Below, one piece after another: positions 1 to 62,178 of a stretch of DNA of 62,178 nucleotides. This stretch comes from Eubacteriaceae bacterium. GTDB lineage: Bacteria > Bacillota > Clostridia > Peptostreptococcales > Anaerovoracaceae. Made by a program: the position numbers and the translations under genes. Every line of letters starts with the position of its first letter. Within the stretch, counting starts at the first letter, position 1. Under the pieces are notes generated by a model. It saw only the letters and a program-made list of their open reading frames with translations. It was not told where the DNA came from and ran no database searches. The stretch spans positions 1 through 62,178 of the forward strand of contig CABIXY010000012.1 of the NCBI GenBank assembly GCA_902362805.1. The letters run 5' to 3'.

Positions 1-49
1 TTACATAAAAAAATTCATATACATAGAAGATGTTTAGTTAACGAAAAGA

Positions 50-83
50 GGCTGCGAAAAAATATTTCATTTTTTCACAGCCC
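50..83 (-). terminator. Rho-independent terminator of the 108-2027 gene
   Basis: On the minus strand a GGCTGTGAAAAAAT arm pairs with ATTTTTTCGCAGCC around a short loop, and a TCTTTT tract follows. It lies 25 bases past the stop of the surface-protein gene. Confidence 0.75.
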
Positions 84-107
84 CCTCATTCTCATTCTTT
101 ACAGTTT

Positions 108-2027
108 TCATCTTCTGCGCCTCAGCGCCAGCAGTGAACCTGTCGTCATCAGAGCCACAGTGCCTGCAAGTGCCCCGACATATGCTGGAATCCGTTTTTT
201 CCCGCTGTGAGAAGGCTCTGTGTTTTTCAAAATACTTCTGCCATCCGCCCTATTCTCGACCTTGACCTCTGAGGATGAATCCGTGGCCACTTCATGACTA
301 GCCGCCGCTGCGTCAGCAAGAAGGGCAGCTTCCGTTTCCTCTACCTGTGTTCCATCGCCTGCCTCCTGCTCAGCAGAATCTATCGCCAGCGTCAAACCAG
401 GCGTTTTTATCGGCGCAACGATTGTGGGCAGCGTGGGCAAAACTGCGGGCGGTCTCACCGGAATTTCAGGAGGTAAAATCGGCGGCGGTTCTACTGGCGG
501 AGTTACTGCGGGCGGTCTCACCGGCGGCACAGCTTCGTCGTCTTGATCCGGTCTGTCGTGTTCCCCTTGACCTCCGCCTCCCCGGTCTCCGGAAATGTCA
601 TCATCTGCATCGGTCAGATCATGAGGCGGATTTCTTCTTATCACCGCGGATTCTCCAGCATAAGGTCCTCCTTTTATTACAATTTTATAATAAGAAGGCG
701 CATCGCCAGGGATTGAAATCAACTCGTCATAATCATCATAGACAACTGCAGGTATCTGATAATCGGCGAAGTTGTTCTGCAAGTATGTTGTGACGTCGTA
801 CTCATACCAGTTTTCCCCATCTAAGGATGACATACAGATCACCTCTTCTACGTTTCCCGGGTTGGGAAACGTAAAAAGCGGATAAACAGATTCATCCCAA
901 TCCTTTTTCAGGCTGATAGAGTACGGAAGCTTTTCGCGCTCTTCCACCACAGTAATTACGGCTTCTACAGGGACTTTGTTTCCGCCATCGATGATAATCA
1001 GCCCCTTGTCCCACCATTGCTTTTCAGCCTCGTCCAAACCGTCAGAGGTATACTCCCCAGATATACGGAAAGTTTTCTCTCCGGATGCAAGACCGGCTTT
1101 ATAGTCCTCTTCGCTCCATTGAATAGAGAAAGACCTGGTGTCGGCATAGTCATATTCTGCCCCTTTCAATTCCAGGTCATTGGATGAAGGCAGGTTCAGT
1201 TCATCCAGCGGCGTATCCCGGGATACCGACGTGTGCAGTTCCTCTGTCCAAACATAAGGGTCATAATATACCCTTGGGCTCGCCGGCTCCGATTCCACCT
1301 CTATCATCAGCTCCTCCTCGCCGTCAGCCCGAATCATACCAGCGTCCAGCAGCTGCTGCATCTCTGCATCTTCGCACCCAGTATATTTGCCATGCATGAT
1401 GAAGACCTGCGCACCGCTTTCAATACCTGCCAAATATTCTGCTTCACTCCATTCAATGTTGAATCTGCAGGTCTCCGAATCGAACGGGCTATCTGTTTTC
1501 AGGTTTGAACTATCATAGAAACCTGCCTCGCCAAAGGGCGTGCAGCTTCTCACTTTCCTGGTTATGGGTTCCTCTGTATTCTGATACACTGCAACGTACG
1601 TCTGTGGCCTGACACGAACCTGCAGCTCTACGTCTGTCCGATCGACGTTTATTATTCCTGCTTGCCACCGCTCTCTATCATACTGGCTCCAATAATCAAC
1701 GTCCGGGCTGCAGGTACCGCCGACAGTAAAAGCTTCTGCCCCCGACTCCATCCCAGCCTCGAATTCTGCTTCACTCCATTCAATCAAAAATCCAAGCGAA
1801 TCGCCTTCCCCATTGGTATACATTGCATATTCTGTATAATTGTCGTTGTCTCGGACCTCATCCCAGGACACGCCAGGATAAATATATACTTCAAATCCTG
1901 CGTCGTTCAGAGTATAATGTGTTTGTGCATCTTTCTCTGCATCCTCTGCAAAAACAGGGATGCTGTACACGAGAATCAGAACACAGCATATGATTGAAAG
2001 GACTACAGGTTTTTTATGAAATCTCAT
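108..2027 (-). CDS. Exported proline-rich surface protein with three internal repeats
   Basis: 639 residues of unknown function. A signal peptide covers about residues 1-27 (basic start, hydrophobic core, VFAED cleavage region). Three copies of a repeat with the core WSEAE/WSEED-x-AG-x-xSG lie near residues 85, 195 and 305, each followed by an F-x-x-x-G strand, which suggests tandem beta-sandwich modules. A proline-rich stretch near residues 500-550 looks like a wall-spanning spacer. A final hydrophobic segment and an RRRR tail would stop transfer in the membrane. No LPxTG sortase motif is visible before that segment. AGGAGA lies 8 bases before the ATG. The start overlaps the divergent sensor kinase gene by 12 bp, so the two may be co-regulated. 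A surface role is inferred from the layout only. Confidence 0.75.
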   Translation of the reverse strand: MRFHKKPVVLSIICCVLILVYSIPVFAEDAEKDAQTHYTLNDAGFEVYIYPGVSWDEVRDNDNYTEYAMYTNGEGDSLGFLIEWSEAEFEAGMESGAEAFTVGGTCSPDVDYWSQYDRERWQAGIINVDRTDVELQVRVRPQTYVAVYQNTEEPITRKVRSCTPFGEAGFYDSSNLKTDSPFDSETCRFNIEWSEAEYLAGIESGAQVFIMHGKYTGCEDAEMQQLLDAGMIRADGEEELMIEVESEPASPRVYYDPYVWTEELHTSVSRDTPLDELNLPSSNDLELKGAEYDYADTRSFSIQWSEEDYKAGLASGEKTFRISGEYTSDGLDEAEKQWWDKGLIIIDGGNKVPVEAVITVVEEREKLPYSISLKKDWDESVYPLFTFPNPGNVEEVICMSSLDGENWYEYDVTTYLQNNFADYQIPAVVYDDYDELISIPGDAPSYYKIVIKGGPYAGESAVIRRNPPHDLTDADDDISGDRGGGGQGEHDRPDQDDEAVPPVRPPAVTPPVEPPPILPPEIPVRPPAVLPTLPTIVAPIKTPGLTLAIDSAEQEAGDGTQVEETEAALLADAAAASHEVATDSSSEVKVENRADGRSILKNTEPSHSGKKRIPAYVGALAGTVALMTTGSLLALRRRR

Positions 2028-3878
2028 GGGAAAATTCTCCTCTTATTGCTGATTGCCGTCATCGTTTTTTCGCTGACCTTCGTTTTCATGGGGATTGCCT
2101 ATCAATATGATAATAAATATACCGCCGGACCACCCTATGGGCAGGACGGTGTCTTTGCTTTTTCTGAAACCGACTTAGACCATCCGATTTATCTAATCGA
2201 TGGGTGGAAGGTTCGCATTGGAGGAACAGAAACGACAGCCTTCATCGGCGAATATTCTAACTACGCTTATCTGCCGGGAGGAACCTCTCCTTTTAGCACA
2301 GCAACATATGCGGTGACTCTGCGTTACACTGGAACTCCCCAGGTTCTCACCATGGAAATTCCGGAGGTTTATACAGACTATACCCTAAAGATCAATGGCT
2401 CCGTCGCTTCCGTAACGGGGGACGGAACATCTGTGAATATCCCTGTCGGTAATGCAGACATCCACTTGGAATTCACGATCACCAACGAGGCGCATTATTA
2501 CAGCGGACTGATCTATCCGCCGGCAATCGGCACTTCCCAGGCGATGACGCATTTGTTCTTTGTCCGGACTCTGATCTACAGTGTTTTATGTATCTCGGCT
2601 CTGACTCTGGCCATTTATTCCCTGGCTTTATGGATTGTTCGCTCAAAAAAGAGACTATTTCGTCACTTCGGATTTCTGTGCCTTGCCTTCGCCATTCAAT
2701 GTTCTCATCAGTTCATCTGGCAGCTGGGACTTTCCTCTACATTTTGGTATGCCATAGAAGACACTGCGCGGCTTCTCCTCCTGGCGGAGTGCGTCTCCAT
2801 TGGAATTTTGACCGCTGATCTGGAGCATCTGAAGCCATATCGTCATTTTGTTCGGCCACTGACACTCCTGGCCTGCGCCTTTTGCTTTGTCAGCGTTATG
2901 TTCATTATACCTGGCTGCCCGTCTTTGGTCAATCTGTACGGATATTTCATTGACGGTTACAAGCTCACCATGTGGGTATTGCTGGCAATTGTGGCCGGAA
3001 TTGGTTTATCTGCAAAGAAAAGCTGGTCAACGGTCTTTATCTTATCCGCCTGCGGCATATTCGGTGCCAGTCTCTTCGCCACGATTGGCGATTCCAATAA
3101 ATTTGAACCGATTTATGGAGCATGGCAAAACGAGTATGCAGGATTTTTTATGGTTCTCATCTTTGGCGGTCTGATGGTTCTGCGCAACATCGAACTAATA
3201 CGGCAAGAGAAGGCGTTTCATATTCTGGAGCTGCAAAACCGTTTTGCTGTTGAAAGTGCACGACAGATGGAGGATGCCATGGGTCAGGTCCGCATGTTAA
3301 AGCATGACCTGAATCACCACATCTCAGCCCTCAACGCTTATTTTCTCGCTGGTGATTATGAACGGCTGGGCGCTTATTTAAATGCCTTGAACGAGCAAAA
3401 AACCAACTTAAAGCCACTATATTACGCCGAACACTTTTTAATCAATACCATTTTGAGTTACTATCTGGAGATGGCAAAAAATCATGGAATCATAGTCTCC
3501 CACGAAGTACATATTCCAAAGGAACTTTCAGCATCCGATGCTGATCTCTGCACATTGCTGTCAAATATTCTCAGCAACGCTGTAGAAGGCTGCCTGGCAA
3601 CGCCAGAAAGCGCCAATAGATTTATCAAAATAAAACTTCTATATAAAAAAGGAAATCTTCATATTAACTGTATCAATTCATCAGTTCTGGCAGAACGTAA
3701 CGACCAGAAATTTCCGACGACAAAAAAAGATTCTGCCGGTCACGGTCTCGGCATCCCTGCAATACGAAAAATTGCAGAGAAATACTACGGTGCAGCAGAC
3801 ATATGTAATGAGGACGGTCGATTCACGGTCAACGTGTTCTTGCACCTGAACGATGAAACCCGAAACCATACCATATAG
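2016..3878 (+). CDS. Membrane sensor histidine kinase, GHKL (AgrC-like) type
   Basis: 620 residues. An N-terminal membrane anchor is followed by an extracytoplasmic beta-rich region (about residues 30-170), then about seven hydrophobic segments (about 185-400), an arrangement like 7TMR-DISM receptors. A short coiled linker leads to the phospho-acceptor region with HDLNHH near residue 430, and a C-terminal HATPase domain has an N box (SNILSNAVEG) and a glycine-rich GHGLGIP lid. This organisation is typical of AgrC/CitA-like kinases that phosphorylate LytTR or other response regulators. No response regulator gene is adjacent, so the partner is unknown. The ATG at 2016 is the first in-frame start after a stop at 1995 and is needed for the first membrane segment; a weak AAAGGA lies upstream. 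The start overlaps the divergent surface-protein gene. Confidence 0.85.
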   Translation: MKSHGKILLLLLIAVIVFSLTFVFMGIAYQYDNKYTAGPPYGQDGVFAFSETDLDHPIYLIDGWKVRIGGTETTAFIGEYSNYAYLPGGTSPFSTATYAVTLRYTGTPQVLTMEIPEVYTDYTLKINGSVASVTGDGTSVNIPVGNADIHLEFTITNEAHYYSGLIYPPAIGTSQAMTHLFFVRTLIYSVLCISALTLAIYSLALWIVRSKKRLFRHFGFLCLAFAIQCSHQFIWQLGLSSTFWYAIEDTARLLLLAECVSIGILTADLEHLKPYRHFVRPLTLLACAFCFVSVMFIIPGCPSLVNLYGYFIDGYKLTMWVLLAIVAGIGLSAKKSWSTVFILSACGIFGASLFATIGDSNKFEPIYGAWQNEYAGFFMVLIFGGLMVLRNIELIRQEKAFHILELQNRFAVESARQMEDAMGQVRMLKHDLNHHISALNAYFLAGDYERLGAYLNALNEQKTNLKPLYYAEHFLINTILSYYLEMAKNHGIIVSHEVHIPKELSASDADLCTLLSNILSNAVEGCLATPESANRFIKIKLLYKKGNLHINCINSSVLAERNDQKFPTTKKDSAGHGLGIPAIRKIAEKYYGAADICNEDGRFTVNVFLHLNDETRNHTI

Positions 3879-3890
3879 TTCCGGGTTTTA
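3857..3890 (+). terminator. Terminator overlapping the sensor kinase stop codon
   Basis: AAACCCG pairs with CGGGTTT across the end of the coding region, and TTTAT follows. The stop codon lies in the loop side of the hairpin. Confidence 0.6.
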
Positions 3891-3917
3891 TATCAATCCT
3901 TCGATATCTGCAAATCA

Positions 3918-4793
3918 TCAGTCGTTAGGCCGTCTGTAAAATCTGCCGTTGACCTGCTCCGTTTTGATGACATTGACAAAGGCCTTTGGGTCGACCTCTT
4001 TAATTTCTTTCATAATCATATCCACCTCTTCACTGGACACGACAGAATAGACCATGTTTCTCTCCGCACCTGCAAAGCAGCCGTTTCCTTTAAAAAGCGT
4101 TGCATCGTGATGGGTGATTTCTCGAATTCTTCCATAAATCGCGCTGGGTTGGTCAGTGATGATCAGCAGCGTATGTTTTTGATAGCGCTTAAACAAGGTC
4201 TGAATGAGCTGGGTGGTGCAAAATTGGAAAATAATCGAATACAGTGCCCTGTCAAAACCGAACAAAATTCCGGCGGTGACGAGGATGCAGATATTTGCCA
4301 TAAAGATGAAATTCCAGGTATCGATGCCTCGCTTTTCGGAAAAGTATATAGATATGAAGTCTGTTCCTCCGGCGCTGGCGCCGACAAACAGGCAGATGCA
4401 GACCGCTGTTCCGTTGATGATGCCGCCAAAAATGCAGATCAGCAGCACGTCATAGGTGATAACGACCTCTGGCATCAAGTCCGTCATGACACTGCTGAGC
4501 AAAATCACATAAAACGAATAAAAGGTAAACCGTTTTCCCAAATACTTAATACCGATATATACAGGAATCAGGTTCAGTGGAATATAAACTGCCGTATAGG
4601 GTAGTGTAACGTGAAAATAGGTATCACAAATTTGCTGTATCAACAGGGTGACGCCGCTAAATCCTCCCGGAAATAATCCGCCAGTCCTTACGAAACTCTT
4701 CAAGTTAAAGGCTATGATTAATGCTCCTACAGTGCAGAACAGAAATCGTTTCAATTCTTTTTTAAGTCTGTCTTTCTTTTGTGTACCGCTCAT
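3918..4793 (-). CDS. YitT family membrane protein (DUF161 and DUF2179)
   Basis: 291 residues from the ATG at 4793. About five hydrophobic segments fill the first two thirds, including a GG-L-FPGG-SGV-L motif after the first one that is typical of the YitT family. The C-terminal 80 residues form a soluble DUF2179 domain (ITHHDATLFKG, then YSVVSSEEVDMI). The family is common in Bacillota and its transported substrate is not established. The longer upstream reading was rejected because it runs into the preceding gene and an AAGGAG site lies 12 bases before 4793. It follows the YbaK-like gene by 16 bases on the same strand, so the two probably share a transcript. Confidence 0.85.
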   Translation of the reverse strand: MSGTQKKDRLKKELKRFLFCTVGALIIAFNLKSFVRTGGLFPGGFSGVTLLIQQICDTYFHVTLPYTAVYIPLNLIPVYIGIKYLGKRFTFYSFYVILLSSVMTDLMPEVVITYDVLLICIFGGIINGTAVCICLFVGASAGGTDFISIYFSEKRGIDTWNFIFMANICILVTAGILFGFDRALYSIIFQFCTTQLIQTLFKRYQKHTLLIITDQPSAIYGRIREITHHDATLFKGNGCFAGAERNMVYSVVSSEEVDMIMKEIKEVDPKAFVNVIKTEQVNGRFYRRPND

Positions 4794-4809
4794 CGTACCA
4801 TCTTGCTCC

Positions 4810-5295
4810 TTACTCTGCTTCTGGAAGTTTGCTGACGTCAATCCACGCAATCGCATTAGAATATTTAAAGAGTTCGTCACAAGTGAACTCTACTGCGCTG
4901 TTATCGCTTCCACACGCAGGGAAAACTGTTTCGAAACGCTTCATGGACTCATCGCAGTAGATCTTCACTTCTGGATTCTCGATTGCAAAAGCACAGACCC
5001 CGCCAATCGCATGACCCGTATAGGCAACAACCTCATCTGCTGTCAGCATCTTCGCTTTAAATCCAAAGCAGCTCTTAAATTTTTTGTTGTCAATTTTAGT
5101 ATCGCCCGCTGTTTGAATGAGAATACATCCATCCCCATCTAGATTCTTGAAAGATAACGTCTTGCAGATTCTCGCTCCTTCTACACCTACAGCCTGTGCC
5201 GCCAGGTCCACTGTCGCACTGGATACTTCGAACTCCTGAATCCTGTCCTCTATTCCCAACTGCTTGAAATATGCTCTCACTTTTTCTATTGCCAT
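4810..5295 (-). CDS. YbaK/EbsC family aminoacyl-tRNA deacylase-like protein
   Basis: 161 residues. Known members of this family are small single-domain proteins that remove mischarged amino acids from tRNA (for example Cys-tRNA(Pro)) in the cytoplasm. Family features seen here are an early SSATVDLAAQAVGV segment, a KTLSFK strand, the lysine-containing DTKIDNKKF stretch and the VVAYTGHAIGGVCAFA core. The chosen ATG has an AGAGGAG site 7 bases upstream. A longer frame adds 37 residues that do not resemble the family. Which tRNA is edited cannot be told from the sequence. Confidence 0.85.
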   Translation of the reverse strand: MAIEKVRAYFKQLGIEDRIQEFEVSSATVDLAAQAVGVEGARICKTLSFKNLDGDGCILIQTAGDTKIDNKKFKSCFGFKAKMLTADEVVAYTGHAIGGVCAFAIENPEVKIYCDESMKRFETVFPACGSDNSAVEFTCDELFKYSNAIAWIDVSKLPEAE

Positions 5296-5671
5296 TTTTG
5301 CATCTCCTCTATAAAATATCACCTGCCGCCACGTTGCAGTAACATATTGCTTCACAATATTCCTACGCTCACACAACTCACTTCGCTGTCCGTCCTGTCT
5401 AGCCAAGCAAGCTTGGGACAGAAAGGCAGCGCCGATTTCATCTTGGAACTATTATATTGCGAACAATCTTTTGAAAAAAAAATCGCAGTTCGCAATTCAA
5501 TGTTTTCTTCCGCTCGACGAAGTCGTTATGATTATGAAAACATTATAACATATCCCGCCTCTGGTGTACCATGCATCTTTGTTCTTTTTTCGTGTGTTTA
5601 AATTATTTCCCAATATAGCCACTTTTGTTTCATTTATATGTCGTATAGATAATAACAGTGTTCATTCTATC
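5296..5671. other. Intergenic stretch with no recognised gene
   Basis: No open frame here looks like a gene. It contains upstream sequence for the YbaK-like gene and AT-rich DNA leading into the repeat cluster. I see no RNA motif I can name. Confidence 0.5.
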
Positions 5672-5924
5672 AGTCCGCAGACACAAGCACCAAAAAAAAT
5701 GTCTCAGACATTTTTTTGAGAGTATCTATTTGCGGACTAATAGAACAGATTTTCTCCCTAATTAGTCCGCAATTGACCTATTCAAAATAAAAGTTTCGGA
5801 CATTTTTTCTGAACTGCTCTATTTGCGGACCATTTAAGGACTAAATTAGATGCATACTGTCCGCAATCGAGGTTTTCAAGATAAATGAACCGCACATTTT
5901 TATAAAATTGCATCAAGTGCGGAC
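5672..5924. repeat. Three phased copies of a 67-bp palindromic unit
   Basis: Each unit opens with (A/T)GTCCGCA and closes with TGCGGAC(T). The units are 5672-5738, 5764-5830 and 5859-5924. At a fixed offset of 35 bases all three carry an ACATTTTT core (GACATTTTT in the first two, CACATTTTT in the third). The first unit extends its arms to 14 of 15 matching bases (TTCTAT before, ATAGAA after). The units align without gaps, start 92 and 95 bp apart and run in one direction. They lie between the divergent YbaK-like gene and the first NSS transporter. The function is unknown: a repeated protein-binding site, a small RNA cluster or a non-autonomous mobile element are all possible. Confidence 0.75.
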
Positions 5925-6093
5925 TACCGCACTTGAATATTCCCCTTCCACTCATGACCCTGCCAGCAAATGCTCCTCTCTGTAAAAATCCGAGAATGTC
6001 TCAGGTGTTATTGTCAAAACAATCTGCCATAACATAAAGTATCGTTTTCCCTTTCTGCCCCTAGTACTTTTGTCTTAAATGGTCAAATCCGTG

Positions 6094-6121
6094 TTGCCAA
6101 CTGTTTTCAGAATATTATAAT
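6094..6121 (+). promoter_or_regulatory. Sigma-A promoter of the first NSS transporter
   Basis: TTGCCA and TATAAT are separated by 16 bp, and the start codon lies about 60 bases downstream. Confidence 0.65.
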
Positions 6122-6182
6122 AGCAATTACAACCCATGCAATATTTCAATTTATTAAACCTATTAATTTGGGAGGTAGTTCA

Positions 6183-7586
6183 ATGGAAAAGCAAAATAAT
6201 CACAAAGGCCAATTTAAAAGTAATTTTGGCTTTCTGATGGCTGCTGTAGGTTCAGCCGTCGGACTTGGCAATCTTTGGGGTTTTCCATATAAGATGGGAA
6301 ACGGCGGAGGGTTTGCTTTCTTAATCTTATATCTATTAATGGCAATATTTATCGGTTATCCTTGTATGTTAGGAGAATTCTCCATTGGCAGAAAAGGGCA
6401 GAAAGCCGCTATCGGTTCTTATGAAAAGCTGGATAGACGCTTCACTTTTAACGGTTGGATTGCCACAATTGTTCCGTTTTTCTTACTGACATTCTACTGT
6501 GTACTGGGCGGTTACGTCCTCAAATACTTGCTTGCAAACATCGGAGACATTTTCGGTGCAAGCTGGGGCGTCAATGGGGCTGACAGCGAAACATACTTCG
6601 GTGCCTTTGTCGGCAGCGGCGCACCAGCATTGATCTTTACGGCCATCTATATTATCGTTACGGTTCTCATCGTAATGGGCGGTGTTTCTGGCGGTATTGA
6701 AAAGTTCTGTACCGTGGCGATGCCAGGCTTGGCCATTCTATTAATTATCACTGTAATCAGAAGCTGCACCCTCGATGGCGCGGCAGAAGGGTTAGCATTC
6801 ATCTTCAAACCGAACTTCGAGGTGTTTAAAGGAACCGGTTGGATTACGGTTCTGGCCTCTGCCGGAGGTCAGATTTTCTTTTCCTTATCTCTCGCTTCTG
6901 CCTGTATGATCGTATACGGTTCTTATCTGGACAAAAAAGAGAACCTGGAGAAAAATGCTATTCTAGTTCCAATCATGGACACCTCTGTTGCACTTTTAGC
7001 AGCACTGGCTACCATCCCAGCAACTTTTGCCGCAGGTATGGAACCTGCCGCTGGACCAGGAATGCTCTTCGTCACACTGCAGACCGTATTTAATTCCATG
7101 GGTTCAGCCGGACCGATCTTCGGCACTATTTTCTATCTGCTGGTCCTCTTTGCAGCGCTGACATCCTCCATCGGTATGTTGGAAGGTGCAGTATCAGCCT
7201 TTATGGACAGAGCTGCAGATAAAGGTAAAAAACCGAGCCGCACAAAAATCAGTTGGTCCATTATCGCAGTCACTACCGTCGGATCCATTATCGTTGCGGT
7301 TGATGCACTGGGTGCCGGCCCACTGCCAAAGCCTTTCGGCCTCGGCACTTGGCTGGATGCTTTCGATCTGTTTGCAGAAGGCTTCATGATGCCGGGCGGA
7401 TGTTTGATTATGACTATTATCTTGGGCTGGATTCATCCGAACTACATAGATGATGAAGTCAAACTGAGCAGCGGATATAAGTCAAAACCATTTGTAAACT
7501 TCTGTCTGAAATGGATTGCACCGATATTCCTGCTATTCATCCTCGTTGGTCAGATGAACAGCTTCTTCGCACTAGGTTGGTTCTAA
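6183..7586 (+). CDS. Sodium-coupled NSS family amino-acid transporter, copy 1
   Basis: 467 residues with about 12 hydrophobic segments. Members of the NSS/SNF family (LeuT, MhsT) couple sodium entry to amino-acid uptake. The first helix carries GSAVGLGNLWGFP, the unwound sodium- and substrate-binding segment of the family. A second signature, GGVSGGIEKF, lies near residue 165. The start at 6183 is chosen because GGAGGT lies 6 bases upstream; a start at 6168 would place this site inside the gene. It is the first of three tandem paralogues that share the same ribosome-binding leader and start context. Substrate cannot be assigned; aromatic or branched amino acids are usual for bacterial members. 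Confidence 0.9.
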   Translation: MEKQNNHKGQFKSNFGFLMAAVGSAVGLGNLWGFPYKMGNGGGFAFLILYLLMAIFIGYPCMLGEFSIGRKGQKAAIGSYEKLDRRFTFNGWIATIVPFFLLTFYCVLGGYVLKYLLANIGDIFGASWGVNGADSETYFGAFVGSGAPALIFTAIYIIVTVLIVMGGVSGGIEKFCTVAMPGLAILLIITVIRSCTLDGAAEGLAFIFKPNFEVFKGTGWITVLASAGGQIFFSLSLASACMIVYGSYLDKKENLEKNAILVPIMDTSVALLAALATIPATFAAGMEPAAGPGMLFVTLQTVFNSMGSAGPIFGTIFYLLVLFAALTSSIGMLEGAVSAFMDRAADKGKKPSRTKISWSIIAVTTVGSIIVAVDALGAGPLPKPFGLGTWLDAFDLFAEGFMMPGGCLIMTIILGWIHPNYIDDEVKLSSGYKSKPFVNFCLKWIAPIFLLFILVGQMNSFFALGWF

Positions 7587-7634
7587 AATAATATCGCTTT
7601 TACCTAATAAAGATTAAATAAATGCATGTACGGC

Positions 7635-7673
7635 AAACAATACCTCAAAATTTCGAGGTATTGTTTGTTTTTT
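7635..7673 (+). terminator. Terminator after NSS copy 1
   Basis: A perfect 12-bp stem (AAACAATACCTC with GAGGTATTGTTT) is followed by GTTTTTT. Confidence 0.85.
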
Positions 7674-7774
7674 GATATATAAATAACAAACTTGCCAGAA
7701 ATTGTGAATAGACAACAAATAATCGTGCACTTTTTGTAATTATCTGATAATTTAGTATTTTAAATGTATACATG

Positions 7775-7804
7775 TTGACACCTCTCTACGGAAAGGATTA
7801 TAAT
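7775..7804 (+). promoter_or_regulatory. Sigma-A promoter of NSS copy 2
   Basis: TTGACA and TATAAT are separated by 18 bp. This gives the second transporter its own transcript. Confidence 0.75.
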
Positions 7805-7863
7805 ACTATTGAAATAAATTATTATTTTGATGCATTTATTTAATCTTATTAGGAGGTAGTTCA

Positions 7864-9282
7864 ATGGAACAGAACAAAGGCAAATTTAACAGTACCTTTG
7901 GATTCCTGATGGCATCCATCGGATCAGCTGTTGGCCTAGGTAACTTATGGGGTTTCCCGTACAAGATGGGCGCAAGCGGCGGCTTCGCATTCTTACTTAT
8001 TTATCTCATTTTGGCAGTCTTCGTCGGTTATCCACTCATTTTGGGTGAGATCACCTTAGGTCGTAAGACCGGAAAAGCTGCAATCGAAGCATACAGAGAT
8101 TGTGACAAACGCTTCACAATCAATGGCTGGTTCGAAACACTTGTACCATTCTTCTTGATTTGCTTCTACTGTACAATGGGCGGCTATGTAATCAAATACA
8201 TGATCGCAAATCTGGGCGATATCTTCGGCGCAGGCTGGGGCACCGGCCGTGTCGATGCAAACGCATTCTTCGGTGGATTTATCAGCAGCGGCATGCCGGC
8301 AATCTTATTCGGCGTATTCTTCCTGGTTCTGACTGTACTCATCGTCATCGGCGGTGTATCCGGCGGTATCGAGAAGTTCTCCAAGATCGCGATGCCGGCA
8401 CTGTTCATCATGCTGGTCATCGTCGTTATCAGAAGCTGTACTCTCGATGGTGCAGGCGCTGGTCTCGAATTCATGTTCAAACCGAACTTCGAAGTGTTCA
8501 AAGGAGCCGGCTGGCTGAAAGTTCTAGGTGCGGCAGGAAGCCAGATGTTCTTCTCACTGTCCCTGGCATCTGGATGTCTGATTGCTTACGGTTCATATCT
8601 GGGCAAAGACTCCAACATGGAGCAGAACGCAGTCATCATCCCTGTCGCAGATACTGTAGTAGCAGTATTAGCCGGTATGGCAGTTATGCCAGCAGTCTTC
8701 GCTTACGGCATCGAGCCAAGCGGCGGTCCTGGACTGCTCTTCGTATCTTTGCAGGCAGTATTTGACAACATGGGCAGCACCGGTCCGATCTTCGGATTCA
8801 TCTTCTACGCATTGGTGTTCTTTGCAGCTCTGTCATCCTCCATCGGTATGATGGAAGGCGGCATCTCCGCTATGATGGACGCCCAGCAGAAGAAAGGCAA
8901 GAAAGCCAACAGAACCATGCTGACCTTAATCATGGGCTTCGTAGCATTAGTCGGATCTACCATCGTATCTGCAGATGGACTCGGCTCCACTGGCATGTGG
9001 AATCCGCTCCTCGCAACACTGGGACCTGACTCCGGCAAGGTTTGGCTAGACGTATTCGACCTCTTCGCAGAAGGTATTCTGATGCCGATTGGCGGATTGC
9101 TGATGGCTATCATGTTCGGCTGGACCAGACGTAATTATCTGAACGATGAAATCGAACAGAGCGGCGCATTCAAGAGCAAGGGATTTGTCAATATCTGTTT
9201 CAGATATATCGGTCCTGTATTCATGTTCTTCATTTTGCTCGTACAACTCAATTCCTTCTTCGGATTTACTGACAAATTCTAA
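7864..9282 (+). CDS. Sodium-coupled NSS family amino-acid transporter, copy 2
   Basis: 472 residues, about 12 membrane segments, clearly paralogous to its neighbours along its whole length (GSAVGLGNLWGFPYKMG in helix 1, GGVSGGIEKF, RSCTLDGA, FKPNFEVFKG). It has a short insertion in the extracellular loop near residue 385 (STGMWNPLLATLGPDSGK) that copies 1 and 3 lack. GGAGGT and the next ten bases up to the ATG are identical to those of copies 1 and 3. Its own promoter and terminator indicate independent regulation. The substrate is unknown; divergence of the external loops suggests that the three copies are not simply redundant. Confidence 0.9.
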   Translation: MEQNKGKFNSTFGFLMASIGSAVGLGNLWGFPYKMGASGGFAFLLIYLILAVFVGYPLILGEITLGRKTGKAAIEAYRDCDKRFTINGWFETLVPFFLICFYCTMGGYVIKYMIANLGDIFGAGWGTGRVDANAFFGGFISSGMPAILFGVFFLVLTVLIVIGGVSGGIEKFSKIAMPALFIMLVIVVIRSCTLDGAGAGLEFMFKPNFEVFKGAGWLKVLGAAGSQMFFSLSLASGCLIAYGSYLGKDSNMEQNAVIIPVADTVVAVLAGMAVMPAVFAYGIEPSGGPGLLFVSLQAVFDNMGSTGPIFGFIFYALVFFAALSSSIGMMEGGISAMMDAQQKKGKKANRTMLTLIMGFVALVGSTIVSADGLGSTGMWNPLLATLGPDSGKVWLDVFDLFAEGILMPIGGLLMAIMFGWTRRNYLNDEIEQSGAFKSKGFVNICFRYIGPVFMFFILLVQLNSFFGFTDKF

Positions 9283-9302
9283 ACTACATAAGAAGAGCTT
9301 TC

Positions 9303-9337
9303 AAACCGGGATTCTCAGAATCCCGGTTTTGTTTTTT
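9303..9337 (+). terminator. Terminator after NSS copy 2
   Basis: AAACCGGGATTC pairs perfectly with GAATCCCGGTTT and TGTTTTTT follows. Confidence 0.9.
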
Positions 9338-9412
9338 CTCCACAGTCTCCGAACAATAATTATGCTTATTTTGTTTTTGATAACAAAATTCAATCGCAAA
9401 TTTATGTATCCA

Positions 9413-9441
9413 TTGACAATTTTTTTCATTGTATGTATAAT
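9413..9441 (+). promoter_or_regulatory. Sigma-A promoter of NSS copy 3
   Basis: TTGACA and TATAAT are separated by 17 bp, and the start codon is about 54 bases downstream. Confidence 0.75.
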
Positions 9442-9494
9442 GATACTTACGAAATTATAATTGATTTGATATTTGATTTTTAGGAGGTAGTTCA

Positions 9495-10895
9495 ATGGAA
9501 CACAATAAGAAAGGCCAATGGGGCAGCAGCTTCGGCTTTCTGATGGCCGCAGTCGGCTCGGCTGTAGGCCTTGGTAATTTATGGGGATTCCCATACAAGA
9601 TGGGAATGAATGGCGGCTTCGCCTTTTTACTGATTTACGTCATTTTGGTTATCCTTGTCGGCGTCATCATCTGCCTGGCAGAATTATCGCTGGGACGTAA
9701 GTCCGGCAAAGGTGTCGTCGGCGCTTATGAATCTATCGATAAGAAATTTGGTTTTGTCGGCTGGTTCGGCTGGATTTCACCGTTATTGATCTTAGGATTC
9801 TACACTATGCTTGGCGGCTATTGTATCAAATATGCCATTGCAAATCTGGGTGATTTGTTCAACGCAGGCTGGGGCGTAGGAAACGCAGATAGCAACGACT
9901 TCTTCGCAAATTTTTATGGTGATCAGATGCAGACAGTTATCTTTACTTTGATCTTTGTTCTGCTTACGATCCTCATCGTAAAGGGCGGTGTCTCAGAAGG
10001 CATCGAAAGATTTTCCACAATCGCCATGCCGGCTTTATTCATATTATTAGTTATCGTCATCGTCAGAAGTGTAACCTTGGATGGTGCAGGCGAAGGTCTC
10101 GCATTTATGTTCAAGCCAAACTTCGAAGTTTTCAAGGGTACAGGCTGGATCAACGTTCTCGCCTCTGCAGGCGGGCAGATGTTCTTCTCTCTGTCGCTGG
10201 GTATGGGTATCACCGTCACTTACGGTTCCTATATGAAGAAAAGTGAAAATCTGGAGCAGAATGCCTTGTTAATTCCTGCAGCAGATACCATCATCGCCAT
10301 CATGGCAGGACTTGCTATCATGCCGGCCGTATTTGCTTCCGGTCTTGACCCTGCAGGCGGTCCGGGCCTCCTGTTCGTAACTCTGCAGACTGTATTCCAG
10401 GCCATGGGAACTGCCGGACCAATTTTCGGATTCTTGCTCTACTTCCTAGTATTCATCGCAGCGATTACATCATCCATCGCCCTGCTTGAAGCTGTTGGTT
10501 CCGTAGTGATGGACAAGCAGATTGAAAAGGGTAAGAAGCCGAACAGAAACCTGGTTACATGGGGAATGGGTGCTATCGTCGCTGTCGAAGCCGCACTGAT
10601 TTCTCTCGACGGACTGGGTTCCAACGGATTCCCGCAGTTCTTCGGACAGCTCACCTGGCTGGACTCCTTCGATCTGGTCTCAGAAGGTATCTTGATGCCG
10701 CTGGGCGCATTGCTCATGTCTATCATCTTCGGCTGGATTCGCCCAGGATATACTGACGACGAGATCCAACTGGGCAGAACCTTCAAAATGAAGAAATACT
10801 TCCACTTCTGCATCAAGTGGATCGTACCGCCGGCCATGGTATTAGTCCTCGCCGGACAGATTGACACATTCTTTAAGATGGGATGGTTCTCATAA
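9495..10895 (+). CDS. Sodium-coupled NSS family amino-acid transporter, copy 3
   Basis: 466 residues, about 12 membrane segments, paralogous to copies 1 and 2. Helix 1 carries GSAVGLGNLWGFP and the mid-protein signature reads GGVSEGIERF, with glutamate in place of the second glycine. Unlike copies 1 and 2 it reads RSVTLDG where the others have RSCTLDG, and SLGMGITV where they have SLASACM or SLASGCL. These changes in the helix 6 region of the substrate pocket may alter specificity. GGAGGT lies 6 bases before the ATG. It has its own promoter and terminator. Confidence 0.9.
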   Translation: MEHNKKGQWGSSFGFLMAAVGSAVGLGNLWGFPYKMGMNGGFAFLLIYVILVILVGVIICLAELSLGRKSGKGVVGAYESIDKKFGFVGWFGWISPLLILGFYTMLGGYCIKYAIANLGDLFNAGWGVGNADSNDFFANFYGDQMQTVIFTLIFVLLTILIVKGGVSEGIERFSTIAMPALFILLVIVIVRSVTLDGAGEGLAFMFKPNFEVFKGTGWINVLASAGGQMFFSLSLGMGITVTYGSYMKKSENLEQNALLIPAADTIIAIMAGLAIMPAVFASGLDPAGGPGLLFVTLQTVFQAMGTAGPIFGFLLYFLVFIAAITSSIALLEAVGSVVMDKQIEKGKKPNRNLVTWGMGAIVAVEAALISLDGLGSNGFPQFFGQLTWLDSFDLVSEGILMPLGALLMSIIFGWIRPGYTDDEIQLGRTFKMKKYFHFCIKWIVPPAMVLVLAGQIDTFFKMGWFS

Positions 10896-10912
10896 AAGCA
10901 ATAAAACAAATG

Positions 10913-10938
10913 CAACCGGCCCGAGAGGGCCGGTTTTA
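10913..10938 (+). terminator. Terminator after NSS copy 3
   Basis: AACCGGCCC and GGGCCGGTT form a 9-bp stem with a GAGA tetraloop, followed by TTTA. Confidence 0.8.
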
Positions 10939-10946
10939 GATTGCAA

Positions 10947-10986
10947 GAGGGCAAGCCGACTGATTTGCCAGTCACGGCTTGCCCTC
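10947..10986. terminator. Strong hairpin between convergent genes
   Basis: GAGGGCAAGCCG pairs perfectly with CGGCTTGCCCTC, and an inner GACTG/CAGTC stem with a small bulge extends it. It lies between the convergent NSS copy 3 and PFOR genes and could stop transcripts from either side, although no long T tract follows. Confidence 0.5.
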
Positions 10987-11058
10987 TCCGTTTGCGGCCC
11001 ACTTCCTGTTCGAAAGAAGGCCGCTGAATTCAAATGTCTATTTAATTTATTGAAAGGA

Positions 11059-14607
<3,549 letters not shown>

Positions 14608-14719
14608 CTATTTTGTACTAAAAAGCAAACAATGGAAACACTTTAATACAATATTGCGCTAATGTCAACATTGTATACACAATAATACAATATACATATA
14701 TTTATGCACAGCTTATACA

Positions 14720-14980
14720 TCAATTACACAAAAGCAAAAGCATGATAACACCAGGGACCCCTAAAATCCCCACTGTTAAAGAATTCACCACATTAATCGG
14801 TATCAAAACCCCGATATTCACGCCGATGAAATTTATTACAATAATCAATACTGCGCCTAATACGCTGTTAAGCAGAAGGCGCAAAATAACCTTCAGGGGC
14901 ACCAATAAGGCTTTTCCCAATAAAAATATCAAAATCATTGCGCCGCCAAAGGTCAAAAATACCCCCATTTCAGTTCCCAT
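14720..14980 (-). CDS. BofA-like (pro-sigmaK processing inhibitor) membrane protein
   Basis: 86 residues. Two long hydrophobic stretches are joined by a short basic segment (KALLVPLKVILRL), and the C-terminal part NFIG-N-GV-IPINVVNSL-VG-LG-PGV is the hallmark of the BofA family. In Bacillus, BofA holds the SpoIVFB protease inactive during sporulation; many clostridia carry shorter homologues next to recR, as here, whose role is less clear. The ATG at 14980 is preferred because AGGAGG lies 9 bases upstream; a longer frame reaches 15031. Confidence 0.8.
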   Translation of the reverse strand: MGTEMGVFLTFGGAMILIFLLGKALLVPLKVILRLLLNSVLGAVLIIVINFIGVNIGVLIPINVVNSLTVGILGVPGVIMLLLLCN

Positions 14981-15075
14981 ATCACATCTCCTCCTAAGCA
15001 AATAATTGGTACCTTGTATAAAATATGCCAATGTGGAATAAAATAGAATTAAATAACTTTGAAGGATGTGATAAT

Positions 15076-15270
15076 TTGAAACCTGATGAAGAAATAATCG
15101 TTACCTCAATAAAAAATGCCCGCTCTGAGTTGGAGCAGGCTGTTAGTCTTTTCAATGAGATGACCGACTTCACCGCCATAGACTACGCTTCATACAATCT
15201 ATTGGCAGTAAAGGCCAAATATTCATATTTGATGCAAATTGCAAAAGAAAAAGGGTTATCCGTCGGATAG
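15076..15270 (+). CDS. DUF2508 (YaaL-like) small protein
   Basis: 64 residues if it begins at the TTG at 15076, which has GAAGG 10 bases upstream. A frame with ATG at 15025 adds 17 residues but lacks a clear ribosome binding site. The helical core (ARSELEQAVSLFNEMTD, then IDYASYNLLAVKAKY) matches the YaaL/DUF2508 pattern. That family usually lies next to recR and bofA in the same direction; here it faces recR. Function is unknown. Confidence 0.65.
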   Translation: MKPDEEIIVTSIKNARSELEQAVSLFNEMTDFTAIDYASYNLLAVKAKYSYLMQIAKEKGLSVG

Positions 15271-15297
15271 AACGGCAAAACAACAGGGAGCTGTAAT

Positions 15298-15897
15298 CTA
15301 CAGCTCTCTTCTTCCTTCCATGGCCTTGAGCAATGTGACTTCATCGGCATATTCCAAATCGCCGCCCACAGGGATGCCATTGGCGATACGGCTGACTTTG
15401 ATGCCCGAAGGTTTGATCAGCCTGGCGATATACATTGCGGTAGCTTCTCCCTCAATGTTGGGATTAGTGGCCAATATGATTTCTTTTACATCGCTGTTCT
15501 GCAGCCTGACGATGAGTTGTTTCAGGTTGATATCCTCCGGCCCCACACCGTCCATGGGCGAAATGGCTCCATGAAGGACGTGATAAAGACCGTCGAACTC
15601 CTTAATTCGTTCCATAGCCATCACATCTCTGGGACTCTCCACCACACAAATCACATCCTGTCTGCGGGTTTTGTCAATACAGATGCTGCACGGATCCTGA
15701 TCGGTCAAATTTCCACAAACGGAACAGTACCGCATGGTCTGTTTCGCCTCCAAGATGGAGTGCGCCAGACTTTCTGCTTCTTTATCCTCCATAGATAGAA
15801 TATGAAAAGCCAGCCTCTGGGCCGTTTTTCCTCCGATCCCCGGAAGCTTAGACAGTTCATTAATTAATTTTCCTAAAGGTCTCGGATACTGTCTCAT
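15298..15897 (-). CDS. recR: Recombination mediator protein RecR
   Basis: 199 residues, full length. With RecF and RecO it loads RecA at single-strand gaps. The N-terminal helix-hairpin-helix ([17 protein letters not shown]) is followed by a four-cysteine zinc finger ([16 protein letters not shown]) and a Toprim domain ([11 protein letters not shown], then [12 protein letters not shown]). The ATG overlaps the stop of the upstream ybaB-like gene as TAATG, indicating translational coupling in the usual dnaX-ybaB-recR order. Confidence 0.96.
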
Positions 15898-16253
15898 TAT
15901 ACTAATCCTGGAATATTCAGTCCTCCTGTAATCTTACCCATTTCTTCGCTTGAAAGTTCTTCCATCTGTCTCATGCCTTCATTGACAGCAGCCACGATCA
16001 AGTCCTGCAGCATTTCCACATCATCGGGATCTACAACTTCTTTGTCAATGGTCAGATTTGTGATTTCTTTCTTTCCATTTACAGTCACACTGACTGCACC
16101 GCCGCCAGAAGTAGTAGTGATTTCTTTCTCTTCGATTTCAGCCTGCATCATCTCCATCTGACGCTGCATGGCCTGCATCTGCTGCAGCTGCTTCTGCATA
16201 TTTCCACCGCCGCCTGTCTTTGGCTTCTTACCTGCTCTCATGCCTTTTCCCAT
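15897..16253 (-). CDS. YbaB/EbfC family nucleoid-associated protein
   Basis: 118 residues. A Met/Gln-rich N-terminal helix ([19 protein letters not shown]) leads into the beta region [29 protein letters not shown], typical of the dimeric DNA-binding YbaB fold. The sequence KPKTGGGGN before the helix is common in clostridial members. It lies between dnaX and recR, its conserved position in Bacillota, and shares one base with recR. Confidence 0.93.
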
Positions 16254-16280
16254 AATGAATTCCTCCTATTTATTCCATAT

Positions 16281-17864
16281 TTATTCAATCTTTACATCGA
16301 GCCCCAGCTTAGCGCTGACCTCTTCTGCCAGTTCCAACGCCTCCTGGTCAGGTGTAACGTCTTCTTTCTGGTTCTCTGTCTGACAAACCAGCTTCAATCT
16401 TCTGCCGATAATCTTCTCCATCAAATCACAAATATGCAGTTGATTTGCCTCTACGTATTGCTTCGTAAATTCGTTGTGAGCGATGACTTTAAATTCCTGA
16501 CCGTTCATATCTGCCAATGTCGCGCCCGTCCTAATCAAGTTGAAACTGCCTTTAAACCCTTCGCCCTCTTCAAATATCCTGCCCCAGATTTCCGCAAGAT
16601 CATATCCGCTTCCATCAAAATCATCGTTTTCTGCCTGCGCAGGCGACACACCAGTGGATGCAGACTGCCCTGCCGGCTCCGCCGGTTTTGCTGATACAGG
16701 CTTCTTTGGTCTGGCGGCCATCTGCTGTCTCGGCTGTGCCTGCGCCATTCTTGGCGCCGCCTGCTGCGTTTCCGCCGAAAGCCCTGAGGCAATGGTCACG
16801 ATGGCCAGTTCCAGCAAAATTCTCGGCTGCGTGGAATATCTAGCATCATTAATCGTTCTGGAAAGGGTAATAATGCCATGATTGATTTCATCCAAGGAAA
16901 CCTGATTGCTCTGGTTCCGCAGTTTCTCTATGTTTTCGGTAGACATGTTCAGCATGTCCTCCGCATTTTTAATATACTTGGTGATGAGCAGGCTTCTGTA
17001 ATGGCTCATCCAGTCCTTCATCAGCTGCTTGACATCCTTGCCTTCCTGCAGTGCTTCATCAAGAAGCACTAAGGCTCCCGCCACATCGCTCAGAGCCACT
17101 CGGTCTGTCAAATCCAAAAAAAATTCCTCTGATACCGTGCCGAGAAAATCCAAAACCGTATCACGGTCAAGATCCTTCTCTCCGCCAGCCAGGCACTGAT
17201 CCAAAATGCTCAGTCCATCTCTGACTGAACCGTCAGCATTGGCGGCAAGCAGACGCAGTGCGCTGTCCGTAACCTGCACGCTTTTTTCGCTACAGATGCG
17301 GCTCATATGGTCAATGAGCACTTTCTCTGGCACTCGTTTGAAGTCCAGGCGCATGCATCTTGACAAGATTGTCTGTGGCAGCTTCTGGGGATCGGTGGTC
17401 GCCAGAATGAACATGACGTTCTCCGGCGGCTCTTCCAAGGTCTTCAGCAGCGCATTAAAGGCGCCTGTAGACAGCATATGGACTTCGTCTATGATATATA
17501 CTTTCTTTCTGCCCACAGCAGGGGGGTATTTGACGCTTTCCCTCAGTTCCCTGATATTGTCAACGCCGTTGTTGGATGCCGCGTCGATTTCCACCACATC
17601 CATGAAGGTTCCCTCTTTGATGGCCACGCAGTTTGCACAGTGTCCGCAAGGCCTGTCCTCATCATCCAGGCAGTTGACAGCCTTTGCCAGAATTCTCGCC
17701 GTCGTCGTCTTACCGGTTCCTCTGGTTCCACAGAACAGGTAAGCGTGACTGACCGAATCCGTAGCGATTTGATTCTTTAAGATTCTTACGATATGATCTT
17801 GCCCGATGACTTCGGAAAAAATCTCCGGTCTCTGGGCTCTATATAACGCAGTGTACACTGGCAT
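16281..17864 (-). CDS. dnaX: DNA polymerase III subunits gamma and tau
   Basis: 527 residues from ATG 17864. This is the clamp-loader ATPase of the replisome. Walker A is GTRGTGKT at residues 46-53, a zinc module uses Cys 65, 73, 76 and 79, and Walker B reads VYIIDEVHML near residue 120, followed by the sensor region LATTDPQKLP. The C-terminal third is a Gln/Ala/Pro-rich linker and a tau-type domain. An AAGGGAGGA site touches the chosen start; an upstream ATG at 17921 adds residues unlike the family. No slippage run of the kind used in E. coli to make gamma was recognised. Confidence 0.95.
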   Translation of the reverse strand: MPVYTALYRAQRPEIFSEVIGQDHIVRILKNQIATDSVSHAYLFCGTRGTGKTTTARILAKAVNCLDDEDRPCGHCANCVAIKEGTFMDVVEIDAASNNGVDNIRELRESVKYPPAVGRKKVYIIDEVHMLSTGAFNALLKTLEEPPENVMFILATTDPQKLPQTILSRCMRLDFKRVPEKVLIDHMSRICSEKSVQVTDSALRLLAANADGSVRDGLSILDQCLAGGEKDLDRDTVLDFLGTVSEEFFLDLTDRVALSDVAGALVLLDEALQEGKDVKQLMKDWMSHYRSLLITKYIKNAEDMLNMSTENIEKLRNQSNQVSLDEINHGIITLSRTINDARYSTQPRILLELAIVTIASGLSAETQQAAPRMAQAQPRQQMAARPKKPVSAKPAEPAGQSASTGVSPAQAENDDFDGSGYDLAEIWGRIFEEGEGFKGSFNLIRTGATLADMNGQEFKVIAHNEFTKQYVEANQLHICDLMEKIIGRRLKLVCQTENQKEDVTPDQEALELAEEVSAKLGLDVKIE

Positions 17865-17917
17865 TCCTCCCTTGCAAAGCTGAACCTTTGTGATGTGTCT
17901 ATGTTCTGGCAGCATTC

Positions 17918-17945
17918 GCAATTGGTCCGAGTTCGGACTAATTGC
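17918..17945. repeat. 28-bp near-perfect palindrome in the dnaX leader
   Basis: The arms GCAATTGGTCCGA and TCGGACTAATTGC match at 12 of 13 positions (the odd one is a G-T pair) around a GT centre. It lies about 54 bases upstream of the dnaX ATG and just downstream of a possible -10 box (TATACT, plus-strand 17957-17962). It could be an operator or a leader hairpin. Confidence 0.6.
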
Positions 17946-18011
17946 AAACGTCCCAAAGTATACATATAATTCCGATAAGACGCAGCACGCCTATTTTCCT
18001 ACGTAATACAA

Positions 18012-18168
18012 AATTGCCCTTTAATAGCTCCGCAGGTGTTGGAGAAGGCTGATCTGCGGCACATAAGAACTTCCGCTTATTGCTGCTTCCTTCCGGACCT
18101 GACAAGGTTCACGGCATCTCATTGCGCAGGACCCAAACCATACCAGGCGAAGCTATTAAAGGGCAATA
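18012..18168 (-). ncRNA. ffs: Signal recognition particle RNA
   Basis: About 155 nucleotides. The apical S-domain signature GTCAGGTCCGGAAGGAAGCA is present on the minus strand and binds Ffh. The two ends, AGCTATTAAAGGGCAA and its partner TTGCCCTTTAATAGCT, are exactly complementary and close one long hairpin. No Alu domain is evident, so this is the small bacterial type with a lengthened stem. It lies just upstream of dnaX, a common position in clostridia. TTTTGTATT follows the closing arm. Confidence 0.93.
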
Positions 18169-18188
18169 TTTAATTTGTCGTACACATT

Positions 18189-18217
18189 ATTATATTGTTT
18201 TTGCGAGGCTATGTCAA
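18189..18217 (-). promoter_or_regulatory. Sigma-A promoter of the SRP RNA
   Basis: On the minus strand TTGACA and TATAAT are separated by 17 bp, about 20 bases before the 5' end of the RNA. Confidence 0.85.
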
Positions 18218-18509
18218 GAAATGTTTCATACATAATTGCGGCAAAGGCATGAAAGCTGATTCAGTCAGTCTGCAGATGCAATTTTTACTTTATAACATAG
18301 TTTTTCTAAATTGAGTATAATTTATTGGAATAAAATGCAAATTGGGTCAGGCTTGGAGCAATTTTATGTTGTTTTTAACCCATTTTAATGACAATTCGTG
18401 AAATTTACTAGTATTTTGTATACTCATTTTTGCAAAAAAGCCCTCTATAGTAAAATTACCGCAGTAGCTGAACCGACTTTGTCTACGATCTGTTTTTCAT
18501 TCGTTTGAT
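18218..18509. other. AT-rich intergenic stretch, nothing recognised
   Basis: About 290 bases beyond the SRP promoter and before the end of the MBL hydrolase gene. No gene, clear terminator or named RNA motif is visible. Confidence 0.5.
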
Positions 18510-19394
18510 TTATAATTCCCGGCGCCACTTGATGCGCATCTCCTCGCACGCAATGGCAATCCGCCCCTCGTCATGGAGCTTTGCCAACATAGTCTTGATA
18601 GTGCAGCCATTGAGACAGTATTGGCTCAAGTTAAAAGTCAGCTGGTATTTCTCAAATAGAGCCGCCATCAGATCGTCAAAGGTCAGACCTTCCCCGTCGC
18701 ATAAAGTCTCCACGTCGTCCATGATGTCCAGTGTGTTCTTGATATTGGCCTCTGCCAAGGGGACGATATCCTCGCATGGAGCTGTATGAGAAGGGATGAA
18801 CAGCGCGGCTGACAAGCCCTTTACCATCTCCAAGGTCGCAAGATAGTTTCCCACGTCAAAGATGTGAGAGATTTTGTACTTATCCAGAGTACCCTCTCCC
18901 ATCAGACAATCCGCCAGAAAGATGACGTCATCGTCAGTGCGCAGGCCAAACTGCCCGTCGGAGTGGCCCGGCAGCGGAATCACAGACAGCCCTGCCGGCA
19001 GCACTTCCTCTGTAAGTTCCGACGCCTGGCATTCCTTTGCCATCAAAAATTTATTCTGCAGTTCCTTTGGCGGATAAGCGCCGAAGAGAAAGGCCGGCTC
19101 CAGCAGCGGTCTTTTGATAAAGGCAAGGTCGCTGCCTGAACCGTAGATCTTGCACCCCGTCCTCTGCTGCAGCAGCTGGTTTCCGCCGATGTGATCGGCA
19201 TGGAAGTGGGTGTTGATAATCATTGACAGCTTCCAGCCCTGCCCTTCAATGGCTTTCAGCGCCTTCTTCCCCGCGTCCTTGTCGTTGCCGCTGTCGATGA
19301 GGCAGACCTCCGACTCGTTGATCTTGTAAAGTCCCATCTTCGCAGGACACTCTATGTAGTAGGTCTTTTCGCCAACCTGCACTAGTTCATACAT
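18510..19394 (-). CDS. MBL-fold metallo-hydrolase
   Basis: 294 residues. The metal-binding motif HFHADH occupies residues 63-68 and a later PLPGHSDGQFGL supplies the third histidine, followed by DCLMGE, in the order of the metallo-beta-lactamase fold. This resembles glyoxalase-II-like members with a C-terminal helical extension. The substrate is unknown. It starts 1 base after the AIR-synthase-like gene, which suggests a shared transcript and perhaps a shared pathway. Confidence 0.85.
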   Translation of the reverse strand: MYELVQVGEKTYYIECPAKMGLYKINESEVCLIDSGNDKDAGKKALKAIEGQGWKLSMIINTHFHADHIGGNQLLQQRTGCKIYGSGSDLAFIKRPLLEPAFLFGAYPPKELQNKFLMAKECQASELTEEVLPAGLSVIPLPGHSDGQFGLRTDDDVIFLADCLMGEGTLDKYKISHIFDVGNYLATLEMVKGLSAALFIPSHTAPCEDIVPLAEANIKNTLDIMDDVETLCDGEGLTFDDLMAALFEKYQLTFNLSQYCLNGCTIKTMLAKLHDEGRIAIACEEMRIKWRREL

Positions 19395-19395
19395 C

Positions 19396-20391
19396 CTATT
19401 TCACCGCCTTATACAACTCATCCGCTTCTGGCGGGGCAATCTCGATCTGCCGCTCTTCGTCCACCAAATACAGACCCTTCTCTTTCTCGCAGACCTTGCC
19501 GATGCAGCTGACTTCAATGCCGCCAATCTGCAGGGCCGACATGATTTGCTCCTTCTTTATCTCCGGCGCCACGATGAGCATGCAGCCACTGGAAATCAAT
19601 CTCAGCCAGTCGATACCGAAATGCTCTGCAACTTTGATCGTTACCGGATCTACTGCCACTTTCTCTTTCCACACCTGGCATCCCAGGCCTGCAATGTGGC
19701 ACATCTCCCAGACCGCTCCCAGGATGCCGCCCTCCGTCACATCGTGCATGCCGGAGGTGCCGATTTCGCCGGCGATGAGGCCTTCTTTGACAACGCTGAC
19801 CTGTTCCAGCAATGATTTGGCACTCACCAGTTCCTCACTGGTCAGCACCCCTGCAAGCTCTTTTTCAAAATCAGAGGCGATAATCCCGGTTCCTTCCAGG
19901 CCCGCCGTCTTGGTCATCAGGATGTAGTCACCCGGCTTCATGTTGTGAGCGCTCTGAGAGTCCCCTGCCAGGCCTCTGCCGATGGCCGTGGAGACGATGA
20001 CTGGCTGATTCACTGCCGCCGTTATTTCGGTATGGCCGCCGATAATTTCTACGCCCACTTTTTCAGCTGCAGCGCCTGCCTGTGCCATAATCAGAGAGAT
20101 GTCCTCTTCCGTCGTCCCTTCTGGAAGCATCACCGTCAAAGTAATGCCAAGAGGTTCTATGCCGTTGCTGGCAATATCGTTGCAGGATATGTGGATTGCC
20201 AATCTGCCGATATCATTCATCGCCGCCGTAATCGGATCTGTGGAAACCACACACTCGTATTTGCCATAATCGATGACTGCACAGTCTTCACCAATGCCAG
20301 CTCGCGTCTTGACTTCCGGCCTCTTATATTTGATTTTGTCGATGACAATCTTCTGCAGCATGTTGCTGTCAAGTTTTCCTACCTTAAGCAT
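19396..20391 (-). CDS. AIR-synthase/HypE-related protein
   Basis: 331 residues of the PurM/HypE/SelD/ThiL superfamily. Visible elements are the early GEDCAVIDYG, the STDPITA motif, an HISCNDIASNG helix and the GGHTEIT segment that contacts nucleotide phosphate. Proteins of this family bind ATP and activate a carboxamide or similar group. The protein lacks a C-terminal Cys of the HypE PRIC type, and no hydrogenase genes are near, so it is not called HypE. It overlaps ligA by 8 bp and sits 1 base from the MBL gene. Confidence 0.8.
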   Translation of the reverse strand: MLKVGKLDSNMLQKIVIDKIKYKRPEVKTRAGIGEDCAVIDYGKYECVVSTDPITAAMNDIGRLAIHISCNDIASNGIEPLGITLTVMLPEGTTEEDISLIMAQAGAAAEKVGVEIIGGHTEITAAVNQPVIVSTAIGRGLAGDSQSAHNMKPGDYILMTKTAGLEGTGIIASDFEKELAGVLTSEELVSAKSLLEQVSVVKEGLIAGEIGTSGMHDVTEGGILGAVWEMCHIAGLGCQVWKEKVAVDPVTIKVAEHFGIDWLRLISSGCMLIVAPEIKKEQIMSALQIGGIEVSCIGKVCEKEKGLYLVDEERQIEIAPPEADELYKAVK

Positions 20392-22357
20392 TTTCTATTT
20401 CTCCTGTTTCGAGCCATCTCTTTATGGTTTCTTCATCTATAATTGGAATATTTAATTCTTTCGCTTTTTTGTTCTTTCCCGTGCCTGATTGCAGGTCGTT
20501 ATTGATCAGATATCCGGTCTTTGCGCTGACGGAGCCGGATACCCTGCCGCCCGCCTTTTCAATCTCCTCTTTGAGTGCGTCTCTGTTCTCATAATGGTCG
20601 AGAGAGCCTGTAATGACAAAGGTAATGCCAGAAAGAAAGTCTTCCGTCTCTTCCTCGGTTTCATCCAGTCTGACCACTTTGATGATATCGTCCACGATTT
20701 TCTTTTTCAGTGGATTGCCAAAATAAGCGGCAAAGGCGCCTGCCATGATTTCACCGATGCCGTCAATGTCAACCAGTTCCTCCTCAGTCAGGTTTACAAT
20801 TTTCTCCCACTTCCTGTGACAGGCTTTGGCGATCAGCCGGGCGTTAGCCACGCCGATGCCCGGAATACCCAGCGCGTATAGCAGCCGTTCTGGTGTAGTA
20901 TCCTTGGCTTTCTCAACAGAAGCCCTCAGATTTTCAAAGGACTTTTCTCCAAAACCCTCCATCTGCGTGATTTCTTCCCGGAAACGCTCTACATGAAAAA
21001 CGTCGGCCAGTTCCTTAATCAATCCTTTGGCAATCAATTTCTCGATAGTCGCTTCAGAAAGACCGTCGATGTTCATAGCATCTCTCGATACGAACAGAGT
21101 AAAACTCTTAATCTGTTTTGCCAGGCATTCCGGATTGGTGCAGAAGAGTGTCTCTACGCCGTTGTCATTTCTAATCTCCGCCTTGTGCTGACAGACAGGG
21201 CAGCTATCTGGCACATGAATGCTGTTGCTGCCAGTCAGGTTTTCTGCAATCTGCGGAATGATCATATTCGCCTTATAGACTGTAATTCGATCTCCCAATC
21301 CCAGCTTCAAATCCCGCATGACGCTGATATTGTGTACCGACGCCCGGCTGACCGTAGTCCCCTCCAACTCCACCGGATCAAAAATGGCGACAGGATTAAT
21401 CAAGCCCGTCCGCGATGCGCTCCACTCCATCTCCGTAAGTATCGTCTCCGCCAGTTGATCCCGCCATTTGAAGGCGATGGAATCCCGCGGGAATTTTGCC
21501 GTGCTGCCCAAACTCTGACTGTACAAAATGTCGTCAAAGGTCAGTACCAGCCCATCAGAAGGCACGTCGTTATCCTCGATGGCTTTTTCAAAGTATTCTA
21601 CCGCTTCGACAATGTTCTCTGCAGTAACGGCTTTGTATTCTACGACATCGAACCCCTGGCTCTGCAGCCAGGTCATCTGTTTTTCTCTGCTGTTTTCAAA
21701 ATCGACATTTCCGGCTTCTACAAGGCTAAACGCGAAAAAATTGACATTTCTCTGCGCGGTGATTTCGTTATTCAGTTGTCTGACAGAACCGCTGCAGAGA
21801 TTCCGCGGATTCTTATATTTTGCTTCCGCATCCGGTATGGAAGCGTTGATTCGTTCAAACTCGCTGTACTTGATAACAGCTTCTCCCCTTAGAACCAACC
21901 GTCCGTCAAAAGGAATCTCCACCGGTACATTGACAAAAACCTTGGCGTTATTGGTGATGACTTCCCCAACTTCTCCGTTGCCCCTGGTCAGCGCTTTTAC
22001 AAGAGTTCCGCCCTCGTAAGTCAGCACGATGGTCAGTCCGTCCAGTTTCCAGGAAAGAAGTCCTTTTTGGTTCCCCAGCCAACCACGGAGCGCCTCTCGG
22101 TCTTTGGTCTTATCGAGGGAGAGCATACGGCTGGGATGCTGCTCCTTTGGCAAGTCTGACAGGACTTCATAGCCAACATTCTGCGTGGGGCTGCCCGCCA
22201 TGATGATGCCCGTCTCCCGTTCCAGTTCTACCAGTTCATCATAAATTTTATCATATTCAAAGTTAGAAATAATTTCCTCCGCATCATGATAGTAGGCCTT
22301 GGCCGCTCTGTTCAAAAGTTCTATTTTTTCTTTCATCAAAGACCGCTTGTCTTCCAT
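20384..22357 (-). CDS. ligA: NAD-dependent DNA ligase
   Basis: 657 residues from ATG 22357. It seals nicks in DNA using NAD+. The adenylated lysine lies in WKLDGLT (KxDG motif); the four-cysteine zinc finger is CPVC...FCTNPEC; helix-hairpin-helix motifs (GIPGIGVANA, DIDGIGE) follow; the C-terminal BRCT domain begins SGITFVITGSL. GGAAGG lies 9 bases upstream of the chosen start; an ATG two codons earlier is too close to it. It is downstream of pcrA, a conserved pairing in Bacillota. Confidence 0.94.
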   Translation of the reverse strand: MEDKRSLMKEKIELLNRAAKAYYHDAEEIISNFEYDKIYDELVELERETGIIMAGSPTQNVGYEVLSDLPKEQHPSRMLSLDKTKDREALRGWLGNQKGLLSWKLDGLTIVLTYEGGTLVKALTRGNGEVGEVITNNAKVFVNVPVEIPFDGRLVLRGEAVIKYSEFERINASIPDAEAKYKNPRNLCSGSVRQLNNEITAQRNVNFFAFSLVEAGNVDFENSREKQMTWLQSQGFDVVEYKAVTAENIVEAVEYFEKAIEDNDVPSDGLVLTFDDILYSQSLGSTAKFPRDSIAFKWRDQLAETILTEMEWSASRTGLINPVAIFDPVELEGTTVSRASVHNISVMRDLKLGLGDRITVYKANMIIPQIAENLTGSNSIHVPDSCPVCQHKAEIRNDNGVETLFCTNPECLAKQIKSFTLFVSRDAMNIDGLSEATIEKLIAKGLIKELADVFHVERFREEITQMEGFGEKSFENLRASVEKAKDTTPERLLYALGIPGIGVANARLIAKACHRKWEKIVNLTEEELVDIDGIGEIMAGAFAAYFGNPLKKKIVDDIIKVVRLDETEEETEDFLSGITFVITGSLDHYENRDALKEEIEKAGGRVSGSVSAKTGYLINNDLQSGTGKNKKAKELNIPIIDEETIKRWLETGEIENA

Positions 22358-22421
22358 ATGCATTACCTTCCAAATTTGTATTTTCAATATTATTGTCGCC
22401 ACACACCGGCACCTTATACCC

Positions 22422-24629
22422 CTAAATCTTTTTTAGCGGTGCGATGCCTTTGGCCATCTTCTTCTGACCCGCTGCATCAAAAATAACAGTCAAAGTCTTG
22501 CCGTCCTGATCGACGATCAAGCCTTCCCCGAATTTTGCGTGGCGCACTTTGTCACCGATAGCAAATTCTTCACCGCCGGCGGATACATTGGCTTTTGTCG
22601 CTGCTTTAGCATATCTCAGAGAGTCGTATGGTTTTGGACTCTCTTTTGCTGCAAATCCGTCGAAAGAACCAGTGGAGACGCCCAAGCCCGAGTCCCTGTT
22701 CTTTCTTACATAGACTGCATCGCCATCCAGCAGACGCTTATCCACTTCCCGCAGGAACTGAGATTCCCTGGTATACTCCGTGCGACCGTACAATGTACGC
22801 ACTGCAGCGCTGCAGAGAATCAGCGTTTCCTTGGCACGCGTCATGCCCACATAACAGAGTCTGCGCTCTTCTTCCATCTTGTCACTGCTGTCAAAGGCCT
22901 TATGTCCCGGAAAAAGTCCGTCCTCCAGACCGGGCAGGAACACCACAGGGAACTCCAGCCCTTTGGCGCTGTGCATGGTCATCAGAACCACCGCATCCTG
23001 GCTGGCATCGTGATTATCGACTTCTGCCATCAGGGTGATTTTTTCCATGAATTCCTCAACATTAGGATTTTCAGCCTGTTCTTCGTAATCGTAAATGACC
23101 GATTTGAACTCCATCAAGTTTTCGATGCGGCCTTCTGCCTCCACTGTGTTGGCATCTTCAAGGGATTTCATATAACCAGTCTTCACCAGTAAGTTATCGT
23201 AAATATCTGAAACTCGTAAGTTCTCTCTTTCATCGCGGCACAAATTGATACACTCAACCATATTTTTGACACCGCTGTAGGCTTTGCCTGGCAAAGTGGC
23301 CAGAACCTCTTCATCGGAAAGAGCCTGCAGCAGACTTTCGCCTCGCACATTGGCAAAGGTCTGAATCTTTTCAACGGACTTGTCCCCCATACCCCGCTTC
23401 GGCTCGTTAATCACCCGGCGCAGGGATAAATCATCATAAGGATTGACCACCAGTCTCATATAAGCCATCATATCCTTGATTTCTTTTCTGTCATAATAGC
23501 GCAAGCCGGAGAGGACCCTATAAGGAATATCTCTGCGGGTCAAAGCCTCTTCAAAGTGTCTGGACTGGGCATTGGTTCTGTAGAGAATAGCAAAGTCGCT
23601 GTACTTCTTGTCGCGTCCTTTCAGCAAATCAATTTCCTGTGCCACGTACCTGGCTTCGTCTTTTTCCGTGTCGGCCCTGTAATACTTGATTTTGTCCCCG
23701 TCTTCTCTATCGGTCCACAGTTTCTTGCCTTTTCTGCCGCGGTTATTTTCGATGACGGAGTGTGCTGCTGCCAAAATATTGCCGACAGATCGGTAGTTCT
23801 GTTCCAGCTTGATGACCTTGGCTTCCGGGAAGTCTTTTTCAAAATCCAAAATGTTCCTGATATCTGCACCCCTCCACTGATAGATGCACTGATCGTCGTC
23901 ACCCACAACACACAGATTGTGGTGACCTTCTGCCAGCATCTTAATCAGTTTATATTGGATGTGGTTGGTGTCCTGATATTCGTCCACCATGATATATTGA
24001 AATTTCCTCTGGTATCGGAGCAGAATCGCCTCGTCACACTCGAAGAGTTTGACCGTGTTCAGAAGCAGGTCGTCAAAGTCCATGGCGTTGTTCTTCTTCA
24101 ATTCGTCTTCGTAAGCTTTGAAAACGCTGTAGATGACCTTTGTCTTATAATTATCTTCTACCGCATCACGATATTCGTCAGCAGATACCGCTTTCTCTTT
24201 GTAATCACTGATAATGCTGAGAAGATAAGGCGCGCTGAACTCTTTGTCGTTAATCCCCTGCCCTTTGAGGATGTTCTTGACAATGGTCTTCTGATCCGTA
24301 CCGTCGTAGATGACAAAATTATGGTCGTAGCCGATAGCCTCGCAATTGTAGCGAAGCATCCGCAGACACATGGCGTGGAACGTCATAATCCACATATCAT
24401 CACATCTGCCAACCAATTCCTCTACTCTGCTTCTCATTTCTCCGGCAGCCTTATTGGTAAAAGTCACCGCCAAAATATTATAGGAAGGAATTCCCTGTTC
24501 TATCATATACGCAATACGTTCCGTCATGGTGCTGGTCTTGCCTGATCCCGCCCCTGCCAGGATCAGAAGCGGCCCCTCCACCTGCATTGCGGCTTTTTTC
24601 TGTTTCTCATTCAGTCTCTCTAAACTCAT
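22422..24629 (-). CDS. pcrA: ATP-dependent DNA helicase PcrA/UvrD
   Basis: 735 residues, family length. This superfamily 1 3'-5' helicase acts in repair and rolling-circle replication. Walker A is AGAGSGKT at residues 25-32, motif II reads VDEYQDTN, motif III GDDDQCIYQWRGAD, motif IV/V regions include LEQNYRS and TMHSAKGLEF, and motif VI is VGMTRAKE. The C-terminal region ends with a KVRHAKFGEG Tudor-like segment that binds RNA polymerase in PcrA. It is followed by ligA after 64 bases. Confidence 0.95.
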   Translation of the reverse strand: MSLERLNEKQKKAAMQVEGPLLILAGAGSGKTSTMTERIAYMIEQGIPSYNILAVTFTNKAAGEMRSRVEELVGRCDDMWIMTFHAMCLRMLRYNCEAIGYDHNFVIYDGTDQKTIVKNILKGQGINDKEFSAPYLLSIISDYKEKAVSADEYRDAVEDNYKTKVIYSVFKAYEDELKKNNAMDFDDLLLNTVKLFECDEAILLRYQRKFQYIMVDEYQDTNHIQYKLIKMLAEGHHNLCVVGDDDQCIYQWRGADIRNILDFEKDFPEAKVIKLEQNYRSVGNILAAAHSVIENNRGRKGKKLWTDREDGDKIKYYRADTEKDEARYVAQEIDLLKGRDKKYSDFAILYRTNAQSRHFEEALTRRDIPYRVLSGLRYYDRKEIKDMMAYMRLVVNPYDDLSLRRVINEPKRGMGDKSVEKIQTFANVRGESLLQALSDEEVLATLPGKAYSGVKNMVECINLCRDERENLRVSDIYDNLLVKTGYMKSLEDANTVEAEGRIENLMEFKSVIYDYEEQAENPNVEEFMEKITLMAEVDNHDASQDAVVLMTMHSAKGLEFPVVFLPGLEDGLFPGHKAFDSSDKMEEERRLCYVGMTRAKETLILCSAAVRTLYGRTEYTRESQFLREVDKRLLDGDAVYVRKNRDSGLGVSTGSFDGFAAKESPKPYDSLRYAKAATKANVSAGGEEFAIGDKVRHAKFGEGLIVDQDGKTLTVIFDAAGQKKMAKGIAPLKKI

Positions 24630-24841
24630 CTATATTCATTTCTCCTTCGTCGTTTTCCGCCTACTATTTTATCACAAAATGTGATGGGGTGCTATGACAT
24701 TCTGCCTTTTGGGAGGAAACCGGCAAATCAGCCATAAAAGCTTAATTTTTAATTATTTCGATCACTATTTTATAAAGTCAAGCTTATTTTCGAACATATT
24801 TTCCAAAGAAAGGAAATAAATGCAGCGATTTCATGATAAAC

Positions 24842-24889
24842 AAAAAGAGCCGTCGCCCTAACGGTTATTTTCCGTTAACGCAGGCAGCC
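24842..24889 (-). terminator. Terminator after the Bax-inhibitor-1 gene
   Basis: On the minus strand GTTAACGG pairs with CCGTTA within a longer imperfect stem ending in GACGGC, followed by TCTTTTTG. Confidence 0.65.
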
Positions 24890-24909
24890 CCTTTCAGTTT
24901 ATCTATCTA

Positions 24910-25620
24910 TTACTTTTTTGCCCTTCCTAAGAGGCGCAGCAGATACAAGAACAGGTTGATGAAGTCCAGATATAGCTGCAGGGCGGAGAATATGGACGCC
25001 CGTGCCAACATCGCCTGATCACCCTGATAGCAGTTGTAATAGGTACGGATCTTCTGGGTGTCATAAGCTGTGAAGCCCAGGAATACGGCAATACCGACCA
25101 GGCACACGATTCTGTCAAAATCCCCCAAATCCAGGAATAAGGATAGAAGTCCGCAGACAATCAGGAAAAGCAGACCGCTTATCAAAATAGGACGCATACG
25201 GGATAGATCCTTTTTGGTGACATGTCCGTACAGTGCCATGATGCCAAAATATGCCGCTGTCATTGCAAAGATCAGAATCAGGCTCCACATCTCGTATATC
25301 AGGAAATAGGCTGAGAACACCACGCCGTTAAGTACGGCATAAGCAAAGAAGAGTACCCGTGCCGTCCCCACCTGGAGCTTCTGTATGCGGGCTGAAAGAA
25401 TCAAAACGACTGCAAGTTCAGCAACCAGCAGCACGATGGACACATAAGGAATCGCAAAGATAAAGAAGATGGCTCCAGTATAATAGCCAACGAATGCCAC
25501 GGCAATGGTGGTCAGAAGGCCCAGAAACATCCACTGAAAGGTCTTGGTGGTATAAGCGCCCACACTGTCTCCCATATTTCCTTCATATCCCCTGTCATAA
25601 TCAAATTCATTTTCACGCAT
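24910..25620 (-). CDS. Bax inhibitor-1/YccA family membrane protein
   Basis: 236 residues with seven hydrophobic segments. Family marks are the N-terminal YTTKTFQWMFLGLLTT segment and the final helices with FTAYDTQKIRTYY and YLDFINLFLYLLRLLG. BI-1 family members are membrane proteins; some are calcium leak channels, and the bacterial role is uncertain. It is a single-gene transcript. Confidence 0.9.
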   Translation of the reverse strand: MRENEFDYDRGYEGNMGDSVGAYTTKTFQWMFLGLLTTIAVAFVGYYTGAIFFIFAIPYVSIVLLVAELAVVLILSARIQKLQVGTARVLFFAYAVLNGVVFSAYFLIYEMWSLILIFAMTAAYFGIMALYGHVTKKDLSRMRPILISGLLFLIVCGLLSLFLDLGDFDRIVCLVGIAVFLGFTAYDTQKIRTYYNCYQGDQAMLARASIFSALQLYLDFINLFLYLLRLLGRAKK

Positions 25621-25741
25621 AGTTATGATACCTCCATTTTGGTCAGTATATCATATTTTGTCCACCCTGTCCATTGCCAGCTGGCTCGGAGCAGCCGGTT
25701 CAGAGAATAACTAGCGCGTATCAGCCGTACCATCAAAGACT

Positions 25742-25787
25742 GCTGGCGGAGGGACACCGATTTTTATCGCTCTCCCTCCGCCAGCAA
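25742..25787 (-). terminator. Long hairpin after brnQ
   Basis: TGCTGGCGGAGGGA pairs perfectly with TCCCTCCGCCAGCA, with a further AT-rich inner stem. It begins about 15 bases past the brnQ stop. Only a weak T tract follows. Confidence 0.65.
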
Positions 25788-25802
25788 TGGTCAGATATTT
25801 AT

Positions 25803-27176
25803 TTATGCTGCAGCATTTTGCTCATCTTCTGCAAGCATTTTATCCATTTCATCTATGATGCTTTCTTTTCCCAACACCTTGAAGATGATGCCGCCTGCAA
25901 TACCTCCCACAATTGCAGGAACAAGCCACGGAAATCCGGATTCCGCCAGCGGAATGGCAGCAACCAGATGATCAATTGCTGTCAAACGGAAAGAAATCAG
26001 TCCGTTGGTAACCGCTACAGAATATGCACGGTAGAGACCGAAAATCAATGCCATCAGAATGGAGCCCTTCCATACTCCGTCATTTGGAATCAATTTCTTG
26101 CAGACACCGAGAACCGTCAATGTCATGTACATCGGAAATAAAAAGTTAAACAGCGGGCCCGAAAGTCTGATGATAAAGCTGACGCCTGTGGACGCTACCA
26201 GCATGATGGCAATGGAAAGCGCTAACGCGGCGATTCTGTACGGGATCTTATCCTTTGACAACATATTGATCCAGTCCGCTGCAGTGGCGATCATACCTGC
26301 TGCCGTTGTAAAACATGCGAAAATAATTGCTAGAGAAAGCACCACTATGCCTCCATATCCGGCCAGCTTTCTGACTAGTCCTACCAATAAAACGGTGTTT
26401 TCTGTATCAGGTGCAAAGAACTTTGTTCCAGTAGAGCCGAGATAACAAAGCCCCGCGTAGATGACAAACAGGAGAACAAAGGCAACGACAATGACGCGAA
26501 AGAGAATTTTTTTCTGCTCTCTGCCTGGTTTATAACCTTTCGCATTCAGCGTCGTAATGAAAATGCCTGCGCAAACGATGCCAGTTCCGACATCTCCAGT
26601 GTTGATTGCTGTCAAAAATGCGTTAGTAAATGGATTCTCTGTGACTCCGCCGGAAGGCGTTCCCAGCGGATTGACGACTGTCAAAACCACGATAATCAAC
26701 AGGCAGATCAAAAGAACCGGTGTGATAAATTTGCCGATATTATCCATGACACTGGATTTACTGCTGGCAATCAGGAACGCGATGCCAAAGAAAATCAAGA
26801 GAAATATCCATTTTGAAATGGGTGGCAATTCCGGGAGAATTCCCATAAGCCCGATTTCATAAGCCACACCGCCACACCTTGGAATGGTTCCAAAGGTTAC
26901 AGCCATAATGCCTACTACCATACAGAGCACATGGAGTTTGGAATGTACGTGCGAAGTGATATCTTCAATCTTTGTCCCGGTGTTTCCTACTGCTGCAACT
27001 GCCAACATCGGGAACAAAATGCCAGAGAGCGCAAGACCAATCGCTGCAGGAATAACACTGGCTCCAGACACCAATCCGATTTGTGGTGGGAATACCAGAT
27101 TGCCCGCGCCAAAGAATACGGCAAACATGGCGAATCCGACTACCAGACTGTCTTTTAAAACTTTCTTTTCGTTCAT
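25803..27176 (-). CDS. brnQ: Branched-chain amino acid carrier protein BrnQ
   Basis: 457 residues with about 12 membrane segments. BrnQ/LivJ-type carriers import leucine, isoleucine and valine with Na+ or H+. The start region reads VGFAMFAVFFGAGNLVFPP, a near-perfect family signature, and FTTAAGMIATAADWIN near residue 295 is the second. AAAGGA lies 8 bases upstream of the ATG. No T-box leader was seen upstream, so any amino-acid control must be by another means. Confidence 0.93.
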   Translation of the reverse strand: MNEKKVLKDSLVVGFAMFAVFFGAGNLVFPPQIGLVSGASVIPAAIGLALSGILFPMLAVAAVGNTGTKIEDITSHVHSKLHVLCMVVGIMAVTFGTIPRCGGVAYEIGLMGILPELPPISKWIFLLIFFGIAFLIASSKSSVMDNIGKFITPVLLICLLIIVVLTVVNPLGTPSGGVTENPFTNAFLTAINTGDVGTGIVCAGIFITTLNAKGYKPGREQKKILFRVIVVAFVLLFVIYAGLCYLGSTGTKFFAPDTENTVLLVGLVRKLAGYGGIVVLSLAIIFACFTTAAGMIATAADWINMLSKDKIPYRIAALALSIAIMLVASTGVSFIIRLSGPLFNFLFPMYMTLTVLGVCKKLIPNDGVWKGSILMALIFGLYRAYSVAVTNGLISFRLTAIDHLVAAIPLAESGFPWLVPAIVGGIAGGIIFKVLGKESIIDEMDKMLAEDEQNAAA

Positions 27177-27361
27177 AATTCATAATCCTTTCCTAATTCA
27201 CAAATCTTTAATAAGTTTATTATATTCATTAAAATGCAAAGGTTATGCCAAAGCAAAAGTGTCGGCGCTAAAACAGATTTCGCAAACATTTCTAATTTTT
27301 CTGAAACGTCTGCGCTAAATTTTTTTATAATATCAAATTATCTTTAATTTTTAAAATTTTC

Positions 27362-27408
27362 TATATAAAAGCGCCGTCCTGATGATTTATCTTCAGCAGG
27401 ACGACGCT
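27362..27408 (-). terminator. Terminator of the TIM-barrel gene
   Basis: On the minus strand AGCGTCGTCCTG pairs with CAGGACGGCGCT (11 of 12) and TTTTATAT follows, 15 bases past the stop at 27423. Confidence 0.8.
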
Positions 27409-27422
27409 CTCGTTTTACATCT

Positions 27423-28187
27423 TTATTTAAAATTTTGGATAATCCACGCTGCACTGGATGCGCAGGTACGGCTCTCTATGGTCATCGTCACATCGGGTCT
27501 GCAATAGGTCTTGATGGAATCCAGGACGGCGATCATATCCATCGTGCCCCTATCCAGCGGTCCATGCAAGTCCTCTCTGCCGTCGTTGTTGTGCAGGTGA
27601 AAGTGACCGATCATCGGTCCCAGAATACGAATCCAGTCGTGGATATCAAAGTCCTCACAAGTGACCGCATTGGCATGTCCCACGTCCAGGCAGAGCTGAA
27701 TCCGGGAATCGTCTAATTCTTCGATGATTTCTTTCATCATCAGCGGTTCATCTTCAAACACATTTTCAATATAGATGACAAAATTCTCTGGTTTATCTTT
27801 CATAAATTCTTGCCAGAAATAGAGAGATTTTTCTTTGTGCCATTCCTTGAAGTACAGCAAGGGCATGTGTCCAGAGTGAACGACCATTTTCTTGATTCCC
27901 AATTTCTCAGCCACGGCGTGGGCTTCGTTCAGCCTGGTCAGACCCAGCTCCACAGCTCTGTGGTCAATGGATGCCGGAATAATTTCGGTGAATGGACCAT
28001 GGATAATAGCCCGCTCTGCTCCTGCGTCTGCAATCTCTTGCTTCATCTCAGACATCGTTTCTCTTACTTTTTCCGGATCTAGATTCTCTGAAATGCATAA
28101 ATCATTCAGTTCAATATTGAAGCCATTGTTACGAATGACATCGATAGCGTTTTCTGAAAAAGTGGCGATATATATCTGCTCTCTCAT
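27423..28187 (-). CDS. B12-riboswitch-controlled TIM-barrel protein (AP endonuclease 2 / sugar epimerase fold)
   Basis: 254 residues. The fold is that of xylose isomerase-like TIM barrels, whose members are metal-dependent isomerases, epimerases or endonucleases. Probable metal ligands are seen in order: MVVHSGH, IENVFED (Glu), LCLDVGHAN (Asp, His), HFHLHNND (His), and TIES (Glu). AAAGGA lies 6 bases upstream of ATG 28187; a longer frame to 28364 crosses the riboswitch and was rejected. It is the only gene between cobalamin riboswitch 1 and a terminator, so its expression should fall when B12 is plentiful. That implies a job in corrinoid acquisition or remodelling, but the reaction is unknown. 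Confidence 0.8.
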   Translation of the reverse strand: MREQIYIATFSENAIDVIRNNGFNIELNDLCISENLDPEKVRETMSEMKQEIADAGAERAIIHGPFTEIIPASIDHRAVELGLTRLNEAHAVAEKLGIKKMVVHSGHMPLLYFKEWHKEKSLYFWQEFMKDKPENFVIYIENVFEDEPLMMKEIIEELDDSRIQLCLDVGHANAVTCEDFDIHDWIRILGPMIGHFHLHNNDGREDLHGPLDRGTMDMIAVLDSIKTYCRPDVTMTIESRTCASSAAWIIQNFK

Positions 28188-28300
28188 AAACTTCCTTTCA
28201 CGCCTCTGCAGACAAAAAATGTTTTGAGGCAGGGTGACGAATCCTGCCTCAATTATGAAAAAAGAATGAAAAGCTCGGTTATCCGTCCACCTATAAATAT

Positions 28301-28547
28301 AAAAAGACTGTGGATAACCCACAGCCCGTATTTGCTGTTCTTGCAACTTTCTAACCCAGTTCACCGCCGGAATAGAAATAATTTTATGCAGGTCTCCTGG
28401 CTCTGGAATCGTCGCTTCATCTGCCTTCCCAGAAAATCCAGTGGCATATGAGATGAAACTCCTCCATTACAGTGGCGGGACCGCACAGGCATCTAACCTG
28501 TTTCCCTCTTAGCCTTTTATCCATACAGATAAAAGGAACATAAAATT
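28301..28547 (-). promoter_or_regulatory. Cobalamin riboswitch 1 with terminator platform
   Basis: Read on the minus strand the conserved core is complete: GAGGGAA, then CGGTCCCGCCACTGT, CCACTGG, GGGAAGGC and the B12 box AGCCAGGAGACCTGC (28388-28402). P1 pairs 28380-28388 with 28539-28547. The expression platform is an intrinsic terminator (28301-28326, GACTGTGG stem with TTTTT), preceded by a CGGGCTGTGG strand that can pair alternatively. It controls the TIM-barrel gene. Confidence 0.95.
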
Positions 28548-28565
28548 GTATTGATTTACTACTTC

Positions 28566-28594
28566 ATTATATTGCAGATTGTCCCCAAAGTCAA
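28566..28594 (-). promoter_or_regulatory. Promoter of cobalamin riboswitch 1
   Basis: TTGACT and TATAAT with a 17-bp spacer on the minus strand. The -35 box lies inside the 56-bp direct repeat, while the -10 box lies just outside it. Confidence 0.85.
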
Positions 28595-28635
28595 ACCTTT
28601 TCGCGCAGACTTTTATGAAATTCCATCAGTTTTTC
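28580..28635. repeat. 56-bp direct repeat, copy A (duplicated 3' end of the cysteine-rich gene)
   Basis: 55 of 56 bases match 29439-29494. Copy B holds the last codons of the cysteine-rich gene (LMEFHKSLREKV). Copy A carries the same codons without the rest of the gene, so it is a gene fragment. The two copies flank the toxin-antitoxin pair. Confidence 0.9.
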
Positions 28636-28730
28636 TAGTTCTCTCCCCCTTATGCAGCACTCGGGTTTATGATACCTTAACGTTAGTTTTATGGTCGCAA
28701 AGAATCATCGCTGACTTTATCTTAAAACCT

Positions 28731-28967
28731 TCATGCTGCATAGGTGGCTTTTGCATAGTCAATTACTGAGATCTCCTGCATTAATTTCTTGGCTGAATTT
28801 ACGATTTCCTCCAAGTGCCCAGCAGTTTCATCCGTATAAAATTTTTCGCCGCACTGTTCACATTCTTCGCAAGGAACATTCTTTACTACAATAATGCACC
28901 CTTTATAATTTACGACATGTGTCGTGGTGGATTCCTTCATCGTATCATTTTTACAATACATACACAT
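28731..28967 (-). CDS. YgiT-type zinc-finger antitoxin (MqsA N-domain like)
   Basis: 78 residues. Two CxxC pairs (CMYC and CEECEQCGEKF) form the zinc-binding fold, and the VNYKGCIIVVKNVPC strand between them is typical of YgiT-type antitoxin N-terminal domains. The last 30 residues are helical and lack the HTH domain of full MqsA. It begins 2 bases after the stop of the DUF4258 toxin-like gene. Such pairs are seen widely as type II modules in which the zinc protein neutralises its partner. Confidence 0.8.
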   Translation of the reverse strand: MCMYCKNDTMKESTTTHVVNYKGCIIVVKNVPCEECEQCGEKFYTDETAGHLEEIVNSAKKLMQEISVIDYAKATYAA

Positions 28968-28969
28968 AT

Positions 28970-29281
28970 TCAGCGCTCCTTTCTTGTTTTTAGGTCCATC
29001 TCAAACCTATCTGTACTTGGATAATATGCGGTTATCACATATAGATACTTCATATCAGTTCCTGCTACAACATGTAGTATTCTTTTGTCTATAGTATATC
29101 CAAATATCAAACGACTTGGGTTGGGAAAATCTTCATAATAATCCTCAATAATTTCTCCATCCATAATGCAATTTTTAACATCGTTTCGACTAATGTCTCT
29201 TTCCTGCATTCTTGACATGCAATGTGCAGACCACTTAATAGCAGAACTGCTACATAATACTCGTAACTGATTTATTTCCAT
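28970..29281 (-). CDS. DUF4258 toxin-like protein
   Basis: 103 residues. The core IKWSAHCMSRMQERDIS with ...GEIIEDYYEDFPNPSRLIFGY is characteristic of DUF4258, a family related to RelE/MqsR-like RNases and usually paired with a YgiT-type zinc-finger partner, as here. GAGG lies 7 bases upstream of the ATG. Toxin first, antitoxin second is the same order as mqsRA. Activity is inferred from the pairing, not shown. Confidence 0.8.
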   Translation of the reverse strand: MEINQLRVLCSSSAIKWSAHCMSRMQERDISRNDVKNCIMDGEIIEDYYEDFPNPSRLIFGYTIDKRILHVVAGTDMKYLYVITAYYPSTDRFEMDLKTRKER

Positions 29282-29310
29282 TTATGATCCTCACTTCACT
29301 TGATATATTC

Positions 29311-29339
29311 ATCATACTTTAAATTTCTCAAAAGTTCAA
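29311..29339 (-). promoter_or_regulatory. Promoter of the toxin-antitoxin pair
   Basis: TTGAAC and TATGAT with a 17-bp spacer on the minus strand, about 30 bases before the toxin ATG. Confidence 0.65.
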
Positions 29340-29438
29340 TAGAGAATTCTCCTTCCGCACAATAGTTCTTTCTGCATATTAATAGAAGCAAATTCGGTTC
29401 TTTGGTGCCACAAAAGATGGTGAAGTTGCCCAAAAAAA

Positions 29439-29494
29439 TGTCCCCAAAGTCAAACCTTTTCGCGCAGACTTTTATGGAATTCCATCAGTTTTTC
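29439..29494. repeat. 56-bp direct repeat, copy B (native 3' end of the cysteine-rich gene)
   Basis: Partner of 28580-28635 with a single mismatch (G for A). It covers the last 15 codons of the cysteine-rich gene and 11 bases beyond the stop. Here the TTGACT element has no TATAAT at the right distance. Confidence 0.9.
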
Positions 29495-30016
29495 CATCAT
29501 GAGATCGTAATTTTCTCTCTTGTGGGGAACCATGCAGCCGCTGCAGTCTTTGACGCCGTTATCCAGATAGATAAAGTTACCGCCGCAGTCTTTGCCCATG
29601 GCATAAAGGGGACAGTAGCAGAACATACAGTTATAATTTTCCTCATCTACCGTCCTGTGACAGGGAAAGTATTCGCAGGCCTTATGACTGAAAAACTTGT
29701 ATTCTGATGCCTCTTCACAGAATTTTCCATCGTTAATGTTATAAAGACAGTAACACTCGTAACTCTCTCCCATGTAAATCCAGACATTTTCACCCATCTC
29801 GATGTGCTCGTCAAAAACGAGATCCGGAATGAAGAGTTTGATCGAGGTTCTCTTCTTTCCCTTTAAAACGACGCCCTCCTTGGTCGGGTAGGCATCAAAT
29901 TCCTCAATTTTCTGTCTCAGATTCTCAATGCCTGTTTCTTTACCGAAGTTGTCAACAAATTTGTCAACGTCGGCGTACACCACATTATTAGGATTTTTTA
30001 ACCAACTTAGGTTCAT
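29450..30016 (-). CDS. B12-riboswitch-controlled protein with a C-terminal cysteine-rich small domain
   Basis: 188 residues. The N-terminal half (about 1-110) is not recognised. The C-terminal half carries CEYFPCH, NCMFCYCPLY and DCSGC within about 55 residues, matching the cysteine-rich small domain thought to bind a metal. That domain recurs in clostridial proteins near corrinoid genes, to my knowledge without a proven function. The start at 30016 has AAGGAG about 12 bases upstream; the longer frame runs back into the riboswitch. It is the sole gene of riboswitch 2. Its 3' end was duplicated when the toxin-antitoxin cassette entered. Confidence 0.8.
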   Translation of the reverse strand: MNLSWLKNPNNVVYADVDKFVDNFGKETGIENLRQKIEEFDAYPTKEGVVLKGKKRTSIKLFIPDLVFDEHIEMGENVWIYMGESYECYCLYNINDGKFCEEASEYKFFSHKACEYFPCHRTVDEENYNCMFCYCPLYAMGKDCGGNFIYLDNGVKDCSGCMVPHKRENYDLMMEKLMEFHKSLREKV

Positions 30017-30040
30017 GATATGTAATCTCCTTTCGCAATC

Positions 30041-30282
30041 AAAAAAGACTGTGGCAAGTGCCACAGTCCGTATTTCACTGATCTTCTCTTTCCGAATGGG
30101 TTCACCGCCCTTGGAAAATATTCTATGCAGGTCTCCTGGCTCAGGAATCGTCGCTTGATCCGCCTTCCCAGCCATAAGGCCAGTGGCACCTTTAGATTAA
30201 GCTCCTCCATTACAGTGGCGGGACCGCGCAGGATTTCAACCTGCTTCCCTCTTAGCTTTCCTCGTGAGGAAAGAACACAGAA
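30041..30282 (-). promoter_or_regulatory. Cobalamin riboswitch 2 with terminator platform
   Basis: Minus-strand core GAGGGAAGCAGG, GCGCGGTCCCGCCACTGT, CCACTGG and B12 box AGCCAGGAGACCTGC (30129 region). P1 pairs TTCTGTG with CATAGAA (30121-30127 with 30276-30282). The terminator stem GACTGTGGC/GCCACAGTC (30047-30068) is followed by TTTTTT. It controls the cysteine-rich gene. Confidence 0.95.
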
Positions 30283-30310
30283 CTCAGATATTCAATTTCT
30301 CTCGAAGATT

Positions 30311-30339
30311 AGTATAGCAGGGTCAAAAATCCTTGTCAA
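30311..30339 (-). promoter_or_regulatory. Promoter of cobalamin riboswitch 2
   Basis: TTGACA and TATACT with a 17-bp spacer on the minus strand. Confidence 0.85.
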
Positions 30340-30426
30340 CACCCTCAGGCAAAAGATTTGTCATGCTGTGCATGCCGATGCCCACATCTGTAGCAGAAAG
30401 GGCTAGGAGATAATATAGCAGCAGAT

Positions 30427-31068
30427 CTATCTGATTTCGATAACAGACCGTTCCCCAAAGTCCAAGATTTCTCCCAACTGGTATTTAAGCGCACTTTTAA
30501 AAACAGGCCCGCCTACTGCGATGGTGTGGTACTCACCGTTTTCACCACAGAGATCGATACCGCAGGACGCCATGATTTCTGCGGTGTCGTCCCCCAAAAG
30601 GCAGCCTAAAATCTCCCTTGGCAGGAGTTTATTGTTTATGGATTTTATGATGCACCGGAAACCGCTGCCGATAATCTCCCTGACGACTTCCTCGCGTCCC
30701 CGCTGCCACAGTGGAAATTCAGCTTTGATGCCGGCATTTTTACACCGTTCTTCACTCCACGCCCGGTTTCCCTCGATATCAATATCGCCGAATACCGCCA
30801 TTTCTGCCCCCAGTTTCATGGCCTCTGCCAGTCCTCTTTCGAATGCAATATGATACTCCTCCCCTTTTGAGGGGCACAGGATCAAAGGGGTGTCCAGCGC
30901 CTTTGAAAACTTGTCCAAAAGCTTGTAGTCCGCCCCGTGAAACCACGAGCGGTCCAGTGCCTCGTTGACCATGACCAAAAGGCCGACGGGTTCGTTCCCC
31001 GCCTCTATGAACTTATGCAGGGCAAGGGTGCTGTCCTTGCCGCAGCTATATGACATTACAAATTTCAT
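30427..31068 (-). CDS. Dph6-like ATP pyrophosphatase (DUF71/COG2102), probable corrinoid salvage role
   Basis: 213 residues. The N-terminal PP-loop SCGKDS (residues 8-13) binds ATP, and the family motif GEYHT appears near residue 180 as ENGEYHTIAVGGPVF. In eukaryotes and archaea the family amidates diphthine. Bacteria lack diphthamide, and comparative genomics has proposed that a bacterial branch of DUF71 acts in B12 salvage. The position here, between a BtuD-like remnant and two B12 riboswitches, fits that proposal. A GAGG site precedes the ATG. It has no riboswitch of its own; it may once have been co-transcribed with the lost ABC importer upstream. Confidence 0.85.
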   Translation of the reverse strand: MKFVMSYSCGKDSTLALHKFIEAGNEPVGLLVMVNEALDRSWFHGADYKLLDKFSKALDTPLILCPSKGEEYHIAFERGLAEAMKLGAEMAVFGDIDIEGNRAWSEERCKNAGIKAEFPLWQRGREEVVREIIGSGFRCIIKSINNKLLPREILGCLLGDDTAEIMASCGIDLCGENGEYHTIAVGGPVFKSALKYQLGEILDFGERSVIEIR

Positions 31069-31165
31069 TTTCTGTTCCTCGACTTTTCTGGATACTTCCT
31101 CTCAAGTATATCAGCAGCAAAAAAGCGGGTCAAGCCGTTTCTTTGCTGCATCGGACTTGATAAAA

Positions 31166-31372
31166 TTAAAGCTCCTGCTTTCCAGAATGGTAAAAGATGT
31201 GGATTTGATCGTTATTTCCGTGATAAATCTGTGCATCCACTTCGTAGACTTCACCGATAAATTCCTTTGTCAAAAGTGCGTTCGGCGTACCGGAACCTAC
31301 GATTTGTCCCTCCTTCATGGCATAGAGTTTATCGCAGTACATAGCCGCAATATTCAAATCATGGATAAATGA
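31166..31372 (-). pseudogene. 3' remnant of a BtuD/FecE-type ABC transporter ATPase
   Basis: The readable frame starts with FSFIHDLNIAAMYCDKL and continues MKEGQIVGSGTPNALLT, which is the H-loop region and C-terminus of iron-siderophore/B12 ABC ATPases. Walker A, the signature motif and Walker B are all absent, and an in-frame stop precedes the match. The break coincides with the terminator of the 31417-36009 gene, so upstream sequence was replaced by the surface-protein genes. A complete gene would be about 250 codons. Confidence 0.85.
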
Positions 31373-31411
31373 AAATCAGTCAGTGCTTCTTTCGAAGCAC
31401 CGACTGATTTG
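31371..31411 (-). terminator. Terminator of the 1530-residue surface protein gene
   Basis: AAATCAGTCGGTGCTTC pairs with GAAGCACTGACTGATTT around a short loop on the minus strand, and TTC follows; it begins 6 bases after the stop. Confidence 0.8.
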
Positions 31412-31416
31412 TTTAG

Positions 31417-34400
31417 TTATTTCGCTACTCTTATAGCCGTTGTTGACCACTTGGTATAGACTTTCTCCTTACCTATGGTCCTGTAGCCTCTCACTTTATA
31501 GTAATATCTGGTTCCCTTTTTCAGATTCTTGGTATTCTTATAGGTCGTTTTCTTCGTCGCTGTATATTTCTTGAAGTTCTTGCTGCTCTTTACCGCTCTG
31601 TATACCTGGTATCCGTCCACTTTATAACCGACAGACTTCTTCCAGTTCAGCTTCACATATCCTTTGCCGACCGCTGCAGAAAGCTTGATGCTGGTGTTTT
31701 TCACGCCTACATCGATAGAACTTCCTTTCATTGTGCGATAAATCACCTTCGACCACTTCGTATAGACTTTCTTTCCATCGATGGTCCGATAGCCTCTCAC
31801 TTTGTAGTAATATCTGGTTCCTTTGGTCAGGTTCTTTGCATTCTTATAAGTAGTTTTCTTCGTTGTGCCATACGCCTTGAAGTTCTTGGTACTCTTTGCC
31901 GCTCTGTATACCTGATATCCGTCCACCTTGAATCCTTTGGACTTGGACCACTTTAAATTGACGTAAGTTTTTCCGCCAGAAGCGCTTACCTTCAGAGTCG
32001 TCGCCTGCACACCCTTTTTAATGCGTTCTGTCTTCTCTGCGTCTGTTTCTTCGCCCTGCGCTTTAATTGCCGCGTCAATAGCAGTTTCTTCTGCAACGAC
32101 AAACTGTGACAGATGCGGCGTTGCAACCTGATAGAATGACTTCCCGTCTTTGGTGACAATCTTACCCTCTATTTTAGTCAGCAGTCCCTTATCGTTTATA
32201 TACGCTGCCACCAGAGTTTTGTCTTTCAACTTGTCTGGCACAGGGAGGGAGAGCTTTAGTTTATTTCCATCAAAAGTGGTAATCTCCTTGTCTCCTGACA
32301 ACAGGCGCACTTCTGTAATTGCCGCATCAGCTCCAAGAAGCTGCTTCTGTTCATCTGTTGCCGCCTTCTTCTCCAGGACAAGTTTTACGGTTGCCCCTTC
32401 CGCTGACTTGGCAATCTCCGCCATGGTCTTTCTATCTAGGCTTACAATACCTGCCGGCGTTATGATATTCAGAGCTGCGTCCGTCTTGGAGGCAATTCCT
32501 GACAGGGATGCTTTCGGCAGCTCCAAACTAATTTTATCAGCTTTCTCTGCACCTTTGACATTGAGTTCAATAGTGGCTGCCTCGTTCTTTATTGCTGCTT
32601 CAATGAGCTTATCTACATCGGAAGTTGTCACAGATGACGATGCTTCCCCGTCTTTGACAGTTGCGGATACGTCCTGGGATACAGGCTGTTTTTCTTCCTC
32701 CTGCCACTTGTCTGAACCTTCTTCTTTCGTATAATCATCGGTGTAGTGGAAGACAATAGTGTCACCCTTACTAAGGAATTGCTCGCTAACACCTAATTCT
32801 GGATGCTTTCCGTTAAGAGTATATAGCCAACCAGAATTCTGACCGTTAGTAAATTCTGCGAGAGTGATTCCATTATATGTAACCGAGTTAACATAGTTAC
32901 CGCTCGGATTAGAAAAGCTCAGGCCGGAGTTCTGCGCCTCTACTATCTGCATTAAGTCCCATACGGTAGCATTAACAGAAACCTCATAGGATTTCTGACT
33001 GATCCATGTCGTCAGATTTCCTGCTGATAGGGTATGTGTCGTTGTACTATCATGCACGCTGTCACCCATTAGTGTAAAGTTTACTGTTATATTCGGATTC
33101 TCAGGATCTACCTTTTGAAGCACTGTTACTGTAATTTCGGTCTTTGCATCACCATAGGCCAGTGTAACAGTCTGTTTCGCCCTAGTATTTTTGTCATAAC
33201 CGGTTACTGTAATGTCTTTCGCCACTGGATTGGTAACGTCTCCATTTGTCCATTGAGCGGTGAATTTTGCCCCGGAAAGATCCAATTCATCCCCGATATA
33301 GTATGTAGTTTTATAGTCGCCGGAAACAGCCAGCTCATAGCAAATTTTCTCAGGCATTTCGTTAGTTGCCTTTGCTAGAGAATCCTTATTCTTACCTAAT
33401 GGGTCATCTGTACGGTTCGAGGATGCCTTCCAAATGCATCCACTTACTGACGGGCATTTATCAGTACCTTTCTCTGTACTGAAGTAAACCGTTCCATTTA
33501 CAGCTGTCGGATTTTTATAATTGGTATCTACAAATTTTATTGCACCAATACCCTTGTCAGCACCACAGCTAGTAGTATAAAAGTTGCCCGCTATGTTATC
33601 AAGCTTATTTAAGCCATTATAGTATCCAATAATACCACCGACATTTTCATTGCCGCTGATCGTTCCTGTAAATGTATTTCCAACAATAGAGGACGGATTC
33701 CATGTATGTGCCACAAAGACATCTCCGCCAAGAATACCGCCGACATTTTTGTTTCCTTCAGCAGTTCCTTTCACAGAGCAGCTCTTTATTGTAATATGCG
33801 CTCCGTTAGGGGCTGAGTTGTTCACATAGCCGCCACCGACAATACCACCGATATTTTCATCGCCTGTGACACTGCCATCAAAGGTGCAATTCTTCACTTC
33901 GCATATGCCAAGTGCATTATCTCTTGCTCCAAGCATGCCCCCGACATAGTTTTTGCCCTTGACCGTAGCCTTGCTTGTACAATTTTCAATAGTTCCCTGC
34001 ATTCGACCAGCAAAGGAACCAATCATAGTCTGATCTGCATCATAGCCAATGGTAACGCCTTCTTCAATGGTACAACCACGAATTGTTACAACAAAATCTG
34101 CAGAGCAGCCGGCAAATCCATTTGTAGATATCTCAGCGCCAATGAAACCCGCCTTCTTCGTCTGAGTCCCTGTCTTCAGAGTTACATTATCTATCATAAT
34201 TGCACTTCCGCTTAAATCCACACCTGAATAGTTATTGACTAAGCCGTATCCATCAATTTTTTCACCATAAATATTCAGATTTTTGACGACAGCACCGTTG
34301 ACATAACCAAGTAAAGGTTTACTCCCTGACGGAACCGTCAATTGCTTACCGTTACCATCAATATTGCCTGAAAATGCGTTTAAATTTTCGCCCTTTTTAA

Positions 34401-36009
34401 TGTCATTTGTTCCGTCTTTTGTAACACCTATTGGTGTCCACTCTGTTGGAAGAGTAATTGTATTCACATCATCAGAGAAAATGAAGTAAATATTCTCCAG
34501 ACTAATTCCCTTTTCATTTACCAGCTTCTGTATTGCTGATAAATCCTCGCTAGTCTTTAATATATACGGTTCATCTTCAGTGCCTTTCCCCCCGTTCGTA
34601 AAGATTTTATCCAATTCTGATCCGGTTATTGTTATTTTAGCGCGGTTTGAGTCCGTCGATGCGGTGAACTTATTTATTGTGTTCGTTACTTTGCAGTAAT
34701 AATAGAATTCACCACTGTCTGAAGTGGATGGAGTATAGGAGTTTTTAGCTGCACCCTCTATCAAATCTCCTGTTTCGGTTGCATCGGTCGCTTTATACCA
34801 TTGGTAAGACAGTGTTCCACCATCCGCTCTTTTCGCAGTAACAGATAATGCGTCAGCCGTCGTTCCTTGGTCATAGGTCTTCTCCGTTTCTGGCTGTTTT
34901 GTAATTTCTGGTGTCGCCGCACTTGTTGCCGTAATCTTGATATTCGCCGCATTGCTGTCTAACGTATAGGTTTTTCCATTAACTATATATGTGACTCTGC
35001 ATTTATAAAAATTGCCCATTCCACTTGTTCCATAAGTAGTTGGAGGTTTGTAGGAGGCTGCAGTTTCACCAGCAATTTTAGTCGTATTACTTGGACTTGC
35101 GGTCCTAGAAGCAACCTTGTGCCACTGATAGGATAACGTTCCGTTTCCTTCTGTATGTACTGCTACAGTTAAAGGCTTACTCTCTGCCCCCTGCACATAG
35201 ACAATAGGCGGAATTGTCTTGAGATTTGTTGTAAAATATGGTACGTAGTCAATTTCTGTTTTCTGCAGTGTTAAAGTATATGTTGTACTTTCAAAGCCGT
35301 CAGTACTTACTACAATCGGAATCTCCATTGTATCCCCATTACTCCAGTCCGGTGTTATTTTAACTTCCTTTCCAGAAACTCCGTTCACAGTAATAGCTGC
35401 ATTTCCAGCACTCTGCGTTTTTACTGTAATTTCTGTAACGGACTTTGGAATCTCAGCAGTATACGATAAAGTATCATAAGAAAAAGAAGGTGCTATATCT
35501 CGTGTATTTCCATTATCATCCTCTAATTCCAGACCTGTTAAAAATTGTTGATATTTAATATTAATTTTATATGTTTTCAGAACACCCGAGTTATTCCCAA
35601 CCTGGATTTCCAAAGTTTTAACATCCTCGGTCAAATAAGTCTCAAGCTTTGCAAAGTTATCCGAAGATAGTTCGATGGCTGCGCCCCCTCCTACACCAGG
35701 ATATTTAGCAGTTACTTTTACATCATTTGACAGATCATCTCCCTGGTATTTAACTTGGAGTTTTGAATTTAGAGCCATATGCCAAGGCAGCACAATATCA
35801 TACTCCTCGTTTTCTGGTCTAAAAGATTCCTCTAGCTGAATATCATTCGGTTTAGAAGTGCGTGAATCAATTAGTTGAATCTCAATACCACTAATATCGC
35901 TCGCCCCCACTTGAGGTTCTGGAACATCGCTTGCCATGACCTGAACTGGAAGCATGGAAAGTATTAGTGCAAATACAGCAATTATACTTATTACTTTCTT
36001 TCTCATCAT
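31417..36009 (-). CDS. Large exported DUF4430 protein with cadherin-like, Ig-like, GLUG-type and Fn3-like modules
   Basis: 1530 residues. In order: signal peptide (1-27); a cadherin-like beta sandwich (about 155-250); two Ig-like modules with SYQWHK and SYQWYK (about 258-463); a GLUG-type beta-helix region with repeated GGI-GG turns (about 535-825); a bacterial Ig-like module (about 880-970); a DUF4430 domain (about 973-1090) with the hallmark [10 protein letters not shown] and a KGDTIVFHY strand; a linker domain shared with the 2827-residue protein; and two Fn3-like repeats (about 1340-1530) with [17 protein letters not shown]4430 has the fold of the C-terminal domain of transcobalamin. It lies downstream of riboswitch 3 behind the 224-residue gene, so a corrinoid-binding surface role is inferred. 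No sortase signal is present. Confidence 0.8.
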
Positions 36010-36031
36010 TTCTCCCTATAAGCAAAGAAAC

Positions 36032-36064
36032 GAACAAGCCGCCGTACTGGACAGCAGCTTGTTC
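36032..36064 (-). terminator. Hairpin between the 224-residue and 1530-residue genes
   Basis: GAACAAGC pairs with GCTTGTTC on either side of a 17-base loop, followed on the minus strand by GTTTCTTTG. It may act as a partial terminator that lowers expression of the large downstream gene. Confidence 0.5.
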
Positions 36065-36079
36065 TATCATAGTTATAAC

Positions 36080-36754
36080 TTACTCAGTCCAAGCGGATCC
36101 TGTATCCCAAGTCATATCATATGGGCTGACATCAAATATGATTTCCATGCCATCTACCAATTTAATGTTGCTGGTATATCCGCTGGCAGCTGTCATGGTT
36201 CCGTCAGCATACTTATATGCTACGTTCCATCCAGTGCCTGTTGAGCGACCCCATTTGTTTCCATTTTCACCCTTAAAATAGGTTGTTGCATTGGACATTA
36301 GTGGGTAATTAACGATGTTGGAAATATAGCCGCCATTTGGTGTTGTCCAGCTGTCCCATCCGCCTACGACGGTAGGATTTCCGCTTTCATCTTCATTGGA
36401 GTAATTATCCCAAACTGCTGCAATAATTGCATCAATTACTGTTGCATCGCCTGCTTGAGGATCAGTGACACCTGCCGGCAAATAAACAGATTTCAAATTC
36501 ATATCGCTAATATAGTAATCGACTGTTGCGATATCTACATTATAGTTTGCAATCTGTGTAGGCAGCTGTGCATTAATGAAGCCATTGCCTGTATAGTTGC
36601 CAGATGTGTCAAAGTTACCATAGGTAACGGATACTTTTACGGACGGATCCACTGTACTTGCAAACGATGTTGTCGTCATAGCAAACATCATTGCCATTGT
36701 CATTACCATTGCCATCATAACAGCAATGATTCTTCTTGAACGTTTTTTAGTCAT
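36080..36754 (-). CDS. Small exported DUF4430-like protein
   Basis: 224 residues. A signal peptide rich in methionine ends at TSFAS (about residue 33). The rest is a single domain. It shows the order of elements seen in the clear DUF4430 domains: ATVIDAIIAAVWDNY (the TVWDV-type helix), GGYISNI, a GTGWNVAYKYADG segment equivalent to SGWLYKVNG, and LVDGMEIIFDVSPY equivalent to LKDGDKIVWVYT. I therefore call it a divergent DUF4430 domain. AAGGAGG precedes the ATG. It is the first gene after riboswitch 3, with a leader of about 200 bases, and is probably the most strongly expressed of its pair. A free, secreted corrinoid-binding protein is the working idea. Confidence 0.7.
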   Translation of the reverse strand: MTKKRSRRIIAVMMAMVMTMAMMFAMTTTSFASTVDPSVKVSVTYGNFDTSGNYTGNGFINAQLPTQIANYNVDIATVDYYISDMNLKSVYLPAGVTDPQAGDATVIDAIIAAVWDNYSNEDESGNPTVVGGWDSWTTPNGGYISNIVNYPLMSNATTYFKGENGNKWGRSTGTGWNVAYKYADGTMTAASGYTSNIKLVDGMEIIFDVSPYDMTWDTGSAWTE

Positions 36755-36775
36755 TTTTGACCTCCTTTATCTTTT

Positions 36776-36853
36776 AGAGCATAATGCTCTTCTTATGTTA
36801 CCTAAGAATCGCAGCGGAATTGCTGCAGTTCTGCTAAAGAGTGGCCACTCTTT
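36776..36853 (-). promoter_or_regulatory. Hairpin-rich leader between riboswitch 3 and its first gene
   Basis: Contains perfect palindromes AGAGCATAATGCTCT (36776-36790) and AAAGAGTGGCCACTCTTT (36836-36853), and a GCAGC/GCTGC stem between them. The other riboswitch leaders have no such elements. The first hairpin lies next to the ribosome binding site and could affect translation or RNA stability. Confidence 0.45.
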
Positions 36854-36962
36854 CTATATGTAAGCAGTCCCCCTTACGTGGATTGCTGTACAAACAAATA
36901 TATGCTCGGCATTCTTTTGACGTCTGTCTGGTCCATATTAGCCAGCTTTCTTACAGACAAAC

Positions 36963-37220
36963 AAAAACGGACCATGGCTAAATAGCCACAGTCCGTATTA
37001 ACTGACAGTTTTCTTTCCATCCTCGTCGTTTCTCCGCCGACTAGAAATCGAATTATGCAGGTCTCCTGACTCGTGAATCATCATCCTTCTCTCCCTTCCC
37101 GGTTTCCCAGTGGGTGGCTGTGCCTTAGAGAAGAACTCCTCATTTACAGTGGCGGGACCGTGCAGGACTTACACCTGCTTCCCTCTTAGCTCCTCCTTAA
37201 GAGGAGAACATAAAACGCCG
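36963..37220 (-). promoter_or_regulatory. Cobalamin riboswitch 3 with terminator platform
   Basis: Minus-strand core GAGGGAAGCAGG, GCACGGTCCCGCCACTGT, CCACTGGGAAACC and B12 box AGTCAGGAGACCTGC (37057-37071). The terminator stem GACTGTGGCT/AGCCATGGTC (36970-36993) contains two G-U pairs and is followed by CGTTTTTG. It controls the 224- and 1530-residue proteins. Confidence 0.95.
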
Positions 37221-37245
37221 ATATGTAATTGTTTTTCGTGTCTTC

Positions 37246-37274
37246 ATTCTATCATCATACTGACATAAAATCAA
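37246..37274 (-). promoter_or_regulatory. Promoter of cobalamin riboswitch 3
   Basis: TTGATT and TAGAAT with a 17-bp spacer on the minus strand. Confidence 0.75.
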
Positions 37275-37288
37275 CACAATTTTTCTTA

Positions 37289-38635
37289 TCACGACATGCT
37301 GTTATCGCCCACGTCTTTGCCCAGATCGCAAGTATAAACCCAGACAATCTTATCTCCGTCCTTCAGCGTGTATTCAGAACTTCCATAATTGGGAAAACTT
37401 CCATTGACCTTGTACATCCAGCCGCTTAACTTGCCGCCGTCAAACTCGTAGAGATAATTTATGCCCTCTACGTAATAAGAACCGTAAGTCGGCGTATACG
37501 ACGACTCTACTTGAATGTTTTTATTTCTGCATACCCTATTCAGCACATCATATGCGGTGCTGTCTTTTTTGACAGTAACCTTTGTAGTTGGCAAAATGGT
37601 TCCGTCTGATGGAACGTAAGCCTCTAGCGCCGGGTCCTCTAACTTTGATAAATCATTGGCCAACGTGTCACATCTAATTTCTATGGAAACAGAGATTTTT
37701 TCCTCTTCAGGGGTCGTTGCCGGTGAAGAACCGCCGCCGTTTCCCGTGTTGCTATTCTGATTGGAATCCTTCGAAGTGCCGCCGTCATTTTTATCCTCAA
37801 CGGCTTTTTCCGCTTTTTTAATATCCACCGTCTTCTCAGCGTCTTTGTGAATTTTTTTAGTCAAAACGACGTAATCTCCGCCCTCCTCGACAGAAAATGC
37901 CGCCTGCTGTGCCTTAAGGTCAATCTTCGCCCTGGATACATACTCCAATTTGCCCTTCTTTAAGTCGACTTTATATGCCCATCCTGTTGTTTTCTTCTCG
38001 CTATAGATAGGAATAGAGACCTTAAGTGTGCCTCCAAAGGTGCCTTGCTGGTAGAACGAGATAATCTGTCCCTGCAATGACAATTTGCTAAGAATATGAT
38101 TAATCTGCTCGTAATACGGCCCCTCTTCCTTTGCCGTCAAATTAATTGTTACAGGCTTTATTACATTGACGCCATCAAGGGTATAGGTCATCTCCTTCTT
38201 ATCCTTGATCTCTATCGTATACTCTTTTGCTTCTTTTGATGCAGCTAGTTTCTTAACTACAGACTGTTCTACGACATCTCCGTTTTCTGCATTTTTAAAT
38301 TCTTTTGTCTGGTCTTTCAAAGCCTCATAAGCCTCTTTTTTGTCGTTATACTCGCTGTCTTCAGATTTAGAAATCTGTTTTGCCGACTTAATCTGCCTTT
38401 CAAAAGCAAGCAGTGTGTACTGGGCGTACTGACCCTTTTCATTCCCTGCGTTGTTCCGTTGATCAGAGAGCAGTTCCTGGGCTGTTTTGATTTGATCCTT
38501 CAAAGAATCCGAGTAATCTGCCTTCTCAACGTTCATATCAAGAATCAGGTACACAGCCAGTGCGACTACAATCAGAATTACGGCAATGACACGCAGCCGC
38601 TTGCGCTTCACTTTCTTTTCAAAATCCTTATCCAT
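37289..38635 (-). CDS. Membrane-anchored DUF4430 protein (intrinsic-factor beta-domain-like)
   Basis: 448 residues. A basic start and one membrane helix (about 13-34) anchor it with the bulk outside. A helical, charged region follows (about 40-150), then a beta-rich module (to about 270), a Ser/Asn/Gly-rich linker (about 280-310), and a C-terminal DUF4430 domain (about 313-440) with the SGWMYKVNGSFPN and LKDGDKIVWVY hallmarks. In transcobalamin and intrinsic factor the equivalent domain covers one face of B12. The ATG follows the stop of the alpha/alpha-barrel gene by 2 bases and has only a weak ribosome site, so translation is probably coupled to that gene. That pairing suggests that the two proteins work as a complex. 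Confidence 0.82.
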   Translation of the reverse strand: MDKDFEKKVKRKRLRVIAVILIVVALAVYLILDMNVEKADYSDSLKDQIKTAQELLSDQRNNAGNEKGQYAQYTLLAFERQIKSAKQISKSEDSEYNDKKEAYEALKDQTKEFKNAENGDVVEQSVVKKLAASKEAKEYTIEIKDKKEMTYTLDGVNVIKPVTINLTAKEEGPYYEQINHILSKLSLQGQIISFYQQGTFGGTLKVSIPIYSEKKTTGWAYKVDLKKGKLEYVSRAKIDLKAQQAAFSVEEGGDYVVLTKKIHKDAEKTVDIKKAEKAVEDKNDGGTSKDSNQNSNTGNGGGSSPATTPEEEKISVSIEIRCDTLANDLSKLEDPALEAYVPSDGTILPTTKVTVKKDSTAYDVLNRVCRNKNIQVESSYTPTYGSYYVEGINYLYEFDGGKLSGWMYKVNGSFPNYGSSEYTLKDGDKIVWVYTCDLGKDVGDNSMS

Positions 38636-38637
38636 AC

Positions 38638-39930
38638 TTATTTCACTTTAACCCTCTGCACAGTGCTGTAGCTTCCATAAATCTTGTTGCCCTTGACGTC
38701 TGTTTTATAAGCCCTTACTTTTACGTAATATGTTTTACCTTTTTTCAAAGATTTTATCGTTTTTACCGTCGACGACTTGGAAGCAGTCGTGGTCTTACTG
38801 CCGGTGAACTTGCTGCTCACCGCGTATCTGATCTGGTAACCCTTCACCCCGGTGATCTTTTTCCATTTAATTGTCATAGTCTTTGTTTTCGTCGATTTCA
38901 GCGAGGTAATGGTTGCTTTCTTTGGTTTGGAGATGGTCTTCCCATCCGTCATATCATATAACGAACTCTTTCCGCCGAGCAATCGGTCATAGGCCACTAA
39001 CGTGTAATATCCCTGTTCCGTAGCCATGGAATTGACCACTGGCTTATATCCTGCTGTACTAGTATTTACATGGCGAAATCCACCGCTGTTTTCGTCGTAA
39101 TAAGTCAGCAAAGCGTCGAGCACTGACTTTCCATTTCTGATAAAGCGATTATCTTTGGTTGGATCAATCCCCAGAGCTGTCAGCCCTACGATTACCTGAC
39201 AATTGCTTTCTGCATTTTTCGTTCCCCATGAATCAAAGCCGCCGTCAGCTTTCTGCATATCAGAGAGTACTGTCAGAGCTCTGTCTACGGCAGTTTTTAC
39301 TTCGCTTCTGTTCATATAGCCCGCTAAGGCCTGGATGGCCATACCGGTTATATCACTGTCAGGCGTTTTTCCATCGAGAGAAAATCCGCCGCCTTCAATT
39401 TCCTGATCCAAAATTTCTTTTATCAATAAATCTCTTGTCGTCTGTACCTCCACACTTTTTACAGTTGGAATCTCATACATATCACTGTCTAACGCAATCA
39501 AAGCCCAAATCGGTCCGTTGATGCCCTGCCATTTTACATTCTCAAAGTCTGACAGTTTCTCCAGCAGATTGTAGCCGCCCACATTCCTCGGATCTTTGCC
39601 GATAGCGGTTACCGCTAAGCACACTCTGGAATACTCTGTATATTTTCTCTTGTCCAGTACGCCCTTACACTTCTTTACTTCTTTGACTAAATTATTATAA
39701 TAAGTTTCATATGTAGAATCTGTAACAGCAGCGCCGCCTCTGGCCAGTCCGATGATATACCATTCATCACCATATCCAGGCTGTGACAGCTTTTTTATCA
39801 TATAGCTCTCTGTCTTACTCATAGCCGTCTTATAAGACGTTCCTGCGCCTTCTGTGCCCCATGATAAGCATGTCATAGACGACATGACCAAACAGAGGAC
39901 AACGAGAAGCGATAAAATTTTTCTCTTCAT
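38638..39930 (-). CDS. Secreted alpha/alpha-barrel protein (intrinsic-factor alpha-domain-like) with Fn3-like tail
   Basis: 430 residues. After a signal peptide (1-26) comes an all-helical domain (about 30-325) with repeats of the prenyltransferase/squalene-cyclase type: NGPIWALIALDS, GGGFSLDG...DITGMAIQALAGY, DGGFDSWGTKNAESNCQVIVGLTALG and GGFRHVN. The N-terminal domain of intrinsic factor and transcobalamin is an alpha6/alpha6 barrel of this superfamily. An Fn3-like module (about 340-430) with KGKTYYVKVRAYKT ends the protein. It lies between a DUF4430 protein upstream and a DUF4430 protein downstream under riboswitch 4. A peptidase-inhibitor or glycan-related role for the barrel cannot be excluded from sequence alone. 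Confidence 0.82.
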   Translation of the reverse strand: MKRKILSLLVVLCLVMSSMTCLSWGTEGAGTSYKTAMSKTESYMIKKLSQPGYGDEWYIIGLARGGAAVTDSTYETYYNNLVKEVKKCKGVLDKRKYTEYSRVCLAVTAIGKDPRNVGGYNLLEKLSDFENVKWQGINGPIWALIALDSDMYEIPTVKSVEVQTTRDLLIKEILDQEIEGGGFSLDGKTPDSDITGMAIQALAGYMNRSEVKTAVDRALTVLSDMQKADGGFDSWGTKNAESNCQVIVGLTALGIDPTKDNRFIRNGKSVLDALLTYYDENSGGFRHVNTSTAGYKPVVNSMATEQGYYTLVAYDRLLGGKSSLYDMTDGKTISKPKKATITSLKSTKTKTMTIKWKKITGVKGYQIRYAVSSKFTGSKTTTASKSSTVKTIKSLKKGKTYYVKVRAYKTDVKGNKIYGSYSTVQRVKVK

Positions 39931-39949
39931 TCTTTCCTACCTCTTCTTT

Positions 39950-41056
39950 CTATCTTGCTTTCGCACTAACTGTTTGAGACCATTTCGTATAAACAGTTTT
40001 TTTGTCTACCGTTCTATAGCCTCTCACTTTGTAGTAGTAACGTGTTCCCTTTTTTAAGCTGCTTTTGTTTGTATATTTTCTTGCAGTGGTTTTACCAATG
40101 CTTCTATATACGCCGTCTTTTTTGGCAGATCTATAAATCTGATATCCCTCTGCCTTGTAACCCGCTGTCTTCTTCCAGGTCAGCACTACCTTTCCTTTAG
40201 ACACCTTTGTCTTTAAATCGGTTATCCTTGTTGCTTTCACACCGGCAGCCACTTTGCTGTCCACAGATATTTTGCAAATCGGTGCAATCAGCGGAGCATC
40301 CACATTGACGGCGGGGTTGCCTTCTGTATTCCAATCCGTTGCAGTTGTCGATATGGTTCCTCTTGCAGAAAGATAATAGGTTTTTCCTGCCTGAAAGGTA
40401 TCTTTATCTAGTTGAATAACCACTTTACCGTCTTGATCGGTCACGATCCCGTCCAATTCCTGAAATCCATCTTTTGTCATAATTCCCACTTCTGCATTTG
40501 GAATGGCCTGCGGATCTGCATTCTGTGTCATCCCCAAAAACCCTTGCAGCGACAGTGTAACGGAGTCTCCTGTGACCGCCGTGATTGCTGTCTTGCCAAA
40601 ATAGGAGAAGTAGTCGGAGTAATGCTTATCATCTGCATTGACTGAGGCAATCATTCTGTCGCCATTTTTCACAGGTTCAGATTTCACACCGCTTGTGATG
40701 GATAGGTTATTGATAAAAAACAAAGTGTTGCTGGTTTCGATCCCCCAAAGTTTGGAAACAAACTGGTCACAGATATATCCGCCCGGTTTGTACTCCTTAT
40801 GAAAAGCTTCCATGACAGCATCGATGGTCGTCATCCCATCAGCCGTCTTTACCTTCACTGGAACCTCTGCCATAACCTTACCGTCAGCCACTGCAATGTC
40901 TCCTTTTACGCTTATGGTAACGTAAATTGTTGCTGTTTTTTCGGCAGCCCCATATACGTCCTCCCTATTGATACCTACAAGGTTCATACAAGTAAACAGC
41001 ATCATGCCGATGAGTATTGCTGATGTAATGTGTCTCATCAGTTGGTTTGTTTTCAT
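39950..41056 (-). CDS. Exported DUF4430-like protein with Fn3-like C-terminus
   Basis: 368 residues from ATG 41056, which has AAGGAGG 6 bases upstream. A signal peptide covers about 1-36. A DUF4430-like domain (about 43-150) carries TIDAVMEAFHKEY, GGYICDQF and NTLFFINNLSI in the family order, but lacks the SGWLYKVNG segment in its usual form. A beta-sandwich module (about 165-250; GIVTDQDGKVVIQLD) resembles carboxypeptidase-regulatory repeats. A Fn3-like module (about 275-368) with [14 protein letters not shown] ends the protein. First gene after riboswitch 4, followed by the alpha/alpha-barrel gene after 19 bases. Confidence 0.78.
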   Translation of the reverse strand: MKTNQLMRHITSAILIGMMLFTCMNLVGINREDVYGAAEKTATIYVTISVKGDIAVADGKVMAEVPVKVKTADGMTTIDAVMEAFHKEYKPGGYICDQFVSKLWGIETSNTLFFINNLSITSGVKSEPVKNGDRMIASVNADDKHYSDYFSYFGKTAITAVTGDSVTLSLQGFLGMTQNADPQAIPNAEVGIMTKDGFQELDGIVTDQDGKVVIQLDKDTFQAGKTYYLSARGTISTTATDWNTEGNPAVNVDAPLIAPICKISVDSKVAAGVKATRITDLKTKVSKGKVVLTWKKTAGYKAEGYQIYRSAKKDGVYRSIGKTTARKYTNKSSLKKGTRYYYKVRGYRTVDKKTVYTKWSQTVSAKAR

Positions 41057-41085
41057 TCTCTCCCTCCTTAAGCAGCCCAAAGATT

Positions 41086-41336
41086 AAAAAAAGCTGTGGT
41101 GTTCCACAGCCCCGTATTTACTGACATTAAAAAAACTCCCACCGGGTTCCGCGCCCGTAGAAGGTTCGCTCTATGCAGGTCTCCTGGCTTACGGGTCAAC
41201 GTTCGTTGTTATCCTTCCCGATAATGATATCAGTGGATGGCACAGCCTTAACAAGAACTCTCCGTTTACAGTGGCGGGACCGCGCAGGACTTATACCTGC
41301 TTCCCTCTTAGCTTCCCTTTACGGGAAGAACATAGA
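41086..41336 (-). promoter_or_regulatory. Cobalamin riboswitch 4 with terminator platform
   Basis: Minus-strand core GAGGGAAGCAGG, GCGCGGTCCCGCCACTGT and B12 box AGCCAGGAGACCTGC (41175-41189). The terminator stem GCTGTGGAACACCACAGC (41093-41110) is followed by seven T. It controls the operon 39950-41056, 38638-39930, 37289-38635. Confidence 0.95.
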
Positions 41337-41359
41337 ACTCGAAGTATTCAATTTATTTT

Positions 41360-41388
41360 ATTATATTTCAAAAAATACATCCTGTCAA
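41360..41388 (-). promoter_or_regulatory. Promoter of cobalamin riboswitch 4
   Basis: TTGACA and TATAAT with a 17-bp spacer on the minus strand. Confidence 0.88.
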
Positions 41389-41451
41389 TCTAACGATATT
41401 TAGATTTCCTGGTACTCGTTCCAAATCTTCTAAGTTCCGCCCCTAACTAAA

Positions 41452-41481
41452 AATACAAGAACCCGGGGCTCACCCGGGTTC
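41452..41481 (-). terminator. Terminator of the giant surface protein gene
   Basis: GAACCCGGG pairs with CCCGGGTTC around a short loop, followed on the minus strand by TTGTATTTTT. Confidence 0.85.
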
Positions 41482-41495
41482 CATATTCTTATCTG

Positions 41496-44400
41496 CTATT
41501 TTGCTGTTCTGATTGCTTTACTTGACCATTTGGTGTAGACTTTGTCTCCTGCAATGGTCCTGTAGCCCCTCACCTTATAGTAATACCTGGTTCCTTTTTT
41601 CAGGCCTTTGGTATTCTTGTAAGCAGTTTTTTTGGTCTTGAAGAAGGCCTTAGTGCCATATCCGCTGTTTTTCTTAGTGGACCTGAACACTTCGTAGCCG
41701 TCCACCTTGTAGCCCTTGGACTTGATCCAGGTCACTGTGATAGATCCCTTTCCGGCTTTGGATTTTGCCTTCAAAGCAGTCTTTCTGACCCCGGCCTTCA
41801 GTCTGGCGTTCTTCTCCTCACCTTGCTCCTTTATGGCTGCGTCGATGGTCGTTTCCTCTGCAACAGCAAATGTAGAGAGATGAGAGACCTCTGCCTGATA
41901 ATAAGCCTTGCCGTCCCTGGTCACTACTTTTCCGGACAGCTTTTCCAGTTTACCGTCATTGCCGATGACGACCGCTGCAACGGCCTTGTCATTCAGCTGA
42001 TCAGGTACTGGCAGAAGCAGCTTCAGCTTATTTCCGCCAAAGCTTCTGATTTCTTTGCCGTCCGAAAGAAGGGTTACTTCTGTGACGGCTGCCGACTCAC
42101 CCAGAAGGACTTTCTGTTCATCCGTCGTCATCTTCTTTTCAAAGACAATGATAACGGTCGATCCTGTTGCTGCCTTTGCAATCTCCGCCATGGTCTTTCT
42201 GTCCAGGTTCATCTCTCCTGCCGGTGTGATAATATTTAAAGATGCATCTGTCTTTTCTGCGATATCTGAAAGAGATGCTTTCGGCAGTTCCAGAGAAATC
42301 TTATCTGCTTTGCCCGCTCCGTTCACGCTTAATTTTATGACACCGGCTTCGTTCTTCACTGCCTCTTCAATCAGCTTGTCCATCTCAGTGCTATTGACAG
42401 TAGCAGAAGCTTCGCCGTCTTTCACTGTTGATGTCACATCCTGTGAAATCTCTGTCTCTTTATCTCCCCAATTTCCGGCATCTGGATCCTGGGTATAGTC
42501 TCCCGTATAATACAGCTCAATTTTATCGCCGTCCTTCAGATAACAGCTTCCCATATATACATCAGGTAATTTGCCGTTGACCTTATAGAGCCAGCCGCTG
42601 TTAACAGAATCCGTATCGGAGAGTGTCGCTCCAGAAGGATCCGTAATAGAAGCCACATAGCTGCCTACTCCAGTATAGGCATAATGATTATCAGACATGG
42701 CAATCTTTACAACATCCCAGACGGTCGTCGTATCAGCATCAAGACCACCTACGGTATAGGAAGGCATATTTTTAAAGCCCTTCACGCCTTTACCATCTAT
42801 GGAGACGGAGGCTTTGATCTCTAATGGCGGATTGGGATTGTCTGTTCCAGTGCTGCCTTTAACAGCAACCGTTGTAGAAACCGGCTGTTTGTAGAATTGC
42901 TGGAACTGCTGGTACTGAGACGCTTTTGCTGTATCTTTGTACTTTTCCCAATACTTGCCGAACTCGTTGTGGGTCAGTACACTGTCTATCTTTACCTTCG
43001 TGTTGTACTCCGGCTGTATTACGTTCAGCGTTTCATATTCAATTACCCGCGGCTTGCTAGTGCGGAATTCTCTCCAGGTCTCATTGAGAAACGGGTCATA
43101 GCCTGGGAGGTCGTCTACTTCAATGCCGCCAAAAGTCAAATTGATAGCCCCTCGGACATATTCTAAGGAGCCGTCTTCCTTTTGCAGAATTTCTACAAAT
43201 GGATTCAAATCTCCCGTGATTTCATCTTTAGAAGCGTTCTCGCCTTTGATGCCTTGCCAATAAGCACTTTCCTCCAATGCTGCCTTCATAAATGCGGCAC
43301 CGTCTTTCAGTTCCTTTTCTGTCAAAGGTTTTACGGTCAGATAAAAAGTCTTCTTTGCATATACATCTTTTTCATTTTTATATTTATGAATTGTAATCGT
43401 ATACGGCACATTTACTTCTTTCTGTCCCGGCAGCGGACGATAGACTTCTGCATGGTAGCCGTTAAATTCCAGCACGTCCGTGTTCCCGCTCTCCATCTTG
43501 ACTTGATAGTCCCAGCGGTCCATAACACCTGCATCGGTCAAGGCCTGTGATGTCGGCATCTGGATATCGTTTGTTACAGAGTTGACATCAATTGGTTTTT
43601 TCTTATCGACAAAATCTCGCAGAAGGCCTTCATACTTTTCTTCCAAAGCTGTCTGCATCTGTTCACTAGGATCTTCCGTCAACGGCGCGATAGTGATGAC
43701 AAAGTTTCTAGTGCCTGTCATCCACAAGGTGTCCTCCCCCTTGTTTTTGAATTCATTCTCCGTATACTCGTCAAAGAGATTAAAGGTGGTCAAAGCTGTC
43801 AAAGTAAAGGTTTCCGGCTCACTCCCTTTCCTCGGCCTGTTCAGCTTCGCCGAATAGCTTCCATCTGCATTCTGCGATACCAGAACGGCATCTGCATCCA
43901 TGGATGCCCATTTTACAGTTACCGGCTGTCCTGCGATTGCAGTTGGCAGTGTCAAATCCTCGGAAACCTGTCCGTCCACTGTAACCGTATCCCACCAGTC
44001 AGCAGGATTTTCTTTCTTGGTCTCTGCTGTATTTTCATTGCCGCCTTTAATAGTATCCCAGGTAATCGTATTGACCGCATCGTCCAGCTTCTGCTCGACA
44101 ACCTTTTCATCCCAGCCGATATGTACGCGAACCTTAACGTCTACGGACTGGGTGCCTAGCTTCAGCTTGAAGGCGACATCATTGTACTGCGCATATTTTG
44201 TACCGTTTTGACCTTCTACTCCTGTAAAATACTGAATTGTTCCGTCTGGCTGCAGATTTACCTCGGCGTTATTTGGCATGGACTTGGTTCCCGCATTGAC
44301 AAAGTCAACGCTGATTTTATCTTCACCATCATCATAGGAATAGTCTTTCAAATCTACATCATAACCGGCGCGGCTCAGGTATTGTTCCATCGCCTGATAA

Positions 44401-47400
44401 ATCTTGGTCTGATTGTAGCTCTGTAATGGTTGAATAAATACGCTTGACTGTTCCAGTTTATCTTTGATTCCGTTTAGGTTCTCTAAGTCCTGCTCCCCTC
44501 GTGACCAAAGCACGAGATCAAAATCTGCAACAGTGCTTTCAGTGCCTTTTCGAATTGTTGCATGTATCGTGATTTCTTGTTTGCCGCTGTCAGGTAATAC
44601 AATCGTACCGGAACTATCCCAATTTACGGTGCACCCGTTTACATTGCTGTCCAAGGTTAAAGTTTGGGCTGCTCTAAAGTGATATTTTCCTTCTGCATCT
44701 GGCTTCATGACCTTGCCATCTGCATCTTTTAGCGCAAGCTGTGCCTTTGCTGCAATTACGGCCTTCAAATCATCATTTAATTCCGGTGTCTTTCCGCCCT
44801 GCCAATTTAACACCGGATAACCGCCGTTAATGCCGTCATCTTGAAGGAATGCCTCACCAGTGCCATTGAGTTCCAAAACAAACTGCGGAGATTGCATCTG
44901 CGACACTGTTTTCTCTGTTGCAGTGGCTGTACCGCTGGCAAAGGCGTTTGCCGCACTACCTTGGAGATAGTACGTATTCGCAACGGTTCCTTCCATTTTG
45001 CCGGCAATCGCTCCGATACCATCTGCAGGGCCTGTTATCAAACCTGCATTATACACATTCTTGATGACACCACTAGAATATAACATCCCTGCGATACCGC
45101 CCACACAACTATTTGTTGTGTGATCAGGTTTTGCTGTCACGGCGCCCGTATTGTAACAATTTTCAATTGTGCCATAGGAATATCCGGCAATCCCGCCTGT
45201 TTTCAGCTCGCTGTTATAATAACTGCAGGTGTTCTCTATTGTAGCTGTATTCACACAACTGCGGACTGTACTTTCAGCGCCTTGCATTCTTCCAGCGATG
45301 CCTCCTGTGCCACTAGTTCCAGTGCCCGTTACCGAACCTGCAAAAGAACAATTCTCTACTGTTCCCTTGTCTAAAATTGAAACAATTCCGCCTGCAATGA
45401 TTCCGTTCACTTCACCGCTGACAGACAAATTTTTGACGCTGCTGCTTTCGCCTGCATATCCGAATAAACCCACATTGCTCTTCAAGCCGGATACTGTTTT
45501 CCCATTGCCGTCAAAGGTTCCCATGTAAGCTGCTGGCGTTGGATAACTGTTCTTGCCAATGCCCGTCCAATCCTTATTGTTCAAGTTAATATTTTTTGTC
45601 AATACCGCATCATAATCACCGTGTTCTTGGTTACTGACCTGGTCCGCAAACCATGCCAGTTCCTCCGCACTGGATATTTGATATACATCGCTTTTTTTCT
45701 CCGGCTCTGATTTAGTTTTACCATCCCATGCCACCCCAGCAAATTCCAAAGTGACCGAAATAGTCATATTCTTATCCAAGGTAAAGCTTTCCGTCTTTGT
45801 CACATAGCTCTCTGATGAAACCGTATAGCTATAGGTCTCATCTTTAGGTAGTTTATATGTTCCATCCTCTTGTCTAAAGGCTTCCATCGTATCCCCTGAG
45901 GCATTTGTAACTTCTATGGTATACGAGCTGATCTCAGAAGGCAATACTTCAAATTTTGCCGCAGCCTGTTCCACTGCCTCCATGGATACGGTTTCTGCCT
46001 TGCTTTGCTCATCGCCGACATGCAGCGGTCTATCTGTAATATCTTTATAACCAAAGGCCTCAACAGAATAAGTGTAATTACCCTTTTCCAGAAGATATTT
46101 ATCTCCGATAGGTTTTATGATATCACCATCTTTTATGACGGTGATTGCCGCATTCTCTGGCGCTCCTTCAAAAGTTACCGCAGTTAATGCCTTCGCCTTA
46201 AAACCCTTTAACCGAATCCAATTCTCATCTCTTGGATTCATATCAGAATTGTTGACATAGCATTTGTAGTTAAGTGTTATGATATCCCCTGCATCTGCAG
46301 AAATCTTATAGCTTTTCCAATCCTGGCTGACTTCCTCAAAGCGATCCACTTGCTGATTGTTTTTCTTTATGATCAATCCATAATCACTGTCAGTCAAAGT
46401 GCTGCCAAGCTCAGAAATCATATAGTCAAAAGTCAGTTCCGTTGGCTTGTCAAAAGTCAGTGTCATAACACTCGTGGTATTCGTTTTACTATTGCCAGAC
46501 TGTAAATAGCTTGTGTCATGATCTTTTGTTGCAATAAACGGGTATGTATTGTCGTCCTTTGCCGATACACGGTCCGCAACATCTGCAAAGAAGTCTGCAA
46601 GGGTCAGTTTCTTGATCATATCGACAGTAATCGTTTCTTCCTTACTGCTTACTGTAAATAATCCCCTTTCAGGTTCACATCCTTCACAGGTCACAGTGTA
46701 TGTATAGGTGCCCTGTGGAAGGCTGGCTCCGCTGGTAAAGTCTACAATTTGGTCGCCGCTTTTTATTTCTATTTCCGCATTCGCCGTGATATCAGCTGGT
46801 TTATTGATGTCAAAGTTCACGACGTAGGACTCGGCTTTCTCCATGGCACCATTGATTTTGAGATCCTCTCCATCTACAGTAAATGCCTTATTTGAAACTG
46901 GCACATAACCAAAAGCTACTGCAGAATAGGTATATTCGCCGTTTTCCAGCAAGTAATCACCGTCTGCAGGTTCTATCACTTCCTCCTCCTGTTTCACCGT
47001 AATTACCGCATCTTCCGGCATCCCATCAAAAGTCAGCTTGTAAAGCGGTACAGCAGAAATCTCTTTTATCCGAGCGGTATCTTCCCCCGTATTTCCGCTG
47101 CTATCTTTCGTATAGGTTACGGTTACTTTATCGCCTGCTTTTCCTGTAATCGTCAGGGACGTCCATTCTTTTCCCGTGCCGCTATCCGTGACCAGGGTAT
47201 CGTTGTTCTTTTTTATCAGCAGTTTGTCATAGTTCTTCTCACAATCTACCTTGTATTTAAAGGTCAGCTTGCCAGTTTCCTTAAAAGCCATCGTCATGGT
47301 TGCATTTGAATTGCCTTTGCTTTGGTTCGCAGAGGCAAGGACATTTTCAGAATCGTCTTTGTCCGGCTTAAATCCATAGTCGATACCATTTACCGCTTCA

Positions 47401-49979
47401 ATCAAGTCTTTAAATTGGGAAAAGAAATCTTCAAAGACGGTAACTCTCGTCAAGGTCTTTTCTATTGTTTGTCCGCTGCCATCAACCGTAATATCTCCCG
47501 TCACAGTTTCGCAGCCATACAAAGTGATGGTATACGAATATTTGCCGTCTGGCAGTTTAAAAGTCGTTCCATCTGTTTCTGGCTGAATCGTGACACGCTC
47601 TTGTTTGACTTCAATTTGGGGAGCGCCTGTCACTCCTTCTGGAACGGTGATCTCAAATTTAATATTTTGGGATGCTTGTCTTTTTAATTCTATAGTTTCG
47701 TTAATATCCCCATTCTCCACGGTTACGGACTTTGTCTCTGTCTCATATCCGAATTTTGATGCGGTGTAACTGTAAGTTCCGTTTTCCAGAGAATAAACAT
47801 AGCTTCCCTCTGACTTGGAGTCTGGTTCAATCACTGTTGTTTCTCCATCTTCCATCAGCTCAAAATCTGCATCCTTTGGCGTTACTACAAAAGATGCGGT
47901 GTGCAATTCTTCCAGCTGGAAGTTTTTCAGCCATACACAGTCCGAACCTTTTTGGGTGCTGGAATCTTTTATATAAACTATAGTAATTGTGTCGCCGCCT
48001 TTAACCTTTTGTTTATAGGCCGTCCAACCTTTCTCCCCACTTATCTTTGATCCGTCATTGATTTCCAGCCCATCATACGAGACTTCTGAACTAACTTTAT
48101 AGTCAAATTTAAGGATTGATGACTTAATGTCTTCATTAATGGTAATCGTTATTTTCACTTCAGAGTTGTTTTGATTGTAACTGTTAGATTTTAGTGCCTC
48201 TTCAGTCTCATCGTCTATAAATTCTTGTCCAGCTTCACCTTTCCAACCTTTAGAACTGTATTCGACCTTTGCTTTTCCTGCCAGTCCATTAAATGCCGTG
48301 CTTGGAAATGGCTTTTCTTTGATTGCTACAAGATAAGTCGTTGTTTTACCTTTATAAGTAACCGTCAAGGATTGTGATTCTATCGCTGTGGAAGAGTCAA
48401 ACCCCGCTATCTCAAATCCCGATTCAATTACTTTGGAACTTTTATCTGCGTAATTGACCTTCAATGACAATTTCTTGTCCAGTTTATCGCCAACATAATA
48501 TTCTGTTTTAGCGGTTCCATCCTCTACGCTGATTGATTCTACTGGATTTAATGTTATTTTTTCTGTTGCGTCCCCATCTGTAAGCGTAACCTGACCAGCT
48601 ATATCCTCACAGTCATCGGCCGAAATGGTGTAAGTATACTCCTTATTTTTCAGCAATTCATACACATTTGCTTCGTTGGAGGTTATCACTTTGTCCCCGT
48701 CCTTTACGACTATTTTATAGGATGCAGATCCCGTAACCTCAAAGGTTAAATTTTCCCATAAAGAGTTGTCCTTGGTAAGGGCTACAGATATAGGGCCTAA
48801 TGTCTCCCCATTGTCGGCCTGGTCAGCTGTTACGGTCAAACTACCCGTCATTTCAGTATAGCCATCTTTTGTCACGGCATAACTATATTCGCCCTGCGGT
48901 AGGGCAACTGGGCGCTGTCCACCTTTGTTTGATGTATGTACAACATTGTCGCCTGATGTGACAGTCAATACAGCATCTTCTGGTGTAACACTAAAAGTCG
49001 CTGTCGCAGTAGGAATTTCCCACGAGAGAACAGGGTAGCCTCCTGCCTTTGTCATGAATCCGCCGCCCAACGAACTTACAAAATCAGAAGCTTTCATTTC
49101 CTCTGTCGATTTACTTATGACCTGCCCTGTTATTTCTTCAGGAAGCTCATATCCAGAAATCCCATTTGTACAGCTAGTGTCGAGGTAATAACAATTATTT
49201 ATTATCGTGTTTTTTGTTGCCCAACCGGCAATCGCGCCAAAATTGCTTGTAGCGCTACCGCCTATAGTGCCTGAACTGTAGCAATTTCCAATTGTCAATG
49301 TGCCAGCATTTCCTGCAATTCCTGCACAATACGCCGAGCTTTTCCTTGTGGATGTTACAACACCTCGATTATAACAATTTGTTATAGCGCCTGCGGTAGC
49401 ACTCCCAGCAATTCCTCCCGTCCACCGACCTGAAGAGTTTTCATTCTCAATGTCTCCAGTATTGCCACAGGAGGTAATAGTTCCGCCTGTCATATTAGCT
49501 GCAATGCCACCAGCGTAATTACCATTCACGGTAACAGCTGCAGTATTAAGACAGTTTTCAATGGATCCTGAGGTTGTTCCTGCAATCGCTCCTACAGTGG
49601 TAGTTCCACTGATTACTCCTTCCGTAATTACATTTTTAATAGTGCCGCCAAGATTTCCTACTAGTCCTGTGCTTGTGGCGGTAAATGTAATCTTATGCTG
49701 TTCCCCATCAAAGGTACCATTATATGTCACATCGTTACCAATAGGCACCCAATCTGAAGATACTTCAATATTGGCTTTCAGAGCCGCATTCACTGCGACA
49801 TCGCCAGAATTCACGCGTGCCGCAAAATCCTTAAGATCCTGCTCACTGCTTATTTCAACAGCATCGCCGTCTTCACCATATGCAATCATACCCGTTCCCG
49901 GCATATAGGTAACAACCGTTACCATTACCAGGAGTATGATGGCTATTTGTTTCAACTTATTTCTTAATTTCCAATTCAA
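41496..49979 (-). CDS. Giant exported DUF4430 surface protein
   Basis: 2827 residues. In order: signal peptide (about 1-36); a GLUG-type beta-helix region (about 40-320); a long series of PEGA-like and carbohydrate-binding-like beta modules (about 325-1400), each with a GTYTY or GEYTY-type strand; a second GLUG region (about 1425-1725); several bacterial Ig-like modules (about 1740-2370); a DUF4430 domain (about 2390-2500) with [13 protein letters not shown] and [12 protein letters not shown]; a linker domain; and one Fn3-like repeat at the end (about 2730-2827). From DUF4430 onward it is closely similar to the 1530-residue protein. The start is TTG at 49979 with GGAGG 9 bases upstream; the first in-frame ATG falls inside the signal peptide. 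Downstream of riboswitch 5, so probably induced in B12 shortage. Confidence 0.82.
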
Positions 49980-50138
49980 TCGTTCTTTCCTCCTTCTTGT
50001 TGGCGCTGCAAAGCGAAACCCACCTTTATCACCTTGCTTAGTGCGTGTTGTTTACAGCCTGACGTCCGTAAATGTGCTCAGAATCTTTGGAGTCCGGCTT
50101 ATATAGGTCACCAAAATGGTTACATTTTTTGTTTCAAC

Positions 50139-50369
50139 TTATTTCCCTTCTTCTTTTTCTAAAGCGCTTTCAAGACTGTCGCAAAGGCCTCGTATCAACT
50201 TATACGGTAAGACAAGGGTTGCAACTTCCCGCCCTGTTTGATTGTCGAACTTACCTGTGCTTGTGTCATAACAAGGTTGATTCTGCGTGAAGGTAAGGAC
50301 TGCCTCACCGCTATCTTTGCTTAAAAGAAAAGAAAATCCGTTAGCATACTGTGATATTTTGTTTTCCAT
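50139..50369 (-). CDS. Small protein of unknown function under riboswitch 5
   Basis: 76 residues from ATG 50369, with GGAGG 7 bases upstream. No signal peptide or membrane segment. Strands such as GFSFLLSKDSGEAVLTF are followed by a helical end (LIRGLCDSLESALEKEE). I do not recognise the family. It lies between riboswitch 5 and the giant surface protein. A longer frame to 50480 runs through a repeated structured element and was rejected. Confidence 0.65.
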   Translation of the reverse strand: MENKISQYANGFSFLLSKDSGEAVLTFTQNQPCYDTSTGKFDNQTGREVATLVLPYKLIRGLCDSLESALEKEEGK

Positions 50370-50412
50370 GTGTTTTCCTCCATAACATAAATGATTAAAT
50401 CTGAAAATAAAA

Positions 50413-50503
50413 AACGTGGTAATGACGGAATCAAAGATTCCTATTTCCACATGTCGCCCGCAAGGGGCAACTCTTTGCAAGGTACGTTCTTTGATATTTC
50501 CTA
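50413..50503. repeat. Structured repeat element, copy A
   Basis: Shares its sequence with 56326-56397. On the plus strand: an outer stem (CGTGG with CCAC), an inner hairpin GGAATC/GATTCC, a second hairpin GCCC/GGGC, and a terminal block TGATATTTCCTA. In the other copy the second hairpin is CACC/GGTG, so both arms changed together. It lies in the leader between the riboswitch 5 terminator and the 76-residue gene. Confidence 0.65.
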
Positions 50504-50509
50504 CATAAT

Positions 50510-50776
50510 AAAAAACTGCAGCAAAAATGCTGCAGCCCGTATTAACTGTTCATCGTTTTTCTTTCACTGGTACTCCGCCAGCAGAAATGCCATTCTATGC
50601 AGGTCTCCTGGCTTATGGGTCATCATTTTAATCAGCCTTCCCAGTCAACAGATTTGCTGTTTGTCCAGTGGACGGCGTAAGCCTTTGATCAAAACTCTCC
50701 AATTACAGTGGCGGGACCGCGCAGGACTTATACCTGCTTCCCTCTTAGCTTCCCCTCACGGGAAGAACATAAAACG
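50510..50776 (-). promoter_or_regulatory. Cobalamin riboswitch 5 with terminator platform
   Basis: Minus-strand core GAGGGAAGCAGG, GCGCGGTCCCGCCACTGT, CCACTGGAC and B12 box AGCCAGGAGACCTGC (50599-50613). The terminator stem CTGCAGCA/TGCTGCAG (50516-50535) is followed by TTTTTTA. It controls the 76-residue and 2827-residue proteins. Confidence 0.95.
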
Positions 50777-50798
50777 TAAATATGAAATTCTATCATCT

Positions 50799-50827
50799 AG
50801 TATACGCTTGCCCGTCGAGATTGTCAA
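50799..50827 (-). promoter_or_regulatory. Promoter of cobalamin riboswitch 5
   Basis: TTGACA and TATACT with a 17-bp spacer on the minus strand. It lies only 28 bases past the stop of the preceding small gene. Confidence 0.88.
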
Positions 50828-50854
50828 TGAATGGCAGCGATAATCAAGACGACT

Positions 50855-51052
50855 CTATAAAAATAACGGCGGGTATGACTTGCCTTTTTCTGTTTTTTCG
50901 GAAATGCGGTAAAGGCTGTTATAGTCTTTTAAAATTCGATCTACTCTGCTCAAGTTTAAGTCATTATAAAGTTCTTTTCTAGCCTCATTCCCTGGAATGC
51001 CACCATTCCCATATAACTCCAATAGTTCATAGATGTCTTTTCTATCCATCAT
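50855..51052 (-). CDS. Small helical protein of unknown function under riboswitch 6
   Basis: 65 residues from ATG 51052, with GGAG 7 bases upstream (in-frame ATGs also at 51058 and 51049). Mostly charged helix (MDRKDIYELLELYGN, EARKELYNDLNLSRVDRILKDY), no signal peptide or membrane segment. It is the only gene between riboswitches 6 and 5, and no terminator follows it. Family unknown. It could be a small regulator or a relic of a longer gene. Confidence 0.6.
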   Translation of the reverse strand: MMDRKDIYELLELYGNGGIPGNEARKELYNDLNLSRVDRILKDYNSLYRISEKTEKGKSYPPLFL

Positions 51053-51097
51053 AATCATTCTCCTTTCGATACCGTTAGCGTTAAAAAGTTTTGTATT

Positions 51098-51358
51098 AAA
51101 AAAGACTGTGGAAAAATTCCACAGTCCGATTTTACTGTTGATCTAGGCTCCTATTCTGGTACTCCGCCAGCTGGATTCATTCTATGCAGGTCTCCTGACT
51201 TATGGGTCGTCATCGCAAATCTCCTTCCCGGTTTCCCAGTGGATGGCCTGTGCCTTTGAATGCAACTCTCCAATTACAGTGGCGGGACCGCGCAGGATTC
51301 TGACCTGCTTCCCTCTTAGCTCTTTTGTATCAACGGATACGCAGAGAACATAAAACGC
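51098..51358 (-). promoter_or_regulatory. Cobalamin riboswitch 6 with terminator platform
   Basis: Minus-strand core GAGGGAAGCAGG, GCGCGGTCCCGCCACTGT, CCACTGGGAAACC and B12 box AGTCAGGAGACCTGC (51186-51200). Terminator stem GACTGTGGAA/TTCCACAGTC (51104-51126) followed by TTTTTT. It controls the 65-residue gene and may read on into riboswitch 5. Confidence 0.95.
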
Positions 51359-51381
51359 ATATATTTAGTTCTACCAGTCTC

Positions 51382-51410
51382 AGTATAGCAGTGCGCAAAA
51401 TCTCTGTCAA
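51382..51410 (-). promoter_or_regulatory. Promoter of cobalamin riboswitch 6
   Basis: TTGACA and TATACT with a 17-bp spacer on the minus strand. Confidence 0.88.
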
Positions 51411-51428
51411 CACCGCAAGTAAGTATTT

Positions 51429-52364
51429 TCACTTATATATTCCATACTTAATTTTAATTCTCTCCAGCTTCCTGATAATACTGTTTCCAAAGAGGAAAAT
51501 ACAGAAGGCCGCCGACCCCGCGTGGAAAGCGTCATAGGGCGCGCCTGAAATATATAAGACCCGCATGCTTTCTAAACTGAGGCTGTTTCCTCCCGGTACC
51601 CCCGCCGATGTCACCAAGGCGCAGATATTCATGATGCCGCCATAGATGATAAAAGTGGTAAAGAAGGTAAACAAGGCCAGAGTTATTCCATCTACCGGCA
51701 GCCGCTTTCGCTGTAACAACATGCCAGCCAGTAAGCCAAGTAAACCAAACGCATAAAGTCTCCATCCAATCAGAGATTCGTCTCTTCCCGGCCAAAGCTG
51801 ATAGCTGACGTAGGCGATAATCAGACCGAACAAGATACAGATGACCGGTCCCATGATCAATTTGAAGTTTCTCGACTTTAATTGATCCAAATCCACCTTG
51901 TTAAAGGCCATACCGGCCAGAAACCCCAGAATGCCCCAGCAGAACATCTGCCAAGGCGTCCACGGCCCTTGCCCCATGTAAAAATTACATACAAAACGGG
52001 AAATCGCCCCTATCAAAAACCCCGCCTCTGGCCCTAAAGAGATGCCAGAAATAATAATCATGGCGGTTCCAATCTGCATAGGGAGCATAATATGAAAGAA
52101 AATGTGCACGCACACCGTAAGTGCCGACATCATGGCAATCAGTACAATTTCCCGCGCTTTCGGTTTGCGATTTTCAAAAACCATAAAGAAAGGAAGCATG
52201 GTATAGATTAAGATCAGTACACTGATTATCATATATTTGTTCTGATCAAACTGAAGGCCGATAATAATGGTAACTGGCATTGCCAAAAAAATCAGCAGCG
52301 CAGACAGCAGGGTCCTTTTGCGGTGGGCAGCTTCGTACTGGGTTAAATGATAGCCTTTAGCCAT
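51429..52364 (-). CDS. ECF transporter substrate-binding (S) component, probable corrinoid
   Basis: 311 residues with about eight hydrophobic segments, longer than the six-helix minimum of S components. The core IVLIAMMSALTVCVHIFFHIMLP and the ISLGPEAGFLIGAISRFVCNFYMGQGPWTP segment are typical of ECF S proteins. Substrate is inferred as a corrinoid or precursor because the whole operon follows a cobalamin riboswitch; corrinoid-specific ECF S proteins such as CbrT are known. GGAGG lies 7 bases before the ATG, which overlaps the ATPase gene by 22 bp. Last gene of the operon. Confidence 0.82.
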   Translation of the reverse strand: MAKGYHLTQYEAAHRKRTLLSALLIFLAMPVTIIIGLQFDQNKYMIISVLILIYTMLPFFMVFENRKPKAREIVLIAMMSALTVCVHIFFHIMLPMQIGTAMIIISGISLGPEAGFLIGAISRFVCNFYMGQGPWTPWQMFCWGILGFLAGMAFNKVDLDQLKSRNFKLIMGPVICILFGLIIAYVSYQLWPGRDESLIGWRLYAFGLLGLLAGMLLQRKRLPVDGITLALFTFFTTFIIYGGIMNICALVTSAGVPGGNSLSLESMRVLYISGAPYDAFHAGSAAFCIFLFGNSIIRKLERIKIKYGIYK

Positions 52365-53998
52365 GCTGACACCTCCTCACAGGTAATGGCATCTCTTTGC
52401 CATTCTCTTACAAGCTTATTGGCAGTCGTCGTATAAAAACTGTTGCCAGAAAAAAACGCTTTTGGCCTTCCTACAGAAACAATGTCGCCGTCAAAAAACA
52501 TTGCACATTGATCGGCATACTCTGCACAAAATTCGATGTCGTGGGAAACCATAAAAATAGTAACGTCATTCTCCACCAACTTTCGTAAAATTCCCGCCAA
52601 AGTGCGCTTGAAAAAAGGATCCAACCCCTTGGTCGGTTCGTCCAGCAGCAAAATTTCCGGCTTTAGCAGCAAAATCTTCCCCAGTGCCAGCCGTTGTTGT
52701 TCTCCTCCGCTTAAGTCATATGGATTTGCCTTCCTTAAATGCTCAATTTCCATCAGAGCCAACATGCTTTTCACTTGATCTATCTTTGCTGAATCAGGCC
52801 CCTTTATATAATAGAGGGCTTCCAGCAGTTCCTCTTCTACTGTAATTTCCGTAAATAAAGCCTGCGGATTCTGTGGCAGCATAGAAAGTTTTGTGCGGTC
52901 CACTTTGATCGACCCTCTTTGGGGCTTTAGAATTCCTGAAATGACTTTTAACGTGGTGCTCTTGCCGACACCGTTCCCCCCTAACAAACAGTACCACTGG
53001 TTCCGCTCCACATTTAAATTCAGTCCTCGCAGCACCTCACCACTCTCCTTGCTGTATTGAAACCATACATCCTTTAAGGCGATGACTGGGTTTTCAATTG
53101 TATCGTTATTAGGCAATTCATATACACTGTCTGCAGCAACCTGTGCTGCGGGTTTCCCTGTCAGCATCTTTTCCAACCTAAGACGTCCTTCTCTGATTGT
53201 CAGAGGGCTCTTTACAGTGGGGCGGACATCGGAGAATATACGCATCACTGACGGCAGTCCGTAAAACATCGGATGCCTGTTTTGATCTCCTGTTCCCGCG
53301 AGAAACTCACCAATTTCAGAAGGACTTTCAAAAGCGATGACTTGACCTTGGTCCATGACCATCACCTTGTCAGCCATGGGGAATATCTCTTCTAATCGGT
53401 GTTCGGAAATGATAACTGTCGTCCCTAAATCCCTGTTAATTTTGTAGACGGTTCTCAGAAACTCAGAAGCGGCAATAGGATCCAGCTGCGAAGTCGGCTC
53501 GTCTAAAATCAGAAGCTTCGGCTGCATCGCCATAATGGACGCTAAATTTAAAAGTTGTTTCTGTCCGCCGGATAATTCGTTGACATTTTTTCGAAACCAG
53601 CCCTGAATGTCAAAATAACTGGCCATTTCTGCTACTCTTCTTTTGATTGCCGCATTGGAAAGCCCCAGACTTTCTAAGCCAAAAGCCAGTTCATGCCACA
53701 CTTTATCTGTCACAATCTGGTTGTCCGGATTTTGCTGTACAAAACCGATTTCACTGACACTGCGTCGATCCTCCAAGTCAGCTACCGATTCGCCGCAGTA
53801 CAAAACGTTCCCTTCTAATTGTCCGTAAGGAATTAAATTCTTTTTCAGCTGTTTCAGCAAGGTACTTTTTCCGCAGCCAGATTTGCCGCATAAAACAATA
53901 AATTGGCTGGAATCTATTGAAAAGTTCACATCCTTTAAGGCATTTCTGTCAGCCAATGGATAGGCGAAGGTTACATTTTCAAGTCTAATTGTCTCCAT
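52343..53998 (-). CDS. ECF transporter ATPase with two fused ABC domains
   Basis: 551 residues holding both EcfA domains in one chain. Domain 1: Walker A GKSGCGKST (38-46), signature LSGGQKQ, then ILDEPTSQLDP. Domain 2 begins near residue 310: Walker A GGNGVGKST, signature LSGGEQQ, Walker B ILLLDEPTKGLDP. It powers uptake through the T and S components at the membrane. Fused pairs are known in several clostridial ECF systems. AGGAGA lies 6 bases before the ATG. It overlaps the T gene by 28 bp and the S gene by 22 bp, so the three are tightly coupled. Confidence 0.92.
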   Translation of the reverse strand: METIRLENVTFAYPLADRNALKDVNFSIDSSQFIVLCGKSGCGKSTLLKQLKKNLIPYGQLEGNVLYCGESVADLEDRRSVSEIGFVQQNPDNQIVTDKVWHELAFGLESLGLSNAAIKRRVAEMASYFDIQGWFRKNVNELSGGQKQLLNLASIMAMQPKLLILDEPTSQLDPIAASEFLRTVYKINRDLGTTVIISEHRLEEIFPMADKVMVMDQGQVIAFESPSEIGEFLAGTGDQNRHPMFYGLPSVMRIFSDVRPTVKSPLTIREGRLRLEKMLTGKPAAQVAADSVYELPNNDTIENPVIALKDVWFQYSKESGEVLRGLNLNVERNQWYCLLGGNGVGKSTTLKVISGILKPQRGSIKVDRTKLSMLPQNPQALFTEITVEEELLEALYYIKGPDSAKIDQVKSMLALMEIEHLRKANPYDLSGGEQQRLALGKILLLKPEILLLDEPTKGLDPFFKRTLAGILRKLVENDVTIFMVSHDIEFCAEYADQCAMFFDGDIVSVGRPKAFFSGNSFYTTTANKLVREWQRDAITCEEVSAWLKAII

Positions 53999-54879
53999 CT
54001 AATCTCTCCTGCTATATCTATTACAATTGGCGTGGCTGCAAGTACAGTGTAGCACATTAAAACCAGGGCAGTCCAAAGGTCCAGTTCCGGTCTGACGATC
54101 TTTGGATAAAAATACATGTTTGTCATTCCTTTAAACGCTGCAGCCACAACAGGAAGTCCAGCCGCCAGCATCAAAACCAGGGCGCCAATGTCTCTCTTAG
54201 AAAATTTAAACAGATGAAAACTGCTTCTTCCTTTTAAGCCATACCCTCTGGCTTCCATGGAGTCGGCGCTTTCAATGGATGCCTCCAGGGACCAGGCGAT
54301 TAAAATAGAAACTTTCTTCACCAGTTGTCTTGCCTTCATGATGAAGCCGCCTTTTCCGCCGCCTCTGCCCATGCATTTCTGCCCTAAGGAGATTTCTGCA
54401 AATCTGCTCTTCAGAAGCGGGACAAACCTGAATATCATAGAGAGGGTTAAACCGAGCACTGGTGCAGCTTTGCCAAAGAGATAAATCAATTTGTCTGCAG
54501 TCATAATCACATTAAAACAGGTAAACCAGACGATAATCGAAATTAACATGACCCCGCCGGCAATGCCAAAGCAGATGGATTCAAGTGTAATTCGATTCGT
54601 ATTGATGTAGAGAAGCACGGTCTCTCCGTTGTTATTAAAAAACATATTGAGAGCCACCATGATAATCAACATAAAAATGCTCATGACAGCGTTGAGTTTC
54701 ATTCCGCTCCTGCCCTTCAGCAAAATGGAGTATATCCAGGAAAAGAGAAAGGTCACCGCTAAAAAATAAGGTGATATAGAATACATAGTAATCCCGATAG
54801 TCAGGGTAAAATACAGCGTATTCACCAAAGGGTGGTACGAACAGAATGTAGAGCTTTCTCCCAAACCTTTATTTTTCAT
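53971..54879 (-). CDS. ecfT: ECF transporter transmembrane (T) component
   Basis: 302 residues, about six hydrophobic segments. The CbiQ/EcfT family signature appears as SLEASIESADSMEARGYGLKGR (coupling helix with the Ala-Arg-Gly motif), following a KARQLVKKVSILIAWS helix. It couples the ATPase to the S component. The ATG at 54879 overlaps the end of the upstream gene by 11 bp; a longer frame to 54960 lies entirely within that gene and was not used. Confidence 0.9.
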   Translation of the reverse strand: MKNKGLGESSTFCSYHPLVNTLYFTLTIGITMYSISPYFLAVTFLFSWIYSILLKGRSGMKLNAVMSIFMLIIMVALNMFFNNNGETVLLYINTNRITLESICFGIAGGVMLISIIVWFTCFNVIMTADKLIYLFGKAAPVLGLTLSMIFRFVPLLKSRFAEISLGQKCMGRGGGKGGFIMKARQLVKKVSILIAWSLEASIESADSMEARGYGLKGRSSFHLFKFSKRDIGALVLMLAAGLPVVAAAFKGMTNMYFYPKIVRPELDLWTALVLMCYTVLAATPIVIDIAGEIRWRQLDLKM

Positions 54880-55912
54880 TTGTCTTCCCGCCTTTGATCG
54901 TTCTATGGTACTCTTTCGGATCAATTCCGATTTGATAGAGGACATTAGCCCAGGAACCACACGCTTCCTGCAGCCGCAGACGCAGCTCCTTTGACACGTC
55001 TTTTTTTGTCGGAATGACCCTGGTCTGCTGGTAAATGGTCCTCACTTGTTCCAGATCCCGCTTGTCCTCTTCAGAAAGGTTCAGCACCCTGTAATAGCAA
55101 TTGTAGAGACTGTTGGTATGACCGTCGCGGTTATTTTCTTTTCTATAGTCGATATATATGCCATGAAAAGGTCTGATTCTGATTACCGGCTCCAGCCCCA
55201 CCTGATATAATGCATTTCTCCATGAGCCGCACCTTCTGATCAAAGCACGCTTCACCTCTGTGTCAATTTCTCCATGAATGGGACTGCGCCCCAACTCATA
55301 TGCAAATGACTTTACATTATCAAGCATTTGCACGTACTGCGGTTCCAAACCTTCTATCTTGTAAACGACCTCTTCATTTAAGGTATGGGGGTCTATTTCC
55401 GCGGCTTCTATGACTTTTCCCCAATCGTTATAGTACTTTTTAATCTCTGCACAAACGTCAGGTATATCTTTTGGATGCGGTATTTTACCCAGCTCCAAAG
55501 CCTTTTCCCTGACCTGCGCCAGTAGCCATTCTAAATGTTTGTTATCCTCTTCAATCTGCGCAAGGGTTTTACCGCCCTTTCCTGTAGATGCCGTCAGCCC
55601 CGCCGCCTTCATAGCATAAGGCCACCGCTTGAACCGCCTTTTGATATAATCCCTCATTACCCAAAATAGTTCCTTTTGGGCTGGCGCATGATTGAGCCGC
55701 TTTGTTTCAGCGCGTATGTAGTCTAACAGTTCCTCGTCAGTAAAACTCTCGTAGACGCTGTGGCCCCTCGCATTAGATGCGGCATAGTTCTTCCAGATAG
55801 TAGCGTTGTGATTATCTTTTTGAAAGTTCTTGTCCGCATTGCTCGCCACATTATGAATCAATAATTCCTTTAACCGCTGAAGGTCTTTTTCATCTAATTT
55901 CTCTTCTTTCAT
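54869..55912 (-). CDS. Homing-endonuclease-associated-repeat protein leading the ECF operon
   Basis: 347 residues, soluble, basic. At least four repeats of about 60 residues end in a pattern x-W-x-x-A-L-x-x-x-G: RWPYAMKAAGL, DWGKVIEAAEID, SWRNALYQVGLEP, SWANVLYQIGIDP, each preceded by a helix with a P-x-x-x-x-E/D core (HAPAQKELF, IPHPKDIP, SPIHGEID, IPTKKDVS). These are the HNH-associated helical repeats thought to bind nucleic acid. No HNH catalytic domain is present. GAGG lies 6 bases before ATG 55912. First gene under riboswitch 7 and overlapping ecfT, so a regulatory function tied to corrinoid uptake is likely but unproven. Confidence 0.8.
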   Translation of the reverse strand: MKEEKLDEKDLQRLKELLIHNVASNADKNFQKDNHNATIWKNYAASNARGHSVYESFTDEELLDYIRAETKRLNHAPAQKELFWVMRDYIKRRFKRWPYAMKAAGLTASTGKGGKTLAQIEEDNKHLEWLLAQVREKALELGKIPHPKDIPDVCAEIKKYYNDWGKVIEAAEIDPHTLNEEVVYKIEGLEPQYVQMLDNVKSFAYELGRSPIHGEIDTEVKRALIRRCGSWRNALYQVGLEPVIRIRPFHGIYIDYRKENNRDGHTNSLYNCYYRVLNLSEEDKRDLEQVRTIYQQTRVIPTKKDVSKELRLRLQEACGSWANVLYQIGIDPKEYHRTIKGGKTNEK

Positions 55913-55943
55913 TCTTTTCCTCTTTAAATTATAATACGCCAAC

Positions 55944-56202
55944 AAAAAAGACTGCAGCACAAAAATGCTACAGTCCGTATTCCTGTAAAACTTTATTAAA
56001 TCGATTCGCCGATAACCGTCGGCGGCATCAATTATTTCAAGCAGGTCTTCTGGCTCAGGCATCGTAACGTTATCTTCCTTCCCGGCATCAGCAGAATCCC
56101 AGTGGTATAATAGATAACGCTCCTCCCATACAGCGGCGGCAACCGCGCAGGACTTGCACCTGCTTCCCTCTTAGCCAATATGGAAATTGGAACATGAAAT
56201 AT
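55944..56202 (-). promoter_or_regulatory. Cobalamin riboswitch 7 (divergent) with terminator platform
   Basis: The overall order is as in the others, but the core differs: the junction reads GCGCGGTTGCCGCCGCTGT where the others have GGTCCCGCCACTGT, and the B12 box is AGCCAGAAGACCTGC (56041-56055). P1 pairs ATTTCA with TGAAAT. The terminator stem GACTGTAGCA/TGCTGCAGTC (55950-55975) is followed by TTTTTT. It controls the ECF transporter operon. Confidence 0.9.
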
Positions 56203-56227
56203 GTTTTCTGTTGTAAATAACAAAGAT

Positions 56228-56256
56228 ATTGTACCACGACTAAATACTAAATGCAA
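56228..56256 (-). promoter_or_regulatory. Promoter of cobalamin riboswitch 7
   Basis: TTGCAT and TACAAT with a 17-bp spacer on the minus strand. Confidence 0.8.
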
Positions 56257-56325
56257 GCCAGTTGCCGCTGCGATGTTTTGTGCTTTTCAGGACATTTTAG
56301 AAAAGTTGGTCTAAATATCATAGCA

Positions 56326-56397
56326 AACGTGTACATGACGGAATCATAGATTCCTATTTTCACATGTCACCCGCATGGAACGGTGCTCTGATATTTC
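56326..56397. repeat. Structured repeat element, copy B
   Basis: Second copy of the element at 50413-50503, about 20 bases shorter in the variable loop. Identical blocks include ATGACGGAATCA, AGATTCCTATTT, CACATGTC and TGATATTTCCTA. It lies between the terminator of the SGNH-like gene and the promoter of riboswitch 7. Confidence 0.65.
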
Positions 56398-56406
56398 CTA
56401 TGAATT

Positions 56407-56437
56407 AAAAAACAGAGCATGTATCTGCATACTCTGT
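56407..56437 (-). terminator. Terminator of the SGNH-like gene
   Basis: ACAGAGTATGC pairs with GCATGCTCTGT-type sequence (one mismatch) and TTTTTT follows, 13 bases past the stop. Confidence 0.8.
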
Positions 56438-56450
56438 CATCCATAATCTT

Positions 56451-57053
56451 CTATGTTATCATATTGATTGAACTTACCAACCCAATTCCATCCCCATAAG
56501 CTTCGTAGCCGCTGCGCATAGGGTAGACGATTCTGCGCCATAAAGCGATTTGTGCATCGATGGTTGCGTCGCCATCTTCGTCAAAAATCGCATTCATCAA
56601 AACGCCCTTTTGATCTACCAGTTCAAACATCACATCAATATATTCGGTGCCCGTCTTTACTGCAATCTCTTTGATTCGCTTATTGGCTTCTTTAACCTCT
56701 ATCGAATCGCTAAACAACGATAAAAGATATATTTTGCATTTCGCTTGCTCTGCTTTTATCTCTTCTACCAGTGCTAGATATGCGTCGTAGAATTCATTGT
56801 TATCTTCTTCACCTAAACTCAGGAACAGATTGCGCGGTGCAAGGTCTTTGACACAAGCACGGTAAGCCTCTAAAGCCTTCTCTACAGTCAAATGTTCAAA
56901 ACTGCGGTTATAAATCTTGTAGATACAGTTAAATCTTTGCGCAAATTCGCCAAAATTCATTCCTGCAAGAAAGGTAGACCCCAGGAACACGGTCTCTCCC
57001 TTTTGAGCAATGCTGTTAAGCTGCAAGTATTTCTTTAGCTGTTTTTCCATCAT
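56451..57053 (-). CDS. SGNH-hydrolase-like protein
   Basis: 200 residues, soluble. The order of a first strand ETVFLGSTF, a LTVEKALEAY helix, NLFLSLGEEDNNEFYDAYLALVEEI and KIYLLSLFS follows the SGNH/GDSL lipase-esterase fold. The catalytic serine block reads GST rather than GDS and the usual D-x-x-H block near the C-terminus is not clear, so activity is doubtful. GAGG lies 9 bases before ATG 57053; a TTG at 57059 is an alternative. It overlaps the upstream membrane protein gene by 38 bp, so the two are co-expressed. Confidence 0.65.
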   Translation of the reverse strand: MMEKQLKKYLQLNSIAQKGETVFLGSTFLAGMNFGEFAQRFNCIYKIYNRSFEHLTVEKALEAYRACVKDLAPRNLFLSLGEEDNNEFYDAYLALVEEIKAEQAKCKIYLLSLFSDSIEVKEANKRIKEIAVKTGTEYIDVMFELVDQKGVLMNAIFDEDGDATIDAQIALWRRIVYPMRSGYEAYGDGIGLVSSINMIT

Positions 57054-57330
57054 TCGCAAGTTCCTCTTTCCGATCTAACTTTCTATTTCTGAAGTAAAGA
57101 ACCATATCGACAGATACCATGATCAGGTTGATGACATATAATGCTAATACGTAGTTGATATTTCCTCCTGTAATCTTACTCATAATACCGCAGATATATC
57201 CGATGATAATCGCGTAAGTAAAGACCACACTTTTTCCCTTTGCAGTTCTCGCACGATAGGACTTCACGACAGAAATCGGCCAAGAACAACCAAAACAAAT
57301 CAGCATTAACGTTTCAAAAATCTGTGACAT
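57016..57330 (-). CDS. SemiSWEET-like PQ-loop membrane protein
   Basis: 104 residues with three hydrophobic segments, the size of a SemiSWEET protomer. The PQ-loop-type motif appears as CFGCSWPISVVKSYRARTAKGKS. SemiSWEETs are dimeric sugar channels; members close to this sequence are common in clostridia without proven substrate. GGAGG-like sequence precedes the ATG. The gene diverges from the LysR gene. Confidence 0.8.
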   Translation of the reverse strand: MSQIFETLMLICFGCSWPISVVKSYRARTAKGKSVVFTYAIIIGYICGIMSKITGGNINYVLALYVINLIMVSVDMVLYFRNRKLDRKEELANDGKTAKEILAA

Positions 57331-57461
57331 TACACTTGCCTCCTGTATACTCTGTAATTAATTTTATTTTTTACTTTATAATATCATCATTTTATGCTAA
57401 TGTATAATATATATATTTTATGATTTTGATAACGTAGAAATTATGAATGGGGTGCTTAGAA

Positions 57462-58328
57462 ATGGAACTTCTGCAATTAAGATACTTTCTCGTAACTGCA
57501 CAATATCAGCATATGACGAAAGCTGCTGACTTTCTTCATATCGCACAGCCTGCCTTGAGCCAGTCCATCAAAAGACTGGAGAAAGAATTAGGTGTCAGTC
57601 TCTTTATCAGATCGGGACGGAATATCAGGCTCAGTGACGAAGGAATCCTCCTGGCCGAAAAATTAGAGCCAGTAATGAAAACTCTAGATGAAATACCAGG
57701 AGAATTAACCCATGCCGCTGAGATGGCTGCAAGAACAATCAAGTTGAGCATCCTTTCAGCCTCTGAAATGATCACTGACATAGTTATATTATACAAGGAA
57801 CGATGCCCCGAAGTAAACTTCCAACTTTCCCAAAAAATCGACAACAAAGACTGGGATATTCGTGTCTCCACGGTCATACCTGATCAAAATGCAAAGACAA
57901 ATCACACCGTGCTCAAGGAAGAAATCTATCTGGCCGTACCGATTGATTCTCCCTTTGCAGAGAAGGATTCCATTCATCTGGAAGAGGTTCATGACGCCTC
58001 TTTCATCTGTCACGACAGAACCAAGCCATTTTCCATCTTGACTACAAGTTGGTGTATGAGCTGCGGCTTTGAGCCCAAAATCGTCTTTGAAAGCGACAGC
58101 CCTTCCACAGTAAGAGACCTGATCGGCGCCGGTATGGGCGTCGCTTTCTGGCCTGCTTATTCCTGGGGGCAGCAGCGCAGCAGCAAAGTGAAACTGCTCC
58201 ACATTACGCACCCCAATTGTACGCGTCAGATTTACGTTGCTCAAAAAAAAGAAAAATCGTCCTCTCCTATAAAGAACGATTTTTATAACTATATAACTGC
58301 ATACCTCAACGATTTACAATCCCTGTAA
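57462..58328 (+). CDS. LysR family transcriptional regulator
   Basis: 288 residues from ATG 57462. The N-terminal winged helix (1-60) includes YQHMTKAADFLHIAQPALSQSIKRL and LGVSLFIRSGRNI, as usual for LysR. A C-terminal two-lobe effector domain follows (about 90-288; LAVPIDSPFAEKD, GMGVAFWPAYSW). A GGGGTG site lies 10 bases upstream. It diverges from the SemiSWEET-like gene and overlaps the M20 peptidase gene by 23 bp at the 3' ends, so it may control either neighbour. Ligand unknown. Confidence 0.9.
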   Translation: MELLQLRYFLVTAQYQHMTKAADFLHIAQPALSQSIKRLEKELGVSLFIRSGRNIRLSDEGILLAEKLEPVMKTLDEIPGELTHAAEMAARTIKLSILSASEMITDIVILYKERCPEVNFQLSQKIDNKDWDIRVSTVIPDQNAKTNHTVLKEEIYLAVPIDSPFAEKDSIHLEEVHDASFICHDRTKPFSILTTSWCMSCGFEPKIVFESDSPSTVRDLIGAGMGVAFWPAYSWGQQRSSKVKLLHITHPNCTRQIYVAQKKEKSSSPIKNDFYNYITAYLNDLQSL

Positions 58329-59427
58329 TCGTCTCCAGAATCAAGGAAAAGCGCTGCTCTATCGACGAAAGGACCATGTACTCTTCGTCACTATGGTAAT
58401 TGCCGCCTACAGGGCCACACCCGTCCATCACAGACACGGGCAGCCCTCCCAGGTTATTGGCGTCTGAGCCTCCTCCTGTGCTGACAAACTCCGGCAGATC
58501 CTGTCCAAGTTTTAAGGCGGCATCTTTCATCATCCTTATCATTTCCTCGGTACTTTTGTTTGGGGTCATCGGTGGAAATCCCTCTTTCCTCTCCCAAGAA
58601 GTCTTGACGCCTGTCACTCTCGGATATGCTGCCATCTCATCAAATGCCCTTTCAATTCGCTGCAGCTCGCTCTCTTTCGTATATCTGAGGTCGACGAGCA
58701 TTTCCGCATGTTCCGCCACTACGTTGGACGCACTGCCTCCCTTGACGATACCTGGGTTTAGGGTAGTCCCTTGCTCTGGTGCATTGAGATTTGTCAACGC
58801 CCAGATCCATCTGGCCATCTCGATCACTGCGCTGGCTCCTTTCTCTGGCGCGACCCCTGCATGGGCGGGTATTCCCTGGAAAATGACACGATAGTCATAA
58901 ACTCCTTTCCTTTCCTTGACAAAGGCTCCAGTCTCCCTCCCAGGTTCAAAGTTAAAGCAATATTTTGCTTTTCCCCCCAACTCCTTCATCCAGGCTACTG
59001 AGTCTGCAGAACCAATTTCCTCATCGCTATTAAAAGCAATGCAGAGGTTCATTGGAAGTGCACGCTTTTTAATCTCCACTGCCAGATAAAATGCCAACAG
59101 CGCACCACTCTTCATATCTGCCGCTCCCGGACCTCGTGCTTTTCCATCGTCTAAAGAAAAAGCTCTCTCCCGCACAGTCCCTTTGGGAAAGACGGTATCT
59201 AAGTGCCCCATAAACAAAACATCTATCGTCTCGCTTTTTCTGATAAAATTCCTAGCCTCCACATGTGGATGTTTTCCCTGCTCTCTGCTAATTCTTACAG
59301 CAAAGCCGGCGCTCTCAAATTTGCCGGCAAAATATTCTGCCATTGTCCGGCATCCTTCTAAGTCCCCGCTGCCGCTGTCGATGTTCACAATCTCTTCTAA
59401 GTCTTTTAAATATTGTTCCAAATCCAT
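58306..59427 (-). CDS. M20 family metallopeptidase (carboxypeptidase G2-like)
   Basis: 373 residues. Zinc-site motifs in order: MGHLDTVFP (His, Asp), GPGAADMKSG (bridging Asp), NSDEEIGS (catalytic Glu-Glu), FEPGRE, and a late GGGSDANNLG. The dimerisation insert begins near residue 180 (FQGIPAHAGVAPEKG). Members remove C-terminal glutamate or process other N-acyl amino acids in the cytoplasm. No signal peptide. It lies 23 bases downstream of the PadR gene. Confidence 0.9.
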   Translation of the reverse strand: MDLEQYLKDLEEIVNIDSGSGDLEGCRTMAEYFAGKFESAGFAVRISREQGKHPHVEARNFIRKSETIDVLFMGHLDTVFPKGTVRERAFSLDDGKARGPGAADMKSGALLAFYLAVEIKKRALPMNLCIAFNSDEEIGSADSVAWMKELGGKAKYCFNFEPGRETGAFVKERKGVYDYRVIFQGIPAHAGVAPEKGASAVIEMARWIWALTNLNAPEQGTTLNPGIVKGGSASNVVAEHAEMLVDLRYTKESELQRIERAFDEMAAYPRVTGVKTSWERKEGFPPMTPNKSTEEMIRMMKDAALKLGQDLPEFVSTGGGSDANNLGGLPVSVMDGCGPVGGNYHSDEEYMVLSSIEQRFSLILETITGIVNR

Positions 59428-59450
59428 TGGTTCCTCCTCCGATCATCTTC

Positions 59451-59924
59451 CTATACCGGCAACATACCTTTTTTCCCTAAACTGCCAAAACTTCGTTTTG
59501 GCTTTGGATCTTCCTGCATCACTTGAGTTTTGACTTTCTCCTTAGCCACAGCCTCAGGAATGGTCTCTTCTTTCTTTCCGCCACTATCATCCGGCGGATC
59601 CTTTCGTTCCCCATCAAATTCAAAGAATTTTTTTCCGTCCTCTACCAAATGATTGAGCCTGGTATATTCTTCTTGCAGAATCCCGCCGCCCTTCTCCGTT
59701 ATCTTATAAATCTTTCGTCGATTTTCCTCAGCAACCTGGGTAATGATATCCTCCCTTTCAAAGCGGCCAAGCAGGGAATAGAGCGTGCCCGCTCCAATGG
59801 CCACTCTGCCGTCAGTCAGCTCATCTACCATTTGCATGATTCCGTAACCGTGATTTTCATTGAGCAATGAAAGTAATATATAATACATCGGCTCTGTCAG
59901 TGATTTTAATTGTTCACGTGCCAT
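59451..59924 (-). CDS. PadR family transcriptional regulator
   Basis: 157 residues. The winged helix (1-85) has the family opening LTEPMYYILLSLLNENHGYGIMQMV and GTLYSLLGRFE. The C-terminal part is longer and charged (ERKDPPDDSGGKKEE) and ends in a basic stretch. GGAGG lies 7 bases before the ATG. It follows two DUF2812 genes, a pairing widely seen in Bacillota in which PadR represses its own operon. Confidence 0.9.
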   Translation of the reverse strand: MAREQLKSLTEPMYYILLSLLNENHGYGIMQMVDELTDGRVAIGAGTLYSLLGRFEREDIITQVAEENRRKIYKITEKGGGILQEEYTRLNHLVEDGKKFFEFDGERKDPPDDSGGKKEETIPEAVAKEKVKTQVMQEDPKPKRSFGSLGKKGMLPV

Positions 59925-59974
59925 AATCTTACCTCCTTTTCAAATTAATTTATGGTACTATTTATTTATCTTCG

Positions 59975-60844
59975 TCAAACTAGTCCTAGCTGGACATCTG
60001 CATAGGCCAACCCCATCAGGCTGCCAAAATAAGCGATTAAATACATGAAGATCCCACCAATTTGTATGACTCTCTTCTCTGCTATTGCCTCCAAGTATAT
60101 GCCCAAAATAAATAATGCAGGTGCTAGAAGTGAAGAAATCATGGAGAATTGACTCAAAATCTCTTCCTCTAAATTGTTTAAAAACTTTCCGCTGTATATT
60201 AAGTAGATATTCAGCGGGATTTCCAAAAAGATGAGCAAGGCAAGAATTCCATTCCATACAATATTCCACCAAGCGTCTATCTTTGTCAAAAGATTTTCAC
60301 GCCCCAGCTTCTTATAGGAAAGGGCCGCGATAGCGGGTATGATGTACATGCCCATAACAAATCCCATTAGCAAGATTAATGCAATACCGCCGCACCACCC
60401 GAGGCGATCTAGTTTCTTATCGTGGAACAACAAAAAATACATGATGATAAACCCTATCATGCCGCCGATAATAAAACTCCATTTAATTCGATTTTTCTGT
60501 AGTGATTCTCTCTCCTCTTTGCTGTAATAGGCATGAGGAATAGAACTCCCGCTTTCATTGACAAAAAGATACATTCCATCTTCACTGATGCGTTTCAAAA
60601 ATTTCCAGCCAATCTGCTCATAGAATTCTTTCATCGGCTTGACCTCTAAATCATCCGGCCCACCAAAACCTGGCGGCAAAACTTCAATAGTATACTGTGG
60701 ACGAATACCTGTGCATGGTACAAAACTGACGATGTTGCTTATATTTCTCACTTTCCAGCCAGCCTCCGCCATCCGGTTCAGCATGACCTCTGCTTCATCA
60801 GCACTATAGCTGTTGTACTTCCAAAGTTTAAATCGGTATTTCAT
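59975..60844 (-). CDS. DUF2812 membrane protein, copy 2
   Basis: 289 residues. An N-terminal soluble DUF2812 domain (about 1-115; YRFKLWKYNSYSADEAEVMLNRMAEAGWKV) is followed by four hydrophobic segments (about 135-285). Paralogue of the gene just upstream, from which it is separated by 4 bases. Function unknown; members often sit with PadR regulators and ABC exporters, and a role in membrane stress has been suggested only by association. Confidence 0.8.
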   Translation of the reverse strand: MKYRFKLWKYNSYSADEAEVMLNRMAEAGWKVRNISNIVSFVPCTGIRPQYTIEVLPPGFGGPDDLEVKPMKEFYEQIGWKFLKRISEDGMYLFVNESGSSIPHAYYSKEERESLQKNRIKWSFIIGGMIGFIIMYFLLFHDKKLDRLGWCGGIALILLMGFVMGMYIIPAIAALSYKKLGRENLLTKIDAWWNIVWNGILALLIFLEIPLNIYLIYSGKFLNNLEEEILSQFSMISSLLAPALFILGIYLEAIAEKRVIQIGGIFMYLIAYFGSLMGLAYADVQLGLV

Positions 60845-60848
60845 TTCA

Positions 60849-61673
60849 CTATATCCCTTCTACCAAAAGCAAAACAAATCCTGGCGAGATAATGCTGATA
60901 TACATTAGCAAAATCCCTGTTACATCAAAATGTTTCGCAGCTCGTATAAAACCGCCAAGAAAAAATATAAATGGTGTCGCGGCTGTAAGTATGATTCCCA
61001 GAACACTAGGATAGATGTTTATGTAACAATACAGCAAGTAGACGATCAAGCCGACTCCAATGATAACCGCGCCTCCGCAAGAAACAAGTGCAAAGTATTT
61101 ATAGATGGGTGATTTCTGCAGAATAATCCCTTCTTCTGCATACTCTGCAGCCTTTTTATGATAGCGATATTCTTTAAACGCCAGAACAATGCTCAGCATA
61201 GCCATCGTACAAATTCCCGCTAAAACATAGTATTCAGTGCTCCCCCATCCACTCTTAAAATCCTGAAAAAAATTTATGAGCAAGACAATCGCTAATATGG
61301 CTAAGCCACTGAGCGGATTAGTCGATTCTGCTACTTCTAAAACATTCTGATATTTGGTCATCTCATCTGTAAAAGGCTGCTTTGCATTCTTATCTTTAGC
61401 CTCAAAGATACACAAGCCGCTTCTGATTGCTCTCACCTTGCGCCAGCCAGCATCTTCACAGATGCGAACAAAATCAGTATCATTTTCTTTTATGGGAACA
61501 ATCGAATAGCATGTTTTTCTACCTCCCAGTCTTTTTTGGTAGACAGCAAGAGGAAACCACTCTGTCGCCACGCCTTCTATATCCCAGCCTTCTTCGCTCA
61601 TACGGTTGAGGTGCTTTTCAGCTTCTTCATAATCAAATAAGCCGTATCTCCAGAACTCCAGTTTGTACTTCAT
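60849..61673 (-). CDS. DUF2812 membrane protein, copy 1
   Basis: 274 residues. DUF2812 domain at about 1-110 (EFWRYGLFDYEEAEKHLNRMSEEGWDI, CEDAGWRKVRAIRSGLCIFEA), then four hydrophobic segments. AGGAGG lies 5 bases before the ATG. First gene of the DUF2812-DUF2812-PadR operon. Confidence 0.8.
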   Translation of the reverse strand: MKYKLEFWRYGLFDYEEAEKHLNRMSEEGWDIEGVATEWFPLAVYQKRLGGRKTCYSIVPIKENDTDFVRICEDAGWRKVRAIRSGLCIFEAKDKNAKQPFTDEMTKYQNVLEVAESTNPLSGLAILAIVLLINFFQDFKSGWGSTEYYVLAGICTMAMLSIVLAFKEYRYHKKAAEYAEEGIILQKSPIYKYFALVSCGGAVIIGVGLIVYLLYCYINIYPSVLGIILTAATPFIFFLGGFIRAAKHFDVTGILLMYISIISPGFVLLLVEGI

Positions 61674-61725
61674 AGCTCCCTCCTAACTGTCATCTATTGT
61701 AACGATTGCGTTTATATCATTAATC

Positions 61726-61769
61726 GATATATCTAACATCAATATATCACTACTCAATATAGATGTCAA
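61726..61769 (-). promoter_or_regulatory. Promoter with overlapping inverted repeat, candidate PadR operator
   Basis: On the minus strand TTGACA and TATATT are separated by 17 bp. A perfect inverted repeat GATATAT-N9-ATATATC (61726-61748) covers the -10 box, so a bound protein would block transcription. PadR, encoded at the end of the operon, is the obvious candidate. Confidence 0.6.
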
Positions 61770-61802
61770 TGCAAATTACAGATATTTATCAATTTCAGCA
61801 CA

Positions 61803-61834
61803 AAAAGAAGACTCTGAAGCAGAGTCTTCTCTCG
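61803..61834. terminator. Bidirectional-looking terminator hairpin
   Basis: AGAAGACTCTG pairs perfectly with CAGAGTCTTCT around AAG, with A-rich and TCTC flanks. Confidence 0.7.
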
Positions 61835-62178
61835 TCTGATATACGCGCGTTATCAAAAACATATCTCAATCCATAACAAAGCCGAGCAAGTTGAATGTAA
61901 TTTGTTTGTTATTTTTTTAAAATATAAATGCTCTAGTTTCACCATAGATTAAAATATCTATATATATGATATAAGTTTTTTCTGCGTTTGTCAACTGTAA
62001 GTACAATAACTTATGTCCCGTTCTATACTAAAAAACAGACTGCGAATGCAATCTGTCTTTTAAGAAAACCGGCAACACTCCCTGCGGTCGTTCCTCCGCT
62101 CACCCTGTTCGCTGCGCTGTCCCGTTTCTGACGCTGCCTGCGGCAGCTAAAAAAAGACAACCCTACTGGATTGTCTTT
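61835..62178. other. Gene-free end of the window
   Basis: No gene is visible. Two more hairpins occur: ACAGACTGC/GCAATCTGT followed by CTTTT (about 62034-62060), and AAAGACAA/TTGTCTTT at the very end (62153-62178). These look like terminators of genes that lie outside the window on the right. Confidence 0.5.

Follow-up and report, generated by a model that had tools for sequence, protein, structure and literature searches.

Do two adjacent bacterial genes encode, as separate proteins, the two halves of a corrinoid binder like intrinsic factor or transcobalamin? The question is raised by a gene pair in the 62,178-nucleotide stretch of DNA analyzed here (the window), which an earlier note had read as a bacterial intrinsic factor split into two genes under B12 control. 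Our analysis indicates that they probably do, with binding of the corrinoid itself being predicted. Open reading frames were called mechanically, and both genes lie on the minus strand exactly where the note had placed them: the barrel half (430 aa, with a signal-peptide-like N-terminus, a toroid and an FN3 domain) at 38638-39930 and the beta half (448 aa, with a membrane segment, a stalk and a DUF4430 domain) at 37289-38635, each with its own stop codon and separated by 2 bases. The pair is real, but the operon also holds a leading third gene (376 aa, 39950-41080, minus strand), and the order after the riboswitch is 376-aa gene, barrel, DUF4430. The third gene is listed from a TTG at 41080, although translation more likely starts at the ATG at 41056, which a GGAGG precedes. 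Its product is a candidate for a divergent DUF4430-like domain with an FN3-like tail: hhalign against the DUF4430 profile gave 80.8% with only three sequences, hmmsearch with the window protein itself was not significant (E 2.5), and a relative in locus L002 matched DUF4430 at E 1e-7. A single genome-contig scan with the barrel as query yielded 43 related loci, including ones in Blautia wexlerae (L019) and Emergencia timonensis (L001); the window is near the latter species, in which the barrel is 94% identical.

The window has seven cobalamin riboswitches (Rfam RF00174), each on the minus strand, which score 105.4-125.2 bits (gathering score, 31.5). The riboswitch of the three-gene operon (41157-41350, 120.6 bits) has a promoter-like TTGACA-17-TATAAT just upstream (41388-41360, 12 of 12 positions matching) and a terminator-like hairpin with a T run (41113-41090) between it and the first start codon, which bears out the proposed B12 control; judged by its sequence, the hairpin is the probable expression platform. 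The same arrangement of promoter, aptamer and terminator is common to all seven. The others, each with its promoter-like and terminator-like sites, are 56023-56212, ahead of the ECF operon (56370-56343, 10/12; 55976-55949); 51168-51368 (51410-51382; 51127-51103), followed by a 67-aa open reading frame (50855-51058); 50581-50787 (50827-50799; 50538-50513), followed by an open reading frame at 50139-50480 and the gene for a 2827-aa protein; 37039-37228 (37274-37246, 9/12; 36996-36967), upstream of the genes at 36080-36754 and 31417-36009; 30109-30295 (30339-30311, 11/12; 30069-30046), preceding a zf-like gene; and 28370-28558 (28594-28566, 11/12; 28327-28305), preceding a TIM-barrel gene. The promoters at 37274 and 56370 are weaker. 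Promoter-like sites are common (43 in the window vs. 34.5 in shuffles), and terminator-like sites numbered 31 vs. 15.9. The riboswitches at 51168-51368 and 50581-50787 stand in tandem, and the small open reading frames downstream of them encode 67 aa and up to 113 aa (50139-50480), respectively.

Across the 43 related loci, 37 cobalamin riboswitches were detected in 23 loci, and the Rfam search found none in the other 20. In the E. timonensis genome, the contig with this locus carries seven of the ten riboswitches (binomial P of 3e-11 vs. random placement). Riboswitch density was 52 per Mb in the 43 loci vs. 1.6 per Mb in 21 genomes, a ratio of about 32; the genome figure is based on 94 matches above the cut-off in about 58.2 Mb (rounded sizes), and the genomes were hand-picked from the 43 loci, mostly ones with a riboswitch or ECF genes. 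CbiC (corrin synthesis) was found in 10 of these 21 genomes, so an inability to make B12 does not hold generally for carriers of the system. Cobalamin riboswitches also occur back to back on opposite strands (L017:1344-1819, L016:7209-7686, L043:1490-1957 and L038:7361-7948).

Other genes of the window's minus strand lie near the pair. Two large secreted multidomain proteins also contain DUF4430: one of 2827 aa (41496-49979; residues 2420-2492, PF14478 E 1.5e-9) and one of 1530 aa (31417-36009; residues 1014-1090, PF14478 E 2e-10). A secreted protein of 224 aa (36080-36754) resembles DUF4430 by eye, a resemblance left unproven by hhalign probabilities of 0.2 and 2.9. The gene at 27423-28364, behind its own cobalamin riboswitch, encodes a xylose-isomerase-like TIM barrel (PF01261, E 6.6e-18) with relatives in 11 of the 43 related loci (counting one weak match) and is a candidate corrinoid-salvage enzyme. 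Also behind its own cobalamin riboswitch is a cysteine-rich, zf-like protein (29450-30175; PF04071, E 1.1e-27) with relatives in L004, L018 and, in two copies, L023, and inside the B12 cluster is a diphthamide-synthase-like protein (30427-31068; PF01902, E 1.9e-32). Elsewhere in the window are a bacterial large SRP RNA (18006-18195, minus strand; RF01854, 102.3 bits) and, on the plus strand, a tandem of three membrane transporter genes that resemble one another (6168-10895; 466-472 aa) and look like sodium:neurotransmitter symporters.

The barrel protein carries QW/GGF-type repeats (IEGGGF, KADGGF and SGGFRH) and a single hydrophobic segment (residues 5-23), with none further in a hydropathy scan (19-residue mean > 1.6). 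Its description as a secreted, all-helical protein held for the repeats and the signal-peptide-like N-terminus but not for the C-terminus, where an FN3 domain (about residues 345-414) scored above its Pfam cut-off. About residues 34-330 are predicted to form an alpha/alpha toroid; the fold, read from the relative L043, has the alpha6/alpha6 barrel of the animal intrinsic factor, transcobalamin and haptocorrin family. Pfam matches to the barrel were weak: SQHop_cyclase_C (E 6.8e-5; 22.5 bits, under the cut-off of 26.1) and Prenyltrans (E 0.056). No animal B12 carrier was present among all 12 matches to barrel profile A1 or the best 60 of 105 matches to profile A2, and no animal barrel relatives were present among the 25 of 82 Pfam families listed. 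Alignment A2 was built from 22 of 120 listed fusions and A3 from 43 of 120 listed relatives. A viral structure library gave no match at E <= 1e-3.

The 448-aa protein does end in a clear DUF4430 domain (PF14478; residues 358-435, E 1e-19, 71.2 bits against a cut-off of 23.8), and its membrane anchoring agrees with a single hydrophobic segment at residues 14-32, with none further. A FIVAR-like helical bundle (41-120), a weakly matched ZU5-like beta domain (about 119-264) and a linker precede a DUF4430/transcobalamin-type beta-grasp domain (about 311-443), which has the hairpin inserted after the helix that marks the transcobalamin clade. The best match of DUF4430 profile A4, an alignment of 58 of 79 DUF4430 pieces, was transcobalamin-2, at a marginal E of 0.0077.

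An ECF importer is encoded in the same locus, as had been claimed, at 51429-54960 on the minus strand and behind one of the seven riboswitches. Its substrate subunit EcfS (51429-52364; PF07155, E 3.1e-18) is related to CbrT, with ECF-CbrT as its best PDB match (6fnp_A, E 4.3e-6; runner-up 4hzu_S, E 0.013). The next gene (52343-53998) encodes a fused EcfA-EcfA' double ATPase with two ABC_tran stretches (PF00005, E 7.7e-58). The protein at 53971-54960 had no Pfam match at E 0.01 and is called EcfT-like because of where its gene lies, its several membrane segments and its conservation among the related loci. The first gene of this operon after the riboswitch (54869-56062, minus strand) encodes homing-endonuclease-associated repeats (PF18780, E 1.2e-35); its relatives lie directly ahead of EcfT in L003 and ahead of the DUF4430 gene in L005.

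The search for the gene pair in other genomes succeeded. An anchored DUF4430 protein is encoded in 30 of the 43 related loci. Its gene overlaps the barrel gene or lies within 160 bp of it on the same strand in 24 loci (18 with the barrel first, six with DUF4430 first); the other DUF4430-bearing loci have the two at 585-1341 bp (three), on opposite strands (two) or fused (one). The window EcfS was matched in 25 and EcfT in 26 of the 43 loci, and the DUF4430 protein was present in all 26. Among fusion relatives, all 120 listed (of 1026) combine barrel and DUF4430, the barrel first, and have two membrane segments; with two crossings, the domains would face the same side of the membrane, presumably the outside. 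We also analyzed 196 genomes drawn evenly from the class Clostridia, the class being taken from the NCBI lineage of E. timonensis. The barrel was detected in 59 genomes (60 before genome G022 was dropped for matches covering only the C-terminal, mostly FN3, part), DUF4430 in 66 and both in 51. Barrel and DUF4430 genes lie within 3 kb of each other in 49 of those 51 genomes, distances that rest on complete sets of 100 and 85 matches. The ECF ATPase was detected in 71 genomes, in 62 of them with DUF4430. Co-occurrence had P values of 6e-25 and smaller, with kinship ignored.

The same counts bear on a rival explanation, somewhat unlikely in our view, that overlaps the split-carrier interpretation up to its last step. 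The anchored DUF4430 protein could be a constant extracellular ECF subunit that binds corrinoid itself, with the barrel an exchangeable accessory and a closed sandwich unneeded. DUF4430 occurs with EcfA in 62 of the 66 genomes and lacks a detected barrel in 15. A mirror-tree analysis of 26 loci and the window gave partial correlations of 0.53 for DUF4430-EcfA, 0.34 for barrel-EcfA and 0.12 for barrel-DUF4430; the last, hardly above the expectation for a shared operon, counts against an exclusive barrel-DUF4430 pair. Taken with the 15 barrel-less genomes, these values suggest that the constant subunit of the importer may be DUF4430, with the barrel more readily exchanged. The isolated beta domain of human transcobalamin, moreover, is reported to bind CNCbl (5np4; PMC5599065). 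Against this explanation stand the close spacing of the genes (which overlap or are no more than 160 bp apart in 24 of 43 loci and fall inside 3 kb in 49 of 51 genomes) and the existence of single-chain fusions of exactly barrel and DUF4430, and divergent barrels may have escaped detection in the 15 genomes.

It is unlikely, and in any case compatible with the split-carrier interpretation, that the pair prefers another corrinoid-related ligand (a cobinamide-type precursor or nucleotide-loop fragment) or another tetrapyrrole over complete B12. The CbrT importer is described as also carrying cobinamide (PMC5997447), the isolated transcobalamin beta domain as also binding it (PMC5599065), and riboswitches report the end product rather than the ligand; the riboswitches and the CbrT link nevertheless indicate corrinoids in general. 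Very improbable is an extracellular enzyme of the terpene-cyclase or epimerase type, with the DUF4430 and FN3 proteins as adhesins or wall scaffold. FN3, FIVAR-like and Ig-like domains are abundant, structure comparison with the barrel of the L043 model on its own ranked terpene cyclases first and sugar epimerases second, and the barrel sequence profile matched squalene-hopene cyclase (E 1.3e-9). The catalytic motif of class II and class I terpene cyclases is DxDD or DDxx[DE]. Neither form is present in the window barrel protein or L043, and the barrel is exported and recurs beside cobalamin riboswitches and ECF importer genes of the B12 type. On average, the barrel mouth was no more conserved than the opposite end, with individual mouth residues invariant or nearly so. 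The likeness to the intrinsic factor fold holds for the barrel and the beta-grasp hairpin, but the barrel is nearer to terpene cyclases and the L043 model places its domains differently from holo-transcobalamin. Operon, riboswitch, importer and pairing context favor the split intrinsic factor; the mirror-tree, mouth conservation and L043 placement do not, and neither do the 15 barrel-less genomes, the 20 loci with no riboswitch detected or the presence of CbiC in 10 of 21 genomes. We consider the split-carrier interpretation plausible, well supported by context and partly anticipated in print.

If the split-carrier interpretation is correct, low cellular B12 would keep the riboswitch terminator from forming and the operon would be transcribed; the aptamer and hairpin were found, and the direction of control is one we infer, as is every later step. 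The barrel protein would be exported and stay near the wall, and a single helix would fix the DUF4430 protein to the membrane's outer face, with its beta domain raised on the FIVAR and ZU5-like stalk. By analogy with human transcobalamin, the corrinoid would bind between the beta domain and the barrel mouth, which would close on it; the human halves, made apart, are reported to assemble on cobalamin with lowered affinity (PMC5599065). Released ligand would pass to the CbrT-like EcfS for import by EcfA-A'-EcfT, leaving the carrier undestroyed. With no covalent bond between the halves, affinity may be lower and release easier than in animal carriers. Animals free the ligand by uptake and digestion of the carrier. 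We tentatively suggest, with less than even confidence, a natural split intrinsic factor that closes around B12 only when it is present, with one half tethered by a CbrT-type ECF importer, the split and tether being a bacterial answer to the release problem and the membrane form, split or fused, across Clostridia the kind of source from which animal carriers came. A working pair would account for the release of B12 from a carrier of very high affinity with the carrier left intact, and it would give the origin of intrinsic factor a counterpart in bacteria. Conserved genes can be offered for testing: both halves in 51 of the 196 Clostridia, and DUF4430 with the importer ATPase in 62.

Part of this picture is already in print. 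Burroughs et al. (2007; PMC1796856) predicted toroid-SLBB proteins beside CbiO/CbiQ (ECF-type) genes in Gram-positive bacteria, proposed B12 scavenging and noted stand-alone, fused and FIVAR-fused forms. The window has the features of their transcobalamin-like SLBB clade, as given in the available text: an exported DUF4430 protein, a toroid partner and CbiO/CbiQ-type neighbors. That text describes toroid-SLBB fusions with second paralogous SLBB proteins rather than a split barrel and anchored pair; it does not mention riboswitches or name a CbrT-type substrate subunit. Since the toroid-SLBB pairing was printed in 2007, the new part is the split, anchored and riboswitch-wired form: two genes, one half anchored, seven B12 riboswitches and a CbrT-like subunit, with a membrane-spanning fusion elsewhere. 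The split form and riboswitch wiring were not found in the open-access literature, the 2009 ECF survey (Rodionov et al.) being left out.

Lactobacillus ECF-CbrT (6fnp) imports cobalamin and cobinamide and suffices alone in liposomes; the available text of PMC5997447 describes no extracellular capture proteins, whereas the window locus has candidate ones. Bacteroides BtuG and BtuH, as is proposed for the pair, capture B12 at the surface for an importer in gut bacteria (PMC6143338; PMC8941943) but are described as Gram-negative lipoproteins, with BtuG partnering BtuB (PMC6143338). RUMGNA_00854 of Ruminococcus gnavus (3u7z) is a stand-alone DUF4430 protein whose structure, determined without a partner, bears just the title "putative metal binding protein". 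Human intrinsic factor, transcobalamin and haptocorrin (2pmv, 2bb5 and 4kki) likewise combine an alpha/alpha barrel with a DUF4430-type beta-grasp domain, and they share with the window pair the barrel-first order, an extracellular location (predicted here) and the transcobalamin-clade hairpin after the helix. The window pair differs in having two chains, the single chain being found in all 120 listed fusions, in the anchored DUF4430 half on its FIVAR-like and ZU5-like stalk, in the FN3 tail of the barrel, and in a barrel, known here from sequence and predicted fold, that by itself is nearer to terpene cyclases.
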